Shown: positions 1 through 64,000 of the stretch, piece after piece
Position numbering within the stretch: position 1 is the first letter of the stretch
Layout: each line of letters starts with the position of its first letter
Assembly: GCA_900095875.1 (NCBI GenBank)
Contig: LT608311.1
Span: 496,001-560,000, forward strand
Reading direction: 5' to 3'
Origin: Caecibacter massiliensis
GTDB taxonomy: Bacteria; Bacillota; Negativicutes; Veillonellales; Megasphaeraceae
DNA: 64,000 bases
The notes under the pieces: generated by a model
Database searches by the model: none
What the model was told of the DNA's origin: nothing
What the model saw: the letters and a program-made list of their open reading frames with translations, nothing else
Program-made: the position numbers and the translations under genes

Positions 1-787
1 GGAAGGCGCTCCATCCCTTCAGGCCTTTTAGCAGGGCCATGCGCGATTCGTGGCTGGCCCTGGTCCCCATGCCGATGCGCAGGAGCCACATCCGCAGGTA
101 GTACTTCTCGTTTTCAGGCTTCCGTGTGTCAGCCTGAACCCGTTTCGCTTTTTTCGCTGCGCTGACCATGAAGGCCGCTAGTTCAATCAGGGCGCGGTTC
201 TTCACGGCATTGCCGGTTACGGCAATGCAGAATGTCACCGTATCTGCCGCAATCCAGAAGCCCCGCCCTTCCTTGCGATAGTTCTGATAGATGGCAAAGA
301 AGGAAGTCTGGTCGGTACCAGGTTCTTCTTTCAAGTCTTCCACCAGCCTGTCCGGCACATGGATGTTTTCATGTCCTGCCGCCCGGTTCAGCAGATACTG
401 CTGGGCGTGGAGCATGAAGACCAGGTTGCGGAGCTGCGCACCGTCCATGCCATCAATGGGAACCTTGATTTCCATCCTGTCCGGATGCGGCAGTGCGTCC
501 GATCCTGGCGTTTCATCCTGCTCCAGCGGCTCTTGCGGCATTTCGGGTTCCGTTCCTTCTGCCGGTTCCGGCTGCGGAAGGATGCCTGCTTCCTGCAGGA
601 AAGCCGTGATGGCGGCTTCTGTCTTTTCATCATCGCATTCGATATCGCCGCTGCGAAGGATGCGGAACCCCCGCCCTTCGTAGGCAAAGGCCGGCGTCCC
701 CGTATAGCGGAGCTTTTCGTTATGGTTGAAGGGGATCAGCTGTCTGGCCAGTTCCTTTCGGTCGTTCAGGTTCGTCTGGATTGTCAT
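1..787 (-). CDS. Phage protein of the 'virulence-related' family (partial)
   Basis: Open reading frame that starts with ATG at 787 and is still open at the window edge, giving the first ~262 residues. It begins MTIQTNLNDRKELARQL and its visible end has the segments RKPENEKYYLRMWLLRIGMG and MALLKGLKGWSAF. These resemble the C-terminal part of a family found in Firmicute prophages and often labelled 'virulence protein' or 'virulence-related protein', which ends in a similar K-N-L-x-G-x-S-A-F pattern. No enzymatic role is established for that family. A Glu/Pro-rich linker occupies about residues 68-90. It is the most distal gene of the leftward phage operon, 61 bases after the cytosine methylase. 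The family match is from memory of the pattern; the coding call itself is firm. Confidence 0.7.
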   Translation of the reverse strand, partial: MTIQTNLNDRKELARQLIPFNHNEKLRYTGTPAFAYEGRGFRILRSGDIECDDEKTEAAITAFLQEAGILPQPEPAEGTEPEMPQEPLEQDETPGSDALPHPDRMEIKVPIDGMDGAQLRNLVFMLHAQQYLLNRAAGHENIHVPDRLVEDLKEEPGTDQTSFFAIYQNYRKEGRGFWIAADTVTFCIAVTGNAVKNRALIELAAFMVSAAKKAKRVQADTRKPENEKYYLRMWLLRIGMGTRASHESRMALLKGLKGWSAF

Positions 788-848
788 GGTCTATGTACCT
801 CCTTGTTTTGCTAGTACATATATCACTCTGAACGCCGATAATAGCAAG

Positions 849-2363
849 TCATTTCTGCATATTTTTCTCAAAAGACCAGGCAATGCCGGCCAGTACGAAA
901 TACACGCAGGGAAGTGCAACGCCGTTACCCCACATCTTGTACTCTGCAGAATCCCGATATGGATTCAGCAGCCATTTAATGATCTGGTTCCTTGTCTTTG
1001 GTTTCGTCGTTTTGCCCAGTGTCCTGCGTTGCGTCTCGAACACATCCTGCCAGAACCGAATCTCCTCTTCCGTCGGGTTCTCCGTTGCAAGGCCGCTGCA
1101 CCACCAGTCCGGGAATCCCTGCAATCTGGCACACTCTGACGGCATCAGGCGTCGGACACGGGCATGGCGGTTGATGAGCGGAGGATCCTTGTAGTCGGTG
1201 GCCACCAGTGACCCGGCCACTTCTTTTGCCGCCCGGGTGAAATGGGAATTCTTGCTGGCACTGTAGGTCAGCTCCACCACAGCGATGCCGCCCTGGTTGC
1301 TCCCCGGTACATTTCCCGAACGGTCGACGGTCCGGCAGGTATCGCTCTCATAGATATGGTTCCGCATATTGCGGGTGCCGTCCGAGGTCTGCCGTACATC
1401 ATAGGTTTTCTTTTCTCTGTTGCCCCCGCCCTGCAGGACCAGCGGCTGGTTGTTGCCGCCCGTCCCGTACCGCGCCGTGAGTGATGGGTTCACAGAGAGC
1501 GGCCCCTTGTACCGGGCATCGGCTCCATGGTTCTCAAACACCGGACCCGGCAGATTGACGATGACCGGAGGATGATGGGCTTCTGCCCGTAAGGTGTTCG
1601 TCCGCTCTTCCGTCACATCCATTCGGATGCCGCCCTGGTCATTCAGGCAGATTGTGCCTGCCGTTCCAGGGCCAGGCGCAAGACGTCCGGCAGCACCCTG
1701 CCATGCTCGGAAGCCCTGCGCAGAATACCCTGACAGGCCCTCGGACTCAAATAGAACCTTTCCGGCACTTTGTCCATCAAAATCTGCGACAAGGTAGATG
1801 CGCTTTCTTCGCTGGGGGACGCCCCAGTATTGGGCATCGAGGACGCGCCAGGCCACAGAGTACCCGTTTCCCAGGATGCATCCCGCAGGCTGCCATCTGG
1901 CACAGCCAGCCACTGAAACCGCAGGGTCTTTGATGCGGCAGATTTCTTCAAGGACCGTCCGGAAGTCCTCTCCCTTGTTGCTGGAGAAAGCCCCAGGGAC
2001 ATTCTCCCACACGATATATCTTGGATATTGTCCATTCGTTTCTTCCCTCATTTCCTTCACGATGCGCACTGCCTGATAGAACAGCGAGGACTGCGAACCG
2101 CCAAGGCCATCCCTTTTTCCAGCAATCGACATATCCTGGCAGGGACTGCCGAAGGTAATGATGTCTACCGGCTCGATTCGTGCGCCGTTTACGGCACTCA
2201 CATCACCGTAATGCTTCACAGATGGCAGCCGTCTCGTCGTCACGCGGATGGGGAACGGCTCGATTTCCGAGTTCCATACAGGACGGATGCCCGCCAGGAT
2301 GGCGCCCAGTTCAAAGCCGCCGCTCCCGGAGAACAGGCTGCCCAGCTTAATCTGTTCCATCAT
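849..2363 (-). CDS. Phage DNA (cytosine-5-)-methyltransferase
   Basis: A 504-residue C5-cytosine methylase that modifies phage and host DNA, probably protecting the phage from restriction. Visible motifs are the SAM-binding motif I LFSGSGGFELG (about residues 10-20), the catalytic Pro-Cys motif GSPCQDMS (Cys75), the ENV motif in YIVWENVPG (about 117-124), the QRR motif in WGVPQRRKRIYLVA, and a C-terminal RLMPSECARLQGFPDWW target-proximal motif. The middle third is long for the family. I chose the ATG at 2363 because GGAGGT sits five bases upstream; a longer in-frame extension would run deep into the upstream gene. The start overlaps the end of the ParB-methylase gene by 17 bases, indicating translational coupling. 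Confidence 0.92.
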   Translation of the reverse strand: MMEQIKLGSLFSGSGGFELGAILAGIRPVWNSEIEPFPIRVTTRRLPSVKHYGDVSAVNGARIEPVDIITFGSPCQDMSIAGKRDGLGGSQSSLFYQAVRIVKEMREETNGQYPRYIVWENVPGAFSSNKGEDFRTVLEEICRIKDPAVSVAGCARWQPAGCILGNGYSVAWRVLDAQYWGVPQRRKRIYLVADFDGQSAGKVLFESEGLSGYSAQGFRAWQGAAGRLAPGPGTAGTICLNDQGGIRMDVTEERTNTLRAEAHHPPVIVNLPGPVFENHGADARYKGPLSVNPSLTARYGTGGNNQPLVLQGGGNREKKTYDVRQTSDGTRNMRNHIYESDTCRTVDRSGNVPGSNQGGIAVVELTYSASKNSHFTRAAKEVAGSLVATDYKDPPLINRHARVRRLMPSECARLQGFPDWWCSGLATENPTEEEIRFWQDVFETQRRTLGKTTKPKTRNQIIKWLLNPYRDSAEYKMWGNGVALPCVYFVLAGIAWSFEKNMQK

Positions 2364-3597
2364 CTGCCACCTCCGCATACGGGATTTTCTCATCCCCGCG
2401 CAGGATAAACACACCCGCGTCCCCATATTCACTGATGTAGCGCCTGACGATGACGTCGACGAACTTCTCGTCCAGCTCGATGCCGTAACAGATGCGGCCC
2501 GTCTGCTGGCAGGCCATGAGCGTAGAGCCGGATCCGAGAAACGGGTCCAAGACGATGCAATGGCTCATAGACGAGTTCTGTATAGGATAGGCCATGAGAG
2601 CTACAGGCTTCATGGTGGGATGCTCTTTGCTGGCTTTCGGCCGGTCGTATTCCCAGATGGTCGTCTGCTTGCGGTCGGAATACCATTGATGCCTGCCGTT
2701 CAGCTTCCAGCCAAAAAGGCACGGTTCATGCTGCCATTGATACGGGCTACGTCCCAGTACCAGGGCGTTCTTCTTCCAGATGCAGCAGCCAGACAAGTAG
2801 AATCCTGCGTCCTTGAATGCCTTGCGGAAGTTCAGCCCCTGGGTATCTGCGTGGAATACATAGATGGAAGCATCCTGCTCCATGTTCTGTTCCATATTGA
2901 CGAAGGCCGCGAAAAGGAACTGGTAGAACTTGTCATCCGGCATATTGTCGTTCTTGATCTTGCCGGCCGTTTCTTCGACATCGACGTTATACGGCGGATC
3001 CGTCAGCACCATGTTGGCCTTCTTCCCCGCCATCAGCCGTTCATAGGTTTCCGGCAGCGTCGCATCGCCACAGATGACGCGGTGGTCACCCAGGAACCAG
3101 ATATCTCCCGCCCGGGCGACGGTCGGCTTTGCCAGTTCACCGTCGACATCAAAGTCATCTTCCTTGATTTTCTTGTTGTACACTTTCGAGAAGAGCTGCT
3201 CGACTTCCGGTGCTTCAAAGCCCGTCAGGTCGATGTTGAAGTCGACGCTCTGCAAATCGACGATGAGGTCGGCCAGGAGCTGTTCGTTCCAGGCACCCGT
3301 GATTTTGTTGAGCGCAATGTTGAGCGCCTTGACCTTATGCTCATCCTCGATATGGACAACGACACACTGGACTTCTTCGTAGCCCAGATTCTTCAGTACG
3401 GTCAGGCGCTGATGCCCGCCGATGACCGTCATGTCGTAATTGACGATGATGGGTTCCACATAGCCAAACTCCTGAATGGACTTCTTGATTTTCTCGTATT
3501 CCTTGTCGCCAGGCTTCAGCTGCTTCCTGGGGTTATATGCCGCAGGCTTCAGCTGGCCGATGGGCAGCATCTTCCATTCCATATCCGATGTCTTCAC
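2347..3597 (-). CDS. ParB-like domain fused to DNA methylase (N4/N6 type)
   Basis: A 416-residue fusion. Residues ~8-100 form a ParB/Sulfiredoxin-like domain (LKPAAYNPRK, then VIGGHQRLTVLKNLG with the GxHR-type motif). Residues ~165-410 are an amino-methyltransferase with TDPPYNVDV (catalytic DPPY at 200-203) and a C-terminal SAM-binding motif in VLDPFLGSGSTLMA and GIELDEKFVDVIVRRY. The motif order (DPPY before FxGxG) indicates a beta-class-like enzyme. Such fusions are common in Firmicute prophages, where the ParB part is thought to bind or hydrolyse nucleotide or guide the methylase to DNA; the role is inferred. It overlaps the HTH gene upstream and the C5 methylase downstream, so the phage carries two methylases back to back. 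MKTSDMEW or the internal MEW (residue 6) could be the start. Confidence 0.9.
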   Translation of the reverse strand: MKTSDMEWKMLPIGQLKPAAYNPRKQLKPGDKEYEKIKKSIQEFGYVEPIIVNYDMTVIGGHQRLTVLKNLGYEEVQCVVVHIEDEHKVKALNIALNKITGAWNEQLLADLIVDLQSVDFNIDLTGFEAPEVEQLFSKVYNKKIKEDDFDVDGELAKPTVARAGDIWFLGDHRVICGDATLPETYERLMAGKKANMVLTDPPYNVDVEETAGKIKNDNMPDDKFYQFLFAAFVNMEQNMEQDASIYVFHADTQGLNFRKAFKDAGFYLSGCCIWKKNALVLGRSPYQWQHEPCLFGWKLNGRHQWYSDRKQTTIWEYDRPKASKEHPTMKPVALMAYPIQNSSMSHCIVLDPFLGSGSTLMACQQTGRICYGIELDEKFVDVIVRRYISEYGDAGVFILRGDEKIPYAEVADDGTD

Positions 3598-3772
3598 ACG
3601 CTTGCTCCTCTCTGAAGGCAGCCGCCACCGCTCTGCCGTAACCGGCGAGGTGGTGCCACCTGCAATAATTCCGTACGCTGTCCCGTGACAGCTTGGTCTT
3701 TCTGGCGATGGCCTTGTAGCCCATCCCCTGCTTCCGCATGTCTTCTATCTGCCGGCGCTGGCAGTCGTTCAT
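3533..3772 (-). CDS. Small helix-turn-helix phage protein
   Basis: A 79-residue protein. Residues 1-45 (RRQIEDMRKQGMGYKAIARK followed by TKLSRDSVRNYC) form a clear resolvase/sigma-like helix-turn-helix. Related phage proteins usually continue into a Cys-rich zinc-finger tail; here the C-terminus (residues 46-79) instead runs 65 bases into the following ParB-methylase gene and lacks that tail, so it may be a shortened version. AAAGGAG lies seven bases before the ATG. A terminator-like hairpin lies just upstream (3793-3823), so this gene starts a new segment of the operon. The HTH suggests a DNA-binding role; the target is unknown. Confidence 0.7.
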   Translation of the reverse strand: MNDCQRRQIEDMRKQGMGYKAIARKTKLSRDSVRNYCRWHHLAGYGRAVAAAFREEQACEDIGYGMEDAAHRPAEACGI

Positions 3773-3792
3773 GACAGGCTCCTTTCACACAA

Positions 3793-3823
3793 CAAAAAAG
3801 CTCCGGGCCAAATAGCCTGGAGC
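3793..3823 (-). terminator. Terminator-like hairpin upstream of HTH gene
   Basis: On the minus strand GCTCCAGGC and GGCCCGGAGC pair (one A-C mismatch) around a TATTT loop, followed by TTTTTTG. It sits between the HNH gene and the HTH/methylase genes, only ~20 bases before the HTH start, so read-through or antitermination would control the methylase block. Confidence 0.6.
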
Positions 3824-3950
3824 AGATGATTCGATTTTAGATGCCGGGTATCCCCCCTTATGAATTTCGCGTTTTTTCACGTTTGAGGGGGCGGCGGTCA
3901 TGGACGGAAGGGCTGCAGAGATTTGCATCCCCCCCGCCCTACGGACGGAT
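3824..3950. other. G/C-tract-rich non-coding stretch next to HNH gene (candidate cos region)
   Basis: No coding frame is convincing here. On the minus strand the stretch holds several runs of five to seven G or C (around 3850, 3888 and 3928) separated by an AT-richer piece. In HK97-like phages HNH nucleases act with the terminase near the cohesive-end site, and such sites are often flanked by runs of G. The terminase genes themselves are not in the window, so this remains a guess. Confidence 0.3.
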
Positions 3951-4310
3951 TCAGTACTTGTACTCGATGTTCCGGTCTTCGGTCATCGTCTTATGGTCAT
4001 GGCAGCTCTTGCAAAGGGGCTGCCAGTTCGTTTCGTCCCAGAACAGTTTCGCATCACCGCGATGCGGTTTGATATGGTCAACGACCGTTGCCGGGACGAG
4101 ACGGCCTTTTGCTTTGCAGCGGATGCACCAGGGATGACGTTTCAGGAAAAACTTCCTGGCCTTCTGCCACTCCCATCCGTAGCCACGTGTTTCTGCATCA
4201 GCCCGGTCGCCCTGGCACTGCCGTTCATGTTCCTCACAATATTTTCTTCCATACGGCACCAGCCTGGGGCAGCCTGGATATTTGCAGGGCGTCTTCGGTC
4301 TTCTGGGCAT
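3951..4310 (-). CDS. Phage HNH endonuclease
   Basis: A 119-residue HNH nuclease of the type that partners phage terminase during DNA packaging. The catalytic region is VVDHIKPHRGD (Asp78-His79), the central Asn95 in WDETNWQPL, and the zinc-binding C100-K-S-C103-H104 followed by a basic tail. An additional Cys-rich N-terminus (C9, C14, C25, H29 and C62-I-R-C65) probably binds zinc too. The length is normal for this family. It is transcribed leftward just after a candidate activated promoter and a terminator (4330-4442), which would make it the first gene of the late region. Confidence 0.9.
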   Translation of the reverse strand: MPRRPKTPCKYPGCPRLVPYGRKYCEEHERQCQGDRADAETRGYGWEWQKARKFFLKRHPWCIRCKAKGRLVPATVVDHIKPHRGDAKLFWDETNWQPLCKSCHDHKTMTEDRNIEYKY

Positions 4311-4329
4311 TTACATCATCTCCGGCATC

Positions 4330-4364
4330 AAAAAAGGACCGATGGCGTTCAAGCCTCGGTCCTT
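4330..4364 (-). terminator. Intrinsic terminator before HNH gene
   Basis: On the minus strand AAGGACCGAGGC pairs with GCCATCGGTCCTT around a TTGAAC loop, followed by TTTTTTG. It lies about 25 bases downstream of the candidate -10 box at 4386-4391, so transcripts from that promoter meet it almost at once. Confidence 0.7.
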
Positions 4365-4385
4365 CATTCTTTTCTTGCTGATTAT

Positions 4386-4442
4386 AGTATATCTTACAGA
4401 AGCCTGTGACATCAAGTGCTGCTTTAGTGACATTCAGTGACA
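4386..4442 (-). promoter_or_regulatory. Candidate activated late promoter with three TGTCAC boxes
   Basis: On the minus strand three TGTCAC copies occupy 4442-4437, 4432-4427 and 4411-4406. They are spaced 10 and 21 bases, so they fall on the same DNA face. A TATACT -10 box follows at 4391-4386 with no good -35. The boxes overlap the end of the DUF1492 regulator gene, which suggests that protein binds here and drives the late genes. Seen: repeats and spacing. Inferred: regulator and function. Confidence 0.5.
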
Positions 4443-4850
4443 TTCGCCAGAAATCTCGATGTGTTTCAGGGCTTCGTCATGCAGGCGGTACACCTGGCGG
4501 ACATGAAGTCCGAGGGCATCGGCAATGGATGCCCAGTCCTTGAAAGCCAGGTAGCGGAGTTCCAGGATGACCCGTTCCCGGGCATCCGGAATCCGGCTGA
4601 TGGCTTTCATGATATCTGCCTTGAGTTCGATCAGGCCGTCGATCGCTTCATCCACTTCCTGTTCCATATCCATCATACGGGCGATGGTTTCTTCCAGACG
4701 GTGCGGATTGGGTGTCCCGCTTGGCGGCACCGGGCTGAGTGTCGATGACGCCTTGATAGCCAGCTGCCGCAAAGACGATACCTGCTCCAGCTTGCTGTCT
4801 ATCTGTATGTTGATGTTCCGTGCCTGTTCCAGGTACGCCTTGGCTTCCAT
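4434..4850 (-). CDS. DUF1492/ArpU-like phage transcriptional regulator
   Basis: A 138-residue protein. Its N-terminal half (about 1-85) is a predicted helical coiled region with a Pro-rich kink (SPVPPSGTPNPHR). Its C-terminal half (about 88-138: RIPDARERVILELRYLAFKD, then WASIADALGLHVRQVYRLH) is a sigma-70 region-4-like helix-turn-helix. This is the layout of DUF1492/ArpU/RinA-type proteins, which activate late phage genes. The gene ends inside a cluster of TGTCAC repeats that probably form its own target promoter. It follows the helicase gene by 30 bases. Confidence 0.82.
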   Translation of the reverse strand: MEAKAYLEQARNINIQIDSKLEQVSSLRQLAIKASSTLSPVPPSGTPNPHRLEETIARMMDMEQEVDEAIDGLIELKADIMKAISRIPDARERVILELRYLAFKDWASIADALGLHVRQVYRLHDEALKHIEISGECH

Positions 4851-4880
4851 ACGCTTTTCTTCTCCTTCTGTTTCCTTGTT

Positions 4881-6251
4881 TCATAGTATACCCCCATTTT
4901 CTGTTTCCGTCATGCCCAGGTCAGCCTTTACGGCTTCAATCAGTGCGGCCTGGGTTCCGTCTTTGTGTTTCAAGACGTTCAGGATGCGTTCGTCAATCGT
5001 GTCCTTGGCTACGATGTGCTGTATGATGACCGTCTTGTCCGCCTGCCCCTGCCGCCAGAGCCGGGCGTTGGTCTGCTGGTACAGCTCCAGGCTCCAGGTC
5101 AGGCCGAACCAGATCAGGATGGAACCGCCTTGCTGCAGGTTTAGGCCGTGTCCAGCAGAGGCCGGATGGATGAGGGCCACAGGTATCTTTCCTGCGTTCC
5201 AGTCGGCGAAATCCTGCGGCTTCTTCAGTTCCCTGGCTTCCATCCGCTCCCGGATGCGGTCCTTATCGTGCTTGAACCAGTACGCCACCAGGACTGGCTT
5301 GCCGTTGGCACTTTCCACCAGGTCTTCCAGGGCATCCAGCTTCCGATCATGGATGGCCGCCACGTCCTTGCCATCGGTATAAATCGCGCCATTCGCCATC
5401 TGCGAAAGCTTCAGGGTAAGCGACGCGGCATTAGCAGAGGTGACCTCGCCGCCTGGAAGCTTCAGTACCAGGGACTTCTTCAGTTCGTCATACCGTTCCT
5501 TCTCCTTTTCACTCAGTCTGACTTCCTTCGCTACGCTCACCAGTTCCGGCATCTCCAGATAATCTGTTGCCTTCATGGACACGGTGATGTCGGAAATCTG
5601 GTGATAGATGGCTTCTTCCGCTCCCGGCAGGGGCTTGTAGGAATACACCACCATGCCGTTGCGTTTGTCCGGCTGGAAGTATAAGTTACGGTACTGGCTG
5701 ATATATCTTCCCAGCCGCTCCCCCATATCCAGGATACGGAACTCGGCCCAGAGATCCATCAAGCCGTTCCCGGTTGGTGTCCCCGTCAGCCCTACGATGC
5801 GTTTCACCTTCGGCCGCATGGCCTTCATGGCACGGAACCGCTTCGACTGGTGGTTCTTGAAACTCGACAGCTCGTCCAGGACGACCATATCGAAATCCAG
5901 GCGGCTGTTCTCATAGAGCCAGGCCAGGTTCTCGCGGTTCACGATATAGATATCCGCATCCTGCTGCAAAGCCCGCCGCCGTTCTGCCACGGTTCCCACG
6001 ACCACACTGCAGGTCAGCTCTTTTAGGTGATCCCACTTCCTGAGTTCATCCGGCCAGGTGTCTCTCGCCACCCGCAGCGGAGCTACCACCAGCACCCGCT
6101 TAACTTCAAAGGCGTCATACATGAGGTCACGGATGGCCGTCAGCGTTGTCACCGTCTTGCCAAGGCCCATATCCAGGAACAGGGCTGTAATGGGATGGGA
6201 CTTGATGTATTCGATGGCGTATTTCTGATAATCATGCGGCATGAACTTCAT
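4881..6251 (-). CDS. Phage SNF2-like DEAD-box helicase
   Basis: A 456-residue superfamily-2 helicase/translocase used in phage DNA replication or recombination. Seen: Walker A as MGLGKT (residues 28-33), motif II as DELS (about 124-127, DEAH-like), motif III in GLTGTPTGNGLMDLWAEF, and C-terminal motifs V/VI in QTNARLWRQGQADKT with the arginine finger. This arrangement matches short SNF2-type helicases of siphophages. The start ATG overlaps the VRR-NUC stop (ATGA at 6248-6251), and the pair nuclease plus helicase is a frequent phage module. Confidence 0.93.
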   Translation of the reverse strand: MKFMPHDYQKYAIEYIKSHPITALFLDMGLGKTVTTLTAIRDLMYDAFEVKRVLVVAPLRVARDTWPDELRKWDHLKELTCSVVVGTVAERRRALQQDADIYIVNRENLAWLYENSRLDFDMVVLDELSSFKNHQSKRFRAMKAMRPKVKRIVGLTGTPTGNGLMDLWAEFRILDMGERLGRYISQYRNLYFQPDKRNGMVVYSYKPLPGAEEAIYHQISDITVSMKATDYLEMPELVSVAKEVRLSEKEKERYDELKKSLVLKLPGGEVTSANAASLTLKLSQMANGAIYTDGKDVAAIHDRKLDALEDLVESANGKPVLVAYWFKHDKDRIRERMEARELKKPQDFADWNAGKIPVALIHPASAGHGLNLQQGGSILIWFGLTWSLELYQQTNARLWRQGQADKTVIIQHIVAKDTIDERILNVLKHKDGTQAALIEAVKADLGMTETENGGIL

Positions 6252-6556
6252 GCACCTCCGCCCCCTTTCCCATCAGGCATGTGGGCGATAGCCTTCAGGA
6301 CTGCGGGAATATCCTCCATGGCATCCAGGACGAATACCTGGTAGCCCAGCCGTCGCAACATGGCATGGCGCTTCAGCTGCAGCGGCCTTGGCTTCTGCCC
6401 CGGCGCCTTTACTTCCACAAAGCCCATCTTCCCATCAGCCAATAGAATCAAGCGGTCCGGCATACCTGCAAATGATGGCGAAACAAGCTTCACTGCCTTA
6501 CCGCCAGCCTTCTCCGTTTCCATCACCAGGTGGTGTTCGATTACTTTTTCTCGCAT
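6248..6556 (-). CDS. VRR-NUC domain nuclease
   Basis: A 102-residue single-domain nuclease of the VRR-NUC (PD-(D/E)XK-like) family. Catalytic signature: G-M-P-D-R-L (with Asp33), then GFVEVKAPGQKPRPLQ, where E-V-K provides the metal-binding Glu and Lys, and a following Q in the helix. The family resolves branched DNA in phages. I set the start at the ATG at 6556 because AAGGGGTGAG precedes it; a longer in-frame ATG at 6607 would translate through the GGTGCAGGTC repeat element upstream and lacks a good ribosome site. It overlaps the helicase gene by four bases. Confidence 0.9.
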   Translation of the reverse strand: MREKVIEHHLVMETEKAGGKAVKLVSPSFAGMPDRLILLADGKMGFVEVKAPGQKPRPLQLKRHAMLRRLGYQVFVLDAMEDIPAVLKAIAHMPDGKGGGGA

Positions 6557-6581
6557 ATTACTCACCCCTTTTTTATAGGGG

Positions 6582-6683
6582 GTGCAGGTCGGTGAAGGTC
6601 GTTTCATAAACTCCTCTTAAAGACATTTTTCTATTTTTCAGCCCTAAAGGGGGTTTATATATTGACCTGCACCGACCTGCACC
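6582..6683. repeat. Inverted pair of tandem 10-bp iteron-like repeats
   Basis: On the plus strand 6582-6601 reads GGTGCAGGTC followed by GGTGAAGGTC. The reverse complement at 6664-6683 is a perfect tandem of GGTGCAGGTC. The ~62 bases between are AT-rich and non-coding. The element sits between the primase-helicase and the nuclease gene, a plausible place for a phage replication origin or a long-stem RNA signal. Confidence 0.65.
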
Positions 6684-6694
6684 CTTCCCTTTTT

Positions 6695-8938
6695 TTACAG
6701 GAAATCTGTGACTTTCAGCTTTAATCCATAAATGAAATACCCGGCTTTCCGCTTACGCCTGTCGAATCCGGCTTTCTCCAGTGCTCCATAAAAGTCCGTC
6801 GTGCTTCGGGTATACTCGTTCATCTGCTGGCAGTATGCCCGATAGGCCGTATAAAGTTCCCCGGACTTCTCGCTAAACGCCGCATCCACATCGCAGCAGT
6901 CATCCAGGAAGTGCCGAAGCCAGTCATTCTGCCCGCGATATTCATTGATGGCAGACGCGACACATTCGGGCGTATCCAGGTGATAATCCTTGGCAATGAC
7001 CCGCTCTGCCCCTTCGATAATCCACTGCAGAATGGCAGGGCCGGCTTTCTCCACCAGGTAGTCTGCGTAGTTCTTGATATCACTTTTCCCTTCGAACTGG
7101 GCCTTGAAGGGCATGACGATAAGACGCCGCCAGGTCCCTTCATCATTGGCGCCTACCCTGGGCAGGTGGTTCGTATAGAGGACCAGCGTGTGTGTCGGTA
7201 CGAACTTAAAGGGATCCTTATATTTCTTTTCGCCGCTCACCTCATCGGTCGAGCAGAGCTGTTTCAGGATGGACGTAGAGAGCCGGACGCCTTCTTCCAT
7301 TTCGGCCGCGATAATCATCCGCTTCCCTTTCAATTCTGCCATTTCCGGACGGACGTTCCGCTTGCAGCCGACCGTCAGGGCATCGGCAGAGATTCCGCCA
7401 CAGTAACTGCCAAGGACCCGGGCCAGGGAGTTCCAGTAGGTCGATTTGCCGTTGCGGCCATCGCCATACGCAATGACCAGGGCTTCCACATAGACTTTTC
7501 CAATGGCCATAAGACCGCTGATTTCCTGGGCGTAGTCGATGAGCGCCGTATCGCCGGTAAAGAACTGCTGGACGGCTTGTTCCCAGATGTCTTTCCCTTC
7601 GCTTCCCGGGTCTACAGAAGTACATTTCGTGATGAAATCCGAAGCCTTATGTTCCTGCCGTCCCCGCATCCCCTTCCGCAAATCATATGTATAAGACGGG
7701 GTGTTCAGCAGGAATTCATCTGCATCCAATGCCTGGATGGGCATCTGGACCATGGGCTTCAGTGCCTGCAGTGCCGACAGGATATAGCGCATATCGCGGC
7801 GCTTCAGGACAAACTTCCGGTACGCTTCTGCGGCAAGGTAGGCGGCGTAGGCTTTGGCCTGTGCTGGCCCAATCATCTTTTCCAGCGTCCGTCCTCCCTT
7901 ACGGATGATGTCTTCTGAAATCCCTGTCCCGGCTAATTTCTTCAATGCCTGTTCGTACTGGTCAATGGCATCGGCGAGCTGCAGATCCAGAAATTCTTCT
8001 GCCGCGCCGACTGCCGCCTGACGCGATTCTTCCCAACAAACTCCGTCATAGCGGATGAAATCCGTGCTGTCGGTGTAGCGCAGTTCATTACCGTATTCCC
8101 TGGCGATGACCTTGGCCTGGCCGATATCCGAGTAATCCTCCGGCCGCAGGGAGTCCCGGGTGCCGAAGTCGTTGTTGTATTCATCCGGGCTGACATAGCC
8201 TTCCTGCTGGGCGATGCGTTCCCCGAAACGGACTGCACTTCTCCAGATCTTGTTCAGTTCTTCATCTGGAAGCGGCGGGTCACACTTTTCCGCTTCGTCG
8301 AGAAAAATTTGGTACGCCTTTTCCGTCGCCCCGTAACGTTTGATGACGCGGCCGGCAAAGCGGCTCATGGTGCGGTTCCGGCGTCCGGCCGGGATACTGT
8401 GCGACTCGGTATCTCCCACTTTGAGTACCTGGTCGATTGTCGTTTCCCCGTCCTGCCATAATACTTTCCCGACGGAGCAGCCATAGATGAACCGGGCCGC
8501 ATCGAGGGCCGCTTCATCGAAGAAGGGATACGCCCGGTGGATTGCCCGTTTCATTTCTGTATAGTGCTGTTCATCCGTGATATCCGGAATCCCGAAATAG
8601 GCATGGAAGCGCGGTCTGGCACACTTCCCGTCCTTGGGTTTCATGTGATTCCGTGATGGCACGATGGCTACCGAGACTTTCGGCAGCATGGCCAGGAGCT
8701 TTTCCGGGGTCACCCATTCGGCGGGATTCTCCGAGTGGGTGTTGTCACAATCCATGACCAGGACGTCGGCAGAGAGGAAGTTCTCCCGCTTCCGATAACA
8801 ATCTTTGAAGGCTACGCAGACATGATCGAAAGCGGCAACCGCTTTCAGGTCTTCAGCACATCTGATTTTTTGCTGCCTGGGGTAGCGGCAATTCGCTTCC
8901 ACGCCAGCAAAGTCTGACCTATAAAGTGTAAAATTCAT
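6695..8938 (-). CDS. Phage primase-helicase (D5/P4 family)
   Basis: A 747-residue replication protein. The N-terminal third (about 1-230) resembles a primase-polymerase-like domain with acidic DVLVMDCDNTHS and the basic FHAYFGIPD segment. Residues ~270-400 form a D5 N-terminal-like linker. The C-terminal part is a superfamily-3 helicase with Walker A GDGRNGKST (about 485-493), the acidic Walker B-like MIIAAEMEEG, and the motif C-like LVLYTNHLPRV with Asn sensor. The extreme C-terminus is a winged-helix-like segment (TTDFYGALEKAGFDRRKRKAG). The start ATG overlaps the DUF4406 stop (ATGA). Its size and gene order match temperate siphophages of Firmicutes. Confidence 0.92.
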   Translation of the reverse strand: MNFTLYRSDFAGVEANCRYPRQQKIRCAEDLKAVAAFDHVCVAFKDCYRKRENFLSADVLVMDCDNTHSENPAEWVTPEKLLAMLPKVSVAIVPSRNHMKPKDGKCARPRFHAYFGIPDITDEQHYTEMKRAIHRAYPFFDEAALDAARFIYGCSVGKVLWQDGETTIDQVLKVGDTESHSIPAGRRNRTMSRFAGRVIKRYGATEKAYQIFLDEAEKCDPPLPDEELNKIWRSAVRFGERIAQQEGYVSPDEYNNDFGTRDSLRPEDYSDIGQAKVIAREYGNELRYTDSTDFIRYDGVCWEESRQAAVGAAEEFLDLQLADAIDQYEQALKKLAGTGISEDIIRKGGRTLEKMIGPAQAKAYAAYLAAEAYRKFVLKRRDMRYILSALQALKPMVQMPIQALDADEFLLNTPSYTYDLRKGMRGRQEHKASDFITKCTSVDPGSEGKDIWEQAVQQFFTGDTALIDYAQEISGLMAIGKVYVEALVIAYGDGRNGKSTYWNSLARVLGSYCGGISADALTVGCKRNVRPEMAELKGKRMIIAAEMEEGVRLSTSILKQLCSTDEVSGEKKYKDPFKFVPTHTLVLYTNHLPRVGANDEGTWRRLIVMPFKAQFEGKSDIKNYADYLVEKAGPAILQWIIEGAERVIAKDYHLDTPECVASAINEYRGQNDWLRHFLDDCCDVDAAFSEKSGELYTAYRAYCQQMNEYTRSTTDFYGALEKAGFDRRKRKAGYFIYGLKLKVTDFL

Positions 8939-9354
8939 TTTTGAACCTCCTCTAAATCACCGTTGAAATATCGCAATCGATAATTCTTCCATCTGGCTCT
9001 TTTGATTTCAGCCTCCATCCCGGCTGATACGACATCGCCGAATACCCAGACTTCCCGGCACAGGCTCATCAGCACGTTGCCAAAGTGCAGCCCCAGTTTC
9101 CGTTCCTTTGGGTTGGTGTCATCCAGGAACTGTGTGAACAGGAGATGCGGGGCTATAGGAATATATCCCTGTTCAAAAGCAAACCGGGAATACCGCCGGG
9201 CGTTTTCTACATTCCCGGCGATATTTCCTGAATACGGCGAACAGATATATACCAGCGGCCAATACACCCTGAGCGTTTTCTGTTCATTGTCGATAAGCGC
9301 TAATGCATCGTGCGGAGTCATATCTTTGTAGTGTTCGTGATTAAATATCGTCAC
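8935..9354 (-). CDS. DUF4406 / nucleoside deoxyribosyltransferase-like protein
   Basis: A 139-residue protein. VYICSPYSGN, then NVENARRYSRFAFEQGYIPI, then APHLLFTQFLDD and the acidic VWVFGDVVSAGMEAEIKRA follow the pattern of DUF4406, a Rossmann-like family related to nucleoside 2-deoxyribosyltransferases. It may act on nucleotides during phage replication, but this is not established. I use the GTG at 9354 because AGGGGAGGT lies six bases upstream; this start overlaps the antirepressor stop by 14 bases. Its own stop overlaps the primase start by four bases. Confidence 0.82.
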   Translation of the reverse strand: MTIFNHEHYKDMTPHDALALIDNEQKTLRVYWPLVYICSPYSGNIAGNVENARRYSRFAFEQGYIPIAPHLLFTQFLDDTNPKERKLGLHFGNVLMSLCREVWVFGDVVSAGMEAEIKRARWKNYRLRYFNGDLEEVQK

Positions 9355-10138
9355 ACCCGCACCTCCCCTGCTCAATAAGCGGGAAATTTCCTTCGCCAGT
9401 CATCAGCTGATAAATAAACAGCCGCCCTTTCTGCGTCCAGTATGTGTAGACCCGATTATGCAGAACTCCATTTCCATCAGGGACGTTGAACGTTTTCGTA
9501 CTGGTGTACCCCAGCGGTGCATATGCCTGGTAAAGCAGCCAGATGTTTCCCTGCTTGTACTGGATGCCTCGTTCATGGAGCCAGTTGTTCAGACGCCGGG
9601 CCGACCATCCGTAGTCCTTGGCGATGACTGAAGTCTTGACGAGGTCTTTGCACTGGAGGACCAAATCATAGTAAGACGCCTTTGGTCGGAGTTCAGCAAT
9701 CTGTTGCTGTTGAGCGGCTGCAAGAAGTTCCATGGATCTGCGATGTTTTCGTTCTTCCTTGAGTCGGGTGAGTACAGCGATAGCCAAATCCGGATTGTTG
9801 AGGATAGCATCTGTTGCATATAACCCCGTTCTGCGGATAGACGGAATCACTTCATGGGTCACCCATCTCTTAAAGGCCTTCGCTTCGGGTTTACGGCTTC
9901 CAAGAATCAGCGTGTACAATCCCGGTTCGTTGACGACCCGCTTTTCCGGGTTCCCCGGAATACCCTCGGTTAAAACGAGGGTATTCTTTTCGTCATCATC
10001 CAGTCTCGACAATGCATCACTCGGGTTTCCGATATCCAGAATCCGGCACACATCGGCGGCTACAAACCATGGCTCACCGTTCACGATGGCCGTACGTACG
10101 TTCATTCCGTCATAGATAAAGTTTTCTACGTTCGTCAT
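9341..10138 (-). CDS. Phage antirepressor (Bro-N and KilAC domains)
   Basis: A 265-residue two-domain protein. Residues ~1-110 are a Bro-N domain (NVRTAIVNGEPWFVAADVCR, then DEKNTLVLTEGIPG and VNEPGLYTLILGSRKPEAK). The C-terminal ~100 residues are a KilAC domain (VIAKDYGWSARRLNNWLHER, then GVLHNRVYTYWTQKG). Such proteins usually inactivate a phage repressor to trigger lytic growth. The ATG at 10138 has GAAAGGGG eight bases upstream and is preferred to the longer ATG at 10156. No classic CI-type repressor is visible next to it. Confidence 0.93.
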   Translation of the reverse strand: MTNVENFIYDGMNVRTAIVNGEPWFVAADVCRILDIGNPSDALSRLDDDEKNTLVLTEGIPGNPEKRVVNEPGLYTLILGSRKPEAKAFKRWVTHEVIPSIRRTGLYATDAILNNPDLAIAVLTRLKEERKHRRSMELLAAAQQQQIAELRPKASYYDLVLQCKDLVKTSVIAKDYGWSARRLNNWLHERGIQYKQGNIWLLYQAYAPLGYTSTKTFNVPDGNGVLHNRVYTYWTQKGRLFIYQLMTGEGNFPLIEQGRCGCDDI

Positions 10139-10176
10139 GTTAACGACCCCTTTCAAATTCGTTGCGGAGTTTTCTC

Positions 10177-10815
10177 CTATTTTTTAGCCTCCGCAGAGCT
10201 TCTAATCTGACGGTTTGCAAAATAATTTTGTAATTTTTTCTTGGCCCTTTTGAGCTTCTGTGTGATGTTGTTTTCGTTGGCTCCAATCCTAGCAGCATAT
10301 CCTCGGATAGATTCTCCGTTAATAAACACAGCAATGACCGCATCTGCCCATTCGGGCTTTTTTGCTAAAACTCTATAGATGGTTTGGCAAACTGCATCAT
10401 CATCATTCTTCTTTGCCCGATTCAGTTCATCACGGCTAACCAGATTCATATCCGGGACGGGTTTTCCATTGCGCCGACATCCGCTCCCAGCAATTCCGCA
10501 GCTATAAGTATCGGGTGCATCTTCGATAGGATTAGCCAGAACTCCATCTTGTTCATCGCGGCTCTGGTAATCCGGGAACTCAGTCCTTCTGCGATGTTCC
10601 CGATGCCAATCGTTGTATAACGGCCGGTTGAACTCGCCGTCTATGATTTCCTGTGCGCTGCGCCGGATTACAGGTTCCCCTTCTGCGGCAGTTCGTTTTC
10701 TTTGCTGATAATCTCTCTCAATCATGATTTTGCATTCGCCCTCCGTGACGTCGACATCCATGGTCAGGGGGGCCTTTGATTCGTTATTGTCATAATACTT
10801 GACTCTGATTTTCAT
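10177..10815 (-). CDS. Phage sigma-70-like / HTH protein
   Basis: A 212-residue protein. The N-terminus (MKIRVKYYDNNESKAPLTMD) is a short beta-rich domain. The centre is basic and polar. The C-terminus (VCQTIYRVLAKKPEWADAVI, then GYAARIGANENNITQKLKRA) is a sigma-70 region-4-like helix-turn-helix. It is the promoter-proximal gene of the leftward phage operon, so an early transcriptional role is likely. I chose the third ATG (10815) because AGAAAGGA lies eight bases upstream; the two earlier ATGs overlap that site. A weak terminator-like hairpin (10866-10895) lies upstream. Confidence 0.72.
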   Translation of the reverse strand: MKIRVKYYDNNESKAPLTMDVDVTEGECKIMIERDYQQRKRTAAEGEPVIRRSAQEIIDGEFNRPLYNDWHREHRRRTEFPDYQSRDEQDGVLANPIEDAPDTYSCGIAGSGCRRNGKPVPDMNLVSRDELNRAKKNDDDAVCQTIYRVLAKKPEWADAVIAVFINGESIRGYAARIGANENNITQKLKRAKKKLQNYFANRQIRSSAEAKK

Positions 10816-10896
10816 TTTTTGCATCCTTTCTCTGCCCATGCCAGAGGACGAGAAGATGCAAAAATAAGGCCCGTCGGAAAATACCCCTACGAGCCT

Positions 10897-11010
10897 TTAC
10901 AAATCCAAAAACGGCGCATGAAATGACACGGTGAGGGCATTTCCATCCTGCCTGCTACCCAGTGGGTAACGGGTAAGACAGTCTATACATCTCATCGTCC
11001 TGATGCGCAC
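10897..11010 (-). other. Candidate structured element with 37-codon ORF at phage early end
   Basis: The segment between the early phage operon and the plus-strand cargo operon is bounded by complementary arms GCGCAT (10914-10919) and ATGCGC (11003-11008). It contains an internal hairpin TACCC-agt-GGGTA (near 10959-10971). On the minus strand a 37-codon ORF with a GTG start at 11010 and stop at 10897 also spans it, without a strong ribosome site. It could be a leader RNA, a small peptide gene or both. Nothing else is seen in 10816-11046. Confidence 0.35.
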
Positions 11011-11046
11011 TTGGACATGTTAGATTTTTTTAAGCTTCAGCTGAAA

Positions 11047-11075
11047 TTGGAAGTGCGGTTCATGTATGATATACT
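11047..11075 (+). promoter_or_regulatory. Promoter of the three-gene cargo operon
   Basis: TTGGAA (-35) at 11047-11052, a 17-base spacer, and TATACT (-10) at 11070-11075. An inverted repeat ATACTT..AAGTAT starts inside the -10 box (11071-11088) and could be an operator. Confidence 0.6.
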
Positions 11076-11154
11076 TAAATAAAAGTATGTCGAGAACTGC
11101 ACTTTACTGATTTCATCTGTCTCTAATTTACTGTAGCGAGCGTTCCGAGCAACC

Positions 11155-11189
11155 GTTACTTGTGTTACTTTTGATGCCTAACGTTACTT
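11155..11189 (+). repeat. Three GTTACTT direct repeats in the cargo operon leader
   Basis: GTTACTT occurs at 11155-11161, 11164-11170 and 11183-11189, between the promoter and the AGGAGGT ribosome site of the first gene. The spacing is 9 and 19 bases. It may be a binding site in DNA or RNA for an operon product. Confidence 0.5.
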
Positions 11190-11209
11190 GTTTAGGAGGT
11201 ACAAAAAAT

Positions 11210-12565
11210 ATGATGTTACCGAACATTCCTCACCTATGTGGAGGAATCTTCTTTGATTTATTACTGGAAGCACGTCGGTTTCGTACCAGCCAACGTGACA
11301 CGTTTAACAGCAAAGCAGATGGGCTTTCTGAACCGGATATATACTGCGGTCTGGCAAAGATACTCACAGGGGAGAATCTTTCCAAGTCTCGCGGCACCGC
11401 ATTAAAGAAAAGCGTGTCCAACTATAAAAAATGTGAAAACAGCAAAGGGGATTATGTTCCTTTTACTGATGAAACACTCCAATCGACTTTCAATACAGGC
11501 TATAACGAAAAAAATTCTGCTATCCTCGAAAGGACAGCAGAATTTATAAAGCAATATTTAAATCCAGAAAAATGCAAGTGGCTCGTCCGGGTATTGATTG
11601 ATATTATGCAGAAAGATAAGTCCATATCCCCGGGCACAGAACTTGCTATAAACTTCGGAGAATGTATACCTGTAAGTTGTCTTCATGAAGCCAAAGCCAT
11701 ATACTTTTTGCCTTTTTTCCTCAGTGTTCTACATTATGTCGTTGTTAATTGCCCAGACTGTGAATCCGGTCGCGATACATTCAAGGCCTGGTATACCCAG
11801 TCTTCCCCGAACGCAGCCTGGAAATTAAAGAATGAAATAAAGCAAAACCTTGGTAAAGACGTAAAACCGATAGAAGTTATCATGGATTTAAAAATCCATG
11901 ATGATGTAGAAAAAGATTCTTCAAAAGCTGCCGATAGCGAAGCAGAAAGTCCTGAATCCGAAGATAAAGAACTGACAGTATCTACGGATTCCAAAACCAA
12001 CGAAGAAGTACCCTCAGACCCCCCTCTTTCCCGCCGTGACACTAAACTTTTAGCTGAGTTAATGAGGGACTTCAATGAGCTATTGAAATTCGGCAGCGAT
12101 ACCGACTTAACTATCATGCCTATGCCATCTAGTTATTCGGATAAATTCGACGATGTATATAAGAAATGGGAACATTCCGATAGAAACTTTAAAAACAAGG
12201 AACTGAATAGCTTGAGGGGAGATATCTTAGGAACTTTGTATTGTTATTTTTATTATTGGGGCTGCTATATGTGGTATGAATCTGCCACTGATTGTTTCGT
12301 TCATAAAAAAAACTTATCTCGTGATGCCGAAAAAATAGAAGAAGAACTTCGAAATCGGATAGATTCCGATAGGAAAGCTTGCAAACAGTTGCATGAACGC
12401 CTGTGTCAATATATCATCGACTTCGATATCGTCGTTGAAGATGTCAACAAAAAAGCCACCCCGGGTGAAAGCCACACCACGATTATCCAGAACCAAACGA
12501 ACATCGCCCATAGCGAATCAAAGACATATAATATTAAAGACAGCAACATCATTTTCAACAAATAA
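11210..12565 (+). CDS. Unrecognised protein 1 of AAA_13 cargo operon; C-terminal Asn-rich motif
   Basis: A 451-residue protein that I do not recognise. AGGAGGT lies nine bases before the ATG at 11210; an upstream TTG (11162) falls within the leader repeats. There is no signal peptide. Residues ~1-235 are mixed helical and could include an HTH-like N-terminus (DIYCGLAKILTGENLSKSRG). Residues ~240-280 are a very acidic Ser/Glu/Asp linker. Residues ~285-415 are helical with aromatic-rich LGTLYCYFYYWGCYMWYES. The tail (about 422-450) is a polar beta motif TTIIQNQTN...TYNIKDSNIIFNK that matches residues 16-39 of the next protein. It is the first gene of a tight operon with an ABC ATPase. I infer a sensor or scaffold role in a conflict system; this is not proven. 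Base composition is AT-richer than the phage genes to the left. Confidence 0.85.
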   Translation: MMLPNIPHLCGGIFFDLLLEARRFRTSQRDTFNSKADGLSEPDIYCGLAKILTGENLSKSRGTALKKSVSNYKKCENSKGDYVPFTDETLQSTFNTGYNEKNSAILERTAEFIKQYLNPEKCKWLVRVLIDIMQKDKSISPGTELAINFGECIPVSCLHEAKAIYFLPFFLSVLHYVVVNCPDCESGRDTFKAWYTQSSPNAAWKLKNEIKQNLGKDVKPIEVIMDLKIHDDVEKDSSKAADSEAESPESEDKELTVSTDSKTNEEVPSDPPLSRRDTKLLAELMRDFNELLKFGSDTDLTIMPMPSSYSDKFDDVYKKWEHSDRNFKNKELNSLRGDILGTLYCYFYYWGCYMWYESATDCFVHKKNLSRDAEKIEEELRNRIDSDRKACKQLHERLCQYIIDFDIVVEDVNKKATPGESHTTIIQNQTNIAHSESKTYNIKDSNIIFNK

Positions 12566-12576
12566 GGAGCACCCGA

Positions 12577-13230
12577 ATGAAAATGCCTGCCCGTGTTGAC
12601 CCGCATATCCCTGTCGTGGGCAACAGCACCTACATAGAAAATCAAAGCAACGATAACTATAACATCAATCACAGCAATGTTACTTTCAATATAGCGCTGC
12701 CCCCACAAGGAGCAAGTAACAGTGCGGCACAGATGATAGCTATCGAAAACTTCAGCAAGGAATACTATCAGCTTCTCGTTACCGGTGAGGAGGATGCCTT
12801 TAAAAATAACTATGTTACCGTGCCTAAAGAATATGCGTTGAGCAGACGTTATGTCCCCGCAGAAATACTGGGACGATGTTCATCCCTGTCAGAAGAAGGC
12901 GTCGCTGAACTAAAGACATTTCCCGCCATCATCTGTATGGAAAACGAAAATCCGGGAGGGGTTGCTGGCTCTAATCAATGTGCAATATATGCGTATATAA
13001 CACAGATAAAAAAAGAAAGCCAAGCTATAAAAGTCGTTTTCTGCCCCATCGCTTCTATCCCTCAAAAGGTGCTATGTGAAAAAAAATATGCAGTCTGTTT
13101 CGATTTAAACATGGACTGCGTTATCACGGATCTAAACTGCTGTGCCTGGTCTGTTCATAAAGTGAACCTGTTTGAAGCTTTTAAAGAAGCCGGACTGGAA
13201 AAACTTCCGTTCCCTTCGCAATGGAGGTAA
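12577..13230 (+). CDS. Unrecognised protein 2 of AAA_13 cargo operon; N-terminal Asn-rich motif
   Basis: A 217-residue protein. Its N-terminus carries NSTYIENQSN and NYNINHSNVTFNI (residues 16-39), a near match to the last 30 residues of protein 1. After a Pro/Gly/Ser linker, residues ~60-217 form a soluble alpha/beta domain with FPAIICMENENPGG, AIYAYITQIKK, AIKVVFCPIASIPQ and AWSVHKVNLFEAFKEAGL. That spacing (FPA..EN, then I-T-x-I, then P-x-x-x-L, then W-x-h-K-x-x-N-L) reminds me of small domains found in other bacterial conflict proteins, but I have no name for it. AAGGAG precedes the ATG. It starts 11 bases after gene 1, and the ATPase follows within 6 bases, so all three should be made together. 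I infer an adaptor between protein 1 and the ATPase. Confidence 0.83.
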   Translation: MKMPARVDPHIPVVGNSTYIENQSNDNYNINHSNVTFNIALPPQGASNSAAQMIAIENFSKEYYQLLVTGEEDAFKNNYVTVPKEYALSRRYVPAEILGRCSSLSEEGVAELKTFPAIICMENENPGGVAGSNQCAIYAYITQIKKESQAIKVVFCPIASIPQKVLCEKKYAVCFDLNMDCVITDLNCCAWSVHKVNLFEAFKEAGLEKLPFPSQWR

Positions 13231-13236
13231 TTGCCT

Positions 13237-15582
13237 ATGGATAAAAAATTTCAAAGTGAAATAACACAAATCAAACTTGACGCCGCTACTTTCAAAGAAA
13301 CCGGCGAATGTATAGAGCCAACGTATATTAACTACTTCTTTGGAAATAACGGTACTGGTAAGTCCACTATTGCTAAGGCAATCCAGTCTGGCCTGGGCGT
13401 TACTTATGCTCCCGGAGTGTCTGCAGATGACTGTCAGGTCCTGATTTATAACCAGGAATATATTGACCGTAATATGCAAAACTTCCACAACCTTCCAGGC
13501 GTCTTTACGATGACCGAAGAAAATGCAGAAATCCAGCAGCAGATTGATGAGGCCAGCAGAAAAATAGACGCCGCCCAAAAAATAATCATTGGCGCTGAGA
13601 CAGAAAAAGCTAAACTATATGATAAAAAAAATCGGCTCGACAAGAACCTATATAACGAAGTATGGGAAAAAACGGATACGCTCAGAACCAAGGATTTCCC
13701 CAACACTCAGACAGGGGTATCGAATTCTAAAAAGAAGCTCGCTGAAAAGGTAATGGAATACGCCCCGACTGAGTACGACCTCAATGATTTGAAGCGTATG
13801 TACAGTTCTGCGTATGCTGCCGCTCCTAAAAAATATAAATTGTTCCATACGATTCCTGATTCTTCGGTTCTTGATAATATCGAGGGTAACGATGTCCTTT
13901 CTATTGCCATCGTCAATGCATCTGAAACTCAGCTTGCCGAATTCTGGAAAAATATCAGCAGTGCTGAATGGGTCCGAACTGGTCACGCAGAGTACCATCA
14001 AAAGGCCGGCGGGAAATGTCCTTATTGCTCTCAGACTTTGCCGCCCGATTTTGAACAAAAGCTTACGGAAAGCTTTGATGATCAATATAAAAAGAACCGG
14101 GGCAGACTTGAAAACTTTCTGAGCGACTACAGAGATGCCGCCAACACTCTGTTCATTCCCATATCAAAGATGCCAGAATCTGTTTACCCGGCAATTGACC
14201 TGAAACCCTACAAAAACAAGCTGGATGCTCTCAAAGGAATCATCGCTGCAAACATCCAGCAGATTAATGCCAAAGTAGCCAAACCCGCTAAAATAGTCAC
14301 GTTAGATGATACCGCACCACTATTATCAGAACTTCAGGCACTCATTGAAGGGTATAATAAACTGATAGAGGAAAATAATGCCGTCGTTGATGACGCCCCT
14401 AAGAAAAAAGAAGAGTGTAAAGATAAGGTCTTTGCTTATCTGGCATTTTTTGCAAAGGATATCATGACTGCCTACAGGAACAGTTATGCCGATATCGAAA
14501 AGCAAATAAAAGAACAGCAAGCCATCATTACAAAACAAAATGCTGAAATCAACGAACTCACTAATTCTATTCGAATACTGAACAGTCAAACAAAAGAAAC
14601 CGAATCAGCCATGAACAACATCAATCTCATGTTGAAAGATGCCGGATTCCAGGGATTCGAAGTCTGTCCCCACTGGGAGGAAAAAATATCCCCTGACGGT
14701 TCCGTGCAAAAGATAATCCCATCGCCGGTTCGTAACTACGCTGTAGTCCGTACCAACGAAATTACGGGAGAAAAGGAGATTGCACAAAACCTTAGCGAAG
14801 GAGAGAAAAATTTTATCGCTTTTCTTTACTTTCAGCAGAGCGTGTTCGGCAGCACAGATGCAGAAAACATTCCTCGCAAAAAGATTGTTGTCATTGATGA
14901 CCCTGTATCAAGTATGGACAGCGGTACCCTTTTTATTGTAAGTGCACAAATTCGCAGGATGATCCACATCTGCCGGAATAATGTTGACAACAGGAACCCC
15001 GTTGTAAATGGTAATTTTATAAAGCAAATTTTTATTCTCACGCATAATGCCTATTTCCACCGCGAGGTCACCTACCTATATGCAAATAGATGGGATTTTG
15101 TTTCTTTCTACCTTGTGCGGAAATTCAACAATAAATCATCCGTAACTTTGTATGACCAGCAAAATCCTGACTGTCCTTCCGAAAGGATGAATATCAACCC
15201 GGTCAAAAACTCCTATGCCGCTTTGTGGGAATCTTATAAAGAAGTCAAAAGCGGCATCCCGCTTAAAAGTATTATCCGGAGAATCTTGGAATATTATTTC
15301 CTGCAGCTGTGCGGCTATGAAAGTGACGATCTTCGTAAATGCATTCTGGAAGACCACAGAGATGATTTTATGTATGATGAAAATGGAGCCGAAACGCCGG
15401 ACCGGTATGAGATGGCCAAGGTTCTGCTTTCTTACATCGTTGCCGATAATTCAGGTGTCAACGACGGTATCAACTATACTGATGATTTTCTCGATGTGCA
15501 GTTGTATCGGAATACGTTCAAAATGATTTTCAAATACATGAACCAGGAACAGCACTTCAATATGATGATGGGCATTAGATAG
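13237..15582 (+). CDS. AAA_13 family ABC ATPase, PrrC/RloC class
   Basis: A 781-residue SMC-like ABC ATPase. Seen: Walker A GNNGTGKST (36-44), long coiled coils (about 95-150, 335-470), a zinc-hook-like C261-P-Y-C264, ABC signature LSEGEKNF (519-526), Walker B KIVVIDDPVSSMD (549-561) and the H-loop His603 in LTHNAYF. The layout matches the AAA_13 family that includes the anticodon nucleases PrrC and RloC. The C-terminal ~130 residues contain R681-R682-I-L-E685 and His707, which could correspond to the Arg-Glu-His nuclease triad of PrrC/RloC, but the spacing differs and this needs testing. The ATG at 13237 has GGAGGT eight bases upstream, inside the end of the preceding gene; a TTG six bases earlier is less likely. 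Its genetic partners suggest a toxin or effector gated by proteins 1 and 2. Confidence 0.9.
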   Translation: MDKKFQSEITQIKLDAATFKETGECIEPTYINYFFGNNGTGKSTIAKAIQSGLGVTYAPGVSADDCQVLIYNQEYIDRNMQNFHNLPGVFTMTEENAEIQQQIDEASRKIDAAQKIIIGAETEKAKLYDKKNRLDKNLYNEVWEKTDTLRTKDFPNTQTGVSNSKKKLAEKVMEYAPTEYDLNDLKRMYSSAYAAAPKKYKLFHTIPDSSVLDNIEGNDVLSIAIVNASETQLAEFWKNISSAEWVRTGHAEYHQKAGGKCPYCSQTLPPDFEQKLTESFDDQYKKNRGRLENFLSDYRDAANTLFIPISKMPESVYPAIDLKPYKNKLDALKGIIAANIQQINAKVAKPAKIVTLDDTAPLLSELQALIEGYNKLIEENNAVVDDAPKKKEECKDKVFAYLAFFAKDIMTAYRNSYADIEKQIKEQQAIITKQNAEINELTNSIRILNSQTKETESAMNNINLMLKDAGFQGFEVCPHWEEKISPDGSVQKIIPSPVRNYAVVRTNEITGEKEIAQNLSEGEKNFIAFLYFQQSVFGSTDAENIPRKKIVVIDDPVSSMDSGTLFIVSAQIRRMIHICRNNVDNRNPVVNGNFIKQIFILTHNAYFHREVTYLYANRWDFVSFYLVRKFNNKSSVTLYDQQNPDCPSERMNINPVKNSYAALWESYKEVKSGIPLKSIIRRILEYYFLQLCGYESDDLRKCILEDHRDDFMYDENGAETPDRYEMAKVLLSYIVADNSGVNDGINYTDDFLDVQLYRNTFKMIFKYMNQEQHFNMMMGIR

Positions 15583-15716
15583 GAAATAAACAGAACGACC
15601 AAAGTGGCATCAATCACAAAACCAGGTATAGGTGTGATGGCCCAGATGACCTTTTAAAATATGCATAGCTCTCCAACCGTCAGGTAGAAATTTTCTTGAA
15701 ATGCTTGATAAATAGC

Positions 15717-15757
15717 AAAGACCTCGTACATATTTCTGAATATGTGCGAGGTCTTTT
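15717..15757 (+). terminator. Strong terminator after cargo operon
   Basis: GACCTCGTACATAT and ATATGTGCGAGGTC pair (one G-T) around TTCTGA, followed by TTTT and preceded by AAA, so it can act on both strands. It lies 135 bases after the ATPase stop. Confidence 0.85.
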
Positions 15758-15805
15758 ACTATTTATTGTATATCTTATTTTAACCAAATACTACATATGG
15801 TATCT

Positions 15806-16056
15806 TAGTAGTAAAACGGTAGTACGTTTTCTTTTTTCACCTGCCGCAAAGCCCGATTTCATGCGGTTTGTCAAAAAATCAGAAAGTAGTGCCGTGACAG
15901 ATGAAAAGTATCTTAATCACTTTATTTTTACTCCTTCCTATGCCGGGATATGCCAATATAATGCGGTTTTCCGAGATTCACACGTTTCTGTAAAAAAGAC
16001 AGAACCCGGCAAAAAACGTCATAACTTTGCCCTCTGTAGTAGTAAAAACGGTAGTA
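15806..16056. repeat. Pair of TAGTAGTAAAACGGTAGTA repeats flanking the candidate att core
   Basis: TAGTAGTAAAACGGTAGTA at 15806-15824 and TAGTAGTAAAAACGGTAGTA at 16037-16056 differ by one inserted A. They lie about 90 bases to the left and 120 to the right of the phosphatase fragment. They resemble arm-type integrase sites around a core. No gene is convincing in 15583-16189 apart from the phosphatase fragment, the terminator and these repeats. Confidence 0.55.
15879..15920 (-). pseudogene. Start of low-molecular-weight tyrosine phosphatase gene, cut at probable att site
   Basis: GTG at 15920, with AAGGAGT nine bases upstream, opens a 13-codon frame reading VIKILFICHG then TTF and stop. The first ten residues match the start of low-molecular-weight protein tyrosine phosphatases (K-I-L-F-x-C-x-G-N-I-C-R-S), and the match ends exactly in the P-loop. 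This is what integration of a phage into that gene would leave. Phage DNA then lies to the left of ~15,890 and chromosome to the right. The rest of the gene is not in the window. Confidence 0.55.
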
Positions 16057-16189
16057 AAACGGGCCCTTCCTACTACCGAATTTTTTTGGTGATTTTTCCT
16101 CTGTTATTATAGCAAAAAAGGAGGGTTATAGTCAGCCAGCGAAGACAGCAGGTATGTGTCAACAAGTTATCCATTTCCAAGCATAAAAA

Positions 16190-16224
16190 TACCCTCATTA
16201 CTGTTTTATCCAATAACGAGGGTA
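16190..16224 (-). terminator. Terminator after truncated TetR gene
   Basis: On the minus strand TACCCTCGTTA pairs over 11 bases with TAATGAGGGTA, followed by TTTTTATG. It is one of three related TACCCTC/GAGGGTA hairpins in this region. Confidence 0.75.
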
Positions 16225-16231
16225 CGATAAA

Positions 16232-16351
16232 TTATGATGAATACCCACAATTATCTGCGAGTTTCTGTATCGTAATCTTATCGATATTTTTTACCGCAGC
16301 AAGCTCCTGAAAAGAAGCGGCAAGTACCTCTCTAGGAGTTTTTCGTTTCAT
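16232..16351 (-). pseudogene. Truncated TetR-family regulator (39 residues)
   Basis: The ATG overlaps the flavodoxin stop (ATGA). The 39 residues (MKRKTPREVLAASFQELAAV, then KNIDKITIQKLADNCGYSS) are the first helices of a TetR DNA-binding domain, ending right where the recognition helix should continue. It stops at TAA and runs into a terminator. Too short to fold as a TetR regulator, so probably a remnant of a regulator of the flavodoxin-like gene. Confidence 0.65.
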
Positions 16352-17022
16352 TTTTTACGGTCTTCCGCCGCCATTCGAGTCAGTCTCATTCCAAGGTCAT
16401 ATGCCTTTTTCAGGTCCTTTGGAAAAACTTCTTCCCGCTGCCGCTTCTTGTCCGCTTCATCAAAAAGGTTCTGCCTGTAACGGGAATAATCATTGTATTG
16501 ATAAGTGTTGCAGCAATACTGGACTTCGTTATATCCATAAATGAGGTCCATGGTTTTTCCCCAGGTTCCCAGCAGCTCCGGATAATGGAATTTTTCCATC
16601 TCCTCTTCCTTGCAGTTCATGGAATAGATCAAAGCAGAGAATTTTTTATCATGAGGAACCATATCGGGCTTCCCGTCCTTATAGAAATATGAATAGATTG
16701 GGAAAAGGGAACGATTGAGGAGGCTGATGACCTGCCCGTTAGGATAGCCGAAATAGACGGGACTTCCCACGATGACCACATCGGCTTCCCAAATCTTTTT
16801 GAGAACAGGCTGAATACTGTCCCGGACAGCGCATAACCCATCCGTTTTGCTATTCTTCAGCTTACAGGCATAGCATTCCCGGCAATCCGTAAATTCATAA
16901 TCTACCAGATGGATGAGTTCTGTTTCAGCACCAGCCGTCTCGGCTCCCCGCTGTGCCTGCTGCAACAATTGGGCAGTGCTGAAATTTTTTCTTGGACTTC
17001 CGTTCAATAAAATTGCTTTCAT
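16348..17022 (-). CDS. Flavodoxin-like NAD(P)H-dependent FMN reductase
   Basis: A 224-residue protein of the NADPH-dependent FMN reductase / multimeric flavodoxin (WrbA-like) fold. The N-terminal phosphate-binding loop is LLNGSPRKNFST (about residues 4-15). VVIVGSPVYFGYPNGQV (about 88-104) contributes to the flavin site. Cys residues in DCRECYACK are typical of the iron-sulfur-flavoprotein branch but only three are close together, so an Fe-S cluster is doubtful. It likely reduces quinones, nitro compounds or other small electrophiles. The second of two adjacent ATGs has AGGAG six bases upstream. The only intact gene among several remnants. Confidence 0.85.
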   Translation of the reverse strand: MKAILLNGSPRKNFSTAQLLQQAQRGAETAGAETELIHLVDYEFTDCRECYACKLKNSKTDGLCAVRDSIQPVLKKIWEADVVIVGSPVYFGYPNGQVISLLNRSLFPIYSYFYKDGKPDMVPHDKKFSALIYSMNCKEEEMEKFHYPELLGTWGKTMDLIYGYNEVQYCCNTYQYNDYSRYRQNLFDEADKKRQREEVFPKDLKKAYDLGMRLTRMAAEDRKK

Positions 17023-17099
17023 CATAATCTCCTCTTTCTTTCAGAATGTCGTGCTGGTTCAGACCCAGCAGTCCATCGAGTTTTGTCCAATGAATTCGC

Positions 17100-17190
17100 T
17101 TTTTCTACAATCATGTCAATTCCATTCCCGTAAGGATAACTTCTGTTTTCTTCTTGAATCCGTGCTTTCCGTAGAACCCCGGCATGGAAG
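17100..17190 (-). pseudogene. Remnant of a GNAT acetyltransferase
   Basis: Two frames on the minus strand together resemble the C-terminus of a GNAT N-acetyltransferase: SMPGFYGKHGFKKK in one frame, and about 15 bases further SYPYGNGIDMIVEKA in another. The upstream part of the gene is absent. I see no intact gene in 17023-17392. Confidence 0.4.
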
Positions 17191-17273
17191 ATCTCTTATG
17201 TCCCATTTTAACACAGAGATGCTCTAAGTACTACTGCATTCTGCTTCCCTATCCTATGATTGTTTTGTTAAAA

Positions 17274-17308
17274 TATCCTCTTTACCGTTTTGTCCAGTAA
17301 AAGAGGGT
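17274..17308 (-). terminator. TACCCTC-family hairpin
   Basis: TATCCTCTTTAC and GTAAAAGAGGGTA pair with one bulged A. The minus-strand product is followed by TATTTTAAC. It lies just downstream (minus strand) of the autotransporter remnant. Confidence 0.5.
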
Positions 17309-17392
17309 ACATCCGTTTTTCGACGATTCGGAAATGTCATCCATCATGGGCTCTGGAATACTAGCCATTGCTTTTGGTTGAACAGAAGTTTC

Positions 17393-17569
17393 CTATTTGT
17401 TGATTTTGTTATCCATGCGATCACTGAGAGGCACCACTTCAGATGCAACAGCTTGATTCATCTGCCCTACGTTGACGACATCCGTATCCGCTTCCCCTGT
17501 TGCCACGCCGGTGATCTGGTGGGTTACAATGTCACTCCCTATGGCGATGACAGCATGAGTGGATTTCCA
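17393..17569 (-). pseudogene. Remnant of a trimeric autotransporter adhesin
   Basis: In one minus-strand frame the segments AVIAIGSDIVTHQ and GVATGEADTDVVNVGQMNQA reproduce a YadA-type neck motif (compare VAAGTADTDAVNVSQL in the large adhesin at 20,412-26,768). The sequence around it has no head, anchor or signal peptide. A fragment, possibly left by recombination between adhesin genes. Confidence 0.55.
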
Positions 17570-17729
17570 GAAATGATCTGTATGCGTCGTTTCGTCATCC
17601 GTTTCATCATCAAAGACAGCGCCAGGCTTTCCTGCCTCACGATTTGCCATGGGCCCGCTCCCCAAGGCAATGGACCAACAAATCCAGTACCTTATCTGCC
17701 CTCCCATCTTATCTGCCTCATTTCTGGTT

Positions 17730-17762
17730 ATCTGCAACATTTTATGCTAAAATGTTGCAGAT
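17730..17762. repeat. Perfect 15-bp inverted repeat overlapping a -10-like box
   Basis: ATCTGCAACATTTTA (17730-17744) and its exact complement TAAAATGTTGCAGAT (17748-17762) flank a three-base TGC. TATGCTAAAAT inside it looks like an extended -10. It lies 23 bases before a Fic-like fragment with its own ribosome site, so it may be an operator. Confidence 0.55.
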
Positions 17763-17785
17763 AATAAAAGATGAGGGAGATTTTT

Positions 17786-18001
17786 ATGCGAACCTTTAAC
17801 TACTCGCAAGAAATGCAGAATTTACTGACACCTGAAATTGTCCAGCTTCTTACCTGTATCCATGACTGCGGTCCTGCTCTTTTCATCACGCCTTATCGGG
17901 AAACCAAATCACTTTGGGTTGGATTTCGCCTACCTGCTTCAGTTCTTTCCGCACATTTAGTTTTGTGGTTTATCTCTGGCATGAAATATTTTAGAAATTA
18001 A
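17786..18001 (+). pseudogene. Fic-like N-terminal fragment
   Basis: GAGGGAGA precedes the ATG. MRTFNYSQEMQN and LLTPEIVQLLTCIHDC look like the N-terminal helices that precede the Fic AMP-transferase domain in Fic/DOC proteins, but from about residue 32 the similarity ends and no Fic motif (HPFxxGNG) follows. Probably a truncated, frameshifted gene. The assignment is tentative. Confidence 0.35.
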
Positions 18002-18043
18002 TTGAGCGAATCATGGAGAAGAAAATAGAAAGGATGATGTATA

Positions 18044-18253
18044 TTGAGCGGCAAAGCCAAACTGATAATAGAAGCGCCCAACGGGGATTTTTGCCCCGTC
18101 AGGCTCATGCAAAAAATTATGGAGGGGAAATGGAAATTTATTATTTTGTATTACCTCATGCTGAAGCCGACACGGTTCAATGAACTCCAACGTCTCATAC
18201 CAAACATCTCGCATGGCGTTTTGACCACACAGTTGAAGGAAGACATGGGATAA
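18044..18253 (+). pseudogene. Truncated HxlR-family regulator
   Basis: From a TTG start preceded by AAAGGA, 69 residues match the HxlR winged-helix domain: CPVRLMQKIMEGKWKFIILY, then KPTRFNELQRLIPNISHGVL and TTQLKE. The usual E-L-E-x-D-G-(I/L)-I wing is broken by a stop at 18253, so recognition is probably lost. No gene is supported in 18254-18526; a frame ending in YTRYSVEITKAPYELGKN before 18,510 may be another remnant. Confidence 0.6.
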
Positions 18254-18526
18254 TCCCACATTGGAAATCATCTACATCGAAAACGCTCAACTCAAATTTG
18301 AGAAGGGCTACAATGATACCGAGAGGGTTCTTTGATTTGCAAGCCGTTGCATGAACTTCATGTGGTGGCTTTTTCAAATTTTCCGGAATATGATATACTT
18401 CTATCAATAACAGTTATACTATTTCGAGGAGACAGAATACACGCAACTATTACACCAGATACAGTGTCGAAATCACAAAGGCTCCCTATGAATTAGGCAA
18501 AAATTAATCAAGGATGTGCAACCATT

Positions 18527-19213
18527 ATGATACAAATCGAAGAAACAGTCTTTGCCCGTAAACGCTGGATAGAAAGTAAGATGCTCGCTTATGGATTTCA
18601 TAAAACAAATGAAACGTATATACTTGAAAAACCATTTCTTGACGGGAATTTCAAAGCCATCCTTTCCGTTACCTCAAAAGGGCTGGTTATGGGTAAGGTC
18701 ATAGACCGGATGACCCAGGATGAATATTATCAGTTGCGTCAGGAAACCTCCGATGGCGCCTATGTCCATACGGTCCGTTCTGCTTATCTGTCCCTGCTTA
18801 AAGAAATTGCCACTTCCTGCTGCGGCGATGTCCTATTTGCCTCACCTCAGGCCAACCGGCTGACCCAGGCCATTTTGGACAACTTTCAGGTCAGGCCGGA
18901 TTTTCCCTGGAATCATTCCGCACGATATCAGTCGTACGGAGCCTTTCGTCATTCTTCCAACCGGAAATGGTTCGCCCTCATCATGAATGTAAACAGAGGT
19001 GTGCTGGATAAAGACGGCAATTCCGGTCAAGTTGATATCATCAACGTAAAAATCAGACCTGAACAGGCAGAACAGCTCTACCGTATCCCCGGCATCTACC
19101 CGGCTTATCATATGAACCACAAGACGTGGATTTCAGTGGTGCTGGATGAAACCTTACCGGATGAAAGAATCTTGGAATTCATTGACACAAGCTATCAGTT
19201 AACGATTCACTAA
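18527..19213 (+). CDS. MmcQ/YjbR family protein
   Basis: A 228-residue soluble protein. Residues ~110-225 form a MmcQ/YjbR (cyanobacterial CyaY-like) domain: NRKWFALIMNVNRG, then VDIINVKIRPEQAEQLYRIP, then GIYPAYHMNHKTWISVVLDE with the NxKTW-type motif. Residues ~1-105 are an extra N-terminal domain often seen in Firmicute members. The family is called DNA-binding by fold similarity, but no function is demonstrated for this one. The ATG has only a weak ribosome site (AAGGATG, 12 bases upstream). Confidence 0.85.
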   Translation: MIQIEETVFARKRWIESKMLAYGFHKTNETYILEKPFLDGNFKAILSVTSKGLVMGKVIDRMTQDEYYQLRQETSDGAYVHTVRSAYLSLLKEIATSCCGDVLFASPQANRLTQAILDNFQVRPDFPWNHSARYQSYGAFRHSSNRKWFALIMNVNRGVLDKDGNSGQVDIINVKIRPEQAEQLYRIPGIYPAYHMNHKTWISVVLDETLPDERILEFIDTSYQLTIH

Positions 19214-19454
19214 AGAGGAATACAAGTACTAATTGTACAATTATTACGTCTTGCACTTCCTTTATTATGAAATCACCAAAGCTGTGATATACCAGTCATC
19301 ACATTTTCCACCCTATCGAATAGCAGATTCTGTTATAAAACCAACATACTTGTCTCCCCGGCCATGATATACTGATTCCAGAAAGACAAAGAAACCAATA
19401 AAAAACGCCTATGATGACTGTATCATGAATAGGCAACAGAAAGGGGCAGACCTC

Positions 19455-20135
19455 ATGAAAAATATAGAATGGAAAGATAAAGTGGCAAGTTTTAAAAAAA
19501 TTGATGTGCGCGGCATTGCCGGTAATTTCCTTGATGGGCTGAAAAAACAGGCGGCAAAGCTCCCCGTCGGCGAAGGGATAGAAGTCATTCAAAGTTTCGA
19601 ACCCATTCCCCTCTATGAAATCATGGAAATGCTGGGATATGTTCACTATACAGAAAAAACAGCGGAACATGAGTATCACGCTTATTTCTATCGGACCGAG
19701 GAAAAAGGGAACGTAGAAGATGCGCCGGAACGGCCGGCAGTCATCGCCAATTATCCCATGATCGATGAAAAACTGGGCGAGCTGGCTGTAGAATTTTGGG
19801 ATATGACCTGGAAAAGCGAAAAACGATATCTCGATTACAACATCCGGCTCCTGCTCTCTCTGGCCAATGCCGTCGGTGCCGGAAGGATGCGGCAGGCCAT
19901 ACGGGAACTGCTGAAAGCCTATGCCAACGGGCTGGATTCCAGAGCCCTGGACGACGTGTTTGAACAACTGGCCTGGAATATGGGCATCGGCTTCTTCAGT
20001 TCGGAAATTGCTCCGTCTCCCCTGTTTCATGCGTATAAGCTGATTAAACAGATGGAAAAACAGGGAAAAGAGAGAGACGAAATCAACCAGATGCTAAGAG
20101 AAAAATTTTCAGATAAAAAAGGTGTATGCAAGTAA
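19455..20135 (+). CDS. DUF2249 plus carboxymuconolactone-decarboxylase-like protein
   Basis: A 226-residue protein with two parts. Residues ~14-80 (IDVRGIAGNFLDGLKKQAAK, then IEVIQSFEPIPLYEIMEMLG) are a DUF2249/TusA-like fold with no Cys at the usual active position. Residues ~125-215 (LDYNIRLLLSLANAVGAGRM, then LAWNMGIGFFSSEIAPSPLF) form a helical CMD/AhpD-like domain without the Cys pair of AhpD. Combinations like this occur near redox and metal genes in anaerobes, role unknown. GAAAGGGG eight bases before the ATG at 19455 decides the start; the ATG at 19425 has none. Confidence 0.72.
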   Translation: MKNIEWKDKVASFKKIDVRGIAGNFLDGLKKQAAKLPVGEGIEVIQSFEPIPLYEIMEMLGYVHYTEKTAEHEYHAYFYRTEEKGNVEDAPERPAVIANYPMIDEKLGELAVEFWDMTWKSEKRYLDYNIRLLLSLANAVGAGRMRQAIRELLKAYANGLDSRALDDVFEQLAWNMGIGFFSSEIAPSPLFHAYKLIKQMEKQGKERDEINQMLREKFSDKKGVCK

Positions 20136-20139
20136 CATG

Positions 20140-20178
20140 TACCCTCTTTACCGGATGTCCCGGTAAGGAGGGTATTTT
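20140..20178 (+). terminator. Terminator after DUF2249/CMD gene
   Basis: TACCCTCTTTACCGG pairs over 15 bases with CCGGTAAGGAGGGTA around ATGTC, followed by TTTT. It begins four bases after the stop codon. Confidence 0.9.
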
Positions 20179-20327
20179 CATGGGCTATACCTATGAATCG
20201 TGAATACAGTGTCCCATAATCCGACATCATAAAGAAAGAGTTCCCTATTTCACGATATGATTCTTCGACTTTATTGAGCGTTCTTCTTGTTTTTTGCCAA
20301 ATTGGGGTCTGTAACAAAATGAGTTTT

Positions 20328-20391
20328 TGATATGCTCCCCCTATGAGAGACAGTAAAAAAATAAAACTGTCATCATAGGGGAAGCATATCA
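20328..20391. terminator. Long inverted repeat downstream of the adhesin
   Basis: TGATATGCTCCCCCTATGA and TCATAGGGGAAGCATATCA, extended inward by GACAGT/ACTGTC, form a stem of about 25 bases around an A/T loop. It begins 20 bases after the adhesin stop on the minus strand, so it most likely ends that transcript. The length and symmetry are also compatible with a small mobile palindrome. Confidence 0.6.
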
Positions 20392-20411
20392 TTTAGCCCC
20401 ATTCTTTTTAC

Positions 20412-23400
20412 CTATCTTACTGTTTCTTGTGATTTCTGGATATGTGATCCATATACATCACGATAATCATTCTGAGCTTCATTGTCTTTATCATTAATAC
20501 GGACGCGTTCTACCTTATGCCGGTCATTGTCCTTTCCGGAAATACGATCTACGCGGAAGCGGTCAATATTTTGCACTTTAACCAATTCAGGTCCAAACTC
20601 ATCCACGGAGCGAGCCATATCACCATCAGAAGGTGCTCCATTCTGCAAGGCCCGATAAATAATTGCGGCATATTCATAACGGGTCATGGCCCGGTCGCCC
20701 TTAAATTCTCCATCCGGATATCCCTGTAAATACCCCCGTTCAGCCAATGTTTTCACGTATTGGTAAGCCCAGTGGTTTTCAGGTACATCGGGGAACATCA
20801 TGCTATTGGCTGGATTGGGAACAGCTTTGACATTTTGCCCCGATTCATAAGCAGCCAGTTTTTTAGTGAGCACTTCTATTTGGGCTTTCATGGCCAGCAT
20901 GTCCCTTGCCATAGAAACACGAGAGCGGGATGCATGGTTCTTTTGACCAAACTTCCAACTAACGCCTGCATTCACCATGTTTTCTCCTCCGCTGAAGGAT
21001 CCACCTACGCTGAACATCGTATCCTCATTGGGCCGGTAAAATGCCCCGACAGCTACGGCATGGGCATCTTTATAATTACCGTAACCGACAGCGAAGTCCC
21101 ATTTGTCATCAGGATCAAAATCCAACGGATGCAACCCTGACAGAGCCGCAGCACCGGCACCGACGCGGTTCACCTGATCTCCCAATTTACTGATCCGTGT
21201 TTCCGCCCGGTATAACTGACTCCCGTTTACGGCATCAGTACTGGTCGATGAAATATCTCCAGGAGCTACATGGGTGATCTTATTTCCGCCATTATTCAGC
21301 CCGTCTTTATTGAGGGTAATATCCTGACCGGCAGAACCATTCTGGATTGTCATCCCTCCCGTCGTTACGGTAGTGTCTCCCACGTTGACAGTACTGGCAT
21401 TAACCGTCGTGATATTCCCCGTATCTGCTGTAACGGTCTTCGTCGTAACCGTATCCAGTCCTTTTAAATCTTTTGAAAGGCGCACTTTCAGGTTATCGCT
21501 GCCATCAGATACCACTCCGATATTGTCTTCCGTTGTCAGTCTGGAGGAATCCGTAATGCCCCCGACTACATTTACCTGACCATTGAGTTTTTTATTGATT
21601 ACATTCCCTACATCGCCACCATATTTCATGCCGTCATTCATCGTGGCAACCGTCTGGGTATTCCCATTGTGATCTTCATAGACAATCCGGTCGATACCGC
21701 CAGTACCATTGTAACCATCGGTGCCATCTACTCCATTCGCACCTTTGACAACATGGATGTCAGCAGAAGCACCGTCCTTGCCATTGATGCCAATATGACC
21801 ATCCGTACCATTGGTTCCGTCTTTACCTACAGAAGAAATGGTAACCCCATCTTTGCCATCGGCACCTTTTACCCCCATAGCTCCATTGATGCCATCAGCG
21901 CCGTCTTTGCCCTGACCGCCCACGGTAACCGTATCTGCTTTCAGATTCTTATCCAGTCCGATAACCAGGTTTCCATCTGCATCCACTACAGTCTTGATGT
22001 TGGAAGCATCGTATTCCGTATCTGCTTTTGTGCCATTTCCTTTGATTGTCATGGTGCTGTTCAGTTTTTTAGCTACAGATCCTGTATTTCCAGCAAACTT
22101 CAGTCCATCATCGAGCGTGGCAACTTCATGGGCGACTTGTGCATCATCTTCGTAGACAATCCGGGTCATACCATCGGCACCATTAATACCATCCACGCCA
22201 TCCTGGCCCTTGGCCGATTTCATGGTAAGTCCATCTTTTCCGTCTTTTCCATTCATTCCGATAGAGCCATCTTTGCCATTGATGGTAACAGCTGAGCCAT
22301 CTTTGCCAGCCACACCGATGGAACCGTCTTTGCCATTGATGGTAACAGCTGAGCCATCTTTGCCAGCCACACCGATGGAACCGTCTTTGCCATTGATGGT
22401 AACAGCTGAGCCATCTTTGCCAGCCACACCGATGGAACCGTCTTTGCCATTTTCGCCCTTTTCACCCAGGTTGAGATTGTCATTGACATTAACCATGTAC
22501 GGATTTTCTGCTTTACCAGTGCCAGTAACGGTAGTATTTTTTCCGTCTACTAATTTAGTGGCGTTCTTGGCAATTTCATCTTTCAGCTGGCTGACATTCA
22601 CCGCATCCGTTCCAGCAGTACCGGCAGCCACATTGTGAATCTGATTGCCACCATTATCCAGCCCCTTTTCTGTCAAAGAAACTGCTGAAGTCCCGGCTGC
22701 AGGATTTTTCGGAGTAATCGTAATACCGCTGGCATCAATGGCTGTCTTATTTCCGTCTTTATTCGTAATGGTCATGCCGCTTCCCTGGGTCACGGTCTGA
22801 TTTCCGTCTGCGTCGGTGGTCGTCACACTGTTCACGTTTAGATCATCGTTCAGGACCACTTTCATCGTTCCGTTTTCCACTTTCGTAGAAATATTTTTTC
22901 CGTCCCCGGTAACTTCAATATCCTCTCCCAGAGACTTGTGGACGATATTCCCATCCTGATCCTTTAATCCGAACCCTTTTTCCGTTAAATCAGCAGATTG
23001 TTTCGTCAACTGACTTACGTTGACAGCATCTGTATCCGCTGTACCAGCAGCCACATTAGTAATTTTCGTGCCGTTCGCATTGATTCCTTCCTTGGTCACA
23101 GAAGGTCCGCCAGTTATGGCCACTCCCTGATTGTTTATCGTTGTATCTCCGGCTTTTACCGTCTCAGCGTTTACCGTTTTCGATGTAACACTGTTCAGGC
23201 CGGTTATATCTTTTGCCAGTTTCACGGTCATCGTATTATTGGCAGAATCAGCGACTACACCAATATTATTATCACTTAAATTGCTGCTGTCAGCACCTCC
23301 CAAAAGGGACATAACCTGATCAGAACCGCGATGGAGTACATTGACATCTGCTTCCGAAGCAGTTCCAATGGTCGAATTATCACCGGCAAACCGCAGAGGC

Positions 23401-26400
23401 CGCGTCATGCTGTAAAGCTGGCTTCCGTTCACAGCATCCGTACTCTTTACACTGACCAGACCAGCCGCAACGTTCTGGATGCGCCGTTCTTTCCCCTCGG
23501 ATCCCACCGTTACAATACCAGCAGGCGTCTCCCCGGCATATTGATAGGTTCCGTTGCTGCTGTAAGCATCCTTCCCTTTCGTAGTGGCTCCCGATACAGT
23601 ATAAGCAGAGTTACTGCCCAGATAGACGGAATTCCCCAAAGTTGCTGTTACATGGCTGCCCAAAATTTGGGTATTGGACAAATCCGTATTCTGAGTCGTG
23701 GCATCAAGGGTATTCTGGCTGCCAAGGATTTGGATATCCGTCAAATCCTTGTTTTTCTGATTTTTGGCCCGGACGGTGTTTTTTGAACCGGTAATAACGA
23801 TATCAGATACATTCCCTGCATCGCCTGCTGTACTTGTATCCGGATCCCCGGTAACCATATTCTGATTGCCCGTTACAAAAATATTTTCAAAGGTTTTCGG
23901 GTTGGCAGGATTATTGGAAAGGGATTCCATTTTCAGTACGTTTTGATTCCCAACAATGCGATTGCTGTCCCCTTCCATTCGGTTTTCATTCCCAAAGATC
24001 CCCGAATTCGAAGCACTTACATCAGCAGCTGTACCTGTTGCAGCCGTACTGTTCTGGCTGCCCAAAACATAGGTATTTGCTCCCGTAACCCGGTTTTTAG
24101 TGCCGATTGCCCCAGAAGAAACACCTTCTGCCTGTGCATTTGTCCCCACTGCGAGAGCATTTTCTGCCAGTGCCTGAGCCGTATCACCCATAGCGGAAGC
24201 ACTTTTGCTGTTGCTCTTGGCATCGCTGCCGATAGCGATGGCTTTGTCATCAGAAACGCCAGCAGAATAGCCAATGGCCACAGCTTTATCTACGCTGCTT
24301 CCACCATTTTTTATAGAGGAGGTTGCCAAAGTCCCTATAGCCAGAGAATGATTTCCGGCAGCCTGAGCACCAGCCCCAATTGCCGTATTATATTGATAAC
24401 CGCTGATGGCTAAAGTCTGTTTCAGACTGCCCGGGTTATCCGGATTTTCATAGCCGGCTCCTACTGTGATACTGCCAAGACTCTGCGCTTCAGTATTATT
24501 TCCCAGGGCAGCACTCCTGTCCCCTAAAGCTTTGGCACTTACGCCAGCTGCCATGGAATCCTCACCCGTAGCCAGATCGTTGTCATAGTTATTCAGATTG
24601 GTAGATTTTACAGAATAGTAATGGGTCTTTGCCGTATCCACAAGTTCATTGACCTGGGCTACATTGGCTGCATCGGTCCCCAGTGTTCCTGCAGCGACAT
24701 TATGGATTTTTGTTCCTTTGTTATCAGTATTCCGAAGAGTAATGCTGTCTCCATCTCCGGAAGTGACCGTATCATAATATACTCCACTTGCCGTTGCCGA
24801 AGAAACATTGGCATTGACCTGGGCTACCGTAGCGTCGATTGATTTTTTGAGCTGTGCCACCGTAACGGCATCCTGATCCAGTGCCCCATCAGCAACATTG
24901 GTGATGCGGCGCAAAGCTGATGCACTGCCGACTGAAACAGCCGTCTTAGGGGCTGTCTGCCCCGTCAGATATCCATTACCACTGATCATAGCGGCATTCG
25001 CTACGGAATCATTGCCGATGGCAACATTCCCACCAGAAGCCTGTGCTCCCTGCCCTAAAGCCACACTGGCTGCATCTGCAGCCTGGGCGTTAAACCCAAC
25101 TGCCGTAGATCCATTTCCATTCGCCTGGGCCTGATAGCCTACGGCTACAGCGTCATCAGAAGCGTTTGTCTCACTGCCAAGGGCCGTAGACTGAATCCGT
25201 GATACAGCGGAATCGTTTTTATTGGCATGATAACCAATGGAGACATTTTTTCCTTCCGATGTGTTTCCGCCTGATCCGATATTTGTCCCAGCTTCAGAGC
25301 CAATGGCTACATTATGATCGCTTTTGACATCACTTCCCGCTTTATATCCAATTGCAATATTCTGTTGTCCGTCAATATTGTTGCCGGCACCGTCTCCAAT
25401 GACTACATGGGATCCTTTTGCTCCTAATACGTCCCCTACCATACCTACCCCTGCGTCAGGACCAAGTACGACAGACCGGACGGCATTGGCACTGGCATCT
25501 TTACCTAAAACCACAGAAGCACTGCTGCCAGCAGCGGCTCCGTTCCCAATAGCAACGGCATCGGTCCCACTAGCTTGTGCACTCTTACCCATAGCAAGGG
25601 CATCTGCTCCAGTCGCTGCAGCCTCTGTTCCAGCTGCCATGCTGTCTACACCGGAAGCAGCTGCACTTTTGCCAAAGGCCAAAGCACCTTCTGCACCGGC
25701 CTTTGCACTGTCTCCCACTGCCACGGCACTATGACTATTTTTCGTTACACCAGCGTTATTGCCCATCGCAATTGCATGATTCGAAGCAACCGTACTGGCC
25801 TCAGTTCCAATTGCCACGCTGCTGCTGTTGAGCTGGGCATTGGTCCCATCATTATAAACTGTCGCTCCATCACCTAGTGCAATAGAGGAATTTCCCCGGG
25901 CATTGGCCGCATCACCGATAGATATGCTGGATTTTCCTCCGCCTATGACCACAGTGGAACTGTCACCGTCAGCGGTCATACCATTAAAGGAGCCGCTGAT
26001 AGCTTTCCGGCCAATGGAAATACTGTTTCCAGCCGAGGAAGCAGACCGGGCATCATCGCCCAGCGCAACCGAGCCTGTACCATTCGCTTTTGCGCTGACT
26101 CCAATGGCAACAGCATCTTTTCCCGCAGCCTCAGCGTCTTCTCCTGTAGAATTAGCACGGAAGTACTTCATTCCCGGTTTCGTTTTGTCTAGTCCCAATG
26201 CAGAGTTTACATTTTTTAGCTCTGTAATATCGGCCGTATTATTGTCGATTTTTCCGCTGTTAGTTGCAATTGCCTTTTTGTTCACTGCAATATCTGTTTT
26301 ATTTTGCTGGATTTCATTGGAATTCTGGCTGATTCCGGCCTTATTGTTAGCTATTGCGGTACTGTTAGCGGTAATATTGTCAGCATTTTCACTAATCTTT

Positions 26401-26768
26401 GTAGTGTTTCCAGCAATATCATCCTGATTCTTCTGTACAACAGCCTTTACCGTATTCAATTCTGTAGTGGTCGCCACACCATCTGCCGATATAGTAATCG
26501 TATTGGTTCCATCATCTTTCGTTACCGTAATATTAGTTCCACCATTCAACAAGTCACCGTCATGGACACTCGCAGCCTGGACACTATAGGCACTCCCAAA
26601 CATCAATAACGCGGTTAATACCGTTCTAGTAAATACCCCCCCCCGATAACCGACAATCGTTCTCAACAACGATTTTGCAGATCCTTTCCCGCCATTTTTT
26701 GCCAGTTCTGAAACTACCTGGTATTGCCCTTTAGATCGATTGAATATAATCTTATAAATTCTATTCAA
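20412..26768 (-). CDS. Trimeric autotransporter adhesin with C-terminal SLH domain
   Basis: About 2,118 residues. The frame opens at a GTG inside the ribosome site, but the TTG at 26768, seven bases after GGAGGT, gives the canonical extended signal peptide MNRIYKIIFNRSKGQYQVVS ending near AQA. The passenger has four short coiled repeats, then YadA-type left-handed head repeats (SVALGDDA, AVAIGNGA), many necks (GTDAVNVSQL), a Gly-Lys-Asp-Gly collagen-like stretch with a 57-bp tandem repeat, and more head/neck blocks. The YadA anchor is NGSQLYRAETRISKLGDQVN followed by WDFAVGYGNYKDAHAVAVGA to AGVSWKFG. After it come a coiled coil and an SLH domain (FPDVPENHWAYQYVKTLAER, YEYAAIIYRAL), then a charged tail. 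The anchor forms an outer-membrane barrel; the SLH part should lie in the periplasm and bind peptidoglycan. A nine-G run in the signal peptide suggests on/off switching. Confidence 0.95.
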   Translation of the reverse strand: MNRIYKIIFNRSKGQYQVVSELAKNGGKGSAKSLLRTIVGYRGGVFTRTVLTALLMFGSAYSVQAASVHDGDLLNGGTNITVTKDDGTNTITISADGVATTTELNTVKAVVQKNQDDIAGNTTKISENADNITANSTAIANNKAGISQNSNEIQQNKTDIAVNKKAIATNSGKIDNNTADITELKNVNSALGLDKTKPGMKYFRANSTGEDAEAAGKDAVAIGVSAKANGTGSVALGDDARSASSAGNSISIGRKAISGSFNGMTADGDSSTVVIGGGKSSISIGDAANARGNSSIALGDGATVYNDGTNAQLNSSSVAIGTEASTVASNHAIAMGNNAGVTKNSHSAVAVGDSAKAGAEGALAFGKSAAASGVDSMAAGTEAAATGADALAMGKSAQASGTDAVAIGNGAAAGSSASVVLGKDASANAVRSVVLGPDAGVGMVGDVLGAKGSHVVIGDGAGNNIDGQQNIAIGYKAGSDVKSDHNVAIGSEAGTNIGSGGNTSEGKNVSIGYHANKNDSAVSRIQSTALGSETNASDDAVAVGYQAQANGNGSTAVGFNAQAADAASVALGQGAQASGGNVAIGNDSVANAAMISGNGYLTGQTAPKTAVSVGSASALRRITNVADGALDQDAVTVAQLKKSIDATVAQVNANVSSATASGVYYDTVTSGDGDSITLRNTDNKGTKIHNVAAGTLGTDAANVAQVNELVDTAKTHYYSVKSTNLNNYDNDLATGEDSMAAGVSAKALGDRSAALGNNTEAQSLGSITVGAGYENPDNPGSLKQTLAISGYQYNTAIGAGAQAAGNHSLAIGTLATSSIKNGGSSVDKAVAIGYSAGVSDDKAIAIGSDAKSNSKSASAMGDTAQALAENALAVGTNAQAEGVSSGAIGTKNRVTGANTYVLGSQNSTAATGTAADVSASNSGIFGNENRMEGDSNRIVGNQNVLKMESLSNNPANPKTFENIFVTGNQNMVTGDPDTSTAGDAGNVSDIVITGSKNTVRAKNQKNKDLTDIQILGSQNTLDATTQNTDLSNTQILGSHVTATLGNSVYLGSNSAYTVSGATTKGKDAYSSNGTYQYAGETPAGIVTVGSEGKERRIQNVAAGLVSVKSTDAVNGSQLYSMTRPLRFAGDNSTIGTASEADVNVLHRGSDQVMSLLGGADSSNLSDNNIGVVADSANNTMTVKLAKDITGLNSVTSKTVNAETVKAGDTTINNQGVAITGGPSVTKEGINANGTKITNVAAGTADTDAVNVSQLTKQSADLTEKGFGLKDQDGNIVHKSLGEDIEVTGDGKNISTKVENGTMKVVLNDDLNVNSVTTTDADGNQTVTQGSGMTITNKDGNKTAIDASGITITPKNPAAGTSAVSLTEKGLDNGGNQIHNVAAGTAGTDAVNVSQLKDEIAKNATKLVDGKNTTVTGTGKAENPYMVNVNDNLNLGEKGENGKDGSIGVAGKDGSAVTINGKDGSIGVAGKDGSAVTINGKDGSIGVAGKDGSAVTINGKDGSIGMNGKDGKDGLTMKSAKGQDGVDGINGADGMTRIVYEDDAQVAHEVATLDDGLKFAGNTGSVAKKLNSTMTIKGNGTKADTEYDASNIKTVVDADGNLVIGLDKNLKADTVTVGGQGKDGADGINGAMGVKGADGKDGVTISSVGKDGTNGTDGHIGINGKDGASADIHVVKGANGVDGTDGYNGTGGIDRIVYEDHNGNTQTVATMNDGMKYGGDVGNVINKKLNGQVNVVGGITDSSRLTTEDNIGVVSDGSDNLKVRLSKDLKGLDTVTTKTVTADTGNITTVNASTVNVGDTTVTTGGMTIQNGSAGQDITLNKDGLNNGGNKITHVAPGDISSTSTDAVNGSQLYRAETRISKLGDQVNRVGAGAAALSGLHPLDFDPDDKWDFAVGYGNYKDAHAVAVGAFYRPNEDTMFSVGGSFSGGENMVNAGVSWKFGQKNHASRSRVSMARDMLAMKAQIEVLTKKLAAYESGQNVKAVPNPANSMMFPDVPENHWAYQYVKTLAERGYLQGYPDGEFKGDRAMTRYEYAAIIYRALQNGAPSDGDMARSVDEFGPELVKVQNIDRFRVDRISGKDNDRHKVERVRINDKDNEAQNDYRDVYGSHIQKSQETVR
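22260..22430 (-). repeat. Three-copy 57-bp tandem repeat inside the adhesin
   Basis: Each unit encodes 19 residues (GKDGSIGVAGKDGSAVTIN). The two right-hand copies (22317-22373, 22374-22430) are identical and the first differs by a few bases. Because the unit is a multiple of three, gain or loss of copies keeps the frame and changes stalk length. Confidence 0.9.
26636..26644 (-). repeat. Nine-base C tract (G9 in coding strand) in adhesin signal peptide
   Basis: A C9 run on the plus strand encodes the Arg-Gly-Gly-Val segment of the signal peptide, just before its hydrophobic core. As sequenced the gene is in frame; slippage by one would end translation early. Confidence 0.9.
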
Positions 26769-27291
26769 TCTAATCACCTCCTTTTTAAATAAATATGCTT
26801 TAATAAAGTAAATTTATTTTATTTTACTTTATTATCTCATACATATGTTTTGTTTCATTTTATCATTTATATTTCTATTTCACAACATATTTCCTCATAT
26901 TTTCGTAAGACTAGGATAAGTTTATTATAACAATATGCTGATATTTTTCACGTTAAAACGGTACATTATGCACTATATATTCACTTATTTTGATTTTTAG
27001 TTGCAAAAATAAATCGAACTGTATTTGATACAAAATAGCAAAAAAAGAATATCAGCGCACCATCTATGCGCTGATATTCTTTAATATTTATATATTTTTA
27101 AATTCTTTTATATTCTTATGTTTTATGAATAAATATTCTACTAAATATTATATTTCAATTAGTATCCCCAAAAAGAGATATTTTACAATATTTTGATGAT
27201 GGGCACCCTTGCTCTTGGCTATGGCCTTTTTTCCTCTACCAGACGGCCCAAGGACTTCCACCCATTAAAGTGCGCCCATTCCGAGCGTACC
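26769..27291. other. AT-rich intergenic region upstream of the adhesin
   Basis: No gene is seen in about 520 bases. It must hold the adhesin promoter; many AT-only stretches make a single -10/-35 pair impossible to choose. AAAGGAGGTGATTAGA next to 26768 is the ribosome site. Confidence 0.6.
27044..27082. terminator. Bidirectional terminator hairpin
   Basis: AAAGAATATCAGCGCA pairs perfectly with TGCGCTGATATTCTTT, with an A run before and a T-rich run after. No gene is close on either side, so what it terminates is unclear. Confidence 0.65.
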
Positions 27292-27319
27292 AAAAAAGCA
27301 GACACTGAGGTCTGCTTTC
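27292..27319 (-). terminator. Terminator of the MBL-fold hydrolase gene
   Basis: On the minus strand AAAGCAGAC pairs with GTCTGCTTT around CTCAGT, followed by TTTTTTGG. It lies 24 bases after the stop. Confidence 0.85.
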
Positions 27320-27342
27320 ATCATAGTATTCTTATAAATTCT

Positions 27343-28143
27343 TTACAGGTTCCGAAAAAGTTCCAAATCATCGGGAATGTACAGATTCCCCTGGTAATAT
27401 TGGTGTCCTTCATCATAGTAACGCTGGCGGCGATGGGTCAGGTCCTTGTCTTCCGTGTGGTACAGAATCAAGTTCTGTACCCCCATCCGGGCCGCCGTTT
27501 CACAGGCGTCTTTGACGGTGGAATGGTGCTTTTCATAGGGATGAAAGATATGCGCTTCAGCATCGAGGCAGAAGGCTTCGTGAAGGAGCCATTTGCTGTC
27601 CCGGACATAGCCTTCTTCCCAAGGCTGATACGGTTCATCACCACAGCAGGTCAGTTTACCATCAGGGAGCTGCAGGGAAAAGCCGAATTGCTTGGCCTTC
27701 GTCGAGCGGATATCGAAAAAGGTCACGTCGTGGCCAATAAGCTGGTGTGTCTCCCCATCGGATACCGTAACGAAATGCAGGCGGTCATCGAGGAAAGCAC
27801 TGTCTTTCGAGGACAGCAGGGCGTTTCCCATCGCGTGCAACAGGGAAACGACTTCCTCGTGACCGTAGATGATGGCTTCGCCATCGTAGGTCCCGCGCCG
27901 CCAGGACTGGCACATCATACGCATGAGCCAGAGGATCCCCAGAAGATGGTCCATGTGCTTGTGCGTGACAAAGACCGTCCGCATATCCCGCCAGCGCAAA
28001 TGAGCCTTTTCCAGCTGCTGCAAGAGACCGTTCCCGCCGCCGCCATCGATGAGCAGGTATTGATCACCTTCATCGAGGACAAAACACGTATTATAACAAT
28101 GAGTCACCGTCGCATTTCCCGTCCCTAAGATTGTCAGATTCAT
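27343..28143 (-). CDS. MBL-fold metallohydrolase (RNase Z-like)
   Basis: A 266-residue soluble hydrolase of the metallo-beta-lactamase fold, RNase Z/ElaC-like branch. The N-terminus MNLTILGTGNATVTHCYNTC is typical of the family. The metal motif is THKHMDHLLG (H-x-H-x-D-H), with further ligands likely at the Asp in TCCGDEPYQ and His in LLHEAFC and HHSTVKDAC. The C-terminal LILYHTEDKD supplies the last His. The substrate cannot be told; the long exosite arm of tRNA-processing RNase Z is not obvious. Pyruvate kinase lies 24 bases upstream, so they may be co-transcribed. Confidence 0.9.
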   Translation of the reverse strand: MNLTILGTGNATVTHCYNTCFVLDEGDQYLLIDGGGGNGLLQQLEKAHLRWRDMRTVFVTHKHMDHLLGILWLMRMMCQSWRRGTYDGEAIIYGHEEVVSLLHAMGNALLSSKDSAFLDDRLHFVTVSDGETHQLIGHDVTFFDIRSTKAKQFGFSLQLPDGKLTCCGDEPYQPWEEGYVRDSKWLLHEAFCLDAEAHIFHPYEKHHSTVKDACETAARMGVQNLILYHTEDKDLTHRRQRYYDEGHQYYQGNLYIPDDLELFRNL

Positions 28144-28166
28144 TATCAGCCCTCCCCGGTTATTTA

Positions 28167-29915
28167 CTACCGTGCGTTTGCTTCGCCGCGAAAAATGGTG
28201 CCGCGGCTGGCATCTACAGTGACAATTTCACCGTTTTCCAGTGTGTCTGAGGCATGAGCTGCACCGACGACAGTCGGAATACCAAGGGTAATGGCGACGA
28301 TAGCCGATTCGCTGGTGAGTCCGGCTTCTTCAGAGACGATGGCACTGGCCCGTTTCATATAGTCTGCAAAGTCAGCACAAGCCGAACGGAGGACGAGAAT
28401 GCAGCCGTCGCTGAAGTTCTTTTCCAGGTCTTCTTTCGATTCAGCGATGCAGACTTTTCCAATAGCGGAATTGCGGCCGATACCGGTACCGCGGAGAAGG
28501 ACGTCACCAACGACCTGTACGCGGATCATATTGGTCGAACCGGCTGTAGCAACGGGAACACCGGCTGTAAGAACGACAAGATCGCCGGCTTTGATGAGGT
28601 CGTTGTCGAGAGCTGCAAAGATGGCATTATCGACGACAGCATCGGTATCGCTGGCTTCTTTTCCGATAACAGCCTGGACGCCCCAGTTGAGCTGCAATCG
28701 ACGGACAATGGCTTCATGCGGCGATACGGCTATAAGGGAGCAGTCCGGACGGAATTTAGAAATCATCTGAGCTGTGCCGCCACGTTCGGTCGAGGCGATG
28801 ATAGCGGCAGCGTGGAGGTCTTTGGCAATCTTGACGACAGCCTTGCCGATGGATTCAGTCGTTGACGTCGATTCGGAACTGGCGTCTTCATATGCTTTCG
28901 GCGTGAAGTTGCTTTCCGTAAAGACAGCGACGCGGGCCATGGTTTCAACAGCTTCTACCGGATAGAGACCGCCAGCCGTTTCACCGCTGAGCATGATGGC
29001 GTCCGTACCGTCGAAGATGGCATTGGCGACGTCGCTCGTTTCGGCACGGGTCGGACGCGGGTAATTGCACATAGATTCCAGCATCTGCGTAGCCGTAATG
29101 ACCGGCTTGCCCGCAGTCTGGCATTTGTGGATGAGGACTTTCTGGAGCATCGGCACTTCTTCAGCAGGTACTTCGACGCCGAGGTCACCGCGGGCAACCA
29201 TGATACCGTCGCTCATCTTGATGATGTCGTCGATGTTGTTGACAGCTGTCTGACATTCGATTTTAGAGACAATCTTCATATGACTGCCGTGTTTCTCCAA
29301 AATCTTGCGAATCGTCAGGACATCTTTGCCGCGCTGGATGAAGGAAGCTGCGATCCAGTCCATGTTCATACGGCAGCCGAATTCTATATCGTCGGCATCG
29401 CTTTCGGAAACAGCTGGCAAATTAATAGCAATGCCCGGTACGGCAACGCGTTTGTGATTACTCATCTTGCCGCTGTTGAGAATCTTCGTATGGATGTCTT
29501 CGCCTTCGACGCTGACAACTTCTAAGTTGACTAAACCGTCTGATAAGAGAATGTGGTCGCCGGCTTTGACGTCCCGCGGTAATTCTTTATAGTTCATGGA
29601 GGCAATGGTTTCATCGCCATCTACATCTCGGGCCGTCAAGATAAAGTCATTGCCGGCTTCCATCATGATCGAACCATTCTTAAATTTGCCCAGGCGGATT
29701 TCCGGGCCTTTCGTATCGAGGAGCAATGCAACCGGGATGCCTAGTTTCCGGGAGGCAGCGCGGACCATGTCGATGCGCTGTTTATGTTCTGCATGAGAAC
29801 CATGGGAGAAATTAAAACGGGCAACGTTCATACCGGCTTGAATCATCTTTTCGATAATTTCCGGAGTATTGGAACTTGGGCCTAAGGTGCAGACAATCTT
29901 TGTTTTTTTCAGCAT
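28167..29915 (-). CDS. pyk: Pyruvate kinase with C-terminal PEP-utilising domain
   Basis: A 582-residue pyruvate kinase, making pyruvate and ATP from phosphoenolpyruvate. Seen: KKTKIVCTLGPSS at the start, ARFNFSHGSHAEH, LLDTKGPEIRLG, the active-site IVSKIECQTAVNNIDDI, and MVARGDLGVEVPAEEVP and ITATQMLESMCNYPRPTRAE. After the ~475-residue core is an extra phosphohistidine-like domain (GIGRNSAIGKVCIAESKEDL, then IVSEEAGLTSESAIVAITLG), as in Bacillus and many Firmicutes, but the usual TSH histidine motif is replaced by LTSESA, so it cannot carry a phosphohistidine there. I use the ATG at 29915; a TTG ten codons earlier overlaps the AAGGAG site. Confidence 0.96.
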   Translation of the reverse strand: MLKKTKIVCTLGPSSNTPEIIEKMIQAGMNVARFNFSHGSHAEHKQRIDMVRAASRKLGIPVALLLDTKGPEIRLGKFKNGSIMMEAGNDFILTARDVDGDETIASMNYKELPRDVKAGDHILLSDGLVNLEVVSVEGEDIHTKILNSGKMSNHKRVAVPGIAINLPAVSESDADDIEFGCRMNMDWIAASFIQRGKDVLTIRKILEKHGSHMKIVSKIECQTAVNNIDDIIKMSDGIMVARGDLGVEVPAEEVPMLQKVLIHKCQTAGKPVITATQMLESMCNYPRPTRAETSDVANAIFDGTDAIMLSGETAGGLYPVEAVETMARVAVFTESNFTPKAYEDASSESTSTTESIGKAVVKIAKDLHAAAIIASTERGGTAQMISKFRPDCSLIAVSPHEAIVRRLQLNWGVQAVIGKEASDTDAVVDNAIFAALDNDLIKAGDLVVLTAGVPVATAGSTNMIRVQVVGDVLLRGTGIGRNSAIGKVCIAESKEDLEKNFSDGCILVLRSACADFADYMKRASAIVSEEAGLTSESAIVAITLGIPTVVGAAHASDTLENGEIVTVDASRGTIFRGEANAR

Positions 29916-29960
29916 ATATATTATATTCTCCTTGAATTTATACAATTAGGACATCTTAAG

Positions 29961-31106
29961 TCAGCCGACAGCACGGATAAGGTTAAAGACCTGCTGCGCT
30001 GTGTTGGTCATATTGCGCAGGGCCGTTTCCTTATTCATGGCTTCTTCCAGCGGCATGGCTTTATCGACGATAGAAAAGAAAGCATCGATACCCTGCCGGT
30101 TACATTCGACTGCATCAGCCGTCGTGCATCCTGCCAGAGCGATGACTTTGGCGCCGTACTGTTTGGCCAGTTTCGCTACGCCGATGGGGGCCTTACCCAT
30201 GGCCGTCTGGGCATCGAGGCGTCCTTCGCCAGTGATGACATAATCGGCATCTTTGACAGCATCGGCCAGGCGGATGGAATCGAGGACAATCTGGATTCCT
30301 GAACGCAGACGTCCGTGCAGATACGCCAGGAAAGCAAAGCCCATGCCACCAGCCGCGCCGGCACCGGCGGTCTGGCTGAAATCATGGCCGGTATACATCT
30401 GGGTTACGGCGGCAAAGGACCGGCTGGCATCGTCCAGTACTTTGACATCCTGTGGCGACGCACCTTTCTGAGGCCCGAAGATATAGGCAGCGCCCCAATT
30501 CCCGAATAACGGATTGGTCACATCACAGGCAACGTCGAACGTGCAGTCTTTCAGTGCCGGCAGGATCCGGGAATCATCGACAGAGGCAATGCGCCCTACT
30601 TCCTGTCCGCCTGTGCCGACCGGCTTTCCCTGATCATCGCAGAAAATATAACCCAGAGCCTGGAGCATGCCGACACCGCAATCACTGGTCGAGCTGCCGC
30701 CCAGACCGATAATGAAGTGGCGTATGCCGGCTTCCATGGCCTGCGCCATGACCTGGCCGACACCATACGTCGTCGTGTGCAGGGGGTTGCGCTGTTCTGC
30801 CGGCACCAATCCCAGTCCGGCTGCACCGGCCATTTCAATGACGGCCGCTTCCATTCCCGGCAGGTAACCATACGGGCAGGACACAACTTCCCCTAAAGGT
30901 CCCTGGATACCGACATAGCGGAGCTGTCCGCCCAGTCCATCGACGAGGGCTTCAACGGTTCCTTCCCCGCCGTCAGCCAGGGGCTTGACGATGACCTGGA
31001 CGGGATGACCGCCATAAGCTTTGCGGATACCGGCTTCAATGGCCCGGCCAGCTTCAACAGAAGTCAGACTATTTTTCAAGGAATCAATGGCTACGACGAC
31101 TTTCAT
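29961..31106 (-). CDS. glxK: Glycerate 2-kinase
   Basis: A 381-residue glycerate kinase of the GlxK/GarK type, making 2-phosphoglycerate from D-glycerate. Seen: MKVVVAIDSLKNSLTSVEAG at the N-terminus, the family motif KPLADGGEGTVEALVDGLGG, EMAGAAGLGLVP, IIGLGGSSTSDCGVGMLQAL, and TGEGRLDAQTAMGKAPIGVA. GAGGAGAGAG lies before the ATG at 31106; the longer frame upstream has no ribosome site. It lies downstream of the CdaR-type regulator and upstream of pyruvate kinase, so 2-phosphoglycerate feeds directly into lower glycolysis encoded next door. Confidence 0.95.
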   Translation of the reverse strand: MKVVVAIDSLKNSLTSVEAGRAIEAGIRKAYGGHPVQVIVKPLADGGEGTVEALVDGLGGQLRYVGIQGPLGEVVSCPYGYLPGMEAAVIEMAGAAGLGLVPAEQRNPLHTTTYGVGQVMAQAMEAGIRHFIIGLGGSSTSDCGVGMLQALGYIFCDDQGKPVGTGGQEVGRIASVDDSRILPALKDCTFDVACDVTNPLFGNWGAAYIFGPQKGASPQDVKVLDDASRSFAAVTQMYTGHDFSQTAGAGAAGGMGFAFLAYLHGRLRSGIQIVLDSIRLADAVKDADYVITGEGRLDAQTAMGKAPIGVAKLAKQYGAKVIALAGCTTADAVECNRQGIDAFFSIVDKAMPLEEAMNKETALRNMTNTAQQVFNLIRAVG

Positions 31107-31195
31107 GATACTCTCTCCTCTATGTGCGAACTCGTAAGACTGTATTTCTCTATGCCTACAGTGTAGCAAAAAGAGGATAATCTTCCTATGTTATA

Positions 31196-31226
31196 AAGCA
31201 CAAAAATATATCGTATTTTTGTGCTT
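31196..31226. terminator. Hairpin between the CdaR-type regulator and glycerate kinase
   Basis: AAGCACAAAAATA and TATTTTTGTGCTT are perfect 13-bp arms around TATCG, overlapping the regulator stop codon. It probably terminates the regulator transcript on the minus strand; the symmetry also allows an operator role for the kinase gene. Confidence 0.65.
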
Positions 31227-32295
31227 AAAGCCATGGAAGGGTAGCAATGTAAAGCGTCACGGCATCGTGGAATACCCGCGGATTGAGCCCCGTCGCCTCA
31301 CCAATCCGTTTCAGCCGGTATTGCAGAGTATTTTTATGGATACAGAGAATCCGCGCCGTCTCCTGTATGGATAAATTCTGTTGGTAATAGACCTGTAGCA
31401 GATGAATATCTCGTTCTGTCAAATGCTGACAAATGTCCTTCTGATAGCGGCGGCGTATCGGGCCATCCAGGCTTTGCAGCAAGAAAGCTAACTTCATCTC
31501 GTCGGCATGAACGCAGAAAATCTGTCGGTCCTCTGCCGACTGCAAGGCCATTTTGGCAAAACGGTACGATTCGTGGATACGGTGAAATGATTCTTCTGTC
31601 CCGATTCCTGCAAAAATGCCCGGGTAGAACCATTCTTTCCAGCGTGGCAGTTTCCGGTCCCAATCCGGATAGACCTTGCTGGGAATGAGCACGACAACGG
31701 TACTGGGATAAATATACGTGTATAAGGTTATCCCCAGGCTTTGGCAATCCTCTGCCATCTTCTGGCGGAAATCCCCGGCCCGGCGTGTACCTTCATGCCA
31801 GCGGAACACCACTGCGACATACTGGCTGCCCGCCAATGCCGGCTGGTCTTCAGCCAGCTGCTGCACCATGTCTTCGTCATGATAAATCAGAGCCATGACC
31901 TGACGGCTGCGGTGTTCTTCTTCGCTGAACACCTCCTGGCTCAGCCGGTATTCCTTGAGAAATACCTCGCATATTTTCGTCAGCAAAAAACCATACTGGC
32001 CGACAACAGTTGGTTCTCCCGTAATCCCGACTACACCCAGTACCAGTCCATCCATGATGATCGGATAATTGACGCCCTTACTGACACCATCTGTCGGCCG
32101 GTCATCCTGTACGGTCTGGACCTGACCGGTCCGGGCGGCGGCGTGGCCGGCCTTGTGATACGTCCCAATGCGCTTGTCATCGGTACTGGCCATAATCTGC
32201 CCATGACAGTCAATAAAATTGACGTCCCAGCCGACGACTACCTTGGCTGAATCGACAATCTGCTGGGCTAATTCATCGGTAATGCGTACTTTCAC
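31225..32295 (-). CDS. cdaR: CdaR-family sugar-diacid/glycerate regulator
   Basis: A 356-residue transcription factor. Residues ~1-135 are the putative sugar-diacid recognition domain (DELAQQIVDSAKVVVGWDVN, then GQIMASTDDKRIGTYHKAGH and GVNYPIIMDGLVLGVVGITG). The C-terminal PucR-type helix-turn-helix is QQNLSIQETARILCIHKNTL followed by QYRLKRIGEATG. In E. coli CdaR activates glucarate, galactarate and glycerate genes, including garK. Its position directly upstream of glycerate kinase supports the same job, sensing glycerate or a related acid. Confidence 0.92.
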   Translation of the reverse strand: MKVRITDELAQQIVDSAKVVVGWDVNFIDCHGQIMASTDDKRIGTYHKAGHAAARTGQVQTVQDDRPTDGVSKGVNYPIIMDGLVLGVVGITGEPTVVGQYGFLLTKICEVFLKEYRLSQEVFSEEEHRSRQVMALIYHDEDMVQQLAEDQPALAGSQYVAVVFRWHEGTRRAGDFRQKMAEDCQSLGITLYTYIYPSTVVVLIPSKVYPDWDRKLPRWKEWFYPGIFAGIGTEESFHRIHESYRFAKMALQSAEDRQIFCVHADEMKLAFLLQSLDGPIRRRYQKDICQHLTERDIHLLQVYYQQNLSIQETARILCIHKNTLQYRLKRIGEATGLNPRVFHDAVTLYIATLPWL

Positions 32296-32327
32296 ACTAA
32301 TACCTCTTTTCCTTCATGAAAAACATC

Positions 32328-33107
32328 TCACGACAAGGCCACATCCAGGGCCATCATCAGTGTGAATCCCAGGGCAAAGGACAGGACGCCCATATGGGAA
32401 TGTTCGCCAGCCGACATTTCCGGAATGAGTTCTTCGACGACGACGTAGCACATGGCCCCGGCGGCCAGACTGAGGAGATAAGGCAGGACCGGAACGATGA
32501 AGGCCGTCAGTGCGATGGTCAGGGCCGCTCCGATGGGTTCTACGATGCCCGATAAGACGCCTCCGAGAAAGGCTTTATGCCTGCCCACACCGGCGGCCTT
32601 GAGCGGCATGGAGATAATAGCCCCTTCGGGCAGGTTTTGCAAAGCGATGCCCAGCGACAAGGCCAATGCCCCGGCAGTACTGATACCCGTCTGACCGGCC
32701 AGGAGACCCGCATAGACGACACCGACAGCCATGCCCTCGGGGATATTGTGTAACGCCACGGCCAAAACGAGCATCGTCGTCCGCTGCAAATGGCTGTGTG
32801 GCCCTTCAGCCTCCTCGCTGTACATGTGCAGATGCGGTACCAGCCGGTCCAGGGTCAGGAGCAGGAAGATGCCCAGCCAGAACCCGGCCACAGCCGGCAC
32901 GAAAGCGAATTTCCCCAACGGCGCCGATTCTTCCATGGCCGGAATCAGGAGACTCCAGATTGAAGCAGCGATCATGACACCCGACGCAAAGCCCGTCAGC
33001 CCCCTTTGGACCTGGCGGTCCAATTCCTGCTTCATGGCATAGACGCAGGCCGCTCCCAAAGACGTTCCGACAAAGGGAATAAGAATCCCTATGACAGCAT
33101 TTTCCAT
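32328..33107 (-). CDS. ZIP-family divalent metal transporter
   Basis: A 259-residue inner-membrane protein with about eight hydrophobic segments. The metal site lies in ALHNIPEGMAVGVVYAGLLA (helix IV, H-N-x-P-E-G) and LGIALQNLPEGAIISMPLKA (helix V), the hallmark of bacterial ZupT/ZIP importers. A His-containing loop (HLHMYSEEAEGPHSHLQ) between helices III and IV is typical. It probably imports zinc, manganese or iron. I use the ATG at 33107, which has AAAGGGG upstream. The gene ends 32 bases before the cdaR start but has a different function. Confidence 0.93.
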   Translation of the reverse strand: MENAVIGILIPFVGTSLGAACVYAMKQELDRQVQRGLTGFASGVMIAASIWSLLIPAMEESAPLGKFAFVPAVAGFWLGIFLLLTLDRLVPHLHMYSEEAEGPHSHLQRTTMLVLAVALHNIPEGMAVGVVYAGLLAGQTGISTAGALALSLGIALQNLPEGAIISMPLKAAGVGRHKAFLGGVLSGIVEPIGAALTIALTAFIVPVLPYLLSLAAGAMCYVVVEELIPEMSAGEHSHMGVLSFALGFTLMMALDVALS

Positions 33108-33171
33108 AACAACATCCCCTTTCGTATATATCATGATTTGATATTCACTATTGTTATAATCTCATTATATA

Positions 33172-33206
33172 CAAAAAAGAACTGCCCCCGCAAGACAGCT
33201 CTTTTC
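33172..33206 (-). terminator. Terminator of the nitroreductase gene
   Basis: On the minus strand AAGAGCTGTC pairs with GGCAGTTCTT (with G-T pairs) around a G-rich loop, followed by TTTTTTG. It lies about 20 bases after the stop and ends the arsR operon. Confidence 0.75.
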
Positions 33207-33225
33207 ATAGTTCATCAAAATAGTG

Positions 33226-34047
33226 TTATCGGATGATGGTAATCCGGTCGGTTGTCCTCTGGGGCGTCCGCTGGTAGGAAATGTCCGGGATTCCCAGCGC
33301 CATCAGGAAGCTCAGTTTGCATCCCTGGGGGATCTGGAACTGCGCTTCGATTTCAGGAAATGTCCGGGCCAGTGCTACGGCAATGCCGTCCCAGACCGTG
33401 CCCAGTCCCAGGCTGGCGGCATAGAGTTCCAGGTACGATAAGGCAATGACCGGATCGACGGTCTGGCAGACCGATGCCGCCGTTTTTGTATCGACAGAAG
33501 CGACAACTAAGGCCGGAGCTCCCCGGTACACCAGATCCTTCCCTGCCCGCTTGCTGGCTTCTGCCATTTCTTTTATGATAAAAAGAGGCGAATCGGCACG
33601 AACAGTATTCAGGCAATCGTATGTAATCTTCCGGATTTTATCCATTTTTTTGCGCGTCGCTACCAGAGAAAAACGAACAGATGGCGCGTTGACCCCTGTC
33701 GGCGCATACGCCAGCATTTCCGTAAGTTTGTCCAGCTGTTCCTGTGACAAATCTTCTTTTTTATAAGCCCGGGTGCTACGCCGCGATTTTATCAGCTTCA
33801 GCAACTCTTCATGATTCCCATAGGATACAGTACCACATTGTTCCGGTTGCAGTCCGCCAAAGGACAAGGCACCTTTTGGGCAGACGAGCATACAATGCTG
33901 GCAGGCCAGACACCGCTGTTCTCCTTCTGGCAGATAGCGGGGAATCTTTTCTTCGTCAAATTCCAGACAAGCGGCTACGCAGTCCCGGATACACAAGCCA
34001 CAATGGATACATGCTTCTTTTTCTACCGTAATCGTACGCTGAATCAT
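33226..34047 (-). CDS. Ferredoxin-nitroreductase fusion protein
   Basis: A 273-residue fusion. Residues ~1-75 hold two 4Fe-4S motifs: CIHCGLCIRDC with a downstream Cys, and CLACQHCMLVCPKG. Residues ~90-270 are a nitroreductase/FMN domain (SRRSTRAYKKEDLSQEQLDK, then YAPTGVNAPSVRFSLVATRK, then LELYAASLGLGTVWDGIAVA). Such proteins pass electrons from ferredoxin-type clusters to FMN and reduce unknown substrates. The ATG at 34047 with GAGGAG ten bases upstream is preferred to an upstream TTG overlapping the methyltransferase. It is the third gene of the arsR operon, suggesting reduction of an arsenical or a thiol adduct, which is inference. Confidence 0.9.
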   Translation of the reverse strand: MIQRTITVEKEACIHCGLCIRDCVAACLEFDEEKIPRYLPEGEQRCLACQHCMLVCPKGALSFGGLQPEQCGTVSYGNHEELLKLIKSRRSTRAYKKEDLSQEQLDKLTEMLAYAPTGVNAPSVRFSLVATRKKMDKIRKITYDCLNTVRADSPLFIIKEMAEASKRAGKDLVYRGAPALVVASVDTKTAASVCQTVDPVIALSYLELYAASLGLGTVWDGIAVALARTFPEIEAQFQIPQGCKLSFLMALGIPDISYQRTPQRTTDRITIIR

Positions 34048-34070
34048 GTATATTCTACTCCTCTCTTCTG

Positions 34071-35111
34071 CTAGCAACAGCAACCATTATCCCCGGCGTT
34101 ATCTGCCACGGGAGTAACGCCAAAGGGACCGAAATGGACCGACCGGTCACCGTAGACGGTAAAGGCCGGAGCGTACCGCGTTTCTGAAAGCATGGAGGCC
34201 AGATTGCCACTGACCAGCATGGGTTTTCCCGTCACGAAATGATTGTTCATATCGAAATCAAAGGCATGAGGATGTCCGGGGATCGTACCGCGGTACACCG
34301 CTGCCTGACCATAATCCTCGCATGCATCTTCCAAATCAGTCAGTTTGAATACCCGCACCGTCCGTTCCGAAAAATGGGCAAAGCCGACTTTTTCTTCAAT
34401 CGCTTCATTTCCCAGGTCAAAATTGCGGATAGACATGTAGACGAAATCCATGAATCCCGCTTTATTCAGCATGCGTCGGAAATCTTCAAAATACATGGCG
34501 CCGCTGATGCATTCACCGTGCAGTACCGGGTCGGCATAGAGTTCATCGGGAATGCGGCGGTCTGTAAAGACATCGGAAAAGTACAGTTCACCACCCGGTT
34601 TGAGGACACGCCAGATTTCATTGAATACATTCTGTTTGTACGGTGACAAATTAATGACGCAGTTGGAAATGACCACATCGATGGAATTATCGGCAATTCC
34701 CAGAGATTTCAAATCTTCAATGTATCCCTTTTTAAATTCCACATTCGAGGTCTTATACCCAAAGCGCTTATACTGCTCTTCTTCATGGCGCAGGGCAATA
34801 TCGAGCTGTTCCTGGGTCATATCGACGCCGATGACATGGCCTTTTTCGCCGACCAGTTTGCTGGCTACGTAAACGTCGCGGCCAGTGCCGCATCCCAGAT
34901 CCAGTACGGTCATGCCCTCCAGCAGGGGAGGAATCGGTGACCCACAGCCATAATAGTGAGTCACGATTTCATCATCAATGAGGCTGAGCGCTTCCCGTAC
35001 TTCTTTGGGCAGTCCCGTGGAAGAACAGCAGCAGGCTTTCGTTTTGAGGTCTTTCGTTCCATCCAGCACCTTACCATAATATTCTTTGACTTGTTCTACG
35101 ATTTCATTCAT
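34071..35111 (-). CDS. arsM: ArsM-like arsenite S-adenosylmethionine methyltransferase
   Basis: A 346-residue SAM-dependent methyltransferase. Seen: KACCCSSTGLPKE (three adjacent Cys near residues 27-29), SAM motif I VLDLGCGTGRDVYVASKLVG, GVDMTQEQLDIA, the VISNCVINLSPYK motif whose Cys aligns with an arsenic-binding Cys in ArsM, and GECISGAMYFEDFRRML with another conserved Cys. The extra C-terminal domain (about 235-346) ends in a Cys-Cys-Cys tail. This matches long ArsM-type enzymes of anaerobes that methylate As(III). It follows arsR by 15 bases, supporting metalloid-responsive expression. Substrate specificity is inferred from the cysteines. Confidence 0.85.
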   Translation of the reverse strand: MNEIVEQVKEYYGKVLDGTKDLKTKACCCSSTGLPKEVREALSLIDDEIVTHYYGCGSPIPPLLEGMTVLDLGCGTGRDVYVASKLVGEKGHVIGVDMTQEQLDIALRHEEEQYKRFGYKTSNVEFKKGYIEDLKSLGIADNSIDVVISNCVINLSPYKQNVFNEIWRVLKPGGELYFSDVFTDRRIPDELYADPVLHGECISGAMYFEDFRRMLNKAGFMDFVYMSIRNFDLGNEAIEEKVGFAHFSERTVRVFKLTDLEDACEDYGQAAVYRGTIPGHPHAFDFDMNNHFVTGKPMLVSGNLASMLSETRYAPAFTVYGDRSVHFGPFGVTPVADNAGDNGCCC

Positions 35112-35126
35112 AGTATATTCCTCCTA

Positions 35127-35435
35127 TCAGCATTCATCACAAGGTGTCTGCCCTTCCCGCTTTTCCCGTTGGACGAGTTCCTGAAAAAACGAAGCCAGAC
35201 AACGGATACATTCTTCATCGAGAGCATAATAATGCCAGCGGCCTTGTTTGCGGTCCCGGACCAGATGACAGTCACAGAGGACATGCATATGATGGGACAG
35301 CGTCGGCTGGGTAATCTCAAAGCGTTCCAGAATATGGCAGGCACACTGTTCCCCATCAGCCAGCATGGCAATGATCTGCAGCCTGACAGGACTACTGAGA
35401 GCTTTATTGATGTTTGCAATCTCCATCATATCCAT
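35127..35435 (-). CDS. arsR: ArsR-family metalloregulator
   Basis: A 102-residue winged-helix repressor. The core is SSPVRLQIIAMLADGEQCAC, then ITQPTLSHHMHVLCDCHLVR with the recognition helix, then DRKQGRWHYYAL. The C-A-C in GEQCACHI corresponds to the arsenite-binding CxC of ArsR in helix alpha-3, and DEECIRC and the C-terminal CDEC add further thiols. The ATG at 35435 has GGAGG upstream; earlier ATGs in frame would translate through the palindromic operator. It heads a three-gene operon with arsM and the ferredoxin-nitroreductase. Confidence 0.92.
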   Translation of the reverse strand: MDMMEIANINKALSSPVRLQIIAMLADGEQCACHILERFEITQPTLSHHMHVLCDCHLVRDRKQGRWHYYALDEECIRCLASFFQELVQREKREGQTPCDEC

Positions 35436-35445
35436 AAAACCGCCT

Positions 35446-35475
35446 CCATTACATAGATATTTATCTATGTAATGG
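35446..35475. promoter_or_regulatory. Palindromic ArsR operator
   Basis: CCATTACATAGATA and TATCTATGTAATGG are perfect 14-bp arms separated by TT. The site ends 10 bases before the arsR start codon, where it would block transcription and overlap the ribosome site. ATAGATA recurs at 35490. Confidence 0.8.
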
Positions 35476-35613
35476 ATTATATCATTTATATAGATACCCG
35501 TCAATGTTTGATGATGTCATATTAGTTATACCGAAACAAGGGTATAAGTCTCTATCCCTCATACCCCTGTTCACCATTTCTCATGTCAGGGGAAATAATT
35601 TTGAAATATATCC

Positions 35614-35642
35614 TTGACAAGTGCTGTCAAATTCAGTAAAAT
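35614..35642 (+). promoter_or_regulatory. Promoter of tRNA-Pro
   Basis: TTGACA (35614-35619), 17-base spacer, TAAAAT (35637-35642), 11 bases before the mature tRNA. Confidence 0.85.
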
Positions 35643-35653
35643 TAAAAGGTCAG

Positions 35654-35730
35654 CGGGACGTGGCGCAGCTTGGTAGCGCGCTTCCTTGGGGTGGAAGAGG
35701 TCGCGAGTTCAAATCTCGCCGTTCCGACCA
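35654..35730 (+). tRNA. tRNA-Pro (anticodon GGG)
   Basis: 77 bases including an encoded CCA. Acceptor CGGGACG pairs with CGTTCCG (one G-T). The D arm has GCGCAGC..TTGGTAGCGCG, the anticodon arm CTTCC-TTGGGGT-GGAAG gives GGG, and the T arm is GCGAG-TTCAAAT-CTCGC. It reads proline codons CCC/CCU. It is a single-gene unit with its own promoter and terminator. Confidence 0.97.
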
Positions 35731-35741
35731 CTGATTTATAG

Positions 35742-35775
35742 AAATCTCCAGACTTTCGGGTCTGGAGATTTTTTT
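35742..35775 (+). terminator. Terminator of tRNA-Pro
   Basis: AAATCTCCAGAC pairs with GTCTGGAGATTT around TTTCGG, followed by TTTTG and more T. Confidence 0.92.
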
Positions 35776-35798
35776 GTTTTTTTACGAGGATATACCTG

Positions 35799-36200
35799 TC
35801 ATGCCAGGCCGACCTGATAGATGCAGTCCAAAGGGATTTTCTGCCCTTCCCTGGTAATCAGACACCGTTTGATACGGTCCAGTTTCTTGCACTGCACGAT
35901 GGCCGTACGCCATGTACCGCCGTGTTTTCGTAAATTCTTTTGAAAATACGTGATGCGCAGACGAGAATGTTCCAATCCCCGTCTGCATACATCCTGCCAG
36001 ATTTGGTCCAGTTCCTGCCGCTGTTCTTCAGAGAATTCCGGTTTATCTTCCGTATATCGCGATGCCTCCGCTACCTCCTTTTCATACCCTTCCAATGCAG
36101 AAAAGGGAGCAAACTGGGCTGCCCGCGCCTGTCGGGACATGTGGCGATGACAGCGCACTCCCTCATATGAGTAGCTCCATAATTCGTCTTCTTCACTCAC
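35799..36200 (-). CDS. YolD-like protein
   Basis: A 133-residue YolD-family protein. RQARAAQFAPFSALEGYEKE (about residues 22-41) is the family signature, followed by an acidic helix (EFSEEQRQELDQIWQDV) and a basic C-terminal region including a WRTAIVQCKKLDRIKRCLIT segment and I-P-L-D-C-I-Y-Q-V. In Bacillus phages and chromosomes YolD proteins are encoded next to UvrX/DinB polymerases and are thought to act like UmuD partners. Here it overlaps uvrX by four bases (ATGA), so it is in the same LexA-controlled operon. Confidence 0.88.
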   Translation of the reverse strand: MSEEDELWSYSYEGVRCHRHMSRQARAAQFAPFSALEGYEKEVAEASRYTEDKPEFSEEQRQELDQIWQDVCRRGLEHSRLRITYFQKNLRKHGGTWRTAIVQCKKLDRIKRCLITREGQKIPLDCIYQVGLA

Positions 36201-37657
36201 GCACGATGCCCTCCTATCTGTTCATTCCGTTCCTTTGTCGTCGCTCCTTCTTCCAGATTCCGTCCTTTGATGATGGCATTTTTCCCGAATCGTTTCTGGA
36301 TATGCAAAATCGCATGCTGCTGCCGCCGTTCCCGCTCCGATTCTTCTCTGGTCATCCCCGATGGACTATCAAACAGCGTATCCATTTCATACAACACACC
36401 CCGTTCATCCCTGACATGTTCAGCCGTCAAACAAACGCGCCGGACCCATAATCGAGGTTCGATAATCCGGTCATACAAACGTACGGCTCCTTCAGTAATC
36501 AGTCTGGTCGAAGTGGTTTGTACTCCCAGATGTATCGTACCATGGGCATGTTTGGGTACAACTCTTCCATAGGAATCATGGACAATATCCCCCGTATAGG
36601 CCCTATCCTGTTTTAGGCTGATCCGGTCATAGCCAATAGTCAGGACCAGCATCTCTGTCACCAGCCCCTTGTCTACCAGTTCCAGCGACAGGGCTTCGGC
36701 CATTTCCCAAACAATAAGGCGGGCTTTCTCCGTATCATACGGATGATGCAGTACCTGTCCCGAACCCACACTATGTTTCTGGGGACGCCATCGTTTGATG
36801 TCCTCTATCGTACAAGGCTCGTATCCCCAGCTGTGATCAATGAGAAGCTCTGCCTGAATGCCAAACAGTTTATAAAGAAATGCTTCCTCTTTTCGGGAAA
36901 TCCGGGCAATGTCTTTCATCGTATATAGTCCGTTTTCTTCCAGCTTCTGCGCAATTCCCCGGCCGATACGCCAGAAATCTGTCAGAGGCCGGTGCTGCCA
37001 CAAAAGCTGCCGGTATGAAATTTCATCGAGACTGGCAATGCGCATTCCATGGGAATCACCGGGCAGATGCTTAGCCATGATATCCATCGCCACCTTAGCC
37101 AGGTAGAGATTGTTTCCGATTCCTACCGTCGCCGTAATTCCCGTCTCCTGCAGTACATCCTGTACCATGCGTTCTGCCAGCTCCCGGGCCGTCATGCCAT
37201 ACAAGCTCAGATACGCCGTCACATCCATCAATACTTCGTCAATAGAATATACATGGATATCTTCCGGTGCCACATAGCGAAGATACATACCATAAATTTT
37301 CGTACTGTACTGCAAATATAACGCCATCCGCGGCCGGGCAATGTGATATACCAGGCCTACATCGGGATGGGCCCGCACATCCCGGTCATCATACGATACC
37401 GTCGTAAACCCTCTTCCCAACTTTACCTTTCGCCGGACATTGATGTCCTGAACAGCCCGTATGACCTCAAAAAGCCGCGGCCTACTGGGAATGCCCCAGC
37501 TCTTCAAAGCCGGCGACACGGCAAGGCAGATGGTCTTATCGGTACGGCTCTGATCCGCTACCACCAGATACGTCGTCAGGGGATCCAGCCCTCTCTCCCG
37601 GCATTCAACAGAAGCATAAAAAGATTTCAAATCTATGGCAACATAGGTCCGTCCCAT
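36197..37657 (-). CDS. uvrX: Y-family DNA polymerase (UvrX/ImpB type)
   Basis: A 486-residue error-prone translesion polymerase. Seen: the first metal-binding motif IDLKSFYASVECRERGLDP (Asp near residue 8), the palm catalytic motif VYSIDEVLMDVTAYL (Ser-Ile-Asp-Glu near 115-119), TVGIGNNLYLAKVAMDIMAK, and the helix-hairpin-helix ARISRKEEAFLYKLFGI. The long C-terminal little-finger region (RRQQHAILHIQKRFGKNAII near the end) is typical of the UvrX/MucB branch. AAGGGGG lies upstream of the ATG. Two LexA boxes in its promoter predict SOS induction. Confidence 0.95.
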   Translation of the reverse strand: MGRTYVAIDLKSFYASVECRERGLDPLTTYLVVADQSRTDKTICLAVSPALKSWGIPSRPRLFEVIRAVQDINVRRKVKLGRGFTTVSYDDRDVRAHPDVGLVYHIARPRMALYLQYSTKIYGMYLRYVAPEDIHVYSIDEVLMDVTAYLSLYGMTARELAERMVQDVLQETGITATVGIGNNLYLAKVAMDIMAKHLPGDSHGMRIASLDEISYRQLLWQHRPLTDFWRIGRGIAQKLEENGLYTMKDIARISRKEEAFLYKLFGIQAELLIDHSWGYEPCTIEDIKRWRPQKHSVGSGQVLHHPYDTEKARLIVWEMAEALSLELVDKGLVTEMLVLTIGYDRISLKQDRAYTGDIVHDSYGRVVPKHAHGTIHLGVQTTSTRLITEGAVRLYDRIIEPRLWVRRVCLTAEHVRDERGVLYEMDTLFDSPSGMTREESERERRQQHAILHIQKRFGKNAIIKGRNLEEGATTKERNEQIGGHRA

Positions 37658-37676
37658 TGTTTCGCCCCCTTGTGTA

Positions 37677-37722
37677 AGAACATTTGTTCTGTTTTATTAT
37701 ATCATATGCGAACAAACGTTTC
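37677..37722 (-). promoter_or_regulatory. Two LexA (SOS) boxes upstream of uvrX
   Basis: AGAACATTTGTTCT (37677-37690) and CGAACAAACGTTTC (37709-37722) fit the Gram-positive LexA consensus CGAAC-N4-GTTCG with one or two changes. They lie 20 and 52 bases before the start and flank the AT-rich TATTATATCATA that should hold the -10. Confidence 0.75.
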
Positions 37723-37754
37723 AATATACCTATGAACGTCCCGTTTAACTCTAA

Positions 37755-37802
37755 AGAAAAAACCGCAGCGTGAAACAAAATTGCTTCACACTGCGGTTTT
37801 TT
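37755..37802 (-). terminator. Terminator of the uxaA-kdgT operon
   Basis: On the minus strand AAAACCGCAGTGTGAAGCAA pairs with the complementary TTTCACGCTGCGGTTTT and is followed by TTTTTTC-like U-rich sequence. It lies 60 bases after the kdgT stop and can also act on the other strand. Confidence 0.85.
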
Positions 37803-37862
37803 CTTAGTGGTATAATGCATAGTTTATAGTAATACAGATTACTGTATTCTATCATGAGGAAC

Positions 37863-38840
37863 TTATGATTCTGCTGGTTTAGGTTCCTCTTTTTTCAAGG
37901 GAATTTGTGGACAACCATATTTTTTTGCCCACCAGCTGGTGATAAAGGGAATGCAAATAGCTGTAAGTACAGTAGATGCTGCTACCTGCGTCGTTGCAAT
38001 GGCTACATAAGGGGCCCAGGTCGGGTCAACAGCTGCTACCATAGCAGGAACGGCAATAGCATTGCCTGCCGTCGTCGTAACAGCCCAGCCAGCATACCCG
38101 GGACGACGGTTGATCATGCGGTCGCAGAAGACGACGAACGGGCCGCTGATGCAGATGGTAATGATACCGAGAAGAATACCAGATGCACCGCCTGTTACGA
38201 TAGCCGAGATATTGATACCGGCACCGAGGCAGATACCGACGAAAGGAATCAGCATAGTAACGCCAGGAGCCAGGAATTCGGTCATCTTCTTATCGAGGTT
38301 GCCAAGGATCATACCGAAGATGATAGGTCCTAAAACAGCAATCAGAGCGATAAACGGAACGTTGGCCATGCCAGAAGCGCCGAGAGCTACCAGCGTCAGG
38401 AACGGGCCATCATTGATAGACAGAAGGCTCATAGAGGTCTGGTCTACTTCATCACCATAGGTGCACATGAGAGCCAGATAGAGGGAACCATTACTATTCG
38501 TAACGGCACTGATGATAGCCAGTGTCGTCAGACCGAGGATACCATCCATACCAAATACTTTACCAACAAAAATGCCAATGGCAGCACCAATGAGGAATTT
38601 AGAAATCAATAACGTCCCGCCACGGCGCACAACGGCAAATAATTCGGTGACACGGAGCTGGGCACCCATGCAGACCAGCTGGGCACCGATGATGCCAGCC
38701 GTACCAGCTGTGGTAAATACGGCCTGGGTAAAGCCGCCGATTTTAAATAAATCCGGGAAAAAAGTATTAATAAAAGCCGAAATCAGCATGGGAACAACCA
38801 TCATGCCGGCAGGCACTTTATTTAAGAAATCCTTAATCAT
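37863..38840 (-). CDS. kdgT: 2-keto-3-deoxygluconate permease
   Basis: A 325-residue inner-membrane carrier with about ten hydrophobic segments. The N-terminus MIKDFLNKVPAGMMVVPMLI and internal SNGSLYLALMCTYGDEVDQT are strongly typical of KdgT, which imports 2-keto-3-deoxygluconate with protons. A short charged tail (KKEEPKPAES) follows the last helix. It is the last gene after the two UxaA genes, so altronate or hexuronate breakdown and KDG import appear coupled. A hairpin at 38878-38902 separates it from uxaA and may lower its expression. Confidence 0.95.
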   Translation of the reverse strand: MIKDFLNKVPAGMMVVPMLISAFINTFFPDLFKIGGFTQAVFTTAGTAGIIGAQLVCMGAQLRVTELFAVVRRGGTLLISKFLIGAAIGIFVGKVFGMDGILGLTTLAIISAVTNSNGSLYLALMCTYGDEVDQTSMSLLSINDGPFLTLVALGASGMANVPFIALIAVLGPIIFGMILGNLDKKMTEFLAPGVTMLIPFVGICLGAGINISAIVTGGASGILLGIITICISGPFVVFCDRMINRRPGYAGWAVTTTAGNAIAVPAMVAAVDPTWAPYVAIATTQVAASTVLTAICIPFITSWWAKKYGCPQIPLKKEEPKPAES

Positions 38841-38877
38841 AGCTATTCTCCTCTAATGAATTCATCATATCCAGTAT

Positions 38878-38902
38878 GAAGGGCCTGTTGGACAGGCCCT
38901 TC
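38878..38902. terminator. Intercistronic hairpin between uxaA and kdgT
   Basis: GAAGGGCCTGT and ACAGGCCCTTC are perfect 11-bp arms around TGG. There is no clear U run on the minus strand, so it is more likely an RNA stability or partial-termination element than a full terminator. Confidence 0.55.
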
Positions 38903-38934
38903 TCTACTTCATTCTGCCTGATTTAATAGTGATA

Positions 38935-40095
38935 TCAGACGTAGTTGCAGACACGGGCAATAGCCATTTCCGTATAGCCCAGAGATTCTGCTTTAGACTG
39001 CTTGCCGTTGACGACTTCCATGGTCATAGCCAGGAGTTCATCACCCTGTTCACCCATGGTCTTTTTGCCATAGATAACCGGGCTGGCATCGTAGTCGATA
39101 TTATCTTCCATGCTCTGGAACGTCAGTTTATTGCCCGTGATTTTGATGACCGGTACGATTGGATTGCCTGTCGGTGTGCCACGGCCTGTAGAGAATACGA
39201 CTACCTGGCAGCCGCCAGCTACCATGCCGGCTACAGAAGACGGATCGTTCCCCGGAGTATCCATGATGACCAGGCCTGTCGTATCGACCTGTTTGCCGTA
39301 GTCATATACAGCCTGAATCGTGCGATGGCCACCTTTATGGATGCAGCCCAGCGATTTTTCTTCCAGCGTCGTCAGACCACCGGCTTTATTGCCCGGGCTC
39401 GGATTGCCTTCGCGGACTTCTTCGCCGACGAGCTGCAGGGCATGTTCATAACGGTGTACGATACCGAGGATCTGTTCTTTTACTTTTTCATCTTTACCAC
39501 GGCGGGCAAGGATATGTTCAGCACCGATGAATTCCGTCGTTTCGCTCAGGATAGACGTAGCACCGAGGTCAACGAGACGGTCGCTCAGTTCGCCGATAGT
39601 CGGATTGGCAGCCAGGCCCGATGTCGGGTCGGAACCGCCGCATTCGGTACCGACGATGAGTTTGCTCATGTCGCATTCTTCACGGCGCAGCATGCTGGCT
39701 TCCTGTACCATTTCCTTGGCATAGCGGACCGCTTTGTCGATAGCTTTCAGCGTACCGCCTTCTTCCTGGATAATGACCTGTTTGAGCGGCTTGTTCGTCC
39801 GTTCCTGGATAGCTTTGACTACCAGGTCCATCTGACAGTTTTCGCAGCCCAGAGAAACGACGACCGTACCATAGACGTTCGGGTTGGCAGCATAGCCGGC
39901 TTCTACGTCCATCGTAAACTGCTGATCAGGCGGTACCTGGGAACAGCCGTTCTGATTGTTGAAGGTAACGGCGCCATTAACCTGGGAAGCGATAATCCGG
40001 GTCGTATCAGAAGCACAGACACTGGCCGGCAGAATTAATACATAGTTACGGATACCTACGCGTCCATCCGGACGTTTATAACCCCAAAATTTCAT
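38935..40095 (-). CDS. uxaA: Altronate dehydratase family protein, large subunit
   Basis: A 386-residue protein covering the C-terminal domain of altronate/galactarate dehydratases. Seen: YKRPDGRVGIRNYVLILPAS, the Cys-rich LGCENCQMDLVV, IVGTECGGSDPTSGLAANPT (T-E-C-G-G-S-D-x-x-S-G), EEKSLGCIHKGG, and VVVFSTGRGTPTGNPIVPVI. The cysteines are expected to bind an iron centre. The enzyme turns altronate into 2-keto-3-deoxygluconate, the substrate class of KdgT next door. The separate small subunit (SAF domain) lies 15 bases upstream, so the enzyme is split. Confidence 0.93.
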   Translation of the reverse strand: MKFWGYKRPDGRVGIRNYVLILPASVCASDTTRIIASQVNGAVTFNNQNGCSQVPPDQQFTMDVEAGYAANPNVYGTVVVSLGCENCQMDLVVKAIQERTNKPLKQVIIQEEGGTLKAIDKAVRYAKEMVQEASMLRREECDMSKLIVGTECGGSDPTSGLAANPTIGELSDRLVDLGATSILSETTEFIGAEHILARRGKDEKVKEQILGIVHRYEHALQLVGEEVREGNPSPGNKAGGLTTLEEKSLGCIHKGGHRTIQAVYDYGKQVDTTGLVIMDTPGNDPSSVAGMVAGGCQVVVFSTGRGTPTGNPIVPVIKITGNKLTFQSMEDNIDYDASPVIYGKKTMGEQGDELLAMTMEVVNGKQSKAESLGYTEMAIARVCNYV

Positions 40096-40110
40096 TATGA
40101 TTTCCTCCTC

Positions 40111-40395
40111 TTAGCCCAAATTTTCACGAACGGCTTTGACATTGTGTTCGTGTACATGTTCGCCTTGTTTGATATCCCGTGCAGCATGGCCGATATGTTC
40201 ACCATACTTAACAACTGGTTCATCAGCAGGGATATCCTTGATAGCGATTTTGTGATAAATCTGGATGTCTTCTACAGCAGTAAAAGAAACGGTCTTCTTG
40301 TTTTTGTCCACATAAGAAACCGTATCCCCTTTCTTTACCGGTTCGATGACGACAGCAACGTTGTCTTTTTCATCGATAATCATTGCATTAATCAT
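40111..40395 (-). CDS. uxaA: Altronate dehydratase family protein, small (SAF-domain) subunit
   Basis: A 94-residue SAF-domain protein (DNVAVVIEPVKKGDTVSY, then IQIYHKIAIKDIPADEPVVK, then YGEHIGHAARDIKQGEHVHE with the G-E-x-I-G-x-A and H-x-H motifs). In E. coli UxaA this is the N-terminal domain; here it is a separate gene directly before the large subunit, as in many Firmicutes. AGGAGGAG precedes the ATG. A possible sigma-54 promoter lies 56-74 bases upstream. Confidence 0.93.
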   Translation of the reverse strand: MINAMIIDEKDNVAVVIEPVKKGDTVSYVDKNKKTVSFTAVEDIQIYHKIAIKDIPADEPVVKYGEHIGHAARDIKQGEHVHEHNVKAVRENLG

Positions 40396-40450
40396 AACAG
40401 TACTCCTCCTTTAGTGTATCTTGCGCATTCACAATGCAATCGATAATTTA

Positions 40451-40469
40451 TATGAAATATTCATACCAA
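40451..40469 (-). promoter_or_regulatory. Candidate sigma-54 promoter of the uxaA-kdgT operon
   Basis: On the minus strand TTGGTATGAATATTTCAT fits the -24/-12 pattern TTGGCACG-N4-TTGCAT with the right GG to C spacing but T instead of the -12 G. The two adjacent sigma-54 activators make it plausible. An alternative is a sigma-70 promoter in the same AT-rich stretch. Confidence 0.4.
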
Positions 40470-40561
40470 CTATATCTATGTGAAAAAATACGCATTTTAT
40501 CGCATTGGCAAGTATGTCATGCTATTAGGTAATGGTTCAAAGAGACATCTATGAAACAAAC

Positions 40562-40590
40562 AAACCGTTGCATAAAACATGTAACGGTTT
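40562..40590 (-). terminator. Terminator of the first PrpR-type regulator
   Basis: On the minus strand AAACCGTT pairs with AACGGTTT around a 13-base loop, followed by TGTTTGTTTC. It lies 20 bases after the regulator stop. Confidence 0.6.
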
Positions 40591-40610
40591 ATTTATCGAT
40601 TATCTTTCAA

Positions 40611-42497
40611 TCATATTTTTTCTTTTTGCCGGAATCTCCATAATGTTGAGCGGCTGATGCCTAATATAGAAGCAATCTGGCTATACGTCTTCCCTTCCTT
40701 CGATAATTTTCTTATCTTATTCAGTGTGATATGCTCTTCACTCGCCTCTTTATCCGGCACGACATCTAATACTCCTTGTACATTTTGTAACGTAATAGTA
40801 TATCCATCAGAAAGCAGTACCATCCGTTCAATCGTATTCATCAACTGCCTGACATTACCCGGCCATTCCTGACTATTTAAAAACCGCAGAACTTCCGGAG
40901 CAAAGGATTTCTCTGTTTTGTATTTTTGATTCAGACTAGCAAGGAATACACGGGACAACAAAGGAATGTCACCGGTTCGTTCCCGTAATGCCGGCATTCG
41001 TATGCGAAGTACATCCAGGCGATAAAATAAATCAAGGCGGAATTTCTTTTCTTCCACAGCCTGTTCCAGTTTCTGATTCGTAGCCGCAATGATCCGGACA
41101 TCAACAGGAATGACTTTGCTGCCACCTACACGCATGACAGCCTTTTCCTGAAGGACCCGGAGCAGCCGGTTTTGCAAAACGTAGGGCATGTCCCCGATTT
41201 CATCCAGAAACAGTGTCCCCCCATCAGCCAGTTCAAAAACACCGGCTTTCCCACCTTTTCTTGCACCGGTAAATGTCCCTTCTTCGTATCCAAATATTTC
41301 ACTTTCTAGTAAACTTTCCGTAAAAGCACCACAATTGATAGCTACAAAGGGTCCGTGACGGCGGTCGCTCAAATTATGGATAGCTTGGGCCAGCATCTCT
41401 TTGCCTGTACCTGATTCTCCCGTGATTAGAACGGTCGAACGAGTGCCTGCATATTTCAATGCTTCTCTTTTGACTTTTCTGACCGCCAGAGACCGGCCTA
41501 CGATATCATCTAATGTATACCGGGCCACCAATCCCTTTTCTTGTAATTTTTTCCGCATGGACCGGGCATATGACTGCAGTTCTTCCGTTTCCTGTATAAA
41601 GGCTGTAGCCCCGGTAATTCGGTATTTGTCCAGAATGGTATGCCAACGGAGTGCATAAGTACGGTTTCCTATACTCAGTACTTCACCCATGTCGGGAATT
41701 TTCCCTTTTAATACATCCTTTATTTGAGATGCAACAAAAATATGTCTGATTTGTTCTTCCAGATTCTCCGTACCAAATTGCAAAAGTTGTGGAAACATAG
41801 AGAGAAAAGTCGTATTCCATTTTTTTACATGGCAATGCTTATCAAATACGACGATACCTATATAAGCATGATCGACGATATCATTAATGATTTTTAAATT
41901 TTCCTGCTCTTTCCGCCTTACTATAATAGCTGTTTCCGCTTCACGGATTGCTTTCAGGACCGTATCCTTTCCTGATTCCAGAAAGACAGAGGATATGCCA
42001 TACTTTTTCGCATAATCCTGTACATGGGCACCGCCAATCAATATATCTACACCACATTCTTTCGCCTCCTGTACAAATTGTTCAATCCGATATTCTTCCC
42101 CGTAATCGACAAATTGAAAATAGGGTATTTTATTGACACCCAGCACTTCAGCCATTGCCTGGTATTGATAAATGACATTGCTATAACTGATGAACCCAAT
42201 ATGTTTATCTTCACCGATACGGCGTACTGTTTTTAATATATCCAACGCGTCGATTTGAATGGCAATAACCGGAACACGGGTATATACCTGTGATAATAAA
42301 TACGCTGTTCCTCCACGGCTGATGATAGCATCCACACCCCGTTCAATGACGCTTTTAGCATTGCGGACACCATTTTCCATATCTCCGTTTACGATGATAA
42401 TTTTTCCCTGCAGTTCGTGTTTTAGTTCTTCCACCAGCTCATGTACTGTATGAGAAATATGCTCATTAGGCGCAACGACACATACTTTATAGTCCAT
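40611..42497 (-). CDS. PrpR-type sigma-54-dependent activator 1
   Basis: A 628-residue regulator. Residues ~1-195 are a PrpR_N sensor domain ([40 protein letters not shown]). Residues ~200-310 are PAS-like. The AAA+ domain has Walker A GESGTGKE, the sigma-54 contact loop [12 protein letters not shown] (GTFTGA in place of GAFTGA), Walker [14 protein letters not shown], and [13 protein letters not shown]. The C-terminus is a Fis-type helix-turn-helix ([20 protein letters not shown]). It lies directly upstream of the uxaA-kdgT operon on the same strand and probably controls it. The Ala-to-Thr change in the loop is shared with its paralogue. Confidence 0.93.
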
Positions 42498-42531
42498 ATT
42501 CAGTTCCTTTCTGATTGATTACCGGCATACT

Positions 42532-44451
42532 TCACTTTTTCTTGCGCCTGTATCTCCATAAAGTAGAGCGGCTGACCCCCAGGAGTTCCGCTATTTCTGC
42601 ATAGCTCTTACCTTCGCTGAGCAGACCTCCTATTTGCTCTGTATCAATTTTTTTAGACGCTCCTTTTTCTGGATTATGTCCCAGTTCCAACGCTTCTGCC
42701 GCATCATTCATAGTGATGATTCTGCCTTCAGATAATAACACCATTCTCTCTACTATATTATTTAATTGCCGTATATTCCCCGGCCATGGAAGGGTCGTTA
42801 AATAATGCAGCACATCTTTGTCAAATTCTTTGTTCCGGCCATACTCTTTATTGAGATTAGCCAGGAAAATCCGGGCCAGTAATGAAATATCTCCATCCCG
42901 TTCCCGCAATGCCGGTACGCGGATACGCAGCACATCCAGACGATAGTACAGATCCAGGCGGAACTTCTTTTCTTCAATAGCCTTTTCCAGCTCCTGATTG
43001 GTAGCTGCAATAATCCGGACATTAACAGGAATCACTTTGCTGCCACCTACACGCATGACAGCCTTTTCCTGAAGAACACGGAGCAGGCGGTTTTGCAAAA
43101 TATAAGGCATGTCCCCGATTTCGTCCAGAAACAGTGTCCCCCCATCAGCTAATTCAAAAACACCGGCTTTACCGCCTTTTTGGGCACCGGTAAATGTACC
43201 TTCTTCATACCCAAACAATTCACTCTCTAACAGGCTTTCCGTAAAAGCTCCACAGTTGATGGCCACAAAAGGTCCTTTACTGCACTGACTCAGATTATGA
43301 ATCGCCTGGGCAATCATTTCTTTCCCTGTTCCCGATTCACCGGTAATCAAAACGTTGGAATGGGTACCGGCATATTTTAAAATCTCTCTTTTGACCTGCC
43401 GGATGGCCAGAGATTTTCCAATCATATCATCCAGTGTATAATAGGCAATCAATCCTTCCCCATGCTGCTTTTTGCGGATAGACTGCGCGTAAGATTGCAC
43501 CTGCTCCACTGGCTGGACGAAGGCAATGGCCCGCACCAGCTGGGCCCCTTCCCAGACGGGCTGCCAGGTGACAGCATAATCCCGTTCTTCTGTACGGAGA
43601 ATTTCCCCACCACCAGGGACAGAGCCATCTAAAACCTTTTGCAGGCGGCTGGAAGAAAAAATGAGGGGGATCCGGACTTTCCAGTCTGTCCCGGATTCGC
43701 CGGCGAACATGGATGCAAAAGCAGGATTCCACTTCTGTAACCTCCCCCGGCTGTCAAAAACAGCCGTACCAGTAAACGTATAGTCTACTATATTGGAAAT
43801 CAGCTTAAATTCATCACGGTCCTGACAGCGAACCAATATGGTAGACGCTGCTTCCCGTATAGCACGTAAAATAGCCCCCTTACCGGATTCTAAAAAGACA
43901 AAACGCAAATTATATTTCTTTGCATATTCCCGTACATGAATACTCCCTATAAGTACTTCTATTCCTTGTTTCCATGCATCCCGGACATATTGTTCAATAA
44001 CTGTATCTTCATCTCCCAAATGAAACAAACGGAAAAAGGTGATTTTGTGAACTCCCATCAATTCGGCCAATGCCTGATATTGATAAATCACTTCGCTATA
44101 GCTAATAAAGCCGATTTTTGTGCCATCGGGAATGCCCTGTATCGCTTTTAATATGTCCGTCGCTTCTATCTGGATAGCTATAACCGGCATCTGAGAATAC
44201 GCTCTGGTCAATGCTATAGCCGTACCGCCCCGGCTGATAATGGCATCGATTCCCTTCTCCACATAGGGCTTCACATGACTAACAGCTGTTTTTACATTCC
44301 CATCGATGATAATCACGTTACAACGCAAATCATCCCCCAATTCCTGAACAACCTGCTCTGTCGTACGGGAAATACTGGGATCGGGAGAAACGAGACAAAT
44401 ATTATATTTCTTGGAATTACTCTTTTCTGATACCACCGTAAAATGTGTCAC
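42532..44451 (-). CDS. PrpR-type sigma-54-dependent activator 2 (paralogue)
   Basis: A 639-residue paralogue of the neighbouring regulator with the same PrpR_N, PAS-like, AAA+ ([34 protein letters not shown]) and Fis-HTH layout ([20 protein letters not shown]). The AAA+ domains are nearly identical between the two, while the sensor and PAS regions differ, so they probably read different ligands but use the same machinery. It ends 34 bases upstream of activator 1. The start is uncertain: the GTG at 44451 lies very close to AAGGGG, and a GTG five codons later is possible. Contiguous palindromes lie upstream at 44464-44490. Confidence 0.92.
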
Positions 44452-44463
44452 CCCTTGCTTTTT

Positions 44464-44490
44464 TGATACGTATCATGTTTCACTGAAACA
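44464..44490. promoter_or_regulatory. Two adjacent palindromes upstream of activator 2
   Basis: TGATACGTATCA (44464-44475) and TGTTTCACTGAAACA (44476-44490) are both perfect and abut each other, ending 13 bases before the GTG start. The second has the TTTCA..TGAAA form expected of a PrpR/Fis-HTH binding site, suggesting autoregulation. Confidence 0.5.
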
Positions 44491-44604
44491 AAATTTCGTC
44501 AAAATTCAAGTGATTATACACTAAAGGTGCGTATCTATCAATAATATTTGCATTGGTCACTTTGATGCCCGTATGTATCCCAATTAAAATTAAACTATAT
44601 CCCG

Positions 44605-44640
44605 AAAAAAAAGCACTTCCCTCAACAGGAAATGCTTTTA
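44605..44640 (-). terminator. Terminator of the thiF unit
   Basis: On the minus strand AAAAGCATTTCC pairs with GGAAGTGCTTTT around a TGTTGA-like loop, followed by TTTTCGG. It begins 22 bases after the thiF stop. Confidence 0.8.
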
Positions 44641-44661
44641 TTACAATAAATTTTTCTATTG

Positions 44662-45459
44662 TTACATCTCATCTACGAGCAGTTGTACGATGAGATTGGC
44701 TTCGTGGGCTGCGCAGATGGCGACACGGGGAGCCATGAGGCCCCTTCCGGGCCGGGCATTGCGGGCCTGGTCGCCACAGATATAAAAGTGGCTGGTAATT
44801 TTTTTCGTCTGTATATCGTTGCTGTCTCCATAGCCTGCCATTCCCGATGCAGAAACGATGTATTTGTCCGGGCATTGTTCCAATATGGTGTAGACCAGCA
44901 TGGTCTTGGCATCAGGATTGTCAAAGGCTTCGCAGATGATCCAGTCATCCTGTAGAAGGCGGGGAGCGTTTTCTTCGGTGAGACGCACGCAGTCCGTCCG
45001 GACATCGATGAACGGGTTGATATCCCGTATCTGCCTTTCCAGGGCATCGGTCTTATAGGCTCCCAAATCACGGATCATATAGGACTGGCGGTTCAGGTTG
45101 CTGGCATCGACGGTATCGAAATCGAGCAGATGGAGATGGCCGACACCAGTACGGGCCAGATAAATGGCAGCATTGGAACCAAGGCCTCCCAGGCCGCATA
45201 TTGCGACATGTCCGGCATGTACTTTGTGATGGACCCGGGGCGTATGCCGGGAGCACATCATGGCTTCCAGCGCGTCCCGGGGTGGCAGCCGGTCTTTGGG
45301 AATAAAATAAATCTCATCGCCTTCATGGAGGGGAAGATCATCACTGGTAGCAAATCCATTGACAATCGTAATTTCCCGTCCCGACCCGCGGGCCGCTTTC
45401 AGGGCTGACAAACTCGTTTCTTCACAGGTATCAGGTTTTCCATTGAGTATAATATGCAT
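44662..45459 (-). CDS. thiF: ThiF adenylyltransferase with N-terminal ThiS-like domain
   Basis: A 265-residue fusion. Residues ~1-60 (MHIILNGKPDTCEETSLSAL, VNGFATSDDLPLHEGDEIYF) are a ThiS/MoaD-like ubiquitin fold lacking a C-terminal Gly-Gly. The E1-like domain has VAICGLGGLGSNAAIYLART (nucleotide loop), LLDFDTVDASNLNRQSYM, and FYICGDQARNARPGRGLMAP. The family adenylates the sulfur carrier ThiS for the thiamin thiazole ring; this fused form is common in anaerobic Firmicutes. No other thiamin gene is adjacent. GAGGTG eight bases before the ATG at 45459 sets the start. Its promoter leads straight into a terminator-like hairpin. Confidence 0.9.
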   Translation of the reverse strand: MHIILNGKPDTCEETSLSALKAARGSGREITIVNGFATSDDLPLHEGDEIYFIPKDRLPPRDALEAMMCSRHTPRVHHKVHAGHVAICGLGGLGSNAAIYLARTGVGHLHLLDFDTVDASNLNRQSYMIRDLGAYKTDALERQIRDINPFIDVRTDCVRLTEENAPRLLQDDWIICEAFDNPDAKTMLVYTILEQCPDKYIVSASGMAGYGDSNDIQTKKITSHFYICGDQARNARPGRGLMAPRVAICAAHEANLIVQLLVDEM

Positions 45460-45485
45460 CGAATACACCTCACAGATAAATCAAA

Positions 45486-45530
45486 AACGCACGACGTCTG
45501 ACACCCTAGGTGGTGTCCCCGTCGTGCGTT
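45486..45530 (-). terminator. Terminator-like leader hairpin of thiF (candidate attenuator)
   Basis: On the minus strand ACGCACGACG and CGTCGTGCGT form an outer stem and GGACACC/GGGTGTC an inner stem, followed by TTTTTGATT. It starts about five bases after the expected transcription start and ends 27 bases before the thiF ATG, so it should terminate most transcripts unless refolded. Confidence 0.65.
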
Positions 45531-45541
45531 ATATCACGTTT

Positions 45542-45570
45542 AGTGTATCGTATCAGTTCTTTCCTGTCAA
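45542..45570 (-). promoter_or_regulatory. Promoter of the thiF leader
   Basis: Minus strand TTGACA (45570-45565), 17-base spacer, TACACT (45547-45542). Confidence 0.8.
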
Positions 45571-45649
45571 TTCCTGTTTCCAGGTTCTCCTGATAACGTT
45601 TTTTTCAGAAACTTATCGTATCATGAACGTACGTTTAGCATCGGTACTA

Positions 45650-45677
45650 AAAAGAGCTGTCATTTGACAGCTCTTTT
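45650..45677 (-). terminator. Terminator of the 55-residue gene
   Basis: AAAGAGCTGTCA and TGACAGCTCTTT are perfect arms separated by TT, followed by T residues on both strands. It overlaps the end of the small gene. Confidence 0.9.
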
Positions 45678-45827
45678 TGCCTGTGCGCCTTCTTTCAGAC
45701 GTTTGAGTTCCTGTTGTTGTTCTTCCGGCAGCGACACGCCACAGCAGCCGCCTGTCGTATTATTGGCATAACCTTTAAATACTTCCGATGCTATATGTCT
45801 GATTTTCTTTACCGATTCTACTACCAT
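45660..45827 (-). CDS. Small hypothetical protein with GGCCG motif
   Basis: A 55-residue protein starting MVVESVKKIRHIASEVFKGY and containing NNTTGGCCGVSLPEE, then a charged helix QQQELKRLKEG. GGAGG lies before the ATG at 45827, with no ribosome site for a longer form. The adjacent Cys-Cys flanked by Gly could bind a metal or redox partner. I do not recognise the family. It is a stand-alone unit closed by a strong terminator, which supports a real gene. Confidence 0.6.
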   Translation of the reverse strand: MVVESVKKIRHIASEVFKGYANNTTGGCCGVSLPEEQQQELKRLKEGAQAKRAVK

Positions 45828-45938
45828 AAGGGCGCCTCCTTCTGCACAATATATAATCAAGGAATGAGTTTTTTCTTTACACCCTTAGTATATCATAAAA
45901 TTAAAATTTAGAAAATACCTACTAACGGAAAATTTTTA

Positions 45939-46364
45939 TTAATTACTATTTTGTATAGGGGCAGGTTCAGCAGAACCTTCGTCGGAATCAGACAAGCGGT
46001 GGATCAGCGCATCTACAGCCTGTTCATAGCCTTTATAGTGACGACGCCGCTTATCAGGCAGGGATTCGTATTCCTCCTTCAGATTATATACCGATTGTCC
46101 ATACAGGTCCGGTACAGGACGAAAGCGGCTGAAAATGGTCATGCCCTGCATGACTTCAGCACCTACGATAGTTCCATCGCCACTGCAGGCAAGGAGAACG
46201 ATGCATCCCGGACCGAAACGGCCTTTTCTGCCGCCTATCCCTACATTCCCCCGCTGGCGCAGACGCCGGACTGCCGCCTGATATTGGCGTACCTGCAGCC
46301 TGGCACCCAGAACCTGAAGCACCATGAGGGCAAAGAGAATAGCAAAGAAGAGTTCCAGTTTCAT
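45939..46364 (-). CDS. GutM-like membrane-anchored regulator
   Basis: A 141-residue protein. Residues ~3-22 (LELFFAILFALMVLQVLGAR) are a membrane segment. The soluble part (YQAAVRRLRQRGNVGIGGRK, GRFGPGCIVLLACSGDGTIV and GAEVMQGMTIFSRFRPVPDL) matches the GutM glucitol-operon activator family, whose mechanism is poorly known. The ATG at 46364 lies two bases past the phosphohexomutase stop, without its own ribosome site, so translation is probably coupled. A sugar-related role is suggested by the family and by the neighbouring phosphohexomutase, but no PTS genes are present. Confidence 0.75.
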   Translation of the reverse strand: MKLELFFAILFALMVLQVLGARLQVRQYQAAVRRLRQRGNVGIGGRKGRFGPGCIVLLACSGDGTIVGAEVMQGMTIFSRFRPVPDLYGQSVYNLKEEYESLPDKRRRHYKGYEQAVDALIHRLSDSDEGSAEPAPIQNSN

Positions 46365-46368
46365 GGCA

Positions 46369-47874
46369 TCAATCGTCAAGGACGCGGAGGTCCAGCCGGT
46401 CAAAGCCTGCCAGCAAGGGACGTATCTGATTGGCAATCATGCGACAGCCACCCACATCCCTGCTTTCTACGTTGAGAGGCATATTGGGATCATGGAGAGA
46501 CATGCGCAGCAGGGCCCAGCCATTGGGAAACAGGAGTCGTACGCCTTCATAAGACGGGCTGGCAATGCCAATCCCGGCTGCAGCCGCCCGCTTTTCAACG
46601 GTTTCCAGAACTTGTTTTCCATAGTCTCCTGCCTTTTCGCCAGAAATTTTAAGGCGGTATTCCTTGCTTTCTGCCGGTTCTCCCAACTCTTTGATAAGAC
46701 TGCCCAGACTGCTTCCCTGTGCCCGGGCACGGGCAGCGGCAATGATCAGTTTGACAGCCAGATAGGCTCCGTCATCGAGGTAATAGTTTTCACTGAGAGC
46801 GCCATGACCGGATGTTTCAATAGCCAGAGGAGATACGATGCCCTTTTGATTGAGACGGATGCATTCATCGATGACATTTTTATAACCTCTCATGTACCGG
46901 TGATGGACGAGGTGCAGATGATCCTGCAAGAATGTTGTCAATTCGTCACTGGTCACGGAATCAGTCACAATGGTACTGCCCGGATAATCCGGTGCCAGAA
47001 TAGCCGCCATCATGGCAATCAAAGCATTGCGGCTCACAGTCTCTCCATCGGAAAGGACGGCACTCATACGATCAACGTCCGTATCGAAAATGAGTCCCAG
47101 ATCTGCCTTATTGTCCAGGACAGCCTGGCGGATGCTGGCCATAGCTTCGGCATTTTCCGGATTGGGAATATGGTTCGGAAAATGGCCGTCCGGTTCGAGG
47201 AACTGGCTCCCTGTCGTATCGGCCCCGAGCGGCGCCAGAACCTGGCTGGCAAAGAATCCGCCACTGCCATTGCCGGCATCGACGATGATATGCATCCCCG
47301 AAAGAGGCTGACTTCCAGCCGTATCCAGCGCTTTACAGATGAGTCCGCGCAGATGAGCCGTATACAGGGAAATAATATCCAGTGGCTGTACCTTTGTGAT
47401 GTCACCGCTGCGTACCGGTTCAGAACCGGCCCGTGTCAGGACATCGGTAATTTCCGCTTTTTCCAACCCGCCTTTTTCCGTAAAAAATTTCAGGCCGTTA
47501 CGATTATACGGCAGATGACTTGCGGTAATCATGATAGATCCGTCCATATTCGTCTGCGGGAAGACAATAGACATAAACATAGCCGGCGTCGAAGCCATTC
47601 CACAATCGTACACCGTCACTCCCATAGCCGTCAGCGCCTGGAACAAGGCGTCCTTCATCATTCCAGCCGATATGCGCGAATCGTGACCCACAGCAATCTG
47701 CAGCTGATCTGCCTTTTTCCCCAGCCGGTCTTCCAGAAAGGTAATAAATCCGGCGGCAATGCGGTTCACTGCTTCCGGCAGAAGATTGACATCTTCTCCT
47801 GCCACACCTTCGACAGCGATACCACGGACATCACTGCCGTTCTGTAATTTCAATAAAGTTTCCTTAGAAATCAT
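46369..47874 (-). CDS. Phosphomannomutase/phosphoglucomutase
   Basis: A 501-residue alpha-D-phosphohexomutase. Domain 1 carries the phosphoserine loop MITASHLPYNRNGLKFF (T-A-S-H-x-P-x-x-x-N-G). The metal loop is IFDTDVDRMSAVL (D-x-D-x-D-R). The sugar-binding loop is AIETSGHGALSENYYLDDGA (E-x-S-G-H). The phosphate-binding domain 4 is reduced: NVESRDVGGCRMIAN. It interconverts hexose 1- and 6-phosphates for polysaccharide or lipopolysaccharide precursors. It lies in a run of minus-strand genes with GutM downstream and threonine aldolase upstream. Confidence 0.92.
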   Translation of the reverse strand: MISKETLLKLQNGSDVRGIAVEGVAGEDVNLLPEAVNRIAAGFITFLEDRLGKKADQLQIAVGHDSRISAGMMKDALFQALTAMGVTVYDCGMASTPAMFMSIVFPQTNMDGSIMITASHLPYNRNGLKFFTEKGGLEKAEITDVLTRAGSEPVRSGDITKVQPLDIISLYTAHLRGLICKALDTAGSQPLSGMHIIVDAGNGSGGFFASQVLAPLGADTTGSQFLEPDGHFPNHIPNPENAEAMASIRQAVLDNKADLGLIFDTDVDRMSAVLSDGETVSRNALIAMMAAILAPDYPGSTIVTDSVTSDELTTFLQDHLHLVHHRYMRGYKNVIDECIRLNQKGIVSPLAIETSGHGALSENYYLDDGAYLAVKLIIAAARARAQGSSLGSLIKELGEPAESKEYRLKISGEKAGDYGKQVLETVEKRAAAAGIGIASPSYEGVRLLFPNGWALLRMSLHDPNMPLNVESRDVGGCRMIANQIRPLLAGFDRLDLRVLDD

Positions 47875-47911
47875 GCCATCCTCCCGTACATCTGAATGTC
47901 TTCATCGGCAA

Positions 47912-48925
47912 TTACAATAAGGCCAGCAGGCCATCAATATCGTCTTCCGTCGTAGCCCAGCTGGTAACGAACCGTATAGTCTGTGTCCCATCGGCATTAT
48001 CCAGCCATTTTTCAAACATGACGTTCTGAGCTAGTTCCGCTGCCTTTTCGCGTGTCATGACAGGGAATATCATATTGGAAACCGGCGTATAAGCAAATTC
48101 ATATCCTTTCGCTCCAATGCCATGAGCCAGCTTCTGTCCCATCGCATCTGCCTGACGCCCCAGTTTCGTATACAGGTCGTCTTTTAACAGTGCCTGGAAC
48201 TGGATTCCCAGGAGCATCCCTTTGGCAAAAAGAGCTCCGTTCTGCCGCATAATGGCACGGAAATGCGGTTTCAGCGTATCGTTGACGATGACCACCATTT
48301 CGCCGAAAAGGGCACCGCATTTCGTACCGCCAAAATAAAAGGCATCTGCCAGAGCCGCCATATCCTTAAGAGTGACATCATTATAGGAAGAGCCCAGTGC
48401 CATAGCCAGGCGTGCCCCGTCAATATACAGATACAGTCCATGGCAGTCGCAGCATGCACGCAAGGCCTTCAATTCATCCAGCGTATAGACGGCGCCCATT
48501 TCCGTCGTATCGGAAATGTAGACCACCCGGGGCAGTACCATCTGTTCCATATCGTGGAAGGCAACGACTTTGTCCACGTCTTCCGGAGACACTTTGCCGT
48601 CCGTCGTCGGAACGGGCAGCACTTTGTGGCCTGTCGCTTCGATGGCACCGGTTTCATGGGTATAGATATGAGATGATTCGGCAGCGATGACCGCTTCATA
48701 GGGACGCATAAAGGCAGCCAGGCAAACCAAATTGGTCAGCGTACCACCGGCAATGAAATGCACGTCAGCATCAGGCTGCCCTGTAATCTGGCGCACGAGC
48801 TGTGTCGTTTCTGTACAGAATGTATCATTGCTATAACTGTCGCTGGGCGTCAGATTCTGATCAGCCAGTGCCTGAAAGACCTGTGGATGCGCACCCAGGC
48901 TATAGTCATTTTTTAAAAATATCAT
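47912..48925 (-). CDS. ltaE: Low-specificity L-threonine aldolase
   Basis: A 337-residue fold-type I PLP enzyme that splits threonine to glycine and acetaldehyde. Seen: FLKNDYSLGAHPQVFQAL at the N-terminus, AAESSHIYTHETGAIEATGH (His stacking on PLP), DGARLAMALGSS, and the Schiff-base Lys in YFGGTKCGALFGE (family usually GGTKNG). AGAGGGA precedes the ATG at 48925. It is transcribed with the phosphohexomutase 37 bases downstream, but the functions are unrelated. Confidence 0.93.
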   Translation of the reverse strand: MIFLKNDYSLGAHPQVFQALADQNLTPSDSYSNDTFCTETTQLVRQITGQPDADVHFIAGGTLTNLVCLAAFMRPYEAVIAAESSHIYTHETGAIEATGHKVLPVPTTDGKVSPEDVDKVVAFHDMEQMVLPRVVYISDTTEMGAVYTLDELKALRACCDCHGLYLYIDGARLAMALGSSYNDVTLKDMAALADAFYFGGTKCGALFGEMVVIVNDTLKPHFRAIMRQNGALFAKGMLLGIQFQALLKDDLYTKLGRQADAMGQKLAHGIGAKGYEFAYTPVSNMIFPVMTREKAAELAQNVMFEKWLDNADGTQTIRFVTSWATTEDDIDGLLALL

Positions 48926-49011
48926 ATCCGTTCCCTCTTTTCCCAAAATATTAAAACAGATTATTCGTTTCTATTATACGAAATGGTCCAGAAAAAAACA
49001 ATCCGCCTCTC

Positions 49012-49752
49012 TTACAAATATGCCAGCGCTTCCCGGACCGATGAGACAATATGGGTAGCCGCCTGCTGTACCGGTTCTGGCGCATAAGAGAAAGTAAAAG
49101 AAACATCAGCTGCCTTGAGCATAGGCGTATCATTATACGAGTCCCCGATGGCCCCCATCGTACAGATGGCCAGCTTCTCTCTGACTGCCATAAGTCCCGT
49201 TCCCTTAGAGCAGTCAGCCCCTACGACATCGACAACACTCGTATTGGCATAGGCAGTCAGTATATTTCCATACTCATGCTGGATATCTCTGGCAATCGAC
49301 TGGGCTGCCTCATCACTGCCAGCATAAAAAGAGATGCCGTAGATGTCACTGCCTGCCAGATCGGCAAAGGACATGATCCGTGTCTGCCCCGGGAATTTAG
49401 GCGGCGTCAGCGTATAAACCGTATCATTGGCCTGAATGACCGTATCCGCCCGTCGTCCGTAGCGGTCATATATTTCTTCGACGCAGTCCCGGGATACGGT
49501 TTTCTTCATAAGTACCTGCAAATTGCCATCGAGAACCAACGCCCCCGTTGCCAGGATATAGAAATCAAAATGCACATCGTCCCCGGCCGCCTGACGCACG
49601 CCCCGGAGAGACCGGCCTGTACTGACGCCAAACAAGCCGCCTGCTTGCTGGAAATCCCGGATGGATTCCCGGTCTCCCTTGCGGTACGGTTCATCGAGAA
49701 ACATAAAATACAATGTGTTGTCAAAGTCGCTTGCCATTGCTTTTTTCATCAT
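49012..49752 (-). CDS. Cof-type HAD-superfamily phosphatase
   Basis: A 246-residue HAD phosphatase. Motif I is ASDFDNTLYF (D-x-D-N-T, Asn where most Cof proteins have G), motif II is FGVSTGRSLRG (Ser/Thr), motif III Lys is in DCSKGTGLMAVREKL, and motif IV is IGDSYNDTPMLKAADVSFTF. The C2-type cap lies between motifs II and III. Probable substrates are sugar phosphates or flavin/pyridoxal phosphates; not resolvable from sequence. Either of two adjacent ATGs may be used. A divergent promoter lies 38 bases upstream on the other strand. Confidence 0.9.
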   Translation of the reverse strand: MMKKAMASDFDNTLYFMFLDEPYRKGDRESIRDFQQAGGLFGVSTGRSLRGVRQAAGDDVHFDFYILATGALVLDGNLQVLMKKTVSRDCVEEIYDRYGRRADTVIQANDTVYTLTPPKFPGQTRIMSFADLAGSDIYGISFYAGSDEAAQSIARDIQHEYGNILTAYANTSVVDVVGADCSKGTGLMAVREKLAICTMGAIGDSYNDTPMLKAADVSFTFSYAPEPVQQAATHIVSSVREALAYL

Positions 49753-49789
49753 TATTCCACATTTCCTTTGATATTTTAATATTTTATCA

Positions 49790-49818
49790 TTGACAAAGTT
49801 AATCGTTTAATTTATAAT
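49790..49818 (+). promoter_or_regulatory. Consensus promoter TTGACA-17-TATAAT
   Basis: TTGACA at 49790-49795 and TATAAT at 49813-49818, separated by exactly 17 bases. It drives the hairpin leader and the 52-residue ORF. Confidence 0.9.
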
Positions 49819-49824
49819 ATGTTC

Positions 49825-49874
49825 AAACATAAAGACGACGATGTCTATCCCACATCGTGTCTTTATGTTTTTTT
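49825..49874 (+). terminator. Terminator-like hairpin at the transcript 5' end
   Basis: AAACATAAAGAC...GATGT pairs with ACATC...GTCTTTATGTTT, followed by TTTTTTTATT. It begins at the predicted transcription start (about 49825), so it would yield a ~50-base RNA or act as an attenuator for the downstream ORF. Confidence 0.7.
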
Positions 49875-49906
49875 ATTACCGTATTTCGCAAGAGGGGGCG
49901 AATACC

Positions 49907-50065
49907 ATGTATGTCATGCATATGGAAAAAATCCTTGAAATGAATATGGCCGCATACAAGCGCAAAGAACGGCAGAAAAAAGATGATCAGCCACGCCGCC
50001 CGCATAAAGGCCATCCTGCCGGAATCAGCCTGTCCCTGCCGGACATTTGTCCGGTTTTAGGATAG
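49907..50065 (+). CDS. Small basic hypothetical protein (52 residues)
   Basis: AGAGGGGGCG lies six bases before the ATG. The protein begins MYVMHMEKILEMNMAAYKRK, has a very basic middle (ERQKKDDQPRRPHKGHP) and ends ISLSLPDICPVLG. I do not recognise it. It is preceded by a perfect promoter and a terminator-like leader, which argues for a regulated small gene rather than chance. A GC-rich hairpin follows. Confidence 0.5.
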   Translation: MYVMHMEKILEMNMAAYKRKERQKKDDQPRRPHKGHPAGISLSLPDICPVLG

Positions 50066-50084
50066 AACATCCAACATAATCCCC

Positions 50085-50121
50085 GAACGCCCCGGTGTCG
50101 TGCACGGACACCGGGGTGTTC
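50085..50121. terminator. GC-rich hairpin between the small ORF and msrA
   Basis: GAACGCCCCGGTGTC pairs with GACACCGGGGTGTTC (one G-T) around a GTGCACG loop. Neither strand has a clear U run. It lies between convergent genes and probably blocks read-through in both directions. Confidence 0.6.
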
Positions 50122-50136
50122 ACGTCCAGGCAGGAA

Positions 50137-50646
50137 TTATCCTTTTTTAATCCGGTCGTGGATATGCATCATAGCCGGGTTGATGTGACAGTATCCGCCG
50201 GGATTTTTATCCAGATATTTCTGATGATATTCTTCTGCTTTGAAGAAATTCTGCAGCGGCAGCACTTCGACGGCCAAGGAACGGCCCGCTTTTTCCGCTA
50301 CGTGATTGACGACTTTGCGGATATCGGTCAATAAAGCAGGGTTTTTATAATAAATCCCCGTCCGGTAATTGATACCTTCATCTTCCCCCTGCTTATTTAC
50401 CGACAGCGGATCGATGACCATAAAATAATAATCCAGCAATTGTCCCGTCGGCAATATTTCATCATCATAGGTTACCCTGACCGTTTCTGTATGACCGGTC
50501 CGCTGGGATTTTACGTCTTCATAAGTCGGCATTACTGTCCGGCCATTAGCATACCCCGTTTCCGTTTCTTGTACACCGTCAAATTGATCTAAAAATTTCT
50601 GCAGGCCCCAGAAACAGCCACCTGCCAGATAAATCGTCTGAATCAT
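50137..50646 (-). CDS. msrA: Peptide methionine sulfoxide reductase MsrA
   Basis: A 169-residue enzyme that reduces methionine-S-sulfoxide in oxidised proteins. The catalytic motif GGCFWGLQKFL (Cys11) is at the N-terminus, followed by GVQETETGYANG, HTETVRVTYDDE, and LLDYYFMVIDPLSVNKQGED. The C-terminus FLDKNPGGYCHINPAMMHI supplies the resolving Cys region. Length is normal for a free-standing MsrA. A single-gene unit. Confidence 0.97.
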   Translation of the reverse strand: MIQTIYLAGGCFWGLQKFLDQFDGVQETETGYANGRTVMPTYEDVKSQRTGHTETVRVTYDDEILPTGQLLDYYFMVIDPLSVNKQGEDEGINYRTGIYYKNPALLTDIRKVVNHVAEKAGRSLAVEVLPLQNFFKAEEYHQKYLDKNPGGYCHINPAMMHIHDRIKKG

Positions 50647-50749
50647 CTCATATCACTCCCGTCATTTTCTATTATAGTATATCGTATTTACTATACCATA
50701 AAGGGGCCGGATTGTGTACTCCTTTCCGCATTGCAAAAAAGGGCGTCCC

Positions 50750-52312
50750 ATGCTATGCTTACAACGAGGTGAGGACCATGAATTCCATCATACAATTACC
50801 TCCGGCATCTGTCCGGAGAAGGCAGCCAGATTGAACGGATTCAATGCAGTGAAGAAAGGGTGCTGCCAGCATAAAAAGGCACTGAAGCGGACGCTGATTG
50901 TCCTCATTTTCTGTTCTGTCCTCTTCTGTGCTCTGGTATTTGCAGCCATTCACGGCGCAGCCCGCCTGTTCAATCACACCATGGCCCGCCAGACTATGCT
51001 CCGCGGTACCGTTACCGTAGAAACACTGGCACCGCACATTACAGGGTATGTCCAGTTTACCAATCTGGTCTGGAAAGACCCGGACGGACATCTCATTCTC
51101 TACGTTCCCGACGGCAGTCTCAGCGTACGTCCCTGGGACATCATTACCCGTTCCATCAAATCGACGACACTGACCAACATCACCCTCAATGATGCGACAA
51201 TCGTCGCATACTTCGATGAAAAGAATCACCTGGATATCCTGACCCAGGATGAAGAAAAGAAGGACGGCACAGAAAAAAAACAGCCCCGTTCCTTTCAGGA
51301 CCGTATCCGCAATATTAATTGGAATGGCCAGAAGCTCCATGCCTCTCTGGATCTACACAACTGCCAGCTGGAATCGTATCACATGAGCCGCCATTACATC
51401 ATGGAGAGCGTCAATGCCCACATTGGCATATATACGGGAAAACGGGCAGATATCCAGGTCTCTACCGGACGGTTTGCCGGCACGGCCGTAGGTGACGGTA
51501 TCGCCATCAAGGGAAAAATCGACCTGACTACTAAAATCCCTACGATAGATCTGCACACGGATATCGTTAACGTAGATCCATCTTCCCTGGGCTTTGGCGA
51601 TAACATCCACGACCAGATGACACTGACATTTCACGCTACAGGACCGCTGGACCAGCCGGAAGCGCGGGGCCGCCTCCATATGGAACGGCTGAATCTGCCG
51701 GCTTTACGTTTTACCGATGTATCAGGCGATGTCTATTACCGTGATTCCCTGCTCCAGTTCACTCAGGTTAAAGCAAAGGTATACGGCGGCACACTCGATG
51801 CCTATGGCGATTATAATCTGGAAACCCGGGCCTACAACATATATGGGCACGGGGAAGACCTTAACAGCAGTACGGCTCTGCACGACATGAAATTCCGGAC
51901 CCTCGTCGCCATGGATATCACTATGCGCTGCGACGGCAATCCCCGTCACCTCAGGGCTTATGGATCATTCCAGTCTGGCAGCGGCTACTATTTCCCTCTC
52001 CATTTCAATTTCATTTCGGGACGCTTCAACAACCGCTACCATGAACTCGATTTCTATGACGTCGTCATCAGCACTGCCATGGGTGATATTGCAACCGATG
52101 CCCTGCACATCGTAGACGGCGATGTCCAGATCAGCCCGGTACGGATCCGCGACGCCGAAAGCGGGAAAACGACGGAATTCCGCGGTCTCGACAACTATAA
52201 GGAAAGCAAAGAAACACAGGCCGCCATAGGCCGCAATATAAAGAGCCTGGACCAGAGCATGAAATCCATCAACCAATCCATAAAGAGCATGAAGAAATCC
52301 CTTGATTTCTGA
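50750..52312 (+). CDS. AsmA-like envelope protein
   Basis: About 520 residues. One membrane segment (TLIVLIFCSVLFCALVFAAI) anchors a large periplasmic beta-rich part resembling AsmA/TamB/YhdP proteins, which move phospholipids between membranes. Repeated beta blocks such as LTTKIPTIDLHTDIVNVDPS and GTLDAYGDYNLETRAYNIYG fit that fold. The C-terminus (IGRNIKSLDQSMKSINQSIK and beyond) is a short coiled coil. The start is uncertain: ATG at 50750 has AAAGGG six bases upstream, a GTG at 50714 is less likely, and a TTG at 50831 with GAGAAGG upstream sits closer to the membrane segment. Its presence supports a cell with an outer membrane. Confidence 0.8.
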   Translation: MLCLQRGEDHEFHHTITSGICPEKAARLNGFNAVKKGCCQHKKALKRTLIVLIFCSVLFCALVFAAIHGAARLFNHTMARQTMLRGTVTVETLAPHITGYVQFTNLVWKDPDGHLILYVPDGSLSVRPWDIITRSIKSTTLTNITLNDATIVAYFDEKNHLDILTQDEEKKDGTEKKQPRSFQDRIRNINWNGQKLHASLDLHNCQLESYHMSRHYIMESVNAHIGIYTGKRADIQVSTGRFAGTAVGDGIAIKGKIDLTTKIPTIDLHTDIVNVDPSSLGFGDNIHDQMTLTFHATGPLDQPEARGRLHMERLNLPALRFTDVSGDVYYRDSLLQFTQVKAKVYGGTLDAYGDYNLETRAYNIYGHGEDLNSSTALHDMKFRTLVAMDITMRCDGNPRHLRAYGSFQSGSGYYFPLHFNFISGRFNNRYHELDFYDVVISTAMGDIATDALHIVDGDVQISPVRIRDAESGKTTEFRGLDNYKESKETQAAIGRNIKSLDQSMKSINQSIKSMKKSLDF

Positions 52313-52319
52313 TATAAAA

Positions 52320-52370
52320 ATGACGATGCCGTACGAAGCAGTGATTGCTCCGTACGGCATCGTCGTTCTG
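52320..52370. terminator. Terminator between convergent AsmA-like and radical SAM genes
   Basis: GACGATGCCGTACG and CGTACGGCATCGTC are perfect 14-bp arms around a 15-base loop. It lies between two convergent genes and probably serves both. Confidence 0.85.
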
Positions 52371-52379
52371 TTTATCCTA

Positions 52380-53795
52380 TCAACCGCATTTCGGTAAGGG
52401 GTCTTTCTTTTGTTCTATATCATGTTTTCCTTTTTCCTGGATTTCTTTCCACAGCGTATCTGCTACAGGCTGCCACTGTTTCGCATATTCTTTACACTTT
52501 GCGCACAGGTGTTCTGCCGATTCCGGCGAAATCAGATCCGTCGATTTCGCCCCGCTCCGTTTGACCATAGCTGCCAGATACTGCGGGTTTTCCAGCATCG
52601 GGCACGGACGCAGATGATTGTGGTTAAACGGCTGGCCTTTGGCGTATTCTTTGAACAAAGGCTGCTGCAGACATTCGAGCAGACTCTGGTTCTTGATATT
52701 GGCACTGGAATAATGGATGAATACACACGGTTCCACGTCACCATTGGGGTTGATATGGCAATAGTTCCGGCCACCGGCTACACATCCGTCAATATACTGA
52801 CCGTCGTTCTGGAAATCGATGGCAAAAATAGGTTTACCGCCTTTGACACTGCGGATTTCGCGGACACGGCGTATCATGCAGGCTCTCTGTTCCTTCGTCG
52901 GCATCAGGTCTGGTGACGCGTCGTTACCGACAGGCATATAATGGAAATACCAGGTGAAATAAGCGCCCTTGCGGATCAGCAGGTCGAGAAAATCATCGGA
53001 TGTAACCGTTTCAATATTCTTGCGGGTGTAACAGATAGACGTGCCAAAGACGATGCCGTGTTCCCGGAGCAGATCCATGGCATGCATGACCTTATCGAAA
53101 TGACCGGCACCGCGGCGGCTGTCGTTGACTTCCCGGTATCCTTCGACACTGAGGGAAAAGCTCAGATTGTCTACATCGGTCACTTCATGACAAAAGGCAT
53201 CGTCAATGAGTGTCCCATTGGTAAACGCATGGAATTCGCAATCGGGATGTTTACGGCAGAGGCGGATGATATCGGCTTTGCGGACGAGTGGTTCCCCGCC
53301 GGTCAGCAGATAGAAATGACAGCCCAGTTCCTTGCCCTGGGTCACGATTTTATCCATCACATCGAAGGACAGATTCAGCGTATGGCCGTATTCGGCAGCC
53401 CAGCATCCGATACAATGCATATTGCAGGCACTGGTCGGATCAAAAAGAATAGCCCAGGGGATATTACAGTGATATTTCGCTTTTGCGGCATTACGGGCAC
53501 GGAGCCCATAAAAACCGGCTTCAAATCCCAGATCCATGACAGCCGTTTTGACGATATTCGGGTTGAGCGTGTTCAACGCATGGTCCAAAAAATGGAACCA
53601 TTTGCCATCTTCATCAATCAGACTGCGGGCTTCTTCAAAGGATTCTTTTTCAAATAAGTCGCCAAAAAGATGTTCCATAACAAAGGACAAGTGTTTCAAT
53701 GACTTTCTCCGGTCTTCCGGATTTTTTTCTGACATAATGCGGTCTACAATCAATCCTACCGTTTTCTTTTGTACTTCGTGTGTCAATCTTTTCAT
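52380..53795 (-). CDS. Radical SAM/SPASM-like protein
   Basis: A 471-residue radical SAM enzyme. The cluster-binding motif is TSACNMHCIGCWAAEYG (C-x3-C-x2-C), followed by YLLTGGEPLVRKADIIRLCR (GGE motif) and SFSLSVEGYREVNDSRRGAG. The C-terminal third has more cysteines (GCVAGGRNYCHINPNGDVEP, C in RPCPML, LCAKCKEY), as in SPASM-type auxiliary-cluster domains. The ~110-residue N-terminal helical domain is extra. The substrate is unknown; no peptide precursor is adjacent, so RiPP modification is not supported. Confidence 0.9.
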   Translation of the reverse strand: MKRLTHEVQKKTVGLIVDRIMSEKNPEDRRKSLKHLSFVMEHLFGDLFEKESFEEARSLIDEDGKWFHFLDHALNTLNPNIVKTAVMDLGFEAGFYGLRARNAAKAKYHCNIPWAILFDPTSACNMHCIGCWAAEYGHTLNLSFDVMDKIVTQGKELGCHFYLLTGGEPLVRKADIIRLCRKHPDCEFHAFTNGTLIDDAFCHEVTDVDNLSFSLSVEGYREVNDSRRGAGHFDKVMHAMDLLREHGIVFGTSICYTRKNIETVTSDDFLDLLIRKGAYFTWYFHYMPVGNDASPDLMPTKEQRACMIRRVREIRSVKGGKPIFAIDFQNDGQYIDGCVAGGRNYCHINPNGDVEPCVFIHYSSANIKNQSLLECLQQPLFKEYAKGQPFNHNHLRPCPMLENPQYLAAMVKRSGAKSTDLISPESAEHLCAKCKEYAKQWQPVADTLWKEIQEKGKHDIEQKKDPLPKCG

Positions 53796-53908
53796 GGCAT
53801 TCCATCTCCTCTTTTTGGAAACCGAAATAGCACTTTTCTTTTCACCTATTATTATACGCCTCCCAATGTAAATGTCAAAAGGTTAAAGTCAAAAAGTCAG
53901 ATGGAGAG

Positions 53909-53949
53909 TAAAAAATCTGCCCCATGAACCATGATACGGTCACGGGGCA
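53909..53949 (-). terminator. Terminator of the vWA gene
   Basis: On the minus strand TGCCCCGTGA pairs with TTCATGGGGCA (one G-T), followed by GATTTTTTAC. It starts ~20 bases after the stop. Confidence 0.75.
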
Positions 53950-53968
53950 CTCTCTTTTCTGCATCCAT

Positions 53969-54835
53969 CTATTTTCCGGGCACGATAGAATTTTTCCATG
54001 GAGAACCTACCAGACTGGACGTCGTAGCCAGACTATGTACCATCTGTGATACAGCCTGATAATTGGCCTGTACACCTTGTTTACTATTTTCATAGGTCGC
54101 AGCATTTTCTTTCTTGATACCAATCGTATCGGCTTCTTTTTCAGCATCCATATTGGAACCGATGAAAACGAATTCCCAGCCTTTTTCTTCCTGGGCATCA
54201 ATCATCTTCTTGATTTTTTCCTGGTCATAGGTCTGACTGTAATTTTCCAGTCCGTCTGTGATGATGACAAACAGGACTTTACTGCCTGTGTCATCAATGC
54301 CTTTGACCGCTTCTGTCTTTGCAATGGCATTGCCAATCGTATCGTACAGTGCCGTCGCACCACGGACTTTATACGCATCAAGAGTCATATCGGGCACTTC
54401 AGAAATAGGCTTGCGATCTGCCAGGATTTCGTGATCACTACTGAACAAAATAGTCGTTACATTTGTCGGAACAGATAACTTTCGTTCCTTATCCAGCATG
54501 GAATTGTAGCCTTTTACCGTATCTTCTTCCAGGCCTTTCATGGATCCGCTCTTATCGATGAGCAGCACGACTTCCAGATGAGATGCCTGTACAGCCGGTT
54601 TTTCCGTTCCAACCGGTTCTGTCCCGCTCTGCGTTGTCGTCGTTCCTGTCGTCACAGCAGTGCCCGGTACCGGTACAGTAGACGAAATTCCTGTTTCCTT
54701 TAAAACCTGACTGACTGCCGGCACGCTCTTTGCCAGCTGCTGCAGCGTATCCGTCCAGCTGGCCGCCATGACAGCTGTACTCCCCAGCCCCATAAGACAG
54801 GCCAGGGCAGCCATAACTTTCAAGTGTTGTTTCAT
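53969..54835 (-). CDS. Exported von Willebrand factor A domain protein
   Basis: A 288-residue protein with a signal peptide (MKQHLKVMAALACLMGLGST, cleaving near VMAA). A Thr/Val-rich linker (about 45-85) precedes a vWA domain whose metal-ion site is LLIDKSGSMKG (D-x-S-x-S), with the later Thr in RGATALYDTIG and the Asp in ITDGLENY. It should bind a protein partner through a divalent metal in the periplasm or on the surface. The promoter probably overlaps the end of potD (TATAAT at about 54868). Transcribed alone and closed by a terminator. Confidence 0.88.
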   Translation of the reverse strand: MKQHLKVMAALACLMGLGSTAVMAASWTDTLQQLAKSVPAVSQVLKETGISSTVPVPGTAVTTGTTTTQSGTEPVGTEKPAVQASHLEVVLLIDKSGSMKGLEEDTVKGYNSMLDKERKLSVPTNVTTILFSSDHEILADRKPISEVPDMTLDAYKVRGATALYDTIGNAIAKTEAVKGIDDTGSKVLFVIITDGLENYSQTYDQEKIKKMIDAQEEKGWEFVFIGSNMDAEKEADTIGIKKENAATYENSKQGVQANYQAVSQMVHSLATTSSLVGSPWKNSIVPGK

Positions 54836-54889
54836 CTACATCACCCTCCTTTACTTTGATTATATTATACCATCCTTTATGTTACAGGT

Positions 54890-55963
54890 TTAATACACTT
54901 TTACCTGTATCCATCCTTCATTGTACATTTTGTCGCCGTCTTCACCGAGATCCTGATACGTTTCCTGTCCTTCGTAAACTTCCGGCGGTGGGAATACGAC
55001 GGGATTATCCTTATAGTCTTCATCCTCTTCCATTTCCGGAACGGCTGTATTCGGTGTCGAATATGTCAGGTATTCAAAATTTTTAAGGGCAATATCGGGC
55101 CGGCTCATGAAGTCGATGAAGGCATGGGCATTTTCTACATGGGCCGCATTTTTAGGGATTACCCACGAATCAATCCAGAGATTGGTCCCTTCTTTGGGCA
55201 CGACGTAGGCCAGGTCTTCATTTTCCAGCATCATACGCAGGGCTTCTCCGGAAAAGATGACACCCATGGCGGCTTCCCCGGAGACGAGTTTATCTTTGAC
55301 ATCATCGATGCCATACGCCTGGACGAGCGGCTTCTGAGCAATGAGCATATCCCGGGCCTGACGCATTTCATCCGGGTTTGTCGTATTCAGAGAATACCCC
55401 AGCCGCTTCAGGGCTACCATATAAGCATCGCGGGGCGAATCCTGCATGAGGATTTCATTCTTATACTTTTCATTCCAGAGAATATCCCAGCTGTCTACAG
55501 GATCATCGACCATGGTGCGGTTGTACAGGATTCCAACCGTTCCCCAGCAGTACGGCACGGAATAGATGTTTCCCGGATCGAACGTCTCCGACTGCTTATA
55601 AAACACCTGTCCCACGTACTGGCGGGCATTGGGAAGACGGGAGAAATCGAGAGGCTGTAGGAGATCGTGTTTGATCATCTTCTGGATCATGTAGTCCGAC
55701 GGACAGATGACATCGTACCGTACCGCACCGGCTGCTACCAGGGGATACATACTTTCATTGGTATCGAATTCATCCATGACGACGTGTATCCCCGTTTCTT
55801 CTTCAAACTGTTCCAGTGTATCGGGGTCGATATAGTCACCCCAGTTATACACATAAACTACACTATCGCCTTCGGCTTCTTCGTCCTGAAATCCGCAACC
55901 CGAAAACGCCAGGATACTCATCAAGAGAGCCAGACAAATAGAGACGATATATATTTTTTTCAT
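54890..55963 (-). CDS. potD: Spermidine/putrescine-binding lipoprotein PotD
   Basis: A 357-residue solute-binding lipoprotein. The N-terminus is a lipoprotein signal with lipobox AFSGC (Cys near 22). The mature part follows PotD/PotF: VVYVYNWGDYIDPDTLEQFE, YDVICPSDYMIQKMI, YSVPYCWGTVGILYN, and WIDSWVIPKNAAHVENAHAF with the polyamine-binding Trp and Asp. It captures polyamines outside the inner membrane and delivers them to PotBC. Last gene of potABCD, 12 bases after potC. Confidence 0.95.
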   Translation of the reverse strand: MKKIYIVSICLALLMSILAFSGCGFQDEEAEGDSVVYVYNWGDYIDPDTLEQFEEETGIHVVMDEFDTNESMYPLVAAGAVRYDVICPSDYMIQKMIKHDLLQPLDFSRLPNARQYVGQVFYKQSETFDPGNIYSVPYCWGTVGILYNRTMVDDPVDSWDILWNEKYKNEILMQDSPRDAYMVALKRLGYSLNTTNPDEMRQARDMLIAQKPLVQAYGIDDVKDKLVSGEAAMGVIFSGEALRMMLENEDLAYVVPKEGTNLWIDSWVIPKNAAHVENAHAFIDFMSRPDIALKNFEYLTYSTPNTAVPEMEEDEDYKDNPVVFPPPEVYEGQETYQDLGEDGDKMYNEGWIQVKVY

Positions 55964-55975
55964 GTAACCGCCCCC

Positions 55976-56761
55976 TTATCGTGCTGACTGGCCTATCTGC
56001 ATGCGTTTCCGGTTCCAGAACAGGAGAAACGCAAAGACCAGGACAAAGACAAATACCAGTGTGGACAGGGCATACATTTCCGGATGGATCCCCAGTTTCA
56101 GTTCGGCATAGATTTCTGTAGGCAGCGTGTCGATGCCGGCGCCTTTGGTAAAGTGAGTAATGATGAAATCGTCGGCCGACATGGTGAAGGCCAGCATAAA
56201 CCCGGCCAACAGGCTGGGCCGCAGTTCCGGCAGGACTACGCGGCGGAATGCCATCAGCGGTGTTGCCCCCAGATCGCGTGCCGCATCATAGCAGTTGCGG
56301 TCCAGAGACAGCATCTGCGGCATGAGACAGAGGATGACGTAGGGCAGATTGAATACGATGTGAGCCATGAGGATGGTACCGTAGCCGAGGCGCAGTCCCA
56401 GGCCCAGGAACAGCAGCATGAGGGAAATCCCCGTCACGATATCGGCGTTGAGGAGGGGAATATTGGCAACGCCCATCAAAACGGACCGGCGGCGCCGCCC
56501 CATACCGCGCAGAGCCAGACAGGTCACCAGTCCGAGAAGCGTCGCCACGGCCGCGGATGACAAGCCAATGGTAATGGTATTCTGCAGAGCTTCCAGGATG
56601 CCTTCATTCTGAAACAGTTCGCCGTACCACTGGAGGGTAAAGCCTGTCCAGTGCCCCCGGTAGCGGCTGGCATTGAACGACTGGGCGATGAGTACGCCGA
56701 TAGGGGCGTAGAGAAACAGGAAAATCAAAGCTACATAGGCTTTTTTCCAGAGACGCATCAT
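55976..56761 (-). CDS. potC: Polyamine ABC transporter permease PotC
   Basis: A 261-residue permease with six hydrophobic segments. The EAA loop is YDAARDLGATPLMAFRRVVL, the contact site for PotA. The sequence LPTEIYAELKLGIHPEMYAL is typical of PotC. The ATG overlaps the potB stop (ATGA). Together with PotB it forms the inner-membrane channel. Confidence 0.95.
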   Translation of the reverse strand: MMRLWKKAYVALIFLFLYAPIGVLIAQSFNASRYRGHWTGFTLQWYGELFQNEGILEALQNTITIGLSSAAVATLLGLVTCLALRGMGRRRRSVLMGVANIPLLNADIVTGISLMLLFLGLGLRLGYGTILMAHIVFNLPYVILCLMPQMLSLDRNCYDAARDLGATPLMAFRRVVLPELRPSLLAGFMLAFTMSADDFIITHFTKGAGIDTLPTEIYAELKLGIHPEMYALSTLVFVFVLVFAFLLFWNRKRMQIGQSAR

Positions 56762-57585
56762 TTCTTCACCTGCCCTTCGCTGCGGTCAAAATAGGCCGTC
56801 AGCATCATATTGATAATAATAAAAATCATGAGGACCAGCGATAGTCCGCTCCCCAGATGCCAGTCATAGGCCATGGTGAATTCCTGTTCGACAATATTGC
56901 CGATTAAAAGAACCTTATTGCCACCGAGGAGGCCACTGATAAAGAATGTCGTCAGAGACGGAATAAAAACCATGGTAATCCCGCTGATAGCGCCCGGCAG
57001 AGACAACGGCAGGATAACCCGCGTAAACGTCTGCCACGAGCTGGCCCCCAGATCCCGGGCTGCAAAGATGACGTTTTTATTGATTTTCGAGAGAGATACA
57101 TACAAAGGCAGCACCATATATGGCAGAAAATTGTATATCATGCCGATGACGATAGCTGCCGGCGTATTAATGAGCGTCACATCCGGCAGGGACAACAAGC
57201 GCAGAAACTGGTTGAGAATGCCATTTTTCTCAAGGATCGTCTGCCAGGCCATGGTAGACAGGAGAGAATTCATCCACATGGGCAGGATAAACAGGAGGAA
57301 AATGAGGGCACCGTGACTGCGTTGGCGTTCCGTCAGAATCAGACATAGCGGGTACGACACGAGGAGACAGACCAAGGTACTCACTAGTGCCAGAAGAATA
57401 GATAATTCCAGTGCCCTGGCATATTCCCACTGCAGCAGGACGCCCACATTAGCAAGACTCCACTGCCCGTCACCGCCCGTCAGGCCATACCAGCCGACAA
57501 ATACGAGGGGAACGAAAATAAACAGCGCTGCCCAAAGCAGAAAGGGCAGGGCAAAGAGATGGCGCATGGCCGCAGATTTAATCAT
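56758..57585 (-). CDS. potB: Polyamine ABC transporter permease PotB
   Basis: A 275-residue permease with six hydrophobic segments (LFALPFLLWAALFIFVPLVF first). The EAA loop is FAARDLGASSWQTFTRVILP. The ATG at 57585 has GAAAGGG nine bases upstream and overlaps the potA stop by eight bases; the ATG at 57603 has no ribosome site. Confidence 0.94.
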   Translation of the reverse strand: MIKSAAMRHLFALPFLLWAALFIFVPLVFVGWYGLTGGDGQWSLANVGVLLQWEYARALELSILLALVSTLVCLLVSYPLCLILTERQRSHGALIFLLFILPMWMNSLLSTMAWQTILEKNGILNQFLRLLSLPDVTLINTPAAIVIGMIYNFLPYMVLPLYVSLSKINKNVIFAARDLGASSWQTFTRVILPLSLPGAISGITMVFIPSLTTFFISGLLGGNKVLLIGNIVEQEFTMAYDWHLGSGLSLVLMIFIIINMMLTAYFDRSEGQVKK

Positions 57586-58648
57586 TTTCCATCGCCCTTT
57601 CATCTTCCGATTCCGGTTTATTCATAATCTGGATATTGAAGGGATCCACCCACAGACTGACCGCATCCCCTGTGTGATAGACACGCGTCGATTTGACCAG
57701 CCATTCGATTTTCCCGGCCCGGACGGTGATATTGTAATTCATCCCTTCAAAGATGACCTTGGTCACCGTGCCGTTGAGTGCCCCTTCGCGGACTTTATGA
57801 AGTTCGATGTCTTCCGGCCGTATCTGTACATCGACGGGGCGGTTGTTGCCAAATCCCACATCGACGCAATCAAAATCCAGTCCCTGGATACGCACGAGTT
57901 TATCGTGGACCATGAGTCCGTCGACGATATTGCTGTCTCCGATAAAATCGGCTACGAACGCATTTTCCGGTTCATTGTAGACGCTTTCCGGCGTACCGAT
58001 CTGCTGGACATAGCCCTGATTCATGACGACGACTGTATCGGACATACTCAGGGCTTCTTCCTGGTCGTGGGTAACAAAGACGAAGGTAATGCCCAGTTCC
58101 TTTTTTATTTTCATGAGCTCCAGCTGCATACTGCGCCGCAATTTGCGGTCCAGCGCACTGAGTGGTTCGTCCAAGAGAAGTACCCGCGGTTCGTTGACGA
58201 TGGCCCGGGCGATAGCAACCCGCTGCTGCTGGCCACCGGATAAATCGACAATATTGGCATGTTCATAGCCATCGAGATTGACTAGTTTCAGGGCATACCG
58301 GATTTTGTCCTTGATATAATCGCGGGATTTCCCATGAATTTTAGGGCCAAACGCGATATTTCCGGAAACGTCCATATGCGAAAAAAGTGCGTAATTCTGA
58401 AAAACTGTATTCACCTGGCGGCGATTGGGCGGTACGTGGGTAATATCCTGACCATCAAACAGGACAACACCTGTGTCGGGTTCTTCAAACCCGGCAATAA
58501 GCCGCAATGTCGTCGTTTTGCCGCAGCCACTGGGACCCAGCAGCGTCACGAATTCATTTTCATAAATCGTCAGATCAAGTCCGTCCAGTACGAGATGACC
58601 ATCAAAGGACTTTGATACGCCCTGCAAATGAATCAATTCTTTTTTCAT
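57578..58648 (-). CDS. potA: Polyamine ABC transporter ATPase PotA
   Basis: A 356-residue ATPase that powers polyamine import. Walker A is LLGPSGCGKTTTLRLIAG, the Q-loop VFQNYALFSHM, signature LSGGQQQRVAIARAIVNEP, Walker B VLLLDEPLSALDRKLRRSMQ, and the H-loop FVFVTHDQEEAL. The C-terminal TOBE domain (VDVQIRPEDIELHKVREGAL onward) is typical of PotA. First gene of the potABCD operon; the region upstream (58649-59117) is AT-rich, without a gene, and shared with the divergent abgT promoter. Confidence 0.96.
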   Translation of the reverse strand: MKKELIHLQGVSKSFDGHLVLDGLDLTIYENEFVTLLGPSGCGKTTTLRLIAGFEEPDTGVVLFDGQDITHVPPNRRQVNTVFQNYALFSHMDVSGNIAFGPKIHGKSRDYIKDKIRYALKLVNLDGYEHANIVDLSGGQQQRVAIARAIVNEPRVLLLDEPLSALDRKLRRSMQLELMKIKKELGITFVFVTHDQEEALSMSDTVVVMNQGYVQQIGTPESVYNEPENAFVADFIGDSNIVDGLMVHDKLVRIQGLDFDCVDVGFGNNRPVDVQIRPEDIELHKVREGALNGTVTKVIFEGMNYNITVRAGKIEWLVKSTRVYHTGDAVSLWVDPFNIQIMNKPESEDERAMEND

Positions 58649-58999
58649 TTCCTATTGTTTCCTCCCGTCTCACAGGTCCGCATAATACATTCACCTTAAC
58701 TGTATTATTCTACCAAAGAAAGGGAACGTTGGGCAACCGCCATTTTTTCATTTCCATCCCCATTTTTCGATTTTTATTTTTATTTTCTATGCTATTCTAT
58801 AGTTATTATTTATAAAAAATAGATCATAGAGTCTTACGATTGTTAAATAATTTTTATCGCATTTTTACGTTTTAAATTTTGTAAATTTCATGTAAAATTT
58901 TCTTTCTAAAACAAATACGCTATAGGTTATACGTTTAAATTTATTTATAAAAAAGTATATTCTAAAAAATAATACTTGTCATAATTATACTTCATGCAT

Positions 59000-59028
59000 T
59001 TGTCTTATTATATAGGACATGGTATACT
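59000..59028 (+). promoter_or_regulatory. Promoter of abgT-pepT
   Basis: TTGTCT (59000-59005), 17-base spacer, TATACT (59023-59028), about 90 bases before the abgT start. Confidence 0.7.
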
Positions 59029-59117
59029 GAATAAGCTGAATACGATCGTATATATATAGCACTGCAGCTGCACCCCATCTATGGATATCCAACATACAAG
59101 AAGGAGTGCTTATTCCT

Positions 59118-60683
59118 ATGCCTAACACAACCCCTGAAACCGTACAGCCCCAGAAAGTCGGAGGATTCCTCGGCTGGATTGAACGAATCGGTAATAAAAT
59201 CCCTGATATCACCATGTTATTTATCGCCGCGTTCTTCATCACTTGTATCGTTTCCATGATTTTTTCGTACTTTACGTTCGATTATGTCAACCCGGCGACA
59301 GGCAAGCAGATTGCCATCACTAATATGCTCAGCCCGGCGTCACTGGTCACTCTCATGACCAAGATGGTCACTAATTACTCTGGTTTCCCGCCCCTCGGCA
59401 TGGTTATCGTAGCCACTCTGGGTATCGGCATCGCTGACGGATCCGGCTATATCAACACGGGCCTCAAAAAAATCCTGACGGTAACGCCGAAATTCCTGCT
59501 CACGCCGATTGTCATCGTCGTCGGTATGCTCAGCCATCTGGCACCGGATAGCGGCTACATGATTATCATCCCTATTGCGGCCTATCTCTTCTATGCATCG
59601 GGCAAACACCCGCTTTCCGGCGTCGCCGCATCTTTTGCCGGTATCGCCGGTGCCTTTGCGGCCAACTACACGCCGTCGGCCATCGACCCGGTCATCCAGG
59701 GCTTTACCCAGATGGCCGCCCAGATTATCGATCCGACCTATGAAGTCAATGTTCTCTGCAATTATTTCTATGCCGTCGGCTCTACCTTTGCCGTCATCGG
59801 CTCCTGCTGGTGGATTACGGAAAAAATCACAGAACCATGGTGCTGGAAAGCCTGTCCTCTCGACACCGACATCGACGTATCGGAAAGTGCCATGACAGCT
59901 ATTACCCCCAAAGAAAACCGCGCTTTCTATATCGCTTCCTTTGTCCTCATCGCCATGCTCGCCGGCCTCTTCCTGAGTCTCATGCCGGCCGACTCGATCT
60001 GGCGTGATCCTCAGGGGAATCTGGCCAGCTTCAAAGCGCCGGTCATGCAGTCTATCGTCGCTATCATCTTTATGCTCTGTGCCGTCACGGGTATCGTATA
60101 CGGTATCATCAGCGGTAAATTCAGAAGTTCCAAAGATTTCACCCATTCCATGGAAGAAATCACCAAGACGCTGGTACAGCTTATCGTATTCTATTTCTTC
60201 GCTGCCCAGTTCATGTATGCCTTCGGTGCTTCCAATCTGGGTGCTCTCATCGCCGTATCCGGTGCGGAATTCCTGAAGTCCCTGGCTCTGCCGCCGCAGA
60301 TTACGATTTTCGGGGTCATCGTCTTCGTCGCCCTTCTCAATCTGCTCATCACATCGGCATCGGCAAAATGGTCCATTCTGGCGCCGATTTTCGTACCGAT
60401 GCTCATGTCTGTCGGCATTGCCCCGGAACTGACCCAGGCCGCATTCCGCGTCAGTGACTCCGCCGTCAACGTCTGCACACCGATGTTTGCTTTCTATCCC
60501 CTGATTATCATTTATTGCCAGAAATATTACAAAAAAACCGGCGTCGGTACCCTGAGCAGTATGATGCTTCCTTATACCGGTGCCCTGCTCGTAGCCCTGA
60601 CCATCATGTTGTACCTCTTCTGGTGGTTCAATATTCCTCTCGGCTTCCAGGCAGATTATGTATATCCCCGCCAGATGTTCTAA
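59118..60683 (+). CDS. abgT: AbgT-family transporter
   Basis: A 521-residue inner-membrane transporter with about ten to twelve hydrophobic segments. Seen: GWIERIGNKIPDITMLFIAA at the N-terminus, GIGIADGSGYINTGLKK, LAPDSGYMIIIPIAAYLFYA, GIAGAFAANYTPSAIDPVIQ, and RVSDSAVNVCTPMFAFYPLI, all typical of AbgT, the p-aminobenzoyl-glutamate importer family (some members export sulfonamides). The ATG at 59118 is preferred; an upstream in-frame GTG overlaps the AAGGAG site. Peptidase T follows 28 bases later, so substrate uptake and peptide cleavage look coupled. Confidence 0.94.
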   Translation: MPNTTPETVQPQKVGGFLGWIERIGNKIPDITMLFIAAFFITCIVSMIFSYFTFDYVNPATGKQIAITNMLSPASLVTLMTKMVTNYSGFPPLGMVIVATLGIGIADGSGYINTGLKKILTVTPKFLLTPIVIVVGMLSHLAPDSGYMIIIPIAAYLFYASGKHPLSGVAASFAGIAGAFAANYTPSAIDPVIQGFTQMAAQIIDPTYEVNVLCNYFYAVGSTFAVIGSCWWITEKITEPWCWKACPLDTDIDVSESAMTAITPKENRAFYIASFVLIAMLAGLFLSLMPADSIWRDPQGNLASFKAPVMQSIVAIIFMLCAVTGIVYGIISGKFRSSKDFTHSMEEITKTLVQLIVFYFFAAQFMYAFGASNLGALIAVSGAEFLKSLALPPQITIFGVIVFVALLNLLITSASAKWSILAPIFVPMLMSVGIAPELTQAAFRVSDSAVNVCTPMFAFYPLIIIYCQKYYKKTGVGTLSSMMLPYTGALLVALTIMLYLFWWFNIPLGFQADYVYPRQMF

Positions 60684-60711
60684 CGGGATATAGTAAAGGA
60701 GGAACTATCCT

Positions 60712-61971
60712 ATGAATCCATTACAAGAAGAAATGATGCATCGTTTTTGCCGCTATGTCCGCATTCCGTCTCAGAGCAAGCCCAATGGCGGCACGCAGGT
60801 TCCCAGCACGGAATCGCAGTGGGATATGGCCCGTACGCTCATGAAAGAATGTGAAGACATGGGGCTCATCGATCTGTCTCTGTCAGATAAATGCGTCCTT
60901 ACAGGCCGTCTCCCTGCCCACACTGAACCGGGCTGCGACCGCAAGATTCCTGCCGTCGGCTTCTGCGCCCATCTGGATACAGTCGATGTAGACCTGTCTC
61001 CTGTCGTACATCCCCAGCTCGTCGAACATTACGACGGCAGTGACATCGTCCTCAACGCAGATAAAAACATCGTCATGACCGTCAGTGATCATCCGGAACT
61101 ACGCGACTACGTCGGCCAGGACCTGATCACGACAGATGGCACCAGCGTCCTCGGGGCAGATAACAAAGCCGCCATTACCAACGTCATGACGGCACTGCAC
61201 ACCCTGACCACCCATCCGGGCCTGTATCACGGCGATATCTACGTCGCCTTTGTCCCCGACGAAGAATGTGGTCTCTTCGGCTCGAAGAATATGGACTTTT
61301 CCAAATTTCCTGTCGATTTTGCCTACACCATAGACAGCTGCGCCCTCGGGGAAATCGTCTACGAAACATTCAACGCCGGTTCGGCCACAGTTACCATTCA
61401 CGGTGTCAGCGCCCATCCCATGAGCGCCAAGGGCAATCTGGTCAACCCGACGCTCCTGGCCTGCGATTTCATCAATATGTTCGACCGCAGCGAAACGCCG
61501 GAATGCACAGAAGGAAAAGAAGGGTACATCTGGTGCCAGGCCGTAGAATCCAATCAGTCCAAAGCCGTTGTCAGCCTCAATATCCGCGACCACAGCAAAG
61601 AAAAATACGAAGAAAAGAAACGGCGTATTGCTGCCAACGTAGAAAAGCTGAAACAGATAGAACCGCGGGCTGCCATCACCTGCGAAATGGAAGATACCTA
61701 TGGCAATATTGCCGATGCGATTACCGATGACAATCACAAGGCCATCGACTACATTTTCGATGCATTCAAGGAATTGCAGATTCAGCCCAAACCCATTGCC
61801 ATGCGCGGTGGTACGGATGGTTCCTTTATCTCCACCAAAGGCATCCTCACGCCAAACTACTTTACAGGCGGCCTGAATTTCCATTCCCGTTATGAATTCC
61901 TGCCCCTTCCCAGTCTGGAAAAATCCTATGAAGTCACGATGAAACTCATTGACCTCATTTACAAAGGATAA
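60712..61971 (+). CDS. pepT: Peptidase T (tripeptidase)
   Basis: A 419-residue zinc aminotripeptidase of the M20 family. Metal-site motifs are VGFCAHLDTVDVD (H-x-D), TDGTSVLGADNKAAI (bridging Asp), FVPDEECGLFGSKNMD (catalytic Glu and metal Glu) and AYTIDSCALGEIVYETFNAG (Asp). The C-terminal LNFHSRYEFLPLPSL supplies the last His. The dimerisation domain lies about 205-310. AAAGGAGG precedes the ATG. Second gene of the abgT unit. Confidence 0.96.
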   Translation: MNPLQEEMMHRFCRYVRIPSQSKPNGGTQVPSTESQWDMARTLMKECEDMGLIDLSLSDKCVLTGRLPAHTEPGCDRKIPAVGFCAHLDTVDVDLSPVVHPQLVEHYDGSDIVLNADKNIVMTVSDHPELRDYVGQDLITTDGTSVLGADNKAAITNVMTALHTLTTHPGLYHGDIYVAFVPDEECGLFGSKNMDFSKFPVDFAYTIDSCALGEIVYETFNAGSATVTIHGVSAHPMSAKGNLVNPTLLACDFINMFDRSETPECTEGKEGYIWCQAVESNQSKAVVSLNIRDHSKEKYEEKKRRIAANVEKLKQIEPRAAITCEMEDTYGNIADAITDDNHKAIDYIFDAFKELQIQPKPIAMRGGTDGSFISTKGILTPNYFTGGLNFHSRYEFLPLPSLEKSYEVTMKLIDLIYKG

Positions 61972-61983
61972 CTGTTATGATAA

Positions 61984-62028
61984 AAAAACTGCCGCACGAA
62001 GCAAATTTGCTTCGTGCGGCAGTTTTCG
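61984..62028. terminator. Strong bidirectional terminator after pepT
   Basis: Perfect inverted repeat with 20-21-base arms (AAAACTGCCGCACGAAGCAA and its complement), A run before and T run after. It lies between convergent pepT and the adhesin gene and should serve both. Confidence 0.92.
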
Positions 62029-62036
62029 TATTACTA

Positions 62037-64000
62037 CTATACGACAGGATCCGCAAAATATACATATACACCTTTGAGCCGTACGAGGTCGAGACCCATT
62101 TCTGTAAAAGCTGCGTGGATTGCCTTTTCAGAAAGTGATACGTTTTTCTTTGCATCACCGGCTTTGACGACGTATTGTGCCCCGTCATCAAGTGGATAAA
62201 TCCGCAGGGTTACTCCATCATAATCGAGACGGAACATACCACTGCCATCTTCTGTCTGTATGTTCGTTTTGATGGAACGGCTGTGCAGCTGAGGCTGTAC
62301 CGGTTCCGTGAGGCGCATGCCCGTCGGCGAAAGCTTCGTTGTTTCTCCCGCCTGGGAAACACCATAGGTGCCATACTGTTTGACTGTATTGTCCTGAACA
62401 CGGAAAATCGGCATAGAAATTTCTATTTTGTGCTGTGGCCGGCCACCCTCACGGTTCCAAACATCCTGATTCGTAATATCCGGTTTGGTCTGAACAATCT
62501 GCAATGTCGCATCTCCACCGGAAACGAGATAGTTCTTCAGAAAATCAGGACCGCTGAGGAATGTTCCAAAGGAATATGTACCTGGCCAGTTTGTCCGTGT
62601 ATTGCCATTGAGATAGCCATGACCATAGTCACCATAATCATAGCTCAGACCTCCCGGCTGATCCCCGTTGGTCAGGCCCGTAACGCGGGACCGGGTCGTC
62701 CGTACTACACCGTACTGGGTGAATACGTCATCCGTATCAATACGGAGGGGGGCTTTATTTACGATGATGTCCCCTTCGATGGTGACGATGTAGTTCTTCC
62801 GGGCATCACTGCCATTTTCATGGACGATACCGCCACCATCCGATTCCATGTCATTGTAATACGTCCCGGCATCGGCCGTAGTCCGGCCGGCCCGGTTGGT
62901 TTCATACGCTCCACCAGCCTTCGGCGTCATAGTCAGGCCAACCGTAGAAATAGTATCCCCGTTCACCAGATTGGGATTGGACGATTCCGTAAAGGTTGTC
63001 TTATCCGAGCCATAAGTCTGAATCATGTCGTTGGTAACTTTGATGGCTACCGGTGTCAGAGTAACCGTACCGGCCTTATCCAGCACCACTTCGTAGTTGT
63101 CCAGGGACTTATTGAAGTCCGTCGTAATGCCATAGCTGTCCAGGCTGCCATCCGTCTTGTACTTTACATCGTTGGTCCGGTCCTTACTTACGAGAGCACC
63201 AGATGTGTTGGTGATACCGATTTTAGACGTCAATTCAACCAGGCTGTCCCCGTTTTTTTCGCCCTTGACCGTAGTAGCACTATCCAGATCCTTCTGAACT
63301 GCCCCTGCATCCCCATAGGCTTCCGTATAGTTGCCAGTGGACAGATGCAGTGTGGCTTTGTTGATGGTGGCATTGCCGTTTTCGATCTCGATGTTGTAGT
63401 TGTCCAGTGTCTGGTTGGTAGACCCTTCCAGGTAGTATGGCCCGCCGTTCACCGTCTTGGTCACCTTGCCGGCCTGTTTTTCCTCTGCGGAAGCATCGCC
63501 CGTATTGGTATAGGTGATATTGCCCGTGCCGTACGTCCCATCGAGGGCACTCGTCACCACGCCTGAGCCGTCCCCGTTGGTCAGGCCTTCGATACTGCTG
63601 GTATCATAACCATACTTGCTGGTATCAAAAGCTGTACCATAGGTGGTGGAAACATCGTTGAGCTTCACCTTCACAGTAGCTTTGTTTACCGTGGCCGTAC
63701 CGGCCAAATCAGAGTTTTCCTTATCGATTTCATAGTTCTGAGCCGTATTACCCTTCAGGGTAAACGTCCCTGTCAAATCATAGTCTCCTGCATTCTGGGT
63801 CTTGACAGCGGAATTGTTGGGATCAGACTTTTCTCCGCCATTAGAATAGGAAACTTCAATTTGATTGTTCCTTACGTCTTCCTCTGAATCTCCATTGGCA
63901 TTTCCAGACAGGGTATAGGCATAAGGGGTCCAATCACTTGACCCATAGGTAGTGCTCGTATCCCCCACTTTCAAGGTCAGTTTGGCCTTTTCTACCTTAG
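62037..64000 (-). CDS. YDG/MBG-repeat surface adhesin (C-terminal part)
   Basis: Open to the right window edge, so only the last ~654 residues are present. The visible part is a chain of ~80-residue repeats of the MBG/YDG type, recognised by elements such as VNKATVKVKLNDVSTTYGTA, VTNDMIQTYGSDKTTF, and NKAPLRIDTDDVFTQYGVVR, each with a -D-x-x-x-x-Y-G- turn followed by GxTNGD. The C-terminal ~150 residues (TLQIVQTKPDITNQDVWNRE to VYVYFADPVV) are a different, unrepeated domain. These repeats occur in large secreted adhesins of the filamentous-haemagglutinin type. The signal, N-terminal secretion domain and any transporter lie outside the window. Confidence 0.85.
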   Translation of the reverse strand, partial: KVEKAKLTLKVGDTSTTYGSSDWTPYAYTLSGNANGDSEEDVRNNQIEVSYSNGGEKSDPNNSAVKTQNAGDYDLTGTFTLKGNTAQNYEIDKENSDLAGTATVNKATVKVKLNDVSTTYGTAFDTSKYGYDTSSIEGLTNGDGSGVVTSALDGTYGTGNITYTNTGDASAEEKQAGKVTKTVNGGPYYLEGSTNQTLDNYNIEIENGNATINKATLHLSTGNYTEAYGDAGAVQKDLDSATTVKGEKNGDSLVELTSKIGITNTSGALVSKDRTNDVKYKTDGSLDSYGITTDFNKSLDNYEVVLDKAGTVTLTPVAIKVTNDMIQTYGSDKTTFTESSNPNLVNGDTISTVGLTMTPKAGGAYETNRAGRTTADAGTYYNDMESDGGGIVHENGSDARKNYIVTIEGDIIVNKAPLRIDTDDVFTQYGVVRTTRSRVTGLTNGDQPGGLSYDYGDYGHGYLNGNTRTNWPGTYSFGTFLSGPDFLKNYLVSGGDATLQIVQTKPDITNQDVWNREGGRPQHKIEISMPIFRVQDNTVKQYGTYGVSQAGETTKLSPTGMRLTEPVQPQLHSRSIKTNIQTEDGSGMFRLDYDGVTLRIYPLDDGAQYVVKAGDAKKNVSLSEKAIHAAFTEMGLDLVRLKGVYVYFADPVV

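What the first reader, a model, noticed from the sequence alone, without database searches (positions are those of the whole stretch)
11210..15582. Prophage-borne three-gene AAA_13 conflict system with two unknown partners
Three tightly spaced plus-strand genes face the phage operon: two proteins I cannot name, then a PrrC/RloC-class ABC ATPase with zinc-hook-like CPYC and all ABC motifs. Partner genes, operon structure, AT-rich composition and position at the phage end are what anti-phage cargo looks like. Known AAA_13 defence genes are mostly solitary or partnered with restriction enzymes; I do not know this three-protein arrangement.
Basis: partly seen in the sequence, partly recalled or inferred. 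Interest (0 to 1): 0.9.

Follow-up and report, generated by a model that had tools for sequence, protein, structure and literature searches.

The report
Prophage defence trio with matching tails
A virus resident in a bacterial chromosome carries three linked genes, found together in many related phages, in which two proteins bear matching short end motifs reminiscent of those that animals and fungi use in cell-death signalling, joined to a toxin-like ATPase, so it is probably an unnamed anti-phage system.

Summary
Window 11210-15582 has three plus-strand genes (P1, P2, AAA_13 ATPase P3), 11 and 6 bases apart, at the end of a prophage. P1 and P2 match no named family (only weak hits). P3 is PADLOC candidate PDC-S06. 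An ATPase-only scan of viral contigs gave 69 loci; 66 have P2 upstream and a first gene before it (58 P1, 8 an unrelated substitute, P1b). So the trio is a conserved system that I found described nowhere. New: the first protein's C-terminus and P2's N-terminus carry a matching motif that varies between loci but agrees within them (39 representatives: mean score 57.1 cognate, 32.3 non-cognate; 0 of 10,000 re-pairings), at protein rather than codon level. P1b carries similar tails, and P1 also occurs tail-to-head with a NACHT protein. This is the layout of amyloid-signalling pairs, here on a RloC-like ABC ATPase, not an NLR. P2's core weakly resembles EVE/YTH base readers. Dedicated restriction or modification genes follow P3 in 15 of 30 loci scanned (22 with ResIII/SNF2 helicases). 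Polymerisation, base reading, tRNA cleavage and phage protection are inferred, not shown.

The parts
11210..12565 (+). P1: first protein, 451 aa; helical N-domain, middle helical bundle, acidic linker, C-terminal motif
   Evidence: homologues; model m6f46c1a097ef, mean pLDDT 74
11213..11887 (+). P1 N-domain (aa 1-225), mostly pLDDT 80-95 (about 60 at aa 21-40); related to N-domains of an ABC-3C CTD11 protein and a NACHT-SNaCT14 protein
12011..12433 (+). P1 middle helical bundle (about aa 267-407); among the 8 P1 of alignment A2 present only in the window and L007
12470..12562 (+). P1 C-terminal tail motif (TTIIQNQTNIAHSESKTYNIKDSNIIFNK), pLDDT under 50
12577..13230 (+). P2: 217 aa middle protein
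12619..12693 (+). P2 N-terminal head motif (GNSTYIENQSNDNYNINHSNVTFNI) matching the P1 tail; pLDDT under 50 to residue 38
12712..13215 (+). P2 core (aa 46-213), mostly pLDDT >90, weakly EVE/YTH/McrB-N-like
13237..15582 (+). P3: AAA_13 ABC ATPase, 781 aa from ATG (783 aa from TTG 13231), PADLOC PDC-S06
13342..13368 (+). P3 Walker A GNNGTGKST
14017..14028 (+). P3 zinc-hook-like CPYC, CxxC in 68 of 68 aligned
14791..14805 (+). P3 ABC signature LSEGE
14887..14919 (+). P3 Walker B / D-loop VVIDDPVSSMD
15277..15291 (+). P3 R-x3-E (RRILE), candidate RNase residues
   Evidence: RloC motif from passages of PMC2610378
15553..15555 (+). P3 conserved His (QEQH), candidate third residue
10177..10839 (-). 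sigma70-r4/antiterminator-like phage gene (sub-threshold Pfam matches) that marks the cargo site; context, not part of the system

Best explanation
A prophage-borne three-component immune (probably abortive) system. P3 is a RloC-like zinc-hook ABC ATPase with a likely C-terminal RNase site, held inactive until a DNA or restriction-related trigger. P2 is a small adaptor or reader, with a fold resembling EVE/YTH/McrB-N base readers, that couples to P3. Its N-terminal motif engages the matching C-terminal motif of the first protein, by co-assembly that may be amyloid-like as in RHIM/BASS systems. This brings the swappable first-protein domain (P1 or P1b) to the complex. The outcome would be translation arrest by P3 and/or action of the first-protein domain, stopping phage growth, with the neighbouring restriction system as first line where there is one. 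Shown by sequence: conservation of the trio, the matching motifs, protein-level agreement, body swap with tail kept, the P1-NACHT pair and the P1-like/NACHT fusion, R/E/H conservation, restriction neighbourhood in about half of the loci scanned. Inferred: physical binding, polymerisation, base reading, nuclease activity, anti-phage effect.
For: Trio: P2 and a first gene in 66 of 69 viral loci found with the ATPase alone; trios also in G405 (same genus), G422 and G435. Motif: cognate tail/head 57.1 against 32.3, 0 of 10,000 permutations, control segment 21.9 against 22.3; partial correlation of tail and head similarity given P2-core similarity 0.50, 0 of 2000 permutations; same codon at 231 of 488 identical residues against 213.9 expected, so hardly a recent DNA duplication. 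Modularity: P1b body unrelated to P1 (hhalign 0.1%) with very similar tails; P1 tail matches the heads of a NACHT-like and a DUF6650-like protein in L120/L121 (named from L116); P1-like N-domain fused to a NACHT-SNaCT14 protein in L118. P3: CxxC 68/68, R/E/H together 57/68. P2 fold rows: VcaM4I Z 6.5 (rmsd 3.3, 120 aligned), DrmAB 6.3 (3.6, 109), MJECL36 6.0 (3.9, 120), YTH 5.0-5.9, McrB-N 5.6-5.7. Dedicated restriction or modification family in 15 of 30 loci, 22 with ResIII/SNF2 helicases. In G133, G134 and G210, P1-P2-HTH and P3 bracket a restriction-like cassette.
Against: Own head ranks first for only 15 of 39 tails (top three in 30), and own tail first for 16 of 39 heads (top three in 29). 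In four cognate pairs (L013, L063, L070, L072) 38-104 of 300 shuffles score as high. RHIM-like cores occur in only 10 of 39 tails and 9 of 39 heads, so most motifs are not RHIM by that pattern. E-to-H spacing in P3 is 79-90 residues against 36-52 in RloC, and 11 of 68 lack one of R/E/H. P2 has no sequence support as EVE (hhalign 0.8%), and its Z values lie in the range the tool calls common. The window's own trio has no restriction cassette after it. L012 (Lactococcus plasmid) has P1-P2 without an AAA_13 ATPase as annotated, L010 has P1-ATPase without P2, and a P3 fragment in G405 (L133) has no P1 or P2 in the 14 kb seen. No experiment.
Confidence: 0.5

Rival explanations
1. The matching motifs are a plain docking clasp (beta-strand pairing or coiled assembly) that holds P1, P2 and the ATPase in a fixed complex, with no amyloid-like polymerisation or signalling.
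For: All motif statistics fit any specific binding. In L131 a third protein also carries the motif, as in a multi-subunit complex. RHIM-like cores are a minority.
Against: Placement (C-end of one protein, N-end of its neighbour, after a low-confidence acidic linker) and reuse with a NACHT protein are those described for amyloid signalling pairs (passages of PMC7889193).
Confidence: 0.3
2. The trio is a guard of restriction-modification only: P3 is silenced by an associated restriction enzyme as PrrC is by EcoprrI, and P1/P2 are scaffold for that contact.
For: Dedicated restriction or modification family after P3 in 15 of 30 loci scanned (22 with ResIII/SNF2 helicases; tally), and the bracketing of a cassette in three genomes. 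PrrC precedent (passages of PMC2610378).
Against: No such cassette follows the window trio (ORFs seen). In 8 of 30 loci the ORF scanned was of no restriction family. The cassettes are of many types (HsdM, C5 MTase, SacI, SinI, GmrSD, ResIII), so no single conserved contact; a shared cargo site could explain the neighbourhood.
Confidence: 0.22
3. P1 (or P1b) is the only effector, and P3 plus P2 is a pure sensor/switch as in ABC three-component systems; P3 is not a nuclease.
For: P1-like N-domain occupies the N-terminal position in an ABC-3C CTD11 protein and in a NACHT protein; the first gene is the one that is swapped.
Against: Few conserved polar residues in P1 (two invariant columns of 48 sequences, D135 and G186). 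R/E/H conserved together in 57 of 68 P3.
Confidence: 0.25
4. The trio serves the prophage (DNA transaction, lysogeny maintenance) and is not defence.
For: Most loci known here are from viral contigs or prophages (also a result of where I searched), and a sigma-like phage gene lies opposite in 49 of 67 loci.
Against: The same kind of site holds NACHT and ABC-3C genes in relatives. PADLOC lists the ATPase as a defence candidate. The first protein is swapped and the motifs diversify.
Confidence: 0.12

Closest known systems
RloC / PrrC anticodon nucleases (AAA_13 with HEPN-type RNase end)
   Same: ABC motifs, CxxC, R-x3-E and a conserved His near the C-end (motif from passages of PMC2610378); the Javan105 record names its homologue RloC
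   Different: E-to-H spacing 79-90 instead of 36-52; two regular partner genes, none mentioned for RloC in the passages I saw, where RloC is said to map to R-M loci only rarely
PADLOC PDC-S06 (candidate; S for single gene is my reading of the name)
   Same: P3 matches at 643 bits
   Different: 66 of 69 viral homologues have two partners. One paper reports that PDC-S06 calls coincide with a DefenseFinder system of another name, not given in the passage seen (PMC11811056)
ABC three-component (ABC-3C) systems
   Same: ABC ATPase last, small middle gene, first protein whose N-domain is related to that of a CTD11 protein
   Different: No MC or CTD Pfam family in P1/P2; ATPase is AAA_13, not DUF2326
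NLR-associated amyloid signalling pairs (BASS1-10, fungal HET-S/NWD2, RHIM)
   Same: Matching motif at the C-end of one protein and the N-end of its neighbour; tail after a flexible linker; RHIM-like core in about a quarter
   Different: Neighbour is a small EVE/YTH-like protein with an ABC ATPase, not an NLR; amyloid state untested; BASS models not run; BASS reported mainly from filamentous bacteria (passages of PMC7889193)
Lamassu (LmuB SMC-like ATPase)
   Same: ABC ATPase of the same broad kind in a short operon (system layout from recall)
   Different: LmuB match only 71 bits against 643 for PDC-S06; no LmuA or LmuC match
EVE/YTH/McrB-N modified-base readers
   Same: P2 core aligns with many of them at Z 5-6.5; top Foldseek rows YTHDF2, Lon N-domain, McrB-N at E 0.007-0.04
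   Different: No sequence similarity found (Pfam)

Membership tests
AAA_13 (Pfam PF13166) | profile match over the curated cut-off | tested here: met
   367.6 bits, cut-off 36, profile 2-712 of 713
RloC anticodon nuclease | ABC ATPase motifs interrupted by a coiled-coil with CxxC hook | tested here: met
   Walker A lysine, signature, Walker B, H-switch and CxxC conserved in 68 of 68; coiled coil itself not computed
RloC anticodon nuclease | R-X3-E-X36-52-H triad | tested here: inconclusive
   R, E and H together in 57 of 68; R-X3-E kept; E-H spacing 79-90, outside the published range; needs a structure
RloC anticodon nuclease | cleaves tRNA anticodon | not testable with these tools
   -
PADLOC PDC-S06 | ATPase profile match | tested here: met
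   1.6e-193
PADLOC PDC-S06 | stands alone as a single-gene system (from the name, recalled) | tested here: not met
   partners in 66 of 69 viral loci
ABC-3C system | middle component of an MC family | tested here: not met
   no MC match for P2 at E<=1 or for L045 P2 at E<=0.1; positive control L117 gave MC7
ABC-3C system | CTD family in the third component | tested here: not met
   no CTD match for window P1 at E<=1, L045 P1 or the P1b of L021 and L023 at E<=0.1; control L117 gave CTD11
ABC-3C system | N-domain of the CTD component related to P1 | tested here: met
   hhalign 97.6%, E 4.6e-12 against five N-domains, one of them (L105 = L117) Pfam-confirmed CTD11
NLR-associated amyloid signalling pair | matching motif at C-end and N-end of adjacent gene products | tested here: met
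NLR-associated amyloid signalling pair | receptor is an NLR (NACHT/NB-ARC) | tested here: not met
   no NACHT in the trio; met only in the P1-NACHT relative L116 (L120/L121 by likeness)
NLR-associated amyloid signalling pair | match to a BASS1-10 model | not tested
   models not at hand
NLR-associated amyloid signalling pair | motif forms seeded amyloid | not testable with these tools
   -
EVE/YTH reader | fold | tested here: inconclusive
   VIA Z 5-6.5 to EVE, YTH, McrB-N entries; Foldseek none at E<=0.001
EVE/YTH reader | sequence profile | tested here: not met
   no EVE or YTH Pfam match; hhalign 0.8% against four EVE domains
Lamassu | LmuA and LmuC beside LmuB | tested here: not met
   no PADLOC LmuA/LmuC match for P1 or P2 at E<=1

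The most novel reading that the evidence does not exclude
A non-NLR amyloid signalosome in phages of unicellular bacteria: the first protein's tail and P2's head form a locus-specific prion-like assembly that links a modified-base reader and a RloC-like ATPase to interchangeable first-protein domains. The same plug module is shared with bacterial NACHT systems, i.e. amyloid signalling that does not depend on an NLR.
Probability: 0.35. Interest if true: 0.92.

Novelty: new variant of a known kind. Interest (0 to 1): 0.8.

Why it matters
A review of amyloid signalling asks whether bacteria have signalling amyloids in pathways not dependent on NLRs (PMC7889193, passages of section 10). This trio is a concrete candidate with 39 representative, naturally diversified motif pairs in hand, so the question becomes directly testable. 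It also turns a listed candidate ATPase (PDC-S06) into a three-gene system, gives otherwise unnamed prophage cargo genes a shared logic, and links RloC-like ATPases, a NACHT protein and an ABC-3C protein through one exchangeable domain.

Tried and rejected
Rejected: trio as chance ORFs. Known system by library: no name for P1/P2 in Pfam, NCBIfam or PHROGs, only weak ZorC/REase_II hits of P2 in PADLOC; homologues gave weak PHROG hits of unknown function (L045 P2 to phrog_4962, 2e-4; L021 P1b to phrog_6948, 8e-4); 62 members (27 P1, 4 P1b, 31 P2) against NCBIfam gave one weak unrelated hit. Lamassu (71 bits) and Menshen NsnB (12 bits) matches of P3 are far weaker than PDC-S06. P2 core as EVE by sequence: no. 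P1 fold: no Foldseek match at E<=0.001; the re-alignment covered only the middle bundle (Z up to 7.1, vinculin, unspecific), so the N-domain was barely tested. PDB by sequence: nothing useful (an OspC hit of P3 at 0.004 is, I judge, coiled-coil noise). Motif likeness as recent duplication: codon test argues against. P1 as homologue of P1b: no.

Rows dropped before counts. Motif statistics: 74 loci with a usable pair (L001 duplicate, L068 ambiguous upstream ORF, L004 minus-strand P2, L006 and L009 without a usable upstream gene left out), reduced to 39 at <70% P2-core identity; heads were cut by a pattern at the core start, tails are the last 60 residues. P1b count of 8 leaves out L017 and L022, which also have P1 and whose P1b-model hit I judge to come from the tail; the P1b model was built from these same loci. 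P3 alignment: 68 rows of 84 hits, at least 740 aa, not thinned. Downstream scan: 30 of 45 representatives listed, one plus-strand ORF each, chosen by hand, mostly the largest. Of the other 15, L018, L029, L040 and L083 showed no downstream ORF; L007, L024, L062 and L066 mostly minus-strand ones; L011 (NgoFVII) was seen and L009 carries an ORF of the same length there; L025, L028, L034, L052 and L058 entered only the tally. The 30: 15 dedicated restriction/modification families; 5 with ResIII only or with T5orf172 (L021, L038, L042, L043, L074); 2 SNF2/ResIII helicases (L033, L075); 8 other or none (L035, L041, L047, L069 none; L063 HNH; L070 Schlafen; L072 transposase; L010 PLDc). HTH count of 41 of 75 rests on a crude pattern.

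Literature: the trio was not found with searches (open PMC only; listings). Read in passages only: PMC2610378, PMC3710099, PMC12261475, PMC8086366, PMC7889193, PMC11514479, PMC11811056. The BASS paper (Dyrka 2020) and the ABC-3C paper were not looked up and are known to me from citations or recall. PDC-S06 is in 4 papers; two passages seen, neither testing it there.


Full report
What is there. The window lies in a 2.65 Mb genome (G000); the closest named trio relative is Acidaminococcus (Negativicutes). A phage operon on the minus strand (C5 and N4/N6 methyltransferases, SNF2 helicase, D5-type primase, KilAC antirepressor, and a gene with sub-threshold antitermination-Q/sigma-r4 matches) ends at 10839. 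Three plus-strand genes follow: P1 11210-12565, P2 12577-13230, P3 13237-15582. A viral contig is 95.8% identical across window 7237-17681. An FMN-reductase-type gene, probably host, lies at 16348-17025.

P3. AAA_13 at 2e-109 and PADLOC PDC-S06 at 643 bits. In an alignment of 68 proteins (not thinned) the Walker A lysine, both hook cysteines, signature LSEGE, Walker B aspartates and H-switch histidine are invariant. R683 is R in 62, E687 is E in 60 (D in 7), H775 is H in 67; all three hold in 57. RloC's triad is R-X3-E-X36-52-H, confirmed by mutation in one RloC (passages of PMC2610378); PrrC and RloC ends are HEPN RNases (passages of PMC3710099). Here the E-H spacing is 79-90, so the nuclease reading is likely but open. 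A Streptococcus phage record annotates its homologue as RloC.

The trio is conserved. P2 is found in 66 and a first gene in the same 66: P1 in 58, an unrelated P1b in 8. P2 and P3 lie within about 310 bases of each other except in L025 (1475). The three without are L027 and L071, where P3 follows restriction-like genes and the stored flank ends, and L064, a fragment of P3. In 398 genomes of the phylum, own included, P2 occurs in 5: G000, the split trios of G133, G134 and G210, and G397, where P2 lies at a contig start before a 394-aa P3-like ORF. In 60 relatives (own included), 4 have P3 at E<=1e-60; the three others (G405, G435, G422) all have the trio, G422 with P3 in two ORFs; G405 also has a P3 fragment without partners in the stretch seen. 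Exceptions: P1-P2 without AAA_13 ATPase on a Lactococcus plasmid (L012) and P1-ATPase without P2 (L010).

The matching motif. The P1 tail (window: TTIIQNQTNIAHSESKTYNIKDSNIIFNK) and the P2 head (STYIENQSNDNYNINHSNVTFNI) resemble each other, and so do their counterparts in other loci, each in its own version: for instance IVQNGDHNVNITNNGTMNLNL / LEQNGDHNVNITNNQGGTVNLNF in L020. Among 39 representatives the cognate score averages 57.1 against 32.3 for non-cognate pairs; no permutation of 10,000 reached it; the 60 residues before the tail give 21.9 against 22.3. Tail and head similarity across loci correlate after allowing for P2-core similarity (partial r 0.50, 0 of 2000). Identical residues use the same codon in 231 of 488 cases, 213.9 expected from codon usage, so the agreement is kept at protein level. 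Against this, own head is best for only 15 of 39, and L013, L063, L070 and L072 do not stand out from shuffles. RHIM-like cores occur in 10 tails and 9 heads (2.0 and 3.2 expected from shuffles). Both ends have pLDDT under 50.

Modularity. P1b has an unrelated body (hhalign 0.1%) but tails very similar to a P1 tail (L018, L023 against L020). In G134 and two viral contigs, P1 is followed by a large protein whose N-terminus carries a matching head, and by a third protein with another; in G134 these are NACHT-SNaCT14 and DUF6650 by Pfam, in the viral contigs by likeness. Shuffle tests: NACHT head 7 and 3 of 1000, DUF6650 head 0 of 1000 twice. In G234 a P1-like domain is fused to a NACHT-SNaCT14 protein. 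In G229 (L117) it is the N-domain of an ABC-3C CTD11 protein beside MC7 and a DUF2326 ATPase; four loci with similar N-domains joined it in the comparison. In L131 a further 208-aa protein between P1 and P2 carries the head motif. So one domain is joined to NTPase sensors either covalently or through the motif.

P2. The model (mean pLDDT 81; core mostly above 90) has no Foldseek match at E<=0.001; the best rows (0.007-0.04) are YTHDF2, Lon N-domains and McrB-N. The structural re-alignment lists VcaM4I (Z 6.5, rmsd 3.3, 120 aligned), DrmAB (6.3), MJECL36 (6.0), and then nearly only YTH domains and McrB-N at 5-6; the BFVD list has an activating-signal-cointegrator phage protein second (E 0.015; its ASCH/PUA kinship is recalled). 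Sequence comparison with EVE fails, and such Z values are common by the tool's own note. I take it as a lead: EVE domains are PUA-superfamily modification sensors (start of abstract of PMC7897488).

Surroundings. Of 30 loci scanned, 15 have a dedicated restriction or modification family after P3, 22 with ResIII or SNF2 helicases. In G133, G134 and G210, P1-P2-HTH and P3 enclose a helicase and several further genes that look like DUF4391, Mod, Res and DUF2130 (helicase, HTH_17 and AAA_13 confirmed by Pfam for G134, the other names by likeness and recall). A small HTH lies between P2 and P3 in about 41 of 75 loci. A sigma-like gene on the opposite strand precedes the first gene in 49 of 67 loci, by a model seeded with the window and six others; the NACHT and ABC-3C variants sit beside such a gene too (by eye).

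Mechanism. Most likely an immune module in which P3/P2 sense a DNA or restriction-related event and the motif pair recruits the first protein; P3's RNase site and/or the first-protein domain stops the cell. The layout equals that reported for amyloid signalling pairs (adjacent genes, motif at the C-end of the effector and N-end of the receptor; passages of PMC7889193), but with an ABC ATPase in place of an NLR. Whether the motif forms amyloid or a simple clasp is open.

Novelty. The ATPase is a listed candidate and may bear another name in DefenseFinder (PMC11811056, passage). The three-protein system, the P1b swap and the motif pairing were not found in the libraries or in the paper searches. 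I rate it a new variant of a known kind.

Noticed in passing
L116:2926-7138 (-), L120:6001-10216, L121:5995-9707: P1 followed by a NACHT-type protein (SNaCT14 by Pfam in L116) and a DUF6650 protein, with matching motifs: a bacterial NACHT system that looks like an amyloid-signalling trio.
   Followed up: partly
L131:8474-10610 (-): Extra 208-aa protein between P1 and P2 with the head motif and, by eye, a helical domain like the middle part of the L023 first protein: three motif-bearing proteins in one operon.
   Followed up: partly
L058, L060, L072, L074, L081: Two tandem P2 paralogues, each with its own N-terminal extension.
   Followed up: no
L008:2979-4608 and L017: P1 gene interrupted by an insertion with transposase-like ORFs (recognised by eye in L008); the P2 and P3 genes remain open.
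   Followed up: no
L119:4391-5947: P1 N-domain fused to a large C-terminal part without Pfam match, beside what looks like a CRISPR array and cas genes (recognised by eye).
   Followed up: no
window 20412-26777 (-): 2121-aa YadA-type trimeric autotransporter with collagen-like repeats, an S-layer homology domain and a YadA anchor.
   Followed up: no
window 849-3597 (-): The prophage encodes a C5 cytosine methyltransferase and an N4/N6 methyltransferase with ParB_N domain, overlapping; possible link to a modification-reading P2.
   Followed up: no
L084/L092, L085/L090, L086/L091: Restriction-like cassette lies between P2-HTH and P3, so the trio brackets it.
   Followed up: partly

What the first reader, a model, noticed from the sequence alone, without database searches (positions are those of the whole stretch)
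12473..12693. Matching Asn-rich motifs on the facing ends of adjacent proteins (amyloid-type pairing)
The last ~30 residues of protein 1 (TTIIQNQTN..TYNIKDSNIIFN) and residues 16-39 of protein 2 (STYIENQSN..YNINHSNVTFN) share T-x-I-x-N-Q-x-N, Y-N-I-x-x-S-N and F-N. In known bacterial and fungal amyloid signalling a receptor carries such a motif at its C-terminus and the adjacent gene carries the partner at its N-terminus. The two motifs are only ~60 bases of DNA apart, on either side of a gene junction.
Basis: partly seen in the sequence, partly recalled or inferred. Interest (0 to 1): 0.88.

Follow-up and report, generated by a model that had tools for sequence, protein, structure and literature searches.

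The report
Matched sticky tails join defence proteins
Neighbouring genes of a phage-borne three-gene (probably anti-phage) system carry matching asparagine-rich tails that change together from locus to locus and are missing wherever the same domains are fused into one protein, so the tails look like a non-covalent, probably amyloid-type coupler between effector and sensor, here attached to an ABC-type ATPase machine instead of the usual NLR receptor.

Summary
P1 (451 aa) ends and P2 (217 aa) begins with the same kind of Asn-rich motif; P3, the next gene, is a zinc-hook ABC ATPase. Own-pair similarity is far above shuffled (0 of 10,000). Across 72 non-redundant loci the two ends match by locus 'dialect': 56 vs 30 for mismatched partners; partial Mantel r 0.55-0.60 after allowing for P2-body divergence. 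Codon choice at identical residues is at chance (0.497 vs 0.507), so this is protein-level co-evolution, not recent duplication. Most tellingly, the same P1 head domains occur (i) motif-linked to P2, to a Lamassu docking domain (split LmuA) or to a NACHT protein, and (ii) directly fused to them. The motif is in 179/194 stand-alone head-A proteins and 0/8 NACHT fusions, in all complete stand-alone head-B proteins and 0/2 fused LmuA, and absent from one natural P1-P2 fusion. The pair therefore substitutes for a covalent link. Composition, termini, disorder, likeness rather than complementarity, and a RHIM-like core in some dialects point to amyloid-type pairing, which remains untested. Signalling-amyloid pairing outside NLRs was an explicit open question.

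The parts
11210..12565 (+). P1, 451 aa, probable effector: head domain A (residues ~1-240), acidic linker, DUF29-like helical insert domain (~270-404), disordered tail with the motif
   Evidence: AF2 pLDDT 79; residues 236-265 and 414-451 below 50; RBS
12476..12562 (+). C-terminal motif of P1 (TTIIQNQTNIAHSESKTYNIKDSNIIFNK)
12563..12569 (+). Shine-Dalgarno-like TAAGGAG of P2, overlapping the P1 stop codon (translational coupling likely)
   Evidence: sequence
12577..13230 (+). P2, 217 aa, middle component: N-terminal motif plus a PUA/EVE/YTH-like domain (weak fold assignment)
12622..12690 (+). N-terminal motif of P2 (NSTYIENQSNDNYNINHSNVTFN); residues 9-38 predicted disordered (pLDDT < 50)
12745..13206 (+). 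P2 body (residues ~57-210), possible modified-nucleic-acid reader fold; invariant W191
13231..15582 (+). P3, 783 aa, Rad50/RloC-like ABC ATPase (AAA_13), best PADLOC family PDC-S06
14017..14028 (+). P3 zinc-hook C263-P-Y-C266 (both Cys invariant)
15277..15555 (+). P3 C-terminal R683-x3-E687 ... H775, resembling the PrrC/RloC anticodon-nuclease triad but with a longer E-H spacing
   Evidence: triad from PMC2610378

Best explanation
The paired ends are a heterotypic, self-similar coupling motif, most likely a signalling-amyloid (cross-beta) motif, that joins an exchangeable effector (P1) to a sensor made of a PUA/YTH-like reader (P2) and a zinc-hook ABC ATPase (P3). Proposed working: P3/P2 detect phage infection (for example DNA ends or modified nucleic acid); the P2 motifs are then exposed or clustered and template the disordered P1 tails into the same cross-beta stack; this gathers and activates the P1 heads (and any third protein with the same dialect), and the cell is disabled. 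SHOWN by computation: the pair, its conservation, its co-diversification as locus-specific dialects, its protein-level maintenance, its reuse with three unrelated sensor types, and its absence where the domains are covalently fused. INFERRED: physical pairing, cross-beta structure, induced (not constitutive) assembly, P1 as effector, anti-phage role. UNKNOWN: the trigger and what P1 does to the cell.
For: Own pairs score 55-57 vs 26-30 for mismatched pairs (z 13-23; n=73/40/22); own partner ranks first in 17 of 22 divergent loci; P1-core and P2-core divergence correlate given P2-body identity (r 0.55-0.60, p=0.0005). P1 tails resemble their own P2 more than the median homologous P1 tail in 22/22 divergent loci, and 68/72 loci have a significant pair. 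Same-codon use at identical residues 0.497 vs 0.507 expected. HHalign P1-tail vs P2-N-terminus profiles: probability 94.5, E 8e-8. Fusion dichotomy: motif in 179/194 stand-alone head-A proteins vs 0/8 NACHT fusions; in every complete stand-alone head-B protein vs 0/2 fused LmuA; none in the P1-P2 fusion L077. Motif-linked to a CTD6 docking protein in L159/L239 (split Lamassu; PADLOC LmuA cut at about residue 144) and to NACHT plus DUF6650 proteins in L199/L200. Extra motif-bearing DUF29-like proteins in L005 and L027. N 3.1x, Q 2.1x, G 1.9x, T 1.7x enriched, K/R/E/L/C/W depleted; median 21 aa, 56/72 gapless. (I/V)Q(I/V)G in 5 P1 and 3 P2 of 76 loci vs 0.45 and 0.62 expected. Motif regions disordered in AF2 monomers.
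Against: No amyloid experiment or predictor was run; a small folded beta-structure joining the tails would give the same sequence signals. No member matched a RHIM or any other known motif profile in Pfam at E <= 1. The window's own pair differs in internal spacing and lacks the RHIM-like core. P3 may carry its own RNase-like triad, so the system might not need P1 as effector. No functional data exist on any of these loci.
Confidence: 0.62

Rival explanations
1. Constitutive tether: the two tails form a small, stoichiometric beta-structure (for example a two-chain beta-arch or split beta-helix) that permanently holds effector and sensor together; no amyloid and no templating.
For: The fusion dichotomy shows only that the motif can be replaced by a covalent bond, which is what a static tether predicts.
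Against: Partners are alike rather than complementary, N/Q/G/T-rich, and three or four different proteins in one locus can share one motif (L133 and L148 with two P2 copies, L199/L200 and L027), which fits homotypic stacking better than a dedicated heterodimer. RHIM-like cores occur in some dialects.
Confidence: 0.28
2. The resemblance is a by-product: recent duplication or gene conversion, or convergent low-complexity Asn-rich tails without a shared function.
For: All tails are Asn-rich; the motifs are adjacent in the DNA.
Against: Codon identity at identical residues is at chance; own partners beat other equally Asn-rich tails; pairing persists with a Nudix-like gene between P1 and P2 (L041) and with unrelated partner bodies; motifs are absent in fusions.
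Confidence: 0.03
3. P1 is an inhibitor or sensor and P3 (RloC-like ABC-RNase) the only effector; the motif pair keeps P3 silent through P2 until infection breaks it.
For: P3 keeps R-x3-E and His in the order of the PrrC/RloC triad; PrrC is silenced by partner proteins (PMC3710099).
Against: The E-H spacing is 87 rather than 36-52 residues; P1 heads occupy the effector end of LmuA and the N-terminus of NACHT proteins, in loci without P3.
Confidence: 0.15

Closest known systems
BASS motifs: bacterial amyloid signalling sequences of NLR-effector gene pairs (10 families; PMC7889193, PMC8086366)
   Same: Short (20-40 aa) similar motifs, effector C-terminus to receptor N-terminus, adjacent genes, many families; L199/L200 have exactly this layout with a NACHT receptor
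   Different: In the window and nearly all relatives the receptor side is not an NLR but a PUA-like protein plus ABC ATPase, or a Lamassu core; reported BASS come mainly from filamentous actinobacteria and cyanobacteria, these mostly from phages and prophages of Bacillota (some Corynebacterium)
Lamassu / ABC-3C (LmuA-LmuC-LmuB; review PMC10586767)
   Same: Three-gene order effector - middle component - zinc-hook ABC ATPase; head B is the N-terminal half of one LmuA family; P3 hits LmuB PDLC03859 at 3.6e-20
   Different: P2 matches no known middle component; P1 has no docking CTD and instead the motif; P3 is closer to PDC-S06/RloC
RloC/PrrC anticodon nucleases (ABC ATPase + HEPN RNase; PMC2610378, PMC3710099)
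   Same: P3: AAA_13 over the full length, zinc hook, R-x3-E ... H
   Different: With P1 and P2 upstream; E-H spacing longer; nuclease activity unknown
PDC-S06 (PADLOC phage-defence candidate)
   Same: P3 is a clear member (E 1.6e-193)
   Different: The PADLOC label names the ATPase protein only; here it stands in a three-gene unit with paired motifs

Membership tests
BASS-type amyloid signalling pair | Similar motif at effector C-terminus and at N-terminus of the adjacent-gene partner | tested here: met
BASS-type amyloid signalling pair | Partner is an NLR (NB-ARC/NACHT) | tested here: not met
   window P2/P3 have no NACHT/NB-ARC match; met only in L199/L200
BASS-type amyloid signalling pair | Motif belongs to BASS1-10 profiles | not testable with these tools
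   profiles not held; no Pfam motif family matched; RHIM-like core only in some dialects
BASS-type amyloid signalling pair | Motif forms amyloid and cross-seeds its partner | not testable with these tools
   needs ThT, EM or seeding assays
Lamassu / ABC-3C | Operon effector - middle component - ABC ATPase | tested here: met
   gene order and conservation, (effector role of P1 is inferred)
Lamassu / ABC-3C | Known middle component (MC/LmuC) family | tested here: not met
   no Pfam MC or PADLOC LmuC match to P2
Lamassu / ABC-3C | Effector with ABC-3C C-terminal docking domain | tested here: not met
   none in window P1; in L159/L239 the CTD6 is a separate, motif-bearing protein
Lamassu / ABC-3C | LmuB-type ATPase | tested here: inconclusive
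   PDLC03859 E 3.6e-20, but PDC-S06 far better
RloC/PrrC | ABC ATPase with R-X3-E-X36-52-H triad | tested here: inconclusive
   R nearly invariant, E and H invariant, spacing 87
PUA/EVE/YTH superfamily (P2 body) | Fold | tested here: inconclusive
   nearly all top VIA rows are PUA-type readers (DrmA N-terminus, VcaM4I, EVE, YTH, TgMcrB) but Z at most 6.6

The most novel reading that the evidence does not exclude
Phage-borne bacterial immunity uses a general plug-and-socket amyloid: locus-specific 'dialects' insulate parallel systems, and one motif type lets the same effector heads be exchanged among ABC-ATPase/PUA sensors, split Lamassu cores and NACHT receptors, so amyloid templating is a sensor-independent signalling layer in prokaryotes.
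Probability: 0.5. Interest if true: 0.92.

Novelty: new variant of a known kind. Interest (0 to 1): 0.84.

Why it matters
A 2021 review of amyloid signalling asks in so many words whether signalling amyloids exist in pathways not dependent on NLRs (PMC7889193). This family gives about 70 natural, non-redundant, matched pairs in a non-NLR setting, with natural fusions as controls, mostly in phages and prophages of ordinary (non-filamentous) gut Bacillota. The dialects provide a ready-made specificity matrix for cross-seeding tests, and the split LmuA shows how defence effectors can be exchanged without remaking protein interfaces.

Tried and rejected
Recent duplication or gene conversion: rejected by codon test. 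Chance or Asn-rich composition: rejected by mismatched-partner controls. Pfam, NCBIfam, PHROG and PDB sequence searches gave no family for P1 or P2; the weak ZorC hit of P2 (E 0.0013) and DUF29 hit of P1 (E 0.1) were not followed up. P1 fold search gave only generic helical-bundle matches to the insert domain; head A has no assigned fold, but a two-domain model can hide weak matches. P0004 (the P1-P2 fusion) found no relative in viral contigs, so that fusion rests on one 4.2-kb MAG contig. The first genome-contig scan failed for lack of conserved stretches. Paper searches found no report linking amyloid motifs with Lamassu/ABC-3C or RloC-like systems, but the library is open-access only and the original ABC-3C paper is not held.

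Full report
WHAT IS THERE. The window holds a compact three-gene unit on the + strand: P1 11210-12565 (451 aa; the GTG at 11162 is a less likely start, an AGGAGG lies just before ATG 11210), P2 12577-13230 (217 aa) and P3 13231-15582 (783 aa). It sits among early genes of a phage: primase/helicase, anti-repressor, deoxyribosyltransferase and methyltransferase/ParB genes on the other strand, and a nearly identical copy occurs in a 54.8-kb IMG/VR viral contig. P3 is an AAA_13 ABC ATPase (E 2e-109; PADLOC PDC-S06 E 1.6e-193) with an invariant CPYC zinc hook and a C-terminal R-x3-E...H. P1 and P2 match no Pfam or NCBIfam family above threshold.

THE OBSERVATION. Local score 64; 0 of 10,000 shuffles reach it.

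HOMOLOGUES. P2 homologues were fetched from genomes, phages, viral contigs and genome contigs, and independently anchored on P3 and P1, so that most loci were not chosen for the motif. Nearly all P3 loci have P1 and P2 upstream. Nearly all have the motif pair, in many 'dialects', e.g. ...NQYGNNSIQIGSVDTI... / ...TQTGERSMQIAQANNV......GDGNMVIPNYGTI... / ...GNDNVLIPNYGTV......EQSGKGTQIGFVENYYE... / ...EQSGKGKQIGFVQHYEE......GSGDIYSDIGTLN... / ...GSGDIYSNIGTIN.... Four loci have two tandem P2 genes; in L133, L135 and L148 both copies carry the motif of their locus.

STATISTICS. For 73, 40 and 22 loci (P2 bodies below 90, 60 and 45% identity) own pairs score 56.4, 55.1 and 56.8, mismatched pairs 29.7, 28.4 and 26.5 (z 22.6, 17.1, 13.3); in the most divergent set the own partner is the best of 22 in 17 cases. 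P1-core and P2-core similarities correlate over locus pairs after removal of P2-body identity (r 0.60, 0.60, 0.55; Mantel p 0.0005). In windows not trimmed to the alignment a P1 tail is closer to its own P2 (56.8) than to homologous P1 tails of other loci (33.3), in 22 of 22 divergent loci; 68 of 72 loci have an individually significant pair. At 771 identical residues the same codon is used in 49.7%, expected 50.7% from local codon usage: the likeness is kept at protein level. P1-tail and P2 N-terminus profiles match by HHalign (probability 94.5, E 8e-8). Median motif 21 aa, 50% identical, 56 of 72 gapless, N/Q/G/T-rich and poor in K, R, E, L, C, W.

ROSETTA STONES. (1) L077 encodes P1 and P2 as one 395-aa protein without either motif. 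(2) Head A is fused to NACHT proteins: eight long fusions, none with a motif (two of them profiled, both NACHT, one also SNaCT14; the others share head, length and ends); in L199 and L200 head A is a separate protein ending in a motif, followed by a NACHT-SNaCT14 protein and a further protein (DUF6650 in L199) that both begin with it. (3) Head B is the N-terminal half of a Lamassu LmuA family. In L230 and L232 it is fused to CTD6 (326-328 aa, PADLOC LmuA PDLC03857 over the full length; in L232 MC2- and LmuB-like reading frames follow), with no motif. In L239 LmuA is cut in two: head B (PDLC03857 1-144, E 1.6e-18) ends ...VNQYGDHPVHIDHVENLKL and the CTD6 protein (PDLC03857 144-325, E 1.7e-68) begins ...VNQYGDRSVHADHVENLNV, followed by MC2- and LmuB-like genes; L159 is the same with head A, and there CTD6, MC2 and LmuB are confirmed by profile. 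(4) The DUF29-like domain is inside P1 in the window, L013, L016 and L035, but is a separate protein with its own N-terminal motif in L005 and L027. Together: motif in 179/194 stand-alone head-A proteins, 0/8 NACHT fusions; all complete stand-alone head-B proteins, 0/2 LmuA fusions. The counts include redundant loci. The pair stands in for a peptide bond.

STRUCTURE. AF2 models: P2 body confident (pLDDT mostly above 90), motif 9-38 below 50; P1 head and insert domain confident, tail 414-451 below 50. The P2 body resembles PUA-type readers of modified nucleic acid (DrmA N-terminus, VcaM4I, EVE, YTH, TgMcrB; Foldseek E at best 0.013, VIA Z at most 6.6): consistent but weak.

MECHANISM. Most likely: P3 and P2 sense infection; P2's N-terminal motif recruits and templates the P1 tail; clustering activates the effector head. 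That the tails join the proteins is strongly supported by the fusion dichotomy; that the join is cross-beta amyloid is supported by likeness instead of complementarity, composition, terminal and disordered position, multi-protein sharing, the NACHT layout of L199/L200 that equals published amyloid NLR pairs (PMC7889193), and (I/V)Q(I/V)G cores (5 P1 and 3 P2, 0.45 and 0.62 expected).

KNOWN OR NEW. It works like BASS signalling but fails the NLR criterion; it is built like Lamassu/ABC-3C but fails the MC and CTD criteria. I found no paper joining the two (open-access library only). Hence a new variant of a known kind, which bears on an explicit open question.

LIMITS. No wet-lab data, no multimer model, no amyloid predictor; L077 is one MAG contig; MAG-derived loci include frameshifts (L066) and possible misbinning.

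Noticed in passing
L041:4459-4920: A Nudix-like gene (Nudix box by eye) lies between P1 and P2, yet the two motifs still match.
   Followed up: partly
L008, L009, L010, L011 between/after P2 and P3: Several loci have a small gene (annotated excisionase / VrlI-like) between P2 and P3, and methyltransferase or restriction-like genes downstream.
   Followed up: no
L133:3703-4975, L135, L148:3749-4988, L154: Two tandem P2 homologues; in L133, L135 and L148 both carry the motif in the dialect of their locus.
   Followed up: partly
L088:1338-4330: The P1 gene is interrupted by about 1.6 kb between head and DUF29-like part, unlike its close relative L087.
   Followed up: no
L101 / L036 and L099: Extra long genes lie between P2 and P3.
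   Followed up: no
L160 and L179, downstream of the head A-NACHT fusion: The fusions are followed by a further conserved gene pair that was not identified.
   Followed up: no
window 20412-26777 (-): A 2121-aa protein with only a partial match to a phage family of unknown function (phrog_20057).
   Followed up: no
window 849-3597 (-): DNA methyltransferase and ParB-methyltransferase genes near the cassette.
   Followed up: no
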